Positions 1-20,580 of a stretch of 20,580 nt of DNA are shown here, piece by piece. The position numbers and the translations under genes are program-made. Location: positions 1-20,580 of IMG/VR virus record IMGVR_UViG_3300046559_000836; one strand, given 5' to 3'. A model generated the notes under the pieces. It did not search any database, was not told where the DNA came from, and worked only from the letters and a program-made list of their open reading frames with translations. Numbering within the stretch: the stretch's first letter is position 1; each line of letters starts with the position of its first letter. This DNA is from a virus.

Positions 1-160
1 AAGTAGCAGGTACCCGTTCACAGTAGAGTACATTATTTGAAGAACCAGTGAATCCTGCTGTACCTGCCTCCGTCATAGAATAACGGGGGAAGAGCATCTG
101 CCGATTCGCGGCTTGGGCGGTGCTTGCGATAACCAAAAATACGATAAGCCATCGTGTCAT
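1..160 (-). CDS. Secreted beta-rich protein, N-terminal part (cut by window edge)
   Basis: The first 53 codons are present and the rest lies beyond the left edge. The product starts MTRWLIVFLVIASTAQA, a clear Sec signal peptide with a predicted AQA cleavage site. The mature part continues with RQMLFPRYS and, about 25 residues later, NNVLYCERV. The two genes just upstream in the operon show the same pattern: an aromatic-Phe-Pro motif (YFPS, FFPD) followed about 24 residues later by a Cys (TLDCVRW, VMSCAV). It is therefore probably a third member of that tandem family. The ATG overlaps the TGA of the upstream gene as ATGA, so translation is likely coupled. Function is unknown; export is inferred from the signal peptide alone. 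Confidence 0.75.
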   Translation of the reverse strand, partial: MTRWLIVFLVIASTAQAANRQMLFPRYSMTEAGTAGFTGSSNNVLYCERVPAT

Positions 161-735
161 TGGATAATTCCCATTGGCGGCGCAAAGTCAGCTGCTGTAA
201 GAGCTCCTGTGGTCGACGGAAGAACAGCTGCACCTGTACAAGAATTAGCTGCTGTTCCTGCCACGACGCCTGCTGCACCTGCGTTTAAGAAAGCGTTGAT
301 TTTCATAGCTGTACTACTAGCTGAAGAATCTGTAGATACAGCATCAAAGGACATAATAGCATCAGCACAAACGCATAGACGATAGCGCGTTCCTGCTACT
401 ATATTGAAAGAACTTGCTGTTGCAGTGAATGCGATAGGGGGAGTAAATATGGGCGCGTTAAGGGTAGTACCAACTAACTTCGCACCCGCATTATCATCAA
501 CATAGAGCGCAAATCCCCCATTAGCTCCTAATGATGATGTAACTTCCATGGTCAATCTAGTCGCGCCCGTACGATCAGCCGTTGCTATCCAACGAACACA
601 ATCGAGTGTATTGACTGTACCAGCACCTCCACCTACTTCTAAATTAGTCGACCCAGGCATAGATGGAAAATAAAGTTGCGTTACTTCAACAGCATAAGCT
701 GTCCTGAGTAATAAAAGAAATATAAAAATTCGCAT
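157..735 (-). CDS. Secreted 192-aa beta-rich protein with four Cys, tandem family member
   Basis: The N-terminus MRIFIFLLLLRTAYA is a short signal peptide with an AYA cleavage site. The mature protein is rich in Gly, Ala, Thr and Val, typical of a beta-sandwich. Its cysteines fall in DCVRW, YRLCVCAD and ANSCTG. The downstream part of YRxCxC and the ANSCT...PSTTGALT block recur in the 238-aa neighbour encoded just upstream, so the two are tandem duplicates with the same C...CxC...C arrangement. The start overlaps the preceding stop as TAATG, and the stop overlaps the next ATG as ATGA, placing it inside one operon. Known function: none recognised. Inference: an exported, possibly disulfide-bonded surface or fibre-associated protein. 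Confidence 0.8.
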   Translation of the reverse strand: MRIFIFLLLLRTAYAVEVTQLYFPSMPGSTNLEVGGGAGTVNTLDCVRWIATADRTGATRLTMEVTSSLGANGGFALYVDDNAGAKLVGTTLNAPIFTPPIAFTATASSFNIVAGTRYRLCVCADAIMSFDAVSTDSSASSTAMKINAFLNAGAAGVVAGTAANSCTGAAVLPSTTGALTAADFAPPMGIIQ

Positions 736-1451
736 TATTCAACTCCAATTACGGCAATGTTTATAAGCTGTGGAGTCAAAGCGCCAGTCGTAGATGGAGG
801 TACTCCATTTGTGCAGCTATTTGCAGCCGTTCCAATGACCGTTTCGTAAACATTAGCCATTTTAGCATAGGTCGGGCCATTGAAATTTGTAGCCGCGAGT
901 ATATTATCTCCACTCTTACTACACCAACATACACGATATGCAGTATTACCAAAAAGGGTAAATGATGATACGGTAATAGTTTGTGGACCAGATGCGCTAA
1001 TGCTAACAGATCCACTTGCAACAGCTGCTCCTGCATCGGCATTTGCGTAGATCGCAAGTCCCGCAACCGCTGCACCTAGTTTGAAACTAGCTCGTAGAGT
1101 TGTAGCTCCTGCGACCGAGAGAGCAGGTGTCAATACCGCACACGACATTACATCAGCTGTGATAGATTGTTCCTTTGTGCCAACGATATCAGGGAAGAAT
1201 GTAGCTGATGCTGATGGACCGAGGGTTGTACTAGTTGATGTACTACTAGTACTTGATGTAGTTGAGGAGCTAGTACTGCTACTTGTGCTGCTTGAGCTAG
1301 TAGATGTAGATGTCGATGTAGACGAAGATGTAGATGAAGAAGTAGACGAGCTAGTCGAACTAGTCGTCGGATTTATCAAATCCATATCGAAGATAAGCGC
1401 ATGCGCGCTTGTCGCGATAAGAATTATTATAGAAGCGTAAAGCGTACGCAC
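735..1451 (-). CDS. Secreted protein with 48-residue Ser/Thr (mucin-like) linker and beta domain
   Basis: The GTG start at 1451 is preceded by GGTGA at a workable spacing. Residues 1-18 (MRTLYASIIILIATSAHA) are a signal peptide. Residues 29-76 consist only of Ser and Thr, followed by a beta-rich domain of about 160 residues. That domain shares FFPD, YRVCWC and ANSCT...PSTTGALT with the next gene in the operon, and the four-Cys pattern is the same. The Ser/Thr tract uses many synonymous codons, so it is not a simple DNA slippage product. The start overlaps the end of the upstream fibre-like gene by 25 bases. The tract resembles flexible or O-glycosylated linkers of surface proteins; whether it is glycosylated cannot be seen from sequence. 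Confidence 0.8.
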   Translation of the reverse strand: MRTLYASIIILIATSAHALIFDMDLINPTTSSTSSSTSSSTSSSTSTSTSTSSSSTSSSTSSSTTSSTSSTSTSTTLGPSASATFFPDIVGTKEQSITADVMSCAVLTPALSVAGATTLRASFKLGAAVAGLAIYANADAGAAVASGSVSISASGPQTITVSSFTLFGNTAYRVCWCSKSGDNILAATNFNGPTYAKMANVYETVIGTAANSCTNGVPPSTTGALTPQLINIAVIGVE

Positions 1452-2812
1452 ATCATCACCGTATCAGTCAACGATGTTGGGACGTTAGCTACGTTTGTTC
1501 GGAGCTGCTCACCGCTAAGCAAGTCTCGATCTGTATCGCTTGTGTCAATAAGCGTAAAGGTCATCGCTGTCGTTCCGGTTTGGCAAGCCAGTGAACCTAC
1601 CCCTTGCAGAGCAATCGCATTCGCGCTCTGATCTTCAAACGTCCAAGTTGCAGCGGTAGCGCATGTACCAGTGCAGTGACAACCAACACTCGTTATACGT
1701 GAACCCGAAGCGGTCCCGGCCCAGAGCTCGAGATGCTGAGAGCTAGCAGTTGGGTTTGTGATCAATCGGCAAATCTGGTTGTTCGTGTTAACCGCAGCAT
1801 CACAGCTCGTGCTATCTCCACATGCGGTGAAATCATCACCTCGGCACCATTTGGTTCCATTACAACGACAGCGAAGGTTTGTAGATAGATCCTCGTATTC
1901 CCAACCTTTACGGCCAGATGTACAAGCCGGTGGGGAGTCAGTTTGAACCAGACCCTCAGCACCATCAACAGTTATGGCTTTGACTCCTACACCATCTTTG
2001 TGAGCAACTCGTACAGTTCCACTTCCACCGGTTCCATCATAAAATTCTACATAACCCGAGTTATCACCGGGATCCTTGAACATAACCATCGAAGGGAAGC
2101 TAGAACAGCTAGCATCAACTTCGAAAAGCCCGTTTTGGCCTTCAGAGTAAAAACCTTGAGCCTGAACATTAACGGATGTTCCGATGATTCCACTAGTGGC
2201 ATCCATGAAAATCCCGATCGGCCCGGGAGGGAAACCGTTACAGCTATCGGCGTTAGGATCTCCGACTGTTACAACGCTAACAGCGGGATCGTATTGGAAG
2301 AGATCATCACCTCCGCATACCACACCGGTTTTATACTGTACATCATTAGGATTCCCAGCCGGGCATGAGCCACCACCACCGCCACCTTTATCACATTCCC
2401 AGTTTGAGCCATTCCAGACAGCTATCGCCCCGGTTCCACCGCATGTGCAAGTTGCGTCAGCATTACAATCAGAGCAGAAGATCGGTGAGACAACTGGCGT
2501 CGCAGGAAGCGTCAAACACGTAAACCCCGTACACGGGTTAAAATCCGTGCAAGCGCTGTTCAGGCGCGTCATCCCGAGGTTATACTCTTCATGCCACTCG
2601 CACTGACGCCTAGCGCTAGCGCCCGTTCCAATAACATTCCAGAGCTGGAGCTGATTCCCACCGCTCAGCGGAATGTGAACGAGCGTCGGGTCACAGGTCG
2701 AAGTGGTTACTAGCTGACTAGAAACCAGCTCCGGACGGGTGACCAGCGCCGCCAATATGACCAGCACCGCCAATGCCGCCTTGGATCGGCTCAACACTTT
2801 CATTTCCTTCAC
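1427..2812 (-). CDS. Exported Cys-rich tail-fibre-like protein
   Basis: I prefer the GTG at 2812 because GGAG lies 9 bases upstream; ATG at 2803 or 2827 is also possible. The product is about 461 aa. After a basic n-region comes a hydrophobic core (AALAVLVILAALV) ending near VSSQ, which looks like a signal peptide. The body resembles modular phage fibres: GTGAIAVWNGSNWEC, a poly-Gly linker, and NDVQYKTGVVCGGDDLFQYD, a variant of the common NDVQY...GG...YDP fibre module. It also holds 26 Cys, which is unusual for a cytoplasmically assembled virion protein and fits oxidative folding after export. Its 5' end overlaps the preceding small zinc-finger-type gene by about 95 bases. The fibre-like role is inferred from composition and motifs. 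Confidence 0.7.
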   Translation of the reverse strand: MKEMKVLSRSKAALAVLVILAALVTRPELVSSQLVTTSTCDPTLVHIPLSGGNQLQLWNVIGTGASARRQCEWHEEYNLGMTRLNSACTDFNPCTGFTCLTLPATPVVSPIFCSDCNADATCTCGGTGAIAVWNGSNWECDKGGGGGGSCPAGNPNDVQYKTGVVCGGDDLFQYDPAVSVVTVGDPNADSCNGFPPGPIGIFMDATSGIIGTSVNVQAQGFYSEGQNGLFEVDASCSSFPSMVMFKDPGDNSGYVEFYDGTGGSGTVRVAHKDGVGVKAITVDGAEGLVQTDSPPACTSGRKGWEYEDLSTNLRCRCNGTKWCRGDDFTACGDSTSCDAAVNTNNQICRLITNPTASSQHLELWAGTASGSRITSVGCHCTGTCATAATWTFEDQSANAIALQGVGSLACQTGTTAMTFTLIDTSDTDRDLLSGEQLRTNVANVPTSLTDTVMMCVRFTLL

Positions 2813-3020
2813 GACAGATCTCTCCATCTGCGGGGATGAACCGCTCTTCACGAGTGACTAGGAACTCGAGGTGATCGTCATGGTTGAGCTCGTCATCACA
2901 TTTCATATCAACCATGCGACCGGATCTGTAGTTTCTCATCATCATTGAATATGGGAAACAGAAACCACAGATCGGGCATTCGAGATGAACCTCGAATGTT
3001 ATGGGAAAGGCGAATGCCAT
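2718..3020 (-). CDS. Small Cys-His (zinc-type) phage protein with Gly-rich tail
   Basis: A 100-aa product. HLECPICGFCFPYS, then RSGRMVDMKCDDELNHDDH, resembles the small zinc-binding proteins common in phage structural modules (CxxCG, aromatic residues, a short basic stretch, then C.DD). The C-terminal 20 residues are a Gly-Ala-His repeat built from two imperfect copies of an 18-base unit (2739-2756 and 2757-2774). The same DNA encodes the signal-peptide core of the following gene in another frame. The start is coupled to the upstream stop as TAATG. The family resemblance is from memory of the motif pattern; the role is unknown. Confidence 0.65.
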   Translation of the reverse strand: MAFAFPITFEVHLECPICGFCFPYSMMMRNYRSGRMVDMKCDDELNHDDHLEFLVTREERFIPADGEICREGNESVEPIQGGIGGAGHIGGAGHPSGAGF

Positions 3021-3382
3021 TAGCGCGCGGCCTCAAAATAGCACGTCGCGGATCCGGTCAGGCCCGAGCCGGTTTTAGCACGGATGTACGTATGATGCTG
3101 CTGAATGTACGCGACGGTCTTATCGGGGAGATCCACAAGCTCCTGAACGGTGCTTGTCGCTTCTGTGTAGTTCTCACCCCCAACAACCCCAATCCCGCGT
3201 TCCCATTGAACGTTATCGTGTGAAACTTCAATGTTAACGCCCTGCGTTCCAGCAGCACCACCACCAAGACCATAACCGCCTTGGGTATAGATACTATACG
3301 GTAAGCCACTCATGCCAGACTTAAATACAGTCCCTGTGAAACCAGCAGCGGCAGCGTTCAGAAGCTTAACTCGACTCGGCAT
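3020..3382 (-). CDS. Hypothetical beta-rich phage protein, 120 aa
   Basis: The ATG at 3382 has GGAGA six bases upstream, a good ribosome-binding site. The product begins MPSRVKLLNAAAAGFTG and has a Gly-rich centre (GGYGLGGGAAGTQG). It then continues as alternating hydrophobic and polar residues (VNIEVSHDNVQWERGIG, ATCYFEAAR) that suggest beta strands. There is no signal peptide and no membrane segment. It sits between small membrane proteins and the zinc-type protein in the late operon, so a minor virion role is plausible but not shown. Confidence 0.6.
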   Translation of the reverse strand: MPSRVKLLNAAAAGFTGTVFKSGMSGLPYSIYTQGGYGLGGGAAGTQGVNIEVSHDNVQWERGIGVVGGENYTEATSTVQELVDLPDKTVAYIQQHHTYIRAKTGSGLTGSATCYFEAAR

Positions 3383-3576
3383 TATCGTCTCCTTTCCACC
3401 GTTGGCGGTGGAGGCCAGGTTCCATGATAGAACAGCTGTTGAACTTTCAATTCAGCCACATCGGATCGAAGGCTGATACTCGAATACAATAGAGATATAA
3501 TAAATGCAGCTAAAACAGCTCCAACTACATTTACTACGATAGATCGAATATCACTCTTACTTCGCCTGGGGGGCAT
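3382..3576 (-). CDS. Small single-pass membrane protein
   Basis: A 64-aa product with a basic N-terminus (PPRRSKSDIR), one transmembrane segment at about residues 13-34 (IVVNVVGAVLAAFIISLLYSS), then a short polar helix and a Pro-rich tail (WPPPPTVERRR). Size and topology fit phage lysis accessory proteins (holin or inner-membrane spanin) but also many unrelated membrane proteins. It lies directly downstream of another one-pass membrane protein and a 56-aa coiled-coil-like protein, making a compact three-gene group. No family was recognised with confidence. Confidence 0.6.
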   Translation of the reverse strand: MPPRRSKSDIRSIVVNVVGAVLAAFIISLLYSSISLRSDVAELKVQQLFYHGTWPPPPTVERRR

Positions 3577-3584
3577 GAATTTAC

Positions 3585-3902
3585 CTATAGTTGATTATGT
3601 TTACTTAGCACATTCTCTAAACGATCAAAGCGATTGTTATCGTTTGTATCATGAAGCGTACGCCATTCCTCGAGTCGAATTAAACGGCCATTCATTAGGT
3701 TTACAATCCTGAGTGTTTCGGCACTAGCGTTACTAGCTGTTGCAGATGTTAATGCTATGGTATCCAGCTTTTCAGAATTTACTAGATGATATGACTTTGT
3801 CCTAGAAAGCTGTACAAGCAAAACCCCTGCGAGCAAACAGAAAACGCCTACTGGACCTAGTGCACTAGATAGCCTCATGATAACATCTATAAACTCTGTC
3901 AT
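3585..3902 (-). CDS. Small membrane-anchored coiled-coil protein
   Basis: ATG 3902 is chosen over the upstream TTG at 3911. It overlaps the TGA of the preceding 56-aa gene as ATGA, and GGGAG lies just before it. The product is 105 aa. One transmembrane segment (about residues 17-33, GPVGVFCLLAGVLLVQL) is followed by a polar helical region (NGRLIRLEEWRTLHDTNDNN, RFDRLENVLSKH) with heptad-like hydrophobics. An N-terminal anchor with a long soluble helix is compatible with an inner-membrane spanin-type protein, but also with other membrane-bound phage proteins. Confidence 0.6.
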   Translation of the reverse strand: MTEFIDVIMRLSSALGPVGVFCLLAGVLLVQLSRTKSYHLVNSEKLDTIALTSATASNASAETLRIVNLMNGRLIRLEEWRTLHDTNDNNRFDRLENVLSKHNQL

Positions 3903-4069
3903 GGCTCCCAATCAGGTGGAGGTTTAGGTAGAGTGGTTTCCTTAATGAGAAGCTCTAAAAGCTGAATCTGTGCTTCTAACCCTACACATTGAGTTGAATA
4001 GTTAGCTACCAGTTGTCTAGCTTTATCTCGATTTTGGGTTGCTTCAGCTAGATATTTAGTTAAGTCCAT
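3899..4069 (-). CDS. 56-aa helical protein coupled to the membrane protein
   Basis: A short open frame from ATG 4069 to TGA 3899. It starts MDLTKYLAEATQNRDKARQL, continues through a leucine-rich helix (LEAQIQLLELLIKE) and ends PKPPPDWEP. The ATGA overlap with the next gene and the fill of an otherwise empty 170-base gap, with no stops and a sensible amphipathic pattern, support it as real. There is no strong ribosome-binding site; it starts five bases after the stop of the tail fibre gene, so re-initiation is likely. Function is unknown; the helical, Pro-tailed form suggests a small partner of the membrane protein that follows. Confidence 0.6.
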   Translation of the reverse strand: MDLTKYLAEATQNRDKARQLVANYSTQCVGLEAQIQLLELLIKETTLPKPPPDWEP

Positions 4070-4073
4070 ATTG

Positions 4074-5168
4074 CTAGTTCAGATCTACCCATGCACCAGC
4101 AGCACGACCGCGGAACTTATCTGTAGTGGTATTGTAAATAATCATACCGTTAACTGGAGATGAGAAGGCGCCTTCGTCTGTATTGTCCATGCGAGGAGTA
4201 AGGAACGCCCGTGGAGTGCCAGGGGTCGATACGAGCTCAAGCACTGATTCTGCTTCTGGCGTTCCGGACGATCCGAAGATGCCCGCGCCGGCATTCTGTG
4301 ACGCGCGCGCCGGATCTTCGTTGAACACGCTCGCGTAGACGGTGGTCGCTATGATTGGATCGTTGCTCAAGCGACGCGGGGGAAACCAGAGACCTGCATC
4401 ACGGGCCACGGTCGCGGTCCCCGCGCCACCGCCGCCGATCGTACCCATGTGCGTCCAGCCGAAGTTGTCGGCAACGGTGGTCGTCCCATCACCGCCGATC
4501 CGAATCTGATGCGTCGTGTTCCCGCAGACTGGCACGGTGAGGTCGCAGCCTGTGTCGGCCAAGAATATCATGTCCGTCTTGCCGAGAAACAAGCCACCGA
4601 ACGATCCAGCCGTCTGCCCAGTCGCCTTCGCGGTGATAACGGGCTCGAAGTCCAGCAGCTCTGAGAAGCCTAGCAATATCTGTCCGCTTGTACCCACTTC
4701 CCCATTGATATTTGGTTGCACAAGCATTCCGAAGAACCCTAAAATGCCGTTCGCGCCGGTCACGTCCCAGACCGTCGTGTCCTGAGAGGCAAAGTTGAAG
4801 TAGACGATAGCCGCAAACTGGCTCGCCGTGTCCCAGGTGAGGGACTGCGACATGTCGAATACGTGTGGGGCGGCATCGGTGATCGGGCCGATCGTCGTGA
4901 CGTTCTGGTTGAAGTTGATGACGGCATGGGGGTTGAACGTTGTAGAGGTGTTCGCATTCAGGGCTAAGCCAACACCCGTTCCTGCTGAGCCGGTGATGAC
5001 ACCGGTCGCGTCAAGTGATAGGAGCGCATCGTTATTTGTTCCAGAACGTCCACCTAAAAGCAGATACTGAGTATGATCATCGAAATCAGTTAGGTGAGAT
5101 AGAAGATGATGGTTACTCGTTCCACCCCCACCACCGCCAGGTTTCTGGCCAAAGGTAGGAGCGCCCAT
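4074..5168 (-). CDS. Tail fibre or spike protein
   Basis: A 364-aa product. The N-terminus has a poly-Gly linker (PGGGGGG) followed by HLTDFDDHTQYLLLGGRSGTNN, the DDHTQYLLL-GGR motif common in phage fibres. The middle is beta-rich and Gly-Thr-Asn-rich, as expected of a fibre shaft. The C-terminus (RAFLTPRMDNTDEGAF, NGMIIYNTTTDKFRGRAAGAWVDLN) matches the typical fibre-end segment. It is not followed by a chaperone domain, so it is complete as is. Base composition changes sharply inside the gene: about 70% G+C around 4261-4440 against about 42-47% at both ends, suggesting exchange of the central region. The role in host attachment is inferred from the family pattern. Confidence 0.85.
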   Translation of the reverse strand: MGAPTFGQKPGGGGGGTSNHHLLSHLTDFDDHTQYLLLGGRSGTNNDALLSLDATGVITGSAGTGVGLALNANTSTTFNPHAVINFNQNVTTIGPITDAAPHVFDMSQSLTWDTASQFAAIVYFNFASQDTTVWDVTGANGILGFFGMLVQPNINGEVGTSGQILLGFSELLDFEPVITAKATGQTAGSFGGLFLGKTDMIFLADTGCDLTVPVCGNTTHQIRIGGDGTTTVADNFGWTHMGTIGGGGAGTATVARDAGLWFPPRRLSNDPIIATTVYASVFNEDPARASQNAGAGIFGSSGTPEAESVLELVSTPGTPRAFLTPRMDNTDEGAFSSPVNGMIIYNTTTDKFRGRAAGAWVDLN

Positions 5169-5425
5169 TAGTGAACCAGAAGTTGATAGTTAGGCGTTCC
5201 ACTCACCGGTTCGAGTGTTAGCTTTCTAATTTCATTTTTGATCCGGAAGCCTAGCTTATCGCCCGGGGCGAATGTCCATGCTTCAGTCGAACCATTGATT
5301 TTAAGGGTGAAGCTAGAACCTCCATCAGCCTCGAGGTTTTCAACTGCGACAGAGCTAGCTAATCCAACAGGAACTATATCCAGCAAACCAGCCAACGCAC
5401 CTTTAAAAATCTCGGGAGTTTTCAT
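5168..5425 (-). CDS. Hypothetical 85-aa beta-rich protein beside the fibre gene
   Basis: Starts MKTPEIFKGALAGLLDIVP, then alternating-pattern sequence (FTLKINGSTEAWTFAPG, KLTLEPVSGTPNYQLLV) consistent with a small beta domain. There are no cysteines, signal peptide or membrane segment. The ATG overlaps the stop of the ligase gene upstream as ATGA, and its stop overlaps the fibre start as TAATG, so it is translated as part of the same chain. It could be a fibre-attachment or minor virion protein, judged only by position. Confidence 0.6.
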   Translation of the reverse strand: MKTPEIFKGALAGLLDIVPVGLASSVAVENLEADGGSSFTLKINGSTEAWTFAPGDKLGFRIKNEIRKLTLEPVSGTPNYQLLVH

Positions 5426-6837
5426 TCAAACTTCGGAGCGCTGTTTACGTCAGATGGAGGTACAGCTAAGTTCACATTATTGTTAGCGTGGTGAACCGGA
5501 GCTTGGGATTTCGATGAAACGATCATCTCTTTGAATGTATCCGGGCTGGGATATTCTACCTTCGGCGCTTCAACCCGCACGGGTTCCATATAAGGCTTAT
5601 CATACAGCAACCGATCGAGCTCTCTAACAACTCCGAAAACGCGCTCGCAGCAATCATTTCGATATTGCGCGCTAGGGATTTTGAACTGCTTAACCAGATT
5701 AAAGCAATCATCCCTTAGTACTCCCAGTTGGCGTCCGATCATGCCGAAGCTTCCAACGATCCCAGTTGAGCCAGCGATTACGGGAAGGCGCTGTGAATCG
5801 AGCATGATGTCGCGGAGCATAACCGAGGTCGGATAGTCAAGCAAAGCTCGATCGACCGGAGATCCTTTAGCCAGCTTCCCATCGTCAGTGTGAGGATAAG
5901 GTGGAACGCTTACATTATACGTACACGCGTACTCGCCACGCATATCAAATTTACTCAAGCGCTTGTTAGCGAACTCAACCAGCTGTTCCCCAAAGTTAGC
6001 CGGAGCTAGCAAACTAAGCGCCTGTATGGCGTCGTAACCGAAACGTGGAGTCCACTCAAGCCCGTAAGGAGTTCCCTCACTGTCAATGATGCAGTTGATA
6101 TCAACTGGACCGACATACTTCGCCCTTGCAAGAGCTGGTGAGATTCGAGTAAGAGTTGCACTAGCAAGACGTGGCTGCGGTTCTTCGTACGTCCAGACAA
6201 CATTCCCCATACATCCGACGTTAGGGCCCAGATCGCCAGCGAGAAAACGCTTATCCTCAACAGTCGAATTAAATGGATAGATGAACTCGCGACCATTGTA
6301 CCAGCCCTCGAGGGATAGCTCGGTTCCTTTAACTTTCTTCTGAAGGATATAGTCTTGCGAAGGATGTAGTTTCATAAACCTACTGAGCATATCAGCATAA
6401 CCGCCTTGCGTCCATGAGGCATGCTTGTTGTCAGAAGGCTTATAAAACCACTCATCCGTTTGATTCTTTAAGAAGCTGATTCCATCAGCCGTGCTTTTAA
6501 AAACTTTTGTTTCAGGTGTCTTGATCCCATAGTGCTGCATCAGACCGATGCCAGCTGCGCGATCGAGCTCGATCATGTCTGACCATTTCGAACCCCCAAT
6601 AACAGCCTGGCCACGCTTACGCAGTTTATCCGCGAATGAGCCCATTCCTTCGCTATCGACGATCACAGTCTCATCACTGTCGGGCATAGGCGACTGGGCT
6701 TTGTCGAGCATGCCATCATATATAGGCTTACAAACCGGATGCTGAATAAACAACCGGACCTTGTGACCTTCACGTTTCAAGCGCAAGCCCAAAAACGCGC
6801 TGTCCCCATACATGGATGCTATGAAAAATCGACTCAT
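5422..6837 (-). CDS. PurD-like ATP-grasp ligase
   Basis: A 471-aa protein with the overall plan of phosphoribosylamine-glycine ligase (PurD). It has a Rossmann-like N-terminal region (residues 3-60), then VIGGSKWSDMIELDRAAGIGLMQHYGIKTP (79-108) matching the PurD stretch ahead of the ATP-grasp domain. ATP-grasp hallmarks follow: VKGTELSLEGWYNG (169-182), DKRFLAGDLGPNVGCMG (195-211) and GPVDINCIIDSEGTPYGLEWTPRFG (243-267). The C-terminal part contains QYRNDCCERV, like the PurD end domain. The usual substrate loop is altered (DLGPNVGCMG instead of GPNTGGMG). It lacks a ribosome-binding site and sits just after a palindrome at 6842-6858. PurD joins glycine to phosphoribosylamine in purine synthesis; here, in a virion operon, an amide-forming role on another acceptor is equally possible. 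Confidence 0.8.
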   Translation of the reverse strand: MSRFFIASMYGDSAFLGLRLKREGHKVRLFIQHPVCKPIYDGMLDKAQSPMPDSDETVIVDSEGMGSFADKLRKRGQAVIGGSKWSDMIELDRAAGIGLMQHYGIKTPETKVFKSTADGISFLKNQTDEWFYKPSDNKHASWTQGGYADMLSRFMKLHPSQDYILQKKVKGTELSLEGWYNGREFIYPFNSTVEDKRFLAGDLGPNVGCMGNVVWTYEEPQPRLASATLTRISPALARAKYVGPVDINCIIDSEGTPYGLEWTPRFGYDAIQALSLLAPANFGEQLVEFANKRLSKFDMRGEYACTYNVSVPPYPHTDDGKLAKGSPVDRALLDYPTSVMLRDIMLDSQRLPVIAGSTGIVGSFGMIGRQLGVLRDDCFNLVKQFKIPSAQYRNDCCERVFGVVRELDRLLYDKPYMEPVRVEAPKVEYPSPDTFKEMIVSSKSQAPVHHANNNVNLAVPPSDVNSAPKFE

Positions 6838-6841
6838 AGGA

Positions 6842-6858
6842 TTTTCAAATTTTGAACG
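6842..6858. promoter_or_regulatory. Degenerate 17-bp palindrome before the ATP-grasp gene
   Basis: TTTTCA-AATTT-TGAACG is a 10-of-12 match to the TGTTCA-N5-TGAACA palindrome found near the terminase genes and in the right-hand control region. It fills the 22-base gap between the stop at 6860 and the start at 6837, where a ribosome-binding site would be expected and is absent. It may be an internal operator or simply AT-rich spacer. Confidence 0.35.
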
Positions 6859-6859
6859 T

Positions 6860-7273
6860 TTAACGTGAAGCTAACATTAACCAGTGAGAGTCCTGCTCGT
6901 TATAGACAAATAGAGCTATTGAACAAACGAGATCGCCTACGAAGGTTCTGATTCGGTTAGCTATAGCGGAGCCAGCGTTGTCGTCAGCTATGGTCATCGC
7001 CCCAGCGGACACATTATAAATCACCAAAATGCGTCCGCTCGAGCCAGATCCGATTCCTGTGATCGTGAACGGGTTTATAGGTCCTTTGATGTTAAGCATC
7101 ATCGCGTTAGCAACAGCGATGTTGTTGTTAACTCCATCAGCCAGAAGTAAACCATCCACAGGAAGAGCGAGCGATAGCATATTCCTTTGTAGGAACTCTA
7201 CCACTCGCTCTACCCATCCACGCACATCAGTGCCTAAGATTCGTGGGATAGGTTCCTGTGTTGGAAGGCTCAT
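6860..7273 (-). CDS. Hypothetical 137-aa virion-type protein
   Basis: After a polar N-terminus (SLPTQEPIPRILGTD) comes a short helix (VRGWVERVVEFLQRNM) and then a beta-rich domain (PFTITGIGSGSSGRILVIYN, GAMTIADDN, SHWLML). The ILVIYN..AGAMTIADDN...A..R pattern is familiar from small beta-helix or beta-sandwich proteins beside phage tail genes, where it forms part of the appendage. The ATG follows directly after the stop of the membrane protein upstream (TAA then ATG). No enzyme motifs are present. Confidence 0.6.
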   Translation of the reverse strand: MSLPTQEPIPRILGTDVRGWVERVVEFLQRNMLSLALPVDGLLLADGVNNNIAVANAMMLNIKGPINPFTITGIGSGSSGRILVIYNVSAGAMTIADDNAGSAIANRIRTFVGDLVCSIALFVYNEQDSHWLMLASR

Positions 7274-7453
7274 TTAGCTAAGCTTAACTGGCTGGGTGGT
7301 GATAGTTCTCAAGCCAATGTTACCAGCTACAAGACTATCGGTCAGGATTCCCTGCGGGATGTTGATAACTCCAGTTGTCTGCAGAACCTGCAAAATAGCC
7401 CCGATTATATTGAACCAGAAGGTTTTACTCTTCAAAATGTTCTTAGCATCCAT
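7274..7453 (-). CDS. Holin-like small membrane protein
   Basis: ATG 7453 is chosen over the ATG at 7483 because GGGAG lies eight bases upstream; this gives 59 aa. The sequence starts DAKNILKSKTFWFNIIGAILQVLQ and ends LVAGNIGLRTITTQPVKLS. The SKTxWFN..GA......GN..LR..TTQP layout is that of a widespread small phage membrane protein often annotated as a holin. One hydrophobic segment spans about residues 12-27. It overlaps the upstream glycosyltransferase gene by 11 bases. The endolysin is far away on the other strand, so holin function is not supported by linkage. Confidence 0.6.
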   Translation of the reverse strand: MDAKNILKSKTFWFNIIGAILQVLQTTGVINIPQGILTDSLVAGNIGLRTITTQPVKLS

Positions 7454-8309
7454 TATAGTTCTCCCTATACCAGATTTTAGCACGTTCGAAAACTAGTCGT
7501 GGTTCACGCCAGAGCGACGCGACATACGATCCGTTATCGAGCATCGCCTGCGGCGCCCATGAGGTTGAGAGTTCAACCTGATGATCTGGCCACATCATGA
7601 AAGCCGGTTTCTTTAGAACCGTCCTGAGAATGCCCATACCGCTCGAGAAACCAATATAACCGTCGATCTGTTCGAGAACATGAATCATACTCGGGACATT
7701 TGTTTTACCTACGATGTCTTTATACGATTCTTCTGATGCTAGGGTATGTGTCAAGTCATCCCAGAAACCCCCCATGAGCAAGATAGTGCCTCCTGCAAGA
7801 TCCTGCCACATGCGTAGAAAAAGCTTCCATTCGTCAAAGCCCCAGGTTTTCCAAGCTTCAGATCCCCTGTAGCTCGCCGCGCTGATTCCCCATATCGGTC
7901 GCGGCAGGTTTTCTATCAACGCTAAGGCGCGTTCTCTATCTTCAGTGCAAATACGAATCGGATAATGAAACTCAGTAGGAAGATCAGGAAGCCAATCTTC
8001 AAGACGCTTACCAGCTTCCAGATGCCGGTTACATTCGAGGTAGATGTTATCGAAGCCTCGGGTTGAGATATCCTTCCATGTTCCGTTTCCATTGTTGTAC
8101 CCGTGAACAGATTCAAACATGATGATGTCTTCATATTTGAACTGTGCGTAGCGAGCGTCATGGACGCCCTGGAGGAGTTTCAAAAACGGCGCTGTTCGCG
8201 CTGGCCAGCCCTCGCTCACAATCCAGTTCATCATTCCTGGAACGTTGCAGAGCTTACTATACATCCAGCTAACATCACCAATCCCGCTTGGAACATGAAG
8301 GTTGATCAC
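7443..8309 (-). CDS. GT9-like (heptosyltransferase-type) glycosyltransferase
   Basis: A 288-aa GT-B-type protein. The N-terminus VPSGIGDVSWMYSKL matches the Gly-rich first loop of the GT9 family. The C-terminal half has IWGISAASYRGSEAWKTWGF followed by GGTILLMGG, the nucleotide-sugar domain. IDGYIGFSSGMGILRTVLKKPAFMMW (215-240) aligns with the GT9 motif D.(F/Y)(I/V)G.DSG..H(L/I)A..L.KP. The usual DSGPMH is replaced by SSGMGI, so donor or acceptor specificity may differ. It is shorter than cellular heptosyltransferases (about 320-350 aa). The start overlaps the upstream GT2 stop as ATGA, so the two enzymes are translated together. Donor sugar and target are unknown. Confidence 0.75.
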   Translation of the reverse strand: MINLHVPSGIGDVSWMYSKLCNVPGMMNWIVSEGWPARTAPFLKLLQGVHDARYAQFKYEDIIMFESVHGYNNGNGTWKDISTRGFDNIYLECNRHLEAGKRLEDWLPDLPTEFHYPIRICTEDRERALALIENLPRPIWGISAASYRGSEAWKTWGFDEWKLFLRMWQDLAGGTILLMGGFWDDLTHTLASEESYKDIVGKTNVPSMIHVLEQIDGYIGFSSGMGILRTVLKKPAFMMWPDHQVELSTSWAPQAMLDNGSYVASLWREPRLVFERAKIWYRENYNGC

Positions 8310-9154
8310 AGCAGTGACCCACCTTCATTAAAGAACTTAAGCATCCCATCCCAATTTTCATCGGGAAGTTTATCCATGATTAGAACGGTCTCGTTACCTG
8401 TCTCTGCTGGCGTTTTGCCCCCGGTCGCTTGCTGCCATGCTTCGACGGTATGATATCCCAACGCCCCTGGAAGTTGGGGTGTGGCTCCTCCAAAGTAGTG
8501 AACACGAGTGGGTCCCGGTAACGTGATGCAGGCCTTACCCTGCTTCCAGCATTGATAGCCGGCCCATTCATCTAAACGCCATGTGCATTGTGGGAAGCCT
8601 CCCATTTTGGTGTAGAGGTCTTTGCTAATGGAAAAGCCTGCGCCGTTCAGGTTAATGTATTTACGCGGAACGCCTGGGCCTTCCCAGTGTGGATTCCTAG
8701 GGAGCTTTTCCAGGTAGTGATTCTCCCACATTGCCTCACGATGCGGTAATGCTCCCATGGACACGAGATCAGTAGCGTTCCAGTATGGAGCTTGAATCCC
8801 TCCAACCCAGTCACGGCCATAGGTGAGTACCCCGGCGTACTCGTTCCACAACGCTCCTTTAGGAAAGCGGACATCGTCTGGGACATAGATTATCCAGTCT
8901 TCATCAGACCATCGCATGGCGATGTCGATGATGCCTTGCATGCATGTCCATTCGATTCCAACGTGATGCTTGAGCTTATAGCCTTTACAGATCGCAGCGA
9001 TTTCACGTGTAACTTCTTCACGATCCTCGTATGGACTTGGGTCTTCAAACACACGAACCGGAATATCTGGCATGCCTGACCAGAACATGTTTTCAAGTAG
9101 GCCAGCTAGTCTGGCTGGATTTCTATACGTTGTAATCGCAATCGCGACGCTCAT
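8306..9154 (-). CDS. GT2-like (GT-A fold) glycosyltransferase
   Basis: The N-terminus VAIAITTYRNPARLAGLLENM is the first beta strand and helix of GT2 enzymes. WIIYVPDDVRF (88-97) supplies a DxD-type metal-nucleotide site. Further on, NLNGAGFSISKDLYTKMGGFPQ resembles the acceptor-side loop, and TWRLDEWAGYQCWKQGK resembles the catalytic ED..L..R....G region, with the acid at D-E-W. There are no membrane helices, so it should act in the cytoplasm. GGAG lies six bases before the ATG at 9154, which overlaps the methyltransferase stop as ATGA. With the GT9-like enzyme downstream it could build a short glycan; substrate unknown. Confidence 0.8.
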   Translation of the reverse strand: MSVAIAITTYRNPARLAGLLENMFWSGMPDIPVRVFEDPSPYEDREEVTREIAAICKGYKLKHHVGIEWTCMQGIIDIAMRWSDEDWIIYVPDDVRFPKGALWNEYAGVLTYGRDWVGGIQAPYWNATDLVSMGALPHREAMWENHYLEKLPRNPHWEGPGVPRKYINLNGAGFSISKDLYTKMGGFPQCTWRLDEWAGYQCWKQGKACITLPGPTRVHYFGGATPQLPGALGYHTVEAWQQATGGKTPAETGNETVLIMDKLPDENWDGMLKFFNEGGSLL

Positions 9155-9810
9155 TTACATCTCCAATAACCCATCGGGTTTTGTGTTAGAGAGAACTTCT
9201 CACACCACTCCATACGTTCCCAACGGTTATCGGGCTGGTCACGCATGAATCTTTGCAGGCCCCAGTATGGACCGCCAAGATCGGTGTCTTCGACAATCAA
9301 TATATCTCCAGAGATGAGTATGGGAGTCCAGAGCCTGAGCTCAGCTTCTACATGCTCATAGCTATGCCCATCATCTAAAATCAGCAATCGCTGACCGTTT
9401 TGACCAGACATAGTGTACATGAGTGAGATAGCACCATCTAAAGTATCTCGCTTGAGCGTGTCACCCTTGTTATAGGATAAACGCTTATGCGTCGGGAGAT
9501 CGTCAGTTAGATCAATATCTGTACTAACCACCATCCCTCGACCTACAACCTCACACATATCCGCGAGATAAAGACTCGTACCTCCACCTGCTACTCCATT
9601 CTCGAAGATTCCAGTTATGTTATTTTTCGATATGATCTCCTGATAGATCCAAAGATCTGTTGGAAATTTAAGCGCATTGTAACCACGGTAGTTTAACCAC
9701 GGCGGGCCGAGGGGACCTTCCGGATTTGACTTTCGATAAAATTCGTGGAACCTGGCCACAACAGGTTCTTTAAACAACTCACTCGATTGTGCAATGTCCG
9801 GAAGGTCCAC
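9151..9810 (-). CDS. CmcI/TylF-like SAM-dependent methyltransferase
   Basis: The GTG start at 9810 is supported by AAGGA eight bases upstream; 219 aa. FENGVAGGGTSLYLA (69-83) is the SAM-binding loop, VVSTDIDL (94-101) the second acidic motif, LLILDDGHSYEHVEAELRLW (142-161) matches the DxDHxYxxVxxDL signature of the cephalosporin hydroxylase/macrocin O-methyltransferase families, and LIVEDT (171-176) follows. Family members methylate sugar or polyketide hydroxyls, metal-dependently. Position directly ahead of two glycosyltransferases favours methylation of a glycan made by them, which is an inference. The usual E-(I/L/T)-G start of motif I reads E-N-G here. Confidence 0.8.
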   Translation of the reverse strand: MDLPDIAQSSELFKEPVVARFHEFYRKSNPEGPLGPPWLNYRGYNALKFPTDLWIYQEIISKNNITGIFENGVAGGGTSLYLADMCEVVGRGMVVSTDIDLTDDLPTHKRLSYNKGDTLKRDTLDGAISLMYTMSGQNGQRLLILDDGHSYEHVEAELRLWTPILISGDILIVEDTDLGGPYWGLQRFMRDQPDNRWERMEWCEKFSLTQNPMGYWRCK

Positions 9811-9822
9811 TCTTCTGTTCCT

Positions 9823-10071
9823 TTACGACTGCGAGCCTACAACGGTGCCAGCAGTGTTAGGGGTGAGCATCTGAGCCCGGGTTCCGATTGTGAGCTTACC
9901 AGCGGTGCTTACCCACAATAGGTACTCAACACCAGCAGAGTCCACAAGGGCAACATATGAAACCTTGCCCGTCGGAGCGTCGATTCCCAGGCCCTGGTTG
10001 CCTGAGCCGTCACGTGGAGAACCGACGCGATTCTCTCCACGCTGGGCATCGTTAGTTACAGAGAGAGCCAT
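9823..10071 (-). CDS. Small protein following the capsid gene
   Basis: An 82-aa product: polar N-terminus, then a beta-rich core (VSYVALVDSAGVEYLLWVSTAGKLTIGTRA) ending in TPNTAGTVVGSQS. This LW(V)...G.L.IGT....T...GTVVG.Q layout is typical of a short protein often found just after phage capsid genes. GGGAGC lies about eight bases upstream of the ATG, next to the capsid stop. It may be a minor head or decoration component; no function is established here. Confidence 0.6.
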   Translation of the reverse strand: MALSVTNDAQRGENRVGSPRDGSGNQGLGIDAPTGKVSYVALVDSAGVEYLLWVSTAGKLTIGTRAQMLTPNTAGTVVGSQS

Positions 10072-10074
10072 AGC

Positions 10075-10983
10075 TCACGCTCCCTGCGAGCCGAAGCTCC
10101 CACGCCAGTCGCCAGCGCCAACGGAGAAGCGCTGGAAAGACTTATACTTCGCGTCGCCGGTATCGAAGTCATCGTCGTTCTGGAAGCGAAGCTCGGTTCG
10201 GGTAACGAAGTTAAAATCATGGTCAGACTTATCAGCGAACACGAACCACGAGTCAGTGTCAGTCAGATATCGAACCATACATTCAGTAAAGTTCTCCATC
10301 CGGACTGCGTTGACTTCGTTGTTGTTCGTGTACGGGCGATACTCGGACCCGAGGATTTCCCGGACCGCCTGCTTGGTGCCAGGCGGGTACACGATCATCC
10401 GAGGATGAAGCGTGATCGGGAAGCCAAGTTCATCGACCAGGTTATCGAACAACAGCACCGCAGCTTCAAGAGCCGCAACACCGAAGTCCGCATCGGTCGA
10501 TGCACGGTTAGCGAGCGTTCCACCACCAAGCAACGTATGCGCGGTGTTGAACAAAGCCTCGTTAGAACCGTTCTTCGTGAAGCCGAATTCGGTGGAGAAG
10601 CCGTTGTTCAGAACGTTAAACGCCCGAACCTCGCGAACGTTTCGCGCGGCCTTTCCAAGCTCCTTCGGCATCTTCTTCATAGGTCCATAGAGATCGTCTT
10701 CCCACATCTCCATGGTAACACGGAAGCCAAGGCCGAAGCTGATGTGGGTGTAGCGCTTCTTTCCACCCTGCTTAGGCTCTTGGTAAGTGATCGGGGTTCC
10801 CTCAGGCTTCTCCGGCATGGAGCCCAAGCCGACCAGCTCGAGGTCTTCCTCGAAGTTTCGGGTGCTAGTTCCGAGGTTAAACACCTGTGTGTACTGAGTA
10901 TCTACCTCTTTGTAGCTCTGGAAGAAGATCTTCCGCAAGCCGGGAACTAGAAGCTGACTAAACTGTCCAGTGTTAGTAGGCAT
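10075..10983 (-). CDS. Major capsid protein (Mu gpT / HK97-fold type)
   Basis: A 302-aa protein in the expected place after scaffold and decoration genes. It begins MPTNTGQFSQLLVPGLRKIF, with the early helical region typical of gpT-like capsid proteins. FNLGTSTRNFEEDLELVGLG follows, then ITYQEPKQGGKKRYTHISFG with F.VTMEMWEDDLYG, the segment resembling the E-loop and spine-helix region of this group. The C-terminal half has NTAHTLLGG, PRMIVYPPG and DSWFVFADKSDHDFNF, and ends FSVGAGDWRG. No protease or delta domain is visible, so the scaffold is separate. GAGGA lies about seven bases before the ATG. It forms the icosahedral head lattice. Confidence 0.88.
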   Translation of the reverse strand: MPTNTGQFSQLLVPGLRKIFFQSYKEVDTQYTQVFNLGTSTRNFEEDLELVGLGSMPEKPEGTPITYQEPKQGGKKRYTHISFGLGFRVTMEMWEDDLYGPMKKMPKELGKAARNVREVRAFNVLNNGFSTEFGFTKNGSNEALFNTAHTLLGGGTLANRASTDADFGVAALEAAVLLFDNLVDELGFPITLHPRMIVYPPGTKQAVREILGSEYRPYTNNNEVNAVRMENFTECMVRYLTDTDSWFVFADKSDHDFNFVTRTELRFQNDDDFDTGDAKYKSFQRFSVGAGDWRGSFGSQGA

Positions 10984-10993
10984 AGTTTAGTCC

Positions 10994-11491
10994 TCAGCTC
11001 GTGCTTCCAAAGGCGGTGTAGTCCTGCATGAAGCAGAACAGAACGCGCCCCTGGATATCGCCGGGCGAGTCCCGACGGTCAAGGTCGACGATGAAAACCC
11101 GACTCGTAGTAGTGCCGGTTTTTGAGGTGTCGACGGTCCAGTTGTTTCCGACCTTCGTGATCCCATATCGGTTGCCGATATAGTTGAGATCCGTAGCCTG
11201 GCCAGTTGAGAGGTTCCCGACAAAGATCGTATCGCCAAACGCAGCTGCGAAGTGAGTGACATCACTCGCAGTTGCGGTGGTTACGTTATGTCCATCTTCC
11301 TCTGCAACACCCAGAATGCGCGAGGGATTCGTGCCTCCCTCGGTAACCTTACCTCCAGCTGCTGCGTCCTGGATCAGAACCGCACCGGTGAGGAAAGTCT
11401 GAGCGGACTTTTCCTGAATCGCCATTCGAAACGGCGGACCACCTGCGGTGTTCTGATACGGACGAAACGGCTGAATGTTAATAGTAGCCAT
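10994..11491 (-). CDS. Head decoration (cement)-like protein
   Basis: A 165-aa, beta-rich protein that begins MATINIQPFRPYQNTAGGPP and carries FLTGAVLIQDAAAGGKVTEGG, followed by ILGVAEEDG. This is the 'tight-turn, A.G..V......P..ILGVA' plan seen in phage decoration or capsid-stabilising proteins immediately ahead of gpT-like capsid genes. There are no cysteines apart from one near the end, and no membrane segments. AGGAGA precedes the ATG by about eight bases. Position between scaffold-side genes and capsid supports the assignment, but no specific family was named. Confidence 0.65.
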   Translation of the reverse strand: MATINIQPFRPYQNTAGGPPFRMAIQEKSAQTFLTGAVLIQDAAAGGKVTEGGTNPSRILGVAEEDGHNVTTATASDVTHFAAAFGDTIFVGNLSTGQATDLNYIGNRYGITKVGNNWTVDTSKTGTTTSRVFIVDLDRRDSPGDIQGRVLFCFMQDYTAFGSTS

Positions 11492-11495
11492 TCAG

Positions 11496-12011
11496 CTATC
11501 TCCTGCGGACTCCTGGCATGGAGCCTTCATCCTCTGGCAACTGACGCATTTTTTCGTTGAACTCCGACTCAGTCACGCTATCGCGTGCGTTCGCCGATGT
11601 GTCACGATGCTCTTCAATTGTCAGATCTCGTTGACCTTCAGCACTACTCATACGGGCAACAGCTTGCCGGTATGCAGCAGTGACACCTTGCGTCTGCCGG
11701 AGGATTTTTGCTCTCTGCCGGTTTTGACGCTCCTCGAACCTCTCGCGTGGGCAGGACATCAAAATCATGTCGCCCATCTCAATGACGGTTGAGATATCTT
11801 CAGGCTTTTTTAGTCTGGAGGTATCATCCATCACATGCTCAACGCCGGAATCACGGGAAACCTCAGTGTATCCCATGAGCTTTTTTCTGGTGATGTTTGT
11901 GGAGCTTTTACGAACCCAGCGGTAGTGACGGTTTTCGTCGAGCTTTCCATGAAGCTTGGTCCCATCAAACTGCTGCTGATCGCCTTCGTCCTTTGTTACT
12001 TCGATGCCCAT
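11496..12011 (-). CDS. Hypothetical head-module protein
   Basis: ATG 12011 is chosen over the longer start at 12056 because GGAG lies seven bases upstream and the scaffold stop is at 12013. The 171-aa product starts GIEVTKDEGDQQQFDG and includes HYRWVRKSSTNITRKKLMGYTEVSR. That segment resembles a small recurring motif in unknown phage proteins beside scaffold genes (YRWVN...R...LGYE.V). A long charged helical region follows (RFEERQNRQRAKILRQTQ, SEFNEKMRQL). It may bind head or scaffold proteins; function is unknown. Confidence 0.65.
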   Translation of the reverse strand: MGIEVTKDEGDQQQFDGTKLHGKLDENRHYRWVRKSSTNITRKKLMGYTEVSRDSGVEHVMDDTSRLKKPEDISTVIEMGDMILMSCPRERFEERQNRQRAKILRQTQGVTAAYRQAVARMSSAEGQRDLTIEEHRDTSANARDSVTESEFNEKMRQLPEDEGSMPGVRRR

Positions 12012-12012
12012 G

Positions 12013-12744
12013 TTAGCTCTCCACGTCCCGGTATTTGAGGTAGTCGTCTTCAGCAAGCCCGAGGCCCTTTGCGACTTGCTTCTCGATATCGCTAAGGGTC
12101 TTGCTCACACGCCGATCACCGGACCCGCCGCTTGGCGCTTCGACAAAGGCGCGCTTCTCGTTTTCGATTTTAGCTTCGTAGCGCATCTTGACTTCGTCGT
12201 TTACATGTCGGGCACGAACCCAGCCGATGGCAGCATCGTAAGCGCCTGGATCTGCTCGAGTTGTCGCGGGCATGTTCTTCATGAACTCATCGACTTCCTC
12301 GCCATATATATCTGCGAGGCTTTTGTCGGTACCTTCAATCTTCTCTTGCTTGAACTTATTGAAGGCTAGTTCACGATTCATACGAGCTTGGTTCTCGGCG
12401 ACACCCGCGACGAGAGGAGCTGCGCGCTCTGCGAAGTGTCGATCGAGAAATGCCTGGGGGTTTTGTGCGAGAAGTTCAGTCTGATCAATCTGCTGATGTT
12501 CAGCGAGGTTGCTTTGCTGGGTTCCCGCGCGTGCAGCGGCTTCTTGCAACGAAGCTGTAAGCTGCCCAACAAACTGCTCCGCTCCCTCAGCACGCTTTAC
12601 AGCGTTCTGAGCAATCTTCTCGAGCTCGCTATATCGAGCCTGCAACTCGGGATCAGGCGTAGGCGCAACGGGCGCATGTTCAACTTTTGAACTTTTATCT
12701 TCCGGTGGAAGGTCATTCGCTCCCGGGATCACCAGTTCTGGCAT
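12013..12744 (-). CDS. Scaffolding-like protein
   Basis: A 243-aa, highly charged, Cys-free helical protein with a Pro-rich, polar N-terminus. It has a long coiled-coil stretch (about residues 34-85, including ARYSELEKIAQNAVKRAEGA), a middle helical part (FNKFKQEKIEGTDKSLADIY) and a basic C-terminal helix (SKTLSDIEKQVAKGL). Composition, length and place between portal and capsid genes match phage scaffolds, which template the procapsid and leave. AGAGGA lies about eight bases before the ATG. The start overlaps the preceding small gene by 32 bases. There is no visible protease motif, so maturation protease is not encoded here. Confidence 0.75.
   Translation of the reverse strand: MPELVIPGANDLPPEDKSSKVEHAPVAPTPDPELQARYSELEKIAQNAVKRAEGAEQFVGQLTASLQEAAARAGTQQSNLAEHQQIDQTELLAQNPQAFLDRHFAERAAPLVAGVAENQARMNRELAFNKFKQEKIEGTDKSLADIYGEEVDEFMKNMPATTRADPGAYDAAIGWVRARHVNDEVKMRYEAKIENEKRAFVEAPSGGSGDRRVSKTLSDIEKQVAKGLGLAEDDYLKYRDVES
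12677..12693. promoter_or_regulatory. 17-bp palindrome inside the scaffold gene
   Basis: TGTTCA-ACTTT-TGAACT matches the TGTTCA-N5-TGAACA pattern at 11 of 12 arm positions. It lies within the scaffold coding sequence close to its start and encodes ordinary residues there, so it may be coincidental or an internal operator. Confidence 0.3.
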
Positions 12745-12994
12745 GTCTTAATTCCTCTACCTGCGTTCGCAGGTCATCCTCAAATCCGAGGATTGCTTTG
12801 AGTGCTTTGACGACTCCACGGGCTTCCAAGAATTCATTGAACTCTTCAAGCTCCGATAGATCCGACAAGGCCCTGTTGTGTAATAGGGTCAGGTATGCCT
12901 TCAGCTCCTGCCATTCCGGGCTCTTGCGGAGCCGAAGGATCACGTCCAGCAAGCTCGCCAGGGATTGTTGGCGGGCTGTTTCCATTAGATCCAT
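12713..12994 (-). CDS. Small helical protein overlapping the portal 3' end
   Basis: A 93-aa product. LASLLDVILRLRKSPEWQELKAYLTLLHNRALSDL and later ARGVVKALKAILGFEDDLRTQVEEL give the layout of a small helical protein often found between portal and scaffold (SPEW..L...L......L, then RG.VKALK.IL.FEDDL). The start has AGGA about ten bases upstream, within the portal gene. It overlaps the last 149 bases of portal in a different frame and the scaffold start by 32 bases. Function is unknown. The overlap is unusually long, but both frames look protein-like. Confidence 0.6.
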   Translation of the reverse strand: MDLMETARQQSLASLLDVILRLRKSPEWQELKAYLTLLHNRALSDLSELEEFNEFLEARGVVKALKAILGFEDDLRTQVEELRHARTGDPGSE

Positions 12995-14720
12995 CAGGTA
13001 AGATTCCTGGTACGACTAGGTCGATGTTTTTTACATCGAACGTTTGTGCGATGCGCTTCATGAGATATTGGGCGCCCTGGGCTTCACGCATGAGAAGTTC
13101 CTTAAACTCCGGTGGAACCTGGGGGTTCATGATAGCTTGTCCAGCCATCGCGAGCTTTTCATAATACTGCTGTGTGACGCCCATCAGCGCCATCAAGCCC
13201 TGCTTTTCCATCTCGCGATTGATTGTCGCGGTTGTGGCAGTTAGTTCGACAGCGACCTTAGCAGTCGAAAATTCGGGTGGGAGATCGAGAGCTTTATCGG
13301 TCAGTAAGCCATCTGAGCCCTGGACCATATATGCTAGCCCACGTGAACGGAACACCTGGTTCAGGAAGATGATATCGCGACCGACGGCTGATAGAACATC
13401 TCGAGCATCTCGGATATTCAGATCAAAGCGCCTGTTGCCCTCTTGGATAAGAGCCATCGTCGATGTAGCAGTAGCACGAGAACCAGCAACACTTGATTCG
13501 CGACCAAGCTGGTAGTCACTAACTCCCGAAGCACGCTCCGCGTATGCCAGGGCTCGAGACTCCAGAACACCACCAGATTGATAAATATCCCCAAGCTGCA
13601 TGGGAACAAGATCTTTAGCAGGATCATTGACGAGCAGCAGACGTCCTGGCCAGATTTGGGTGTTAGGTCTAACAACATTTCGCCTCCCGACAAAGAAGCG
13701 TGTGTTAGCTAGGGTGTGGTTGTCGATCTGTTGGCGATGAAGCGTGCTGAGCTCCTCTTGCATTTGCCAGAGTCTGCGCGCGATTCCGATTCCCTCAAGG
13801 CGACCTTCACGTTCAGTAAACTTCGATTTACGAAGCGGACGGAAGCCATAAGGGTTATAGACACATCGGCAGATCTTTTTCAGCTGGCGATGGTAGACGA
13901 CCAAAATCGGAATCGGGATTCTAGAGGGACCAAGAGGAAAGTCCATCCAGAACTCATACATCACATTGATTTTTTCAATTCCTGAAGTTGAAGCCATGCG
14001 CGATGACTTCATAGCTTCATGGTATTCGTTTGAATCCTCCTTTGCGTGGATTGCTTTGTCGATGTCGATATCGTATACGTTATCACGGCGGCGAAGGCGA
14101 AGCTGGTTGTTTGTTAAACGGATTCTATGTGCGATCCATTCAGCTTGGGTTTCGTTTTCAACGCCGGACTGGGTGATAACGTCGCGATTGAGGATATGAT
14201 AAACGTTAGGCCTACGGACAATTTCATCGTCAAAGACGATTCCACCGGTAGGTGAAGGCTTATAGCTCGGGTTTCTATAGACTTCCCAGCCAACTTTATA
14301 CCACGACCAACCGTATTTAACCAGTTCGATTACGTTGGTTCGAACTGCGTTGTAGAGCTGGTACTCGCTCTTGCGCGACCATTCCATGTAATCTTGAAGC
14401 GGGCGCGCTATGAGCTCAGTCTCTTTACGCAAAGCACGGATCGTCCAGAACGGATCGGTCATGAAGATCGTGTTAACGACCCGAGCGACGATGCTATCGA
14501 CCGTGATCCCGATCAGCGGAATCTCGATGTTCGCTGCGCCGGGCCACGGAAATGAACGCTTCATCTGTTTGGGATCGCCAACGTAAGCGCGGTCCCATTC
14601 GTTCAGCCGTTGCTCGCGCTCAACATGATCATCAAGCGCCTCGTCAAGCTCCTTCTCGATATAATCCTGAAGCTCCTTAAGCTCAGCTTCGGATAGATCT
14701 ACTTTAGTTCCGGGGATCAT
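12846..14720 (-). CDS. Portal protein
   Basis: A 624-aa protein. The N-terminal acidic helix is followed by LNEWDRAYVGDPKQMKRSFPWPGAANIEIPLIGITVDSIVARV (39-81), the 'FPWPGAAN..IPLIG...D.i.AR' block typical of large portal proteins in unclassified tailed phages. The core has DVITQSGVENETQAEWIAHRIRL and a helical stem. It ends in a Pro/Gly-rich tail (PTIPGELAGRDPSAPQEPGM). It forms the dodecameric ring at one head vertex where DNA is packed and to which the tail binds. No ribosome-binding site precedes the ATG, which overlaps a short upstream ORF as ATGA and lies inside an inverted repeat. Confidence 0.88.
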   Translation of the reverse strand: MIPGTKVDLSEAELKELQDYIEKELDEALDDHVEREQRLNEWDRAYVGDPKQMKRSFPWPGAANIEIPLIGITVDSIVARVVNTIFMTDPFWTIRALRKETELIARPLQDYMEWSRKSEYQLYNAVRTNVIELVKYGWSWYKVGWEVYRNPSYKPSPTGGIVFDDEIVRRPNVYHILNRDVITQSGVENETQAEWIAHRIRLTNNQLRLRRRDNVYDIDIDKAIHAKEDSNEYHEAMKSSRMASTSGIEKINVMYEFWMDFPLGPSRIPIPILVVYHRQLKKICRCVYNPYGFRPLRKSKFTEREGRLEGIGIARRLWQMQEELSTLHRQQIDNHTLANTRFFVGRRNVVRPNTQIWPGRLLLVNDPAKDLVPMQLGDIYQSGGVLESRALAYAERASGVSDYQLGRESSVAGSRATATSTMALIQEGNRRFDLNIRDARDVLSAVGRDIIFLNQVFRSRGLAYMVQGSDGLLTDKALDLPPEFSTAKVAVELTATTATINREMEKQGLMALMGVTQQYYEKLAMAGQAIMNPQVPPEFKELLMREAQGAQYLMKRIAQTFDVKNIDLVVPGILPDGSNGNSPPTIPGELAGRDPSAPQEPGMAGAEGIPDPITQQGLVGSIGA

Positions 14721-14792
14721 AGTACGCTTTTGGGAAGACGCGTTTGAAGGAAGGTTCTGTTAAGGTTAATGCTCATACTATGATCCCCAGAA
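14708..14792. repeat. Inverted repeat spanning the portal start
   Basis: The arms are 14708-14724 (TTCCGGGGATCATAGTA) and 14776-14792 (TACTATGATCCCCAGAA), 17 bases with one mismatch, separated by 51 bases. One arm holds the portal ATG; the other holds the start of the 19-aa upstream ORF. In the mRNA the arms could pair and hide the portal start. Confidence 0.6.
14717..14776 (-). CDS. 19-aa micro-ORF coupled to portal
   Basis: ATG 14776 to TGA at 14717 encodes MSINLNRTFLQTRLPKSVL. GGGGAT lies about eight bases ahead of the ATG, and its TGA overlaps the portal ATG as ATGA, so ribosomes finishing here could re-initiate on portal, which has no site of its own. The role is more likely regulatory (translational coupling) than as a peptide. 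The product has no recognisable family. Confidence 0.35.
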   Translation of the reverse strand: MSINLNRTFLQTRLPKSVL

Positions 14793-14794
14793 AC

Positions 14795-14854
14795 CTAAAA
14801 GCTTTCCGAGTCGTAGAGTGAAGCTGTTTCGATTGTGCAGTCGATGTAGAGCAT
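14795..14854 (-). CDS. 19-aa micro-ORF, second in the stack
   Basis: ATG 14854 to TAG at 14795 encodes MLYIDCTIETASLYDSESF. Its ATG overlaps the TGA of the Lys-rich micro-ORF upstream as TGATG. No ribosome-binding site of its own is seen. The acidic, aromatic content suggests a short peptide of unknown role, or just a coupling element. It is supported mainly by its junction with the preceding ORF. Confidence 0.3.
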   Translation of the reverse strand: MLYIDCTIETASLYDSESF

Positions 14855-14907
14855 CAGTATTCCTTGGGCATCTTGGTTTTCTTCTTCTTAGTCTTCGTCT
14901 TTGCCAA
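14854..14907 (-). CDS. 17-aa Lys-rich micro-protein with a perfect ribosome-binding site
   Basis: The TTG start at 14907 is preceded by AAGGAGGTGA, a near-complete anti-Shine-Dalgarno match, with good spacing. The product MAKTKTKKKKTKMPKEY has 8 lysines in 17 residues. The site overlaps the stop of the secreted protein gene just upstream. Very small basic proteins of this kind are found in phage head modules and could bind nucleic acid or acidic proteins; that is inference. The strength of the binding site is the main evidence. Confidence 0.5.
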   Translation of the reverse strand: MAKTKTKKKKTKMPKEY

Positions 14908-14920
14908 GAGAATCACCTCC

Positions 14921-15418
14921 TTACATTGCAGGCGGTGCGCCGTAGACGCACCCGGGCCAGATACAGCCGCTTGGGAAGCTAGTGCCACCGCCGTTAAAAT
15001 CAGCACTCACAGAGATATAAGCCACAGGCCAACCGGTTGCAGAGTCAGTTCCCGCGACGCACATACCCATTGGGCAGTCGGCTGCGACGTGGCACTTCAT
15101 TGTATCGTGCGTTCCGCCTTGGCAGACCTTCGGGACTACAGTTTTAGGCTTACAAAGATTTCCCTGGACGATGTATTCGCCTTTAGCTGCAATCGGCGCA
15201 GGGTCGCTCTTGTACCGGCATTCGACTTTTGTTTGCCAGTCGACTGGGTAGTTAGAGGTCTTTACATCCCAGCCTTCGCGAACTCGTAGATAGCTCTGGA
15301 CCTCACCGAATGCGCCGGTTCCCCAGGTCGGACAGGTGACATAAGCATACCGATAATCCGGGTGGATATCCAGAGCAAAAGCTGCACCTGAAAGCAAAAA
15401 GAAAAATACGAACCTCAT
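14921..15418 (-). CDS. Secreted Cys-rich protein inside the head module
   Basis: ATG 15418 gives MRFVFFFLLSGAAFA, a signal peptide with an AFA cleavage site; the in-frame ATG at 15430 would only add four residues. The 165-aa product has 9 cysteines. It contains VCQGGTHDTMKCHVAADCPMGMCV, whose CxGG...C...ADCPxGxC layout is familiar in secreted proteins of Myxococcota and related bacteria. Otherwise it is beta-like (YAYVTCPTWG, AYISVSADFNGGG). It lies between terminase-side genes and portal, where secreted proteins are not normally found. Function is unknown. A host-derived origin is possible but not shown. Confidence 0.75.
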   Translation of the reverse strand: MRFVFFFLLSGAAFALDIHPDYRYAYVTCPTWGTGAFGEVQSYLRVREGWDVKTSNYPVDWQTKVECRYKSDPAPIAAKGEYIVQGNLCKPKTVVPKVCQGGTHDTMKCHVAADCPMGMCVAGTDSATGWPVAYISVSADFNGGGTSFPSGCIWPGCVYGAPPAM

Positions 15419-15419
15419 G

Positions 15420-15650
15420 TTATTTCCCATCCTGTCTGCGACGCTTCGCGGTTAGTTTGTCGCTGTCAGCTAGAGCTTTTGCGGTTGCTGCTAGCTCCCG
15501 ACGTCCGGTATATGAAGATGAACCTTCATCGAAGCTTTTAGCTTCAGCTCGAAAACGCTTTGACATAGCACGCTCTTCATGAGCACGCTCCATCATGGTT
15601 GATTCTTGCTCGCCCATTCGATCACGTCGGCCTCGTTGACGTACGTTCAT
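15420..15650 (-). CDS. Small basic helical protein
   Basis: A 76-aa product rich in Arg, Lys and Glu (MNVRQRGRRDRMGEQES, MMERAHEERAMSKRFRAEAK, AKALADSDKLTAKRRR). It has no hydrophobic segments or Cys, and probably forms one or two long helices. The ATG overlaps the upstream stop as TGATG, and its own stop lies immediately before the secreted protein. Small basic proteins between terminase and portal may help in packaging or head assembly; nothing here identifies which. Confidence 0.55.
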   Translation of the reverse strand: MNVRQRGRRDRMGEQESTMMERAHEERAMSKRFRAEAKSFDEGSSSYTGRRELAATAKALADSDKLTAKRRRQDGK

Positions 15651-16060
15651 CAGCCTACGCTCATGCGCCCATAGGGAATGCCATGAGCATCGAGCACTCC
15701 CCGAGCCATGTCAGGGGTGATATAGCGCATCATATCACCGCCATAAGGATTCAGAGCATCCTGCTGAGCTTTCTGTTGCTGAGCTTGCTTTATCGCTTGG
15801 CCGATCATTTGCTTTGTGTGTGGCGGGACCTTATCCATAGAAGCCATGGTAGAGCCGAAGTCACCGACAACTTTAGCGATGGACTTGACGCTCTCGGGAT
15901 CGACTTTAGCTCCGCCAGCTCCACCACCGAAAAGGTTCCCGAGCATTCCCATAATCGAGCCTAGGCCACCGATGCCAGAGCCAGTTCCTGAACCGGCACC
16001 TGCTTGCATTCCGGTAGCTTCTGCTCCCAAACCAGCCGCGCTATCAGATCCCATTCCCAT
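15650..16060 (-). CDS. Gly-rich hypothetical head-module protein
   Basis: ATG 16060 is chosen over the longer start at 16096, since it follows the upstream stop by one base with GGTGGA ahead of it. The 136-aa product has a Gly/Met/Ala-rich first half (GLGAEATGMQAGAGSGTGSG, IMGMLGNLFGGGAGG). A helical second half follows (VKSIAKVVGDFGSTM, HTKQMIGQAIKQAQQQKAQQ), ending PDMARGVLDAHGIPYG. Flexible Gly-Met-rich proteins of this sort occur near portal genes and may be ejected or internal head proteins, but no family was recognised. Confidence 0.6.
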   Translation of the reverse strand: MGMGSDSAAGLGAEATGMQAGAGSGTGSGIGGLGSIMGMLGNLFGGGAGGAKVDPESVKSIAKVVGDFGSTMASMDKVPPHTKQMIGQAIKQAQQQKAQQDALNPYGGDMMRYITPDMARGVLDAHGIPYGRMSVG

Positions 16061-16061
16061 T

Positions 16062-16304
16062 TTATTTATCCACCTTTCCCTGATATCGACCACCACTCTT
16101 TTGCCATTGCGTGTAGTCTTCTAAATCAGCATCAGGGTTATCACGACGGAAGTCTCGGGCTTCTGGTAAGCGTCTAAGATCTTGTTTAGATCTGTTATGC
16201 TCCGCTCGCTTTGAGTTTGGATTTTCTTTAACTCCAAAGTTCTCACGAACCCAGTCGCCGACGTCAGCGGTTCCAAAGTCTTTTCTGTTTCGCATGTGCG
16301 GCAT
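16062..16304 (-). CDS. Small charged protein next to TerL
   Basis: An 80-aa polar product (FGTADVGDWVRENFGVKENP, SKQDLRRLPEARDFRRDNPD, TQWQKSGGRYQG). The ATG at 16304 lies one base after the TerL stop; an alternative ATG at 16295 would shorten it by three residues. No motif or family is recognised. The high content of charged and aromatic residues, with no Cys or membrane segment, suggests a small soluble accessory protein. Confidence 0.55.
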   Translation of the reverse strand: MPHMRNRKDFGTADVGDWVRENFGVKENPNSKRAEHNRSKQDLRRLPEARDFRRDNPDADLEDYTQWQKSGGRYQGKVDK

Positions 16305-16305
16305 G

Positions 16306-17841
16306 CTAATACCCCGTTACGTTAGACCGATCAGGACTCCACATGAACTGACGTTCTTCCTTTTCATCGTCAGCGTCAGAGCCCTCGAGCGGTTTGTGCC
16401 ACATGTCCGGACCGTAAGCGAAAGCGTCGAGAAGATCGACCGTGAGGCCGGTTGGGAAATCGTTCATCTCTTGAAGTAGATCTTCTTGACTCTCTAGCAT
16501 CCAGATCAGGCCAGCTTGAACATAAGGCTCGAGCTTTCCCCTGATACGATTTTCCTTTTTGGTTCTACTATCAGGGTGGAGCTCAACGACATCAACCCAG
16601 ATCCCACGATTCGCCGCTGCGGTTTCGATAATGGGTTTCAAGATCTTCTGATACGCAACTGATTCAATTCCCCATTGCGCGGCCTGCCAACGCTCATGCA
16701 TGGCGAACGCTTCACGAATCATCTCGCTTGGCTGACAGCGCTTGGCCCAGGTCTCGAGAACAAAGATCCGACCGTCGCTGTGCATACCGTCTACGACAAT
16801 AGCAGACCTAGCTGCCCCGGGCTTTTCGCTGATTGCGGGATCAATGCGGAGAGTGATGTTGAGCTTGACTGGATCGATAACACTTGCCACGATCCCTGCC
16901 TTTGGTACAATGTAGCCATTACGCCATTCATAATAACGGATTTTATTGGTATCAAAAGCTCCCGACTCAGGATCTCGGGGCTTGCAGAGATATTGGCAGC
17001 TGAATTTGAATGTTCCATATTTCTTTTTCAATCGCTCAAATGTGGTCGCGGTGAAACGCTCGGGCCAGATAGTCTCAGTTCCTAACTCCCCCGGGGTTCC
17101 GTAAGCTCCACGTTCGAAGATCTGGACATCTTGTTCGTTCTTTCGAATCCACTGATCAAGATCGTTGAACCCCCACGGAGTCCCGACATTGAAGATCCAA
17201 CCTTCTTCGGGATGGTCGAGGAGAGATTCACAATACGTATACCAGTCGATGGTCTTACGCATTGTTTCAGCTTCCTCACTCGCGGCTTTCCCGACGAGAT
17301 CGTCTAATTTGATAACATTGAAGTGGCGAGACACGACCGCGCCCCCAACTCCAATAGTCTCAATCGTAGCCTCTGGATAATCCTCGGCCCGAGGCAGGGT
17401 AATCTCAGTGGCGTTCCATCGTTTAACGGTTCCCCAGTCAGGAATGAGGTCTGGAAAGAGCCATTGATAAAGGGCATTGCGTCTAAACACAGCGTCAATT
17501 CTGGCAAGGAAATGCTGTGCGTTAGTCGAAGTTTCGTTACCAAGCAGGATTCGCACATTTGGATTTTGGGAGATGGTTTTGATAGAGTGGGCTATGGTCC
17601 AGACACTGGTCTTAAGATGATCCCGGGGCACGATCCCATGCAGGTGCCGCATGCCCGGTTCGCGCTCTAGATCAATCCAGTCACACATTTCGCGATGCAA
17701 GCCTGGGGTCATGTCCTTAAACCCCAGAATCGCTTTGCCCATGAAGTACGTTGAGCTACACGCCATCTCGCGCAGCTTCGCCCGGGTCTCGTCTGTGCGA
17801 GCTTCCTCGGGGATCACGAGCGATGTTCTAAGCTCTTCCAT
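16306..17841 (-). CDS. terL: Terminase large subunit (DNA-packaging ATPase/nuclease)
   Basis: ATG 17841 (TGATG junction with TerS) gives 511 aa. The Walker A-type loop is VPRDHLKTS (71-79), a variant where the classic Gly before Lys is Leu. Walker B is FNVIKLDDLVG (174-184), and the coupling motif is NVGTPWGFND (218-227). The RNase H-like nuclease domain follows: LRIDPAISEKPGAARSAIVV (Asp at 334), WGIESVAYQKIL (Glu at 393) and TVDLLDAFAYG (Asp at 469/472). It threads DNA into the prohead using ATP and cuts the concatemer. It sits directly downstream of TerS in the usual order. Confidence 0.92.
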   Translation of the reverse strand: MEELRTSLVIPEEARTDETRAKLREMACSSTYFMGKAILGFKDMTPGLHREMCDWIDLEREPGMRHLHGIVPRDHLKTSVWTIAHSIKTISQNPNVRILLGNETSTNAQHFLARIDAVFRRNALYQWLFPDLIPDWGTVKRWNATEITLPRAEDYPEATIETIGVGGAVVSRHFNVIKLDDLVGKAASEEAETMRKTIDWYTYCESLLDHPEEGWIFNVGTPWGFNDLDQWIRKNEQDVQIFERGAYGTPGELGTETIWPERFTATTFERLKKKYGTFKFSCQYLCKPRDPESGAFDTNKIRYYEWRNGYIVPKAGIVASVIDPVKLNITLRIDPAISEKPGAARSAIVVDGMHSDGRIFVLETWAKRCQPSEMIREAFAMHERWQAAQWGIESVAYQKILKPIIETAAANRGIWVDVVELHPDSRTKKENRIRGKLEPYVQAGLIWMLESQEDLLQEMNDFPTGLTVDLLDAFAYGPDMWHKPLEGSDADDEKEERQFMWSPDRSNVTGY

Positions 17842-18386
17842 CAACGCTTATCGAGCATCTCGTTCATGACATTAACCAGCTGACCGATCTGAGCGTCTGG
17901 GATTTTACCTGACACGCTGGCACTGACAACGCGCGTCGGGGCTCGTTTTCCTGCTCGGTCTAGGATATCCTGCGCTATATTGCTAGCCTCAACCTTCGCT
18001 TTGATCACATGTTGAGGCTCCAGCGCCATCTGCCCAATCTCCTGAAGCTCTCTCATTGACTCAAGCTCAACCTGAAAAGCCTCATGCGACGCGCTCTCAA
18101 TCGCCTCGTTCAAATCCGCAAACCCGGCTTCAAGCCCATCGCTTGCAACCCCATGCAAAAGCAAGATAAAGTTTGCCACATGCGGTTGCTTCAAAATTGA
18201 CTTAATCACATTATGATCCGTCTCGGTCATAAACCCGATTGAGTCAAGGCTCGCACCCGCGACGCGCATCATCGCGACCCGACGTTCAAGAACCGAGAGC
18301 TCACGCTTATCTGAAAGCAAACGCATGTTGGGATAACCCAAGCAGACCTTATGCAAAACCGGGGCCGCATATTGAAATATGTTCAA
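17841..18386 (-). CDS. Terminase small subunit-like protein
   Basis: A 181-aa product if TTG 18386 is used, or 161 aa from ATG 18326. Neither start has a good ribosome-binding site, and a short hairpin (TTGGG-ATAA-CCCAA) lies just before ATG 18326. Residues around ELSVLERRVAMMRVAGASLDSIG and TDHNVIKSILKQPHVANF form a helix-turn-helix region like those that bind packaging sites. The remainder is helical (DLNEAIESASHEAFQVELES, VEASNIAQDILDRAGKR), as in the oligomerising part of TerS. TerL follows by TGATG. A 17-bp palindrome spans the TTG start, so the true start may be the downstream ATG. Confidence 0.75.
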   Translation of the reverse strand: MNIFQYAAPVLHKVCLGYPNMRLLSDKRELSVLERRVAMMRVAGASLDSIGFMTETDHNVIKSILKQPHVANFILLLHGVASDGLEAGFADLNEAIESASHEAFQVELESMRELQEIGQMALEPQHVIKAKVEASNIAQDILDRAGKRAPTRVVSASVSGKIPDAQIGQLVNVMNEMLDKR

Positions 18387-18396
18387 AATCTGAACA
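18380..18396. promoter_or_regulatory. 17-bp palindrome (candidate operator) at the start of the leftward operon
   Basis: TGTTCA-AAATC-TGAACA has perfect 6-base arms and a 5-base spacer. The same palindrome occurs at 19525-19541, with near matches at 19370-19386, 12677-12693 and 6842-6858. A dimeric repressor or activator is a natural candidate binder. Its place at the TerS 5' end fits control of the late operon, though no clear leftward sigma-70 promoter was found beside it. Confidence 0.55.
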
Positions 18397-18444
18397 TTTT
18401 GAGTGAAAATTTTTTTAGGGGTTAAGATATCTGAAATCTGATTT

Positions 18445-18473
18445 TTGACTTGCGAATTTTAGGAGGTTATTCT
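18445..18473 (+). promoter_or_regulatory. Candidate rightward promoter 1
   Basis: TTGACT, a 17-base spacer, then TATTCT: five of six and four of six matches to the sigma-70 -35 and -10 boxes. It lies in the divergent gap and points toward the small rightward genes. The region between it and 18626 holds no gene. Confidence 0.4.
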
Positions 18474-18515
18474 CTAGCTTTCTATCTTTCTAGTACGGGG
18501 GTATGCTTTATTACA

Positions 18516-18550
18516 AGCTAGCTAGCAAGCTGTTAGGGGCAGCTAGCTAG
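18516..18550. repeat. Two AGCTAGCTAG copies 25 bases apart
   Basis: AGCTAGCTAG occurs at 18516-18525 and 18541-18550; each copy contains the 8-base palindrome CTAGCTAG. CTAG is also frequent just upstream (18473-18493). The block could be a paired protein-binding site; nothing else shows its role. Confidence 0.45.
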
Positions 18551-18625
18551 GATCAATTGTCAACGGACATTAGCTGGGCTAAGGGTCAGCGGGGTCGAGG
18601 ATGAAAATAAATCCGGGAAAAAGGG

Positions 18626-18654
18626 TTGACATTTGGGGTCGGTCGGGTTACTCT
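18626..18654 (+). promoter_or_regulatory. Candidate rightward promoter 2, upstream of the 82-aa gene
   Basis: A perfect -35 box TTGACA is followed by 17 bases and TACTCT as the -10 box, placing a start near 18661. An inverted repeat TACTCTC / GAGAGTA (18649-18655, 18668-18674) covers the -10 box, and a leader hairpin (18669-18692, one mismatch) lies before the AGGAGG at 18697. This arrangement suggests regulated transcription of the gene at 18710. Confidence 0.55.
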
Positions 18655-18709
18655 CATCGTAGATCAAGAGAGTAGCCAATGGGGGCGACTCTAACCAGGA
18701 GGAAAAATC

Positions 18710-18958
18710 ATGCCGCATACGCTCACGATTCAGGGTGGACACAAGGGTTCAACTAAGGTTAGCCGCGACCATGCGTTCTCAACTCTGACCGAAATGAAGG
18801 ACGCAGTCGCGAAGGGTCAGGTTCCGACTGGGTTCGATAACATGGAGCACTTCTATCGCTGCGCAGTGGCGCACAGGGTCGTCGAGATTCAGAACGAAAT
18901 CCGGGCGGAAATCGACGGGCCGAAGACCAAGACGAGCAAGAACCCGCTTTTCAGTTAA
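18710..18958 (+). CDS. Small early-type protein, unknown function
   Basis: An 82-aa product with AGGAGG seven bases before the ATG, a strong translation start. It begins MPHTLTIQGGHKGSTKVSRD and ends with a Lys-rich tail (EIDGPKTKTSKNP). The middle is helical (FDNMEHFYRCAVAHRVVEIQ). There is no membrane segment or known motif. It is the first gene behind the strong-looking rightward promoter, opposite to the structural operon, so it is probably expressed early. Function is unknown. Confidence 0.6.
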   Translation: MPHTLTIQGGHKGSTKVSRDHAFSTLTEMKDAVAKGQVPTGFDNMEHFYRCAVAHRVVEIQNEIRAEIDGPKTKTSKNPLFS

Positions 18959-18979
18959 ACGTTCGCAACCGATGGCCTG

Positions 18980-18993
18980 GGCTCGCAAGAGCC
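18980..18993 (+). other. Small hairpin with GNRA loop between two early genes
   Basis: GGCTC-GCAA-GAGCC forms a 5-bp stem with a GCAA tetraloop, flanked by a CCTGGGCT direct repeat. No T-run follows, so it is unlikely to be a terminator. It could stabilise the mRNA. Confidence 0.35.
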
Positions 18994-19020
18994 TGGGCTG
19001 TCGATGCGTGGGGGATAAAC

Positions 19021-19266
19021 ATGATCGCAACACCAGTTGATGCACTTCCAAAAGGCATGCTTCCGCGACCAGAACTGCGTGCCAGCGACAACGCGGTCTG
19101 GCGCGCACTGGAGCACATGCGCGGACTGCGAGAGGCGTACGCGCAGATGCGGGCGAATGAGCTTGACAAGATCAAGCGCGGGCTGGTGGTTGTTGTGAAG
19201 ATCGCACCCGCGACTCGCAACAACTGGCACCACAGCAGGACGAAGTTCGACGCGCTCATGAAGTGA
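19021..19266 (+). CDS. Small early-type protein, unknown function
   Basis: An 81-aa product. A GGGGGAT stretch lies just upstream of the ATG. The centre is a charged helix (NAVWRALEHMRGLREAYAQM, RANELDKIKRGLVVVVKIAP) and the end is basic (TRNNWHHSRTKFDALMK). It lies 62 bases after the 82-aa gene, probably in one transcript. Stretches rich in Arg and Lys could bind nucleic acid. No family was recognised. Confidence 0.55.
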   Translation: MIATPVDALPKGMLPRPELRASDNAVWRALEHMRGLREAYAQMRANELDKIKRGLVVVVKIAPATRNNWHHSRTKFDALMK

Positions 19267-19273
19267 ACGACTC

Positions 19274-19302
19274 AGATACCCTCGGTGCGATCGGGGGTAT
19301 CT
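19274..19302 (+). terminator. Stem-loop after the early genes
   Basis: AGATACCCTCG pairs with CGGGGGTATCT (11 bp with one G-T pair), loop GTGCGAT, starting eight bases after the 81-aa gene's stop. It lacks a clear U-tract, so termination is possible but not firmly supported. Confidence 0.4.
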
Positions 19303-19637
19303 ATGATGTTCATTGTGCATTGTGCATTATCCGTTCTGAATTCTGAGCGCCTTTGCATTGGTGTTCAATTTTTCAGGTTTTGAACATTTTCGCTGCGTTT
19401 CACGTTTTTTGTAAGAGTTTCTCTCTCTTTTTCTTATATATAAGAAGAAAAAATTTATTAAGAATGAAGTAGAGAGAGTAAAGGTTACAATAGAGAGCAC
19501 ACAGAACTAGACACACACCGTAAATGTTCAATGGATGAACACCATCACAGAGGCGCTCAGAATGACGAATGAATAATGCTAGATTGCATAATGGGAAGTG
19601 GCTCGATACCCGGGCCAGAAAGGGAGGTTTTGAGATC
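19303..19637. other. Gene-poor control region with palindromes and AT-rich segment
   Basis: About 335 bases with no convincing gene. It contains a near-perfect palindrome at 19370-19386 (TTTTCA-GGTTT-TGAACA) with an extra TGTTCA half-site at 19362, and a 16-base AT palindrome TTCTTATATATAAGAA at 19431-19446. It also holds a perfect TGTTCA-ATGGA-TGAACA at 19525-19541, and ATTGCATAATG at 19583-19593, repeated exactly at 19797-19807. The AT-rich palindrome and repeats could belong to a replication origin or a regulatory switch. The opposite-strand frame here is low-complexity and is not proposed as a gene. Confidence 0.45.
19525..19541. promoter_or_regulatory. 17-bp palindrome (candidate operator), second perfect copy
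   Basis: TGTTCA-ATGGA-TGAACA shares both 6-base arms with the copy at 18380-18396 but has a different 5-base spacer, as expected of a dimer-binding site. It lies in the gap between the early genes and the endolysin. Confidence 0.55.
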
Positions 19638-19718
19638 ATGTGGAAAGAGGATCTAGTCGCCCTGGTGGTTTTGGTTTCGTGGTTCATGGCGCTCGCGATT
19701 GCGAGTGGGAGGTTTTGA
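19638..19718 (+). CDS. 26-aa membrane micro-protein upstream of the endolysin
   Basis: ATG 19638 follows GGGAGG with a spacing of ten bases. The product MWKEDLVALVVLVSWFMALA-IASGRF is a single hydrophobic segment with a charged start. It is 90 bases ahead of the endolysin gene. The 15-base sequence GGGAGGTTTTGAGAT that carries its binding site is repeated at 19707-19721, before a 9-codon frame (19720-19749). Its placement suggests a lysis helper, but very short membrane peptides have many possible roles. Size is below usual gene-calling limits. Confidence 0.45.
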   Translation: MWKEDLVALVVLVSWFMALAIASGRF

Positions 19719-19778
19719 GATGGATACGTATAAAGATTGGTGGCGCTGAAAAACTGACAGGAACATGAGGCATCTAAG

Positions 19779-19806
19779 TTGGCATGCATTTTGCATATTG
19801 CATAAT
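19779..19806 (+). promoter_or_regulatory. Candidate promoter before the endolysin
   Basis: TTGGCA, a 16-base spacer and CATAAT, both five-of-six matches, end three bases before the ATG at 19809. The -10 box lies inside the 11-base repeat ATTGCATAATG. It would start transcription inside the annotated gene, so either the true start is further down or this is not the promoter. Confidence 0.3.
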
Positions 19807-19808
19807 GT

Positions 19809-20255
19809 ATGAATACACAAAAGCCAACTTGGATGCTCCATGCTCTTGGAGAGCTCGGGGTTCATGAGATCCCAGGCCCGGGCGCAAGCCCACGCATCGT
19901 ACAGTACGATCAGGTAACAACGCTTAAAGCCACCAGCGATGAGATACCGTGGTGCTCGAGCTTTGTGAACTGGTGTATGAGTCGCGATGCGCGGCTGGTC
20001 ACAGGTTCAGCAGCGGCTAGCTCATGGCTAAGCTACGGCTATGGTGTCGGCTTGACATACGGCGCGATAGCTGTTCTGCGTCGCCCAGGCGGGCATCATG
20101 TGGCGTTTGTCATTGACTGGGACGACGGTGCGATTTGGTTGCTTGGAGGAAACCAAAGTAACCAGGTTTGTATCAGAGCGTTCAGTCGCGTGAACCTGCT
20201 CGACGCCCGGTGGCCCATGGCCACTTCTAGTTCGATAGATACAAAACCCGCATGA
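19809..20255 (+). CDS. Endolysin, TIGR02594-type peptidoglycan hydrolase
   Basis: A 148-aa single-domain protein. LGELGVHEIPGPGASPRIVQY (13-33) is the typical opening. EIPWCSSFVNWCM (45-57) holds the catalytic Cys at 49, GSAAASSWLSYG follows (66-77), PGGHHVAFVIDWDDGAIWLL (93-112) has the catalytic His (97), and GGNQSNQV (113-120) and LLDARWP (130-136) close the domain. This matches the TIGR02594 (NlpC/P60-CHAP related) family that cleaves cell-wall peptides for release of phage. There is no signal peptide, so a holin or other helper is needed. No ribosome-binding site precedes ATG 19809. Confidence 0.9.
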   Translation: MNTQKPTWMLHALGELGVHEIPGPGASPRIVQYDQVTTLKATSDEIPWCSSFVNWCMSRDARLVTGSAAASSWLSYGYGVGLTYGAIAVLRRPGGHHVAFVIDWDDGAIWLLGGNQSNQVCIRAFSRVNLLDARWPMATSSSIDTKPA

Positions 20256-20580
20256 TCTGTTATCGCTGTAAACAAGATCGCCCGGAGCATTGCTTTCAAA
20301 GCCCGGTTACGATTTGCCTAGTGTGCTACGGAACATGCCGGGGAAACACTGAGCTTAGCGTCGCGCAGTTGCGCGAAAAGGCAAAGAAGGCTAGAAAAGG
20401 CCGTGCGAGCATAAACGCTCATAGGGCTCAGGAGTTGGTAGCTGAGCTTCAACCGGATGAGATCACACAGTTGATTATGTGTGATGAATGTTTAACCGAA
20501 CAGCCCATTGAGGGTTTCATGAATGAAACCGGTGAGCTTGTTCACGAACGCTGCACAATGTGCAGAGAAAAGGGGAGCAC
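20252..20580 (+). CDS. CxxC zinc-type protein, partial at right edge
   Basis: Starts at ATG 20252, overlapping the endolysin stop as ATGA, and runs open for 109 codons to the window end. It carries CYRC, CLVC, then CDEC and CTMC: four CxxC pairs that could bind two zinc ions. Between the pairs is a basic helix (LREKAKKARKGRASINAHRA) that could contact DNA. The function may be regulatory or replication-related, but no family was assigned. The C-terminus lies outside the window. Confidence 0.65.
   Translation, partial: MICYRCKQDRPEHCFQSPVTICLVCYGTCRGNTELSVAQLREKAKKARKGRASINAHRAQELVAELQPDEITQLIMCDECLTEQPIEGFMNETGELVHERCTMCREKGS

Follow-up and report, generated by a model that had tools for sequence, protein, structure and literature searches.

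An uncultivated P22/SU10-type podovirus carries, within its late operon, a tandem array of three genes (ARR1 to ARR3) whose products begin with signal-peptide-like N-termini. Our preferred reading, which we hold tentatively, is that the array proteins and the product of the adjoining gene P0003 are adhesive (receptor- or glycan-binding) proteins of the tail fiber locus that are exported by Sec, stabilized by disulfides, and joined to virions at lysis. Tailed-phage virions are taken to be assembled in the cytoplasm, and the initial annotation of this DNA was right to regard apparent export as unusual for a virion operon.

The stretch of DNA analyzed here (the window) is an entire IMG/VR record (20,580 bases) and represents a linear fragment of the phage. 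Its minus strand is a podovirus late operon with the gene order terminase large subunit (TerL), portal, scaffold-like gene, major capsid protein (MCP), a sugar-related block, P0003, and the array (Table 1). The initial annotation had placed the array at the end of the late operon, which proved to be wrong. The contig stops at window base 1, and a near-identical contig from a separate IMG record (L002/L009, 100% identity across the shared 2,794 bp) extends beyond it into an SU10-type adaptor gene (PF24175, 1.9e-16), a 220-aa protein, and a stopper (phrog_3287, 3.6e-29), followed by GNAT/P22-gp14-like genes and then large ejection-type proteins. Because that contig continues with adaptor, stopper, and ejection-type genes, the array lies inside the virion operon, in a slot between the capsid/glycosylation block and the adaptor. 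In the related control phage L103, the genes that fill this MCP-to-adaptor interval carry tail fiber annotations, which places the array in a fiber locus.

Table 1. Coordinates of the features discussed, given as window positions except where a contig handle precedes them.
Feature	Position	Strand	Description	Basis
TerL	16306..17844	-	Terminase large subunit	phrog_38, 1.4e-71
P0004	14921..15418	-	165 aa, predicted signal peptide, 9 mature Cys; between packaging genes and portal	
Portal	12846..14720	-	Portal protein	phrog_1216, 4e-18
MCP	10075..10983	-	Major capsid protein, synteny anchor	phrog_371, 1e-16
364-aa protein	4074..5168	-	Few Cys, no signal peptide; non-exported contrast	Rule-based signal-peptide scan
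P0003	1427..2803	-	458 aa, predicted signal peptide, 26 mature Cys; upstream of ARR1	
ARR1	735..1451	-	First tandem gene, 238 aa, GTG start; predicted signal peptide, Ser/Thr linker, domain with 4 Cys (104, 175, 177, 213)	
ARR1 linker	1221..1370	-	Coding sequence of the Ser/Thr-rich linker (SSTSSSTSSST...)	Tandem repeats 1300-1349
ARR2	157..735	-	Second tandem gene, 192 aa; predicted signal peptide and one domain with 4 Cys (46, 121, 123, 166)	
ARR3	1..160	-	Third tandem gene, 5' part only; predicted signal peptide MTRWLIVFLVIASTAQA and first ~36 mature residues	
HTVC023P gp45 and gp46	L099:19481-20137 and 20171-21556		gp45 with predicted signal peptide and 4 Cys	

Several other features of the window were recorded alongside the array. 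The sugar-related block (5422-9810), which sits within the virion operon, encodes a CmcI-type methyltransferase, two glycosyltransferase-like proteins (GT9 among them), and an ATP-grasp protein; portions of it also occur in the relatives L007, L014, L015, and L016, and it possibly serves glycosylation of the virion or of the host surface. Three small late-operon proteins with hydrophobic segments (3382-3911 and 7274-7483) are possible holins or spanins, and a TIGR02594-family protein on the opposite (+) strand (19809-20255, E = 4e-33) is likely an endolysin. The 364-aa protein gave no family match in PHROG and Pfam searches; from motifs judged by eye (HLLSHLTDFDDHTQY), we take it to be fiber-like. 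No RNA families or tRNAs were found in the window, and no bacterial relative of the portal was found.

The array genes adjoin closely enough to overlap at each junction: P0003 and ARR1 by 25 nt, ARR1 and ARR2 at TAATG, and ARR2 and ARR3 at ATGA. ARR2 matches ARR1 by BLASTP (E = 4e-9, 32% identity), and Smith-Waterman alignment of the three pairs gave z scores of 15, 17, and 23 against 500 shuffles. Because of these scores, and because third codon positions vary most among the three genes, we regard them as protein-coding paralogues rather than products of chance, which bears out the original description of three adjacent, coupled tandem paralogues. That description had the third gene truncated and sharing the x-F-P and Cys motif of the others, and this too is confirmed by the continuation contig, in which ARR3 is complete (L002:2635-3213, 192 aa, with the same signal peptide as in the window) and contains FP...C, YRVCYC, and ANACV...PATTGALT.

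A signal peptide had been proposed at each of the three starts, and a rule-based predictor agrees. The N-termini of ARR1, ARR2, and ARR3 (MRTLYASIIILIATSAHA, MRIFIFLLLLRTAYA, and MTRWLIVFLVIASTAQA) are of canonical Sec type, each with a charged n-region of few residues, a highly hydrophobic core, and a site of the AxA type, and cleavage is predicted at SAHA-L, TAYA-V, and TAQA-A, respectively. The Cys at +1 that marks a lipoprotein signal is absent from all three, the first mature cysteine lying much further along. In ARR1, a Ser/Thr linker of ~50 residues separates the signal peptide from the domain. The shared cysteines noticed initially hold up as well: each protein has exactly four, aligned in all three, with one near the N-terminus, two in the CxC that follows YR, and one within ANxC. 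FP and P(S/A)TTGALT are likewise common to the three. The motif of FP followed by Cys is thus present throughout, but the fixed spacing of about 24 residues that was claimed for it is not, as the distance is 22 residues in ARR2 and ARR3 and 17 in ARR1.

Searches of Pfam, PHROGs, NCBIfam, and PDB sequences returned nothing usable for the array proteins, and an NPL4 match at E = 0.03 was dismissed as fortuitous. When viral contigs and bacterial genomes (about 85,000 species, in a pattern-limited scan) were searched with profiles, and when 23 related records were examined, the sole matches were near-identical copies of this phage, among them L005 and L010; tblastn of ARR3 against phages and of ARR1 against plasmids gave no match. 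The records of the relatives L006, L015, and L016 end short of the array slot. With three sequences, AlphaFold produced models of ARR2 (pLDDT 54.9, pTM 0.60) and ARR3 (pLDDT 47.5) that are of low confidence. Each model consists of beta structure throughout, its principal strands falling at corresponding positions, so the expectation that the family shares one fold is addressed weakly. Among PDB and viral structures, those closest to the ARR2 model are beta-sandwiches (domains of TNF-like lectin, CBM6, C1q, and tail fiber type), at Foldseek E values of about 1e-3, TM of at most 0.56, and VIA Z of at most 8 from a weak model. Such matches are compatible with a binding domain and go no further. 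Specific identities suggested by individual hits (CBMs, a cyanophage A4 capsid chain, a mycobacteriophage central fiber, and insecticidal-toxin lectin-like domains) were treated only as instances of the common beta-sandwich.

Although the array family itself was found only in this phage, export in its slot appears to be a wider habit. Related podoviruses were gathered with capsid and portal profiles, and their late genes were scanned with the rule-based signal-peptide detector. In an exported-gene group consisting of the window's phage and five related phages with their continued records (L076, L081, L082/L093, L083, and L085/L091), 19 of 46 late genes encode a signal peptide and at least three cysteines, versus 1 of 105 genes in a control set of eight annotated phages and 0 of 44 in other relatives. 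The Fisher p value for this excess, 1e-10, is descriptive because the phages were picked for their exported genes, after the signal peptides had been seen. Every signal-peptide late gene of the group (19/19) encodes at least four mature cysteines. When all fetched loci with a capsid gene were scanned without such picking, 13 of 288 downstream genes were positive, and these fall in L081, L082, L083, L085, L076, and one cultured pelagiphage. The capsid tree unites L081, L082, L083, L084, and L085 in a single supported clade and puts L076 with the window's group (90/84).

The exported proteins of these relatives number seven in the region of L085/L091 and five in that of L093. One of these proteins is a recognizable tail fiber homologue: L104:1560-3341 is a single frame of 594 aa that begins with the predicted signal peptide MRWLVLVLILFASPAWA, has 6 mature cysteines, and matches PHROG tail fiber families (1.6e-5 and 8e-5) as well as annotated Rhizobium phage tail fibers. 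Directly after the adaptor, L091:5228 and L093:8792 are homologues (41% identity over 91 aa, including the signal peptide); in the window's phage, that slot holds a gene with neither signal peptide nor cysteine. The fiber N-module after the adaptor compares between this phage and L082 at E = 0.15, which draws its support from synteny more than from sequence. L093 also has a tandem exported pair (1484-2023 and 2027-2512) that is 42% identical, with conserved cysteines and an LCDG..C..C pattern, and that has a homologue in L085:14765-15328. This pair has the same architecture as the array but belongs to a family without sequence relation to it. The prediction that the array would recur in related phages thus stands for exported Cys-rich proteins in the same slot, including this independent tandem pair, but, in the searches above, not for the array protein family. 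Downstream of the capsid gene in L076 lies a further exported protein of 523 aa with 12 cysteines (11576-13147), in which weak BNR/sialidase-type repeats were seen (PF15892, 6e-5, below the cut-off).

Cysteine content sets these proteins apart. Its median is 2.5% in the exported proteins versus 0.46% among the remaining late proteins of these phages (p = 1e-5). The number of mature cysteines is even in 17 of 18 complete exported proteins (binomial p = 7e-5, with non-independent paralogues included), and P0004, with its nine, is the sole exception. High content and even counts fit disulfide formation in an oxidizing compartment.

P0003 has a short WNGxxW module in common with an exported, fiber-like protein of L085 (E = 0.001; z = 6.5). 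A C-terminal tip domain seemingly common to P0003 and L085:15344 was dropped, its score lying within the shuffles (z = 1.45). P0004 contains a CxGGTxxxxxCxxxxxCPxGxC-like stretch that by eye resembles repeats of bacterial secreted proteins.

From these observations, we infer a route in which the array proteins and P0003 would be made late, alongside the virion proteins, and exported via the host Sec system, with disulfides stabilizing them in the periplasm. Because their folding would need an oxidizing compartment, they would wait there in folded form and become fiber or tip components of the virions that they meet at lysis. The fiber locus and the fiber homology of an exported relative favor this joining of virions. 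Against it, the array domain has neither a fiber-family match (nor do ARR1-3 and P0003 have one in PHROG, Pfam, or NCBIfam) nor, in the searches above, a relative outside this phage. We know of no tailed phage shown to assemble Sec-exported subunits onto its virion, and we found no report of Sec-exported tail fibers in tailed phages in the open-licence literature.

That want of precedent, together with the separate non-exported fiber-like genes that the phage keeps and that may make exported fibers unnecessary, instead favors action on the infected cell. A somewhat less probable alternative is that the exported proteins work not in the virion but on the cell envelope, as a coat, in receptor masking or exclusion, or as glue to neighbors, with tail-fiber-like domains used since the same receptors or glycans are bound. 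The proteins carry apparent Sec signals; the ARR1 linker points to a tethered domain held out at some distance; and exported phage proteins with envelope roles have precedents in T5 Llp (PMC9586334), lambda Lom (PMC12309495), and pelagiphage curli (PMC9599517). However, the genes sit in the late virion operon and not in an early unit or one of their own, ARR1-3, P0003, and P0004 were found to lack a lipobox and any membrane anchor other than the signal peptide, and several of the related exported proteins are large and fiber-like, which is more than receptor masking needs. Among the roles initially offered for the array, virion appendages assembled after lysis gain support from the tail fiber homology and locus of the exported relatives, surface proteins of the infected cell keep the standing just described, and decoys drew no specific support.

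We consider it unlikely that the genes are morons, that is, host-derived secreted proteins lodged among the structural genes and serving some purpose other than adsorption (e.g., the ecological fitness of the host or virocell). The content of the fiber locus is very variable between relatives, the array genes were found in a single phage, and some motifs resemble bacterial secreted proteins by eye, but the pattern-limited bacterial scan yielded no relative, no internal promoter or terminator rises above chance, and export recurs in the fiber locus with different protein families. It is more improbable still that the N-termini are not true signal peptides and belong to cytoplasmic virion proteins that happen to start with hydrophobic residues. 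The predictions are purely rule based, and in other phages certain virion proteins, namely major capsid proteins, have been discussed as bearing false signal peptides (PMC10367356). Yet canonical n-, h-, and c-regions with AxA-type sites are present in 19 proteins of several families, versus 3 of 105 control genes, and they are strongly associated with cysteine content and with even cysteine number.

Comparison with known systems helps to place the array. With the tail fibers of P22- and SU10-like podoviruses, it shares the slot between capsid and adaptor/stopper, the late operon, apparently beta-rich modular proteins, and, through one exported relative, PHROG tail fiber families; it differs in its signal peptides, its many cysteines, and a domain without detectable sequence relation to those fibers. 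The MAT fibers of Bdellovibrio bacteriovorus are phage-fiber-like adhesins that carry signal peptides and are exported and adhesive (PMC10769870). They differ in being bacterial genes and trimeric, with a conserved ~130-aa beta-rich N-domain and often an S74 tip (PMC10769870); here Pfam found no S74 or other tip domain, though a predicted signal peptide is present. The filamentous phage protein g3p is a virion protein made as a Sec-dependent preprotein (PMC8310372), but its phage is assembled at the membrane, while the window's phage is of the tailed type, taken to be assembled in the cytoplasm.

Among exported phage proteins acting on the cell, T5 Llp is periplasmic and blocks its receptor, FhuA (PMC9586334). 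Llp/Cor superinfection exclusion lipoproteins resemble the array in being exported, phage encoded, and disulfide containing (export and a disulfide being predicted for the array) (PMC9586334), but Llp is a small periplasmic lipoprotein, whereas the array proteins lack a lipobox, are larger, and are tandem paralogues in a virion operon. Lambda Lom, exported and encoded between tail spike and tail fibers, is an outer-membrane beta-barrel expressed in lysogens (PMC12309495), unlike the Cys-rich paralogues of the array. Pelagiphages encode an exported curli system proposed to serve aggregation or superinfection defense (PMC9599517); P0001-P0004 and P0006 gave no Pfam match to curlin repeats, CsgF, or CsgG. 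Exported proteins of unknown function are also described in Porphyromonas phages (PMC10367356). The cultured Pelagibacter phage HTVC023P, which has a related capsid protein, encodes gp45 and gp46 downstream of its capsid gene and before the presumed adaptor (Table 1). The N-terminus of gp46 is signal-like by eye but below the predictor's cut-off, and neither protein has a sequence relation to the array.

Other phages of this lineage likewise bear predicted signal peptides on Cys-rich, tail-fiber-like proteins, a pattern suggesting that some of their adhesive equipment is made outside the cytoplasm. It is conceivable, though we advance it with reserve, that the receptor-binding apparatus of a whole tailed-phage lineage is finished there, its fiber subunits and small tip-like domains passing through Sec, gaining disulfides in the periplasm, and being captured by virions at lysis. 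If so, these phages would gain disulfide-stabilized adhesins beyond the reach of assembly in the cytoplasm. If fiber-like proteins are routinely exported, then either the particle is partly built outside the cytoplasm or fibers are re-used on the surface of the infected cell, and either outcome would change how fiber genes are read in metagenomes and help to match phages to their hosts.
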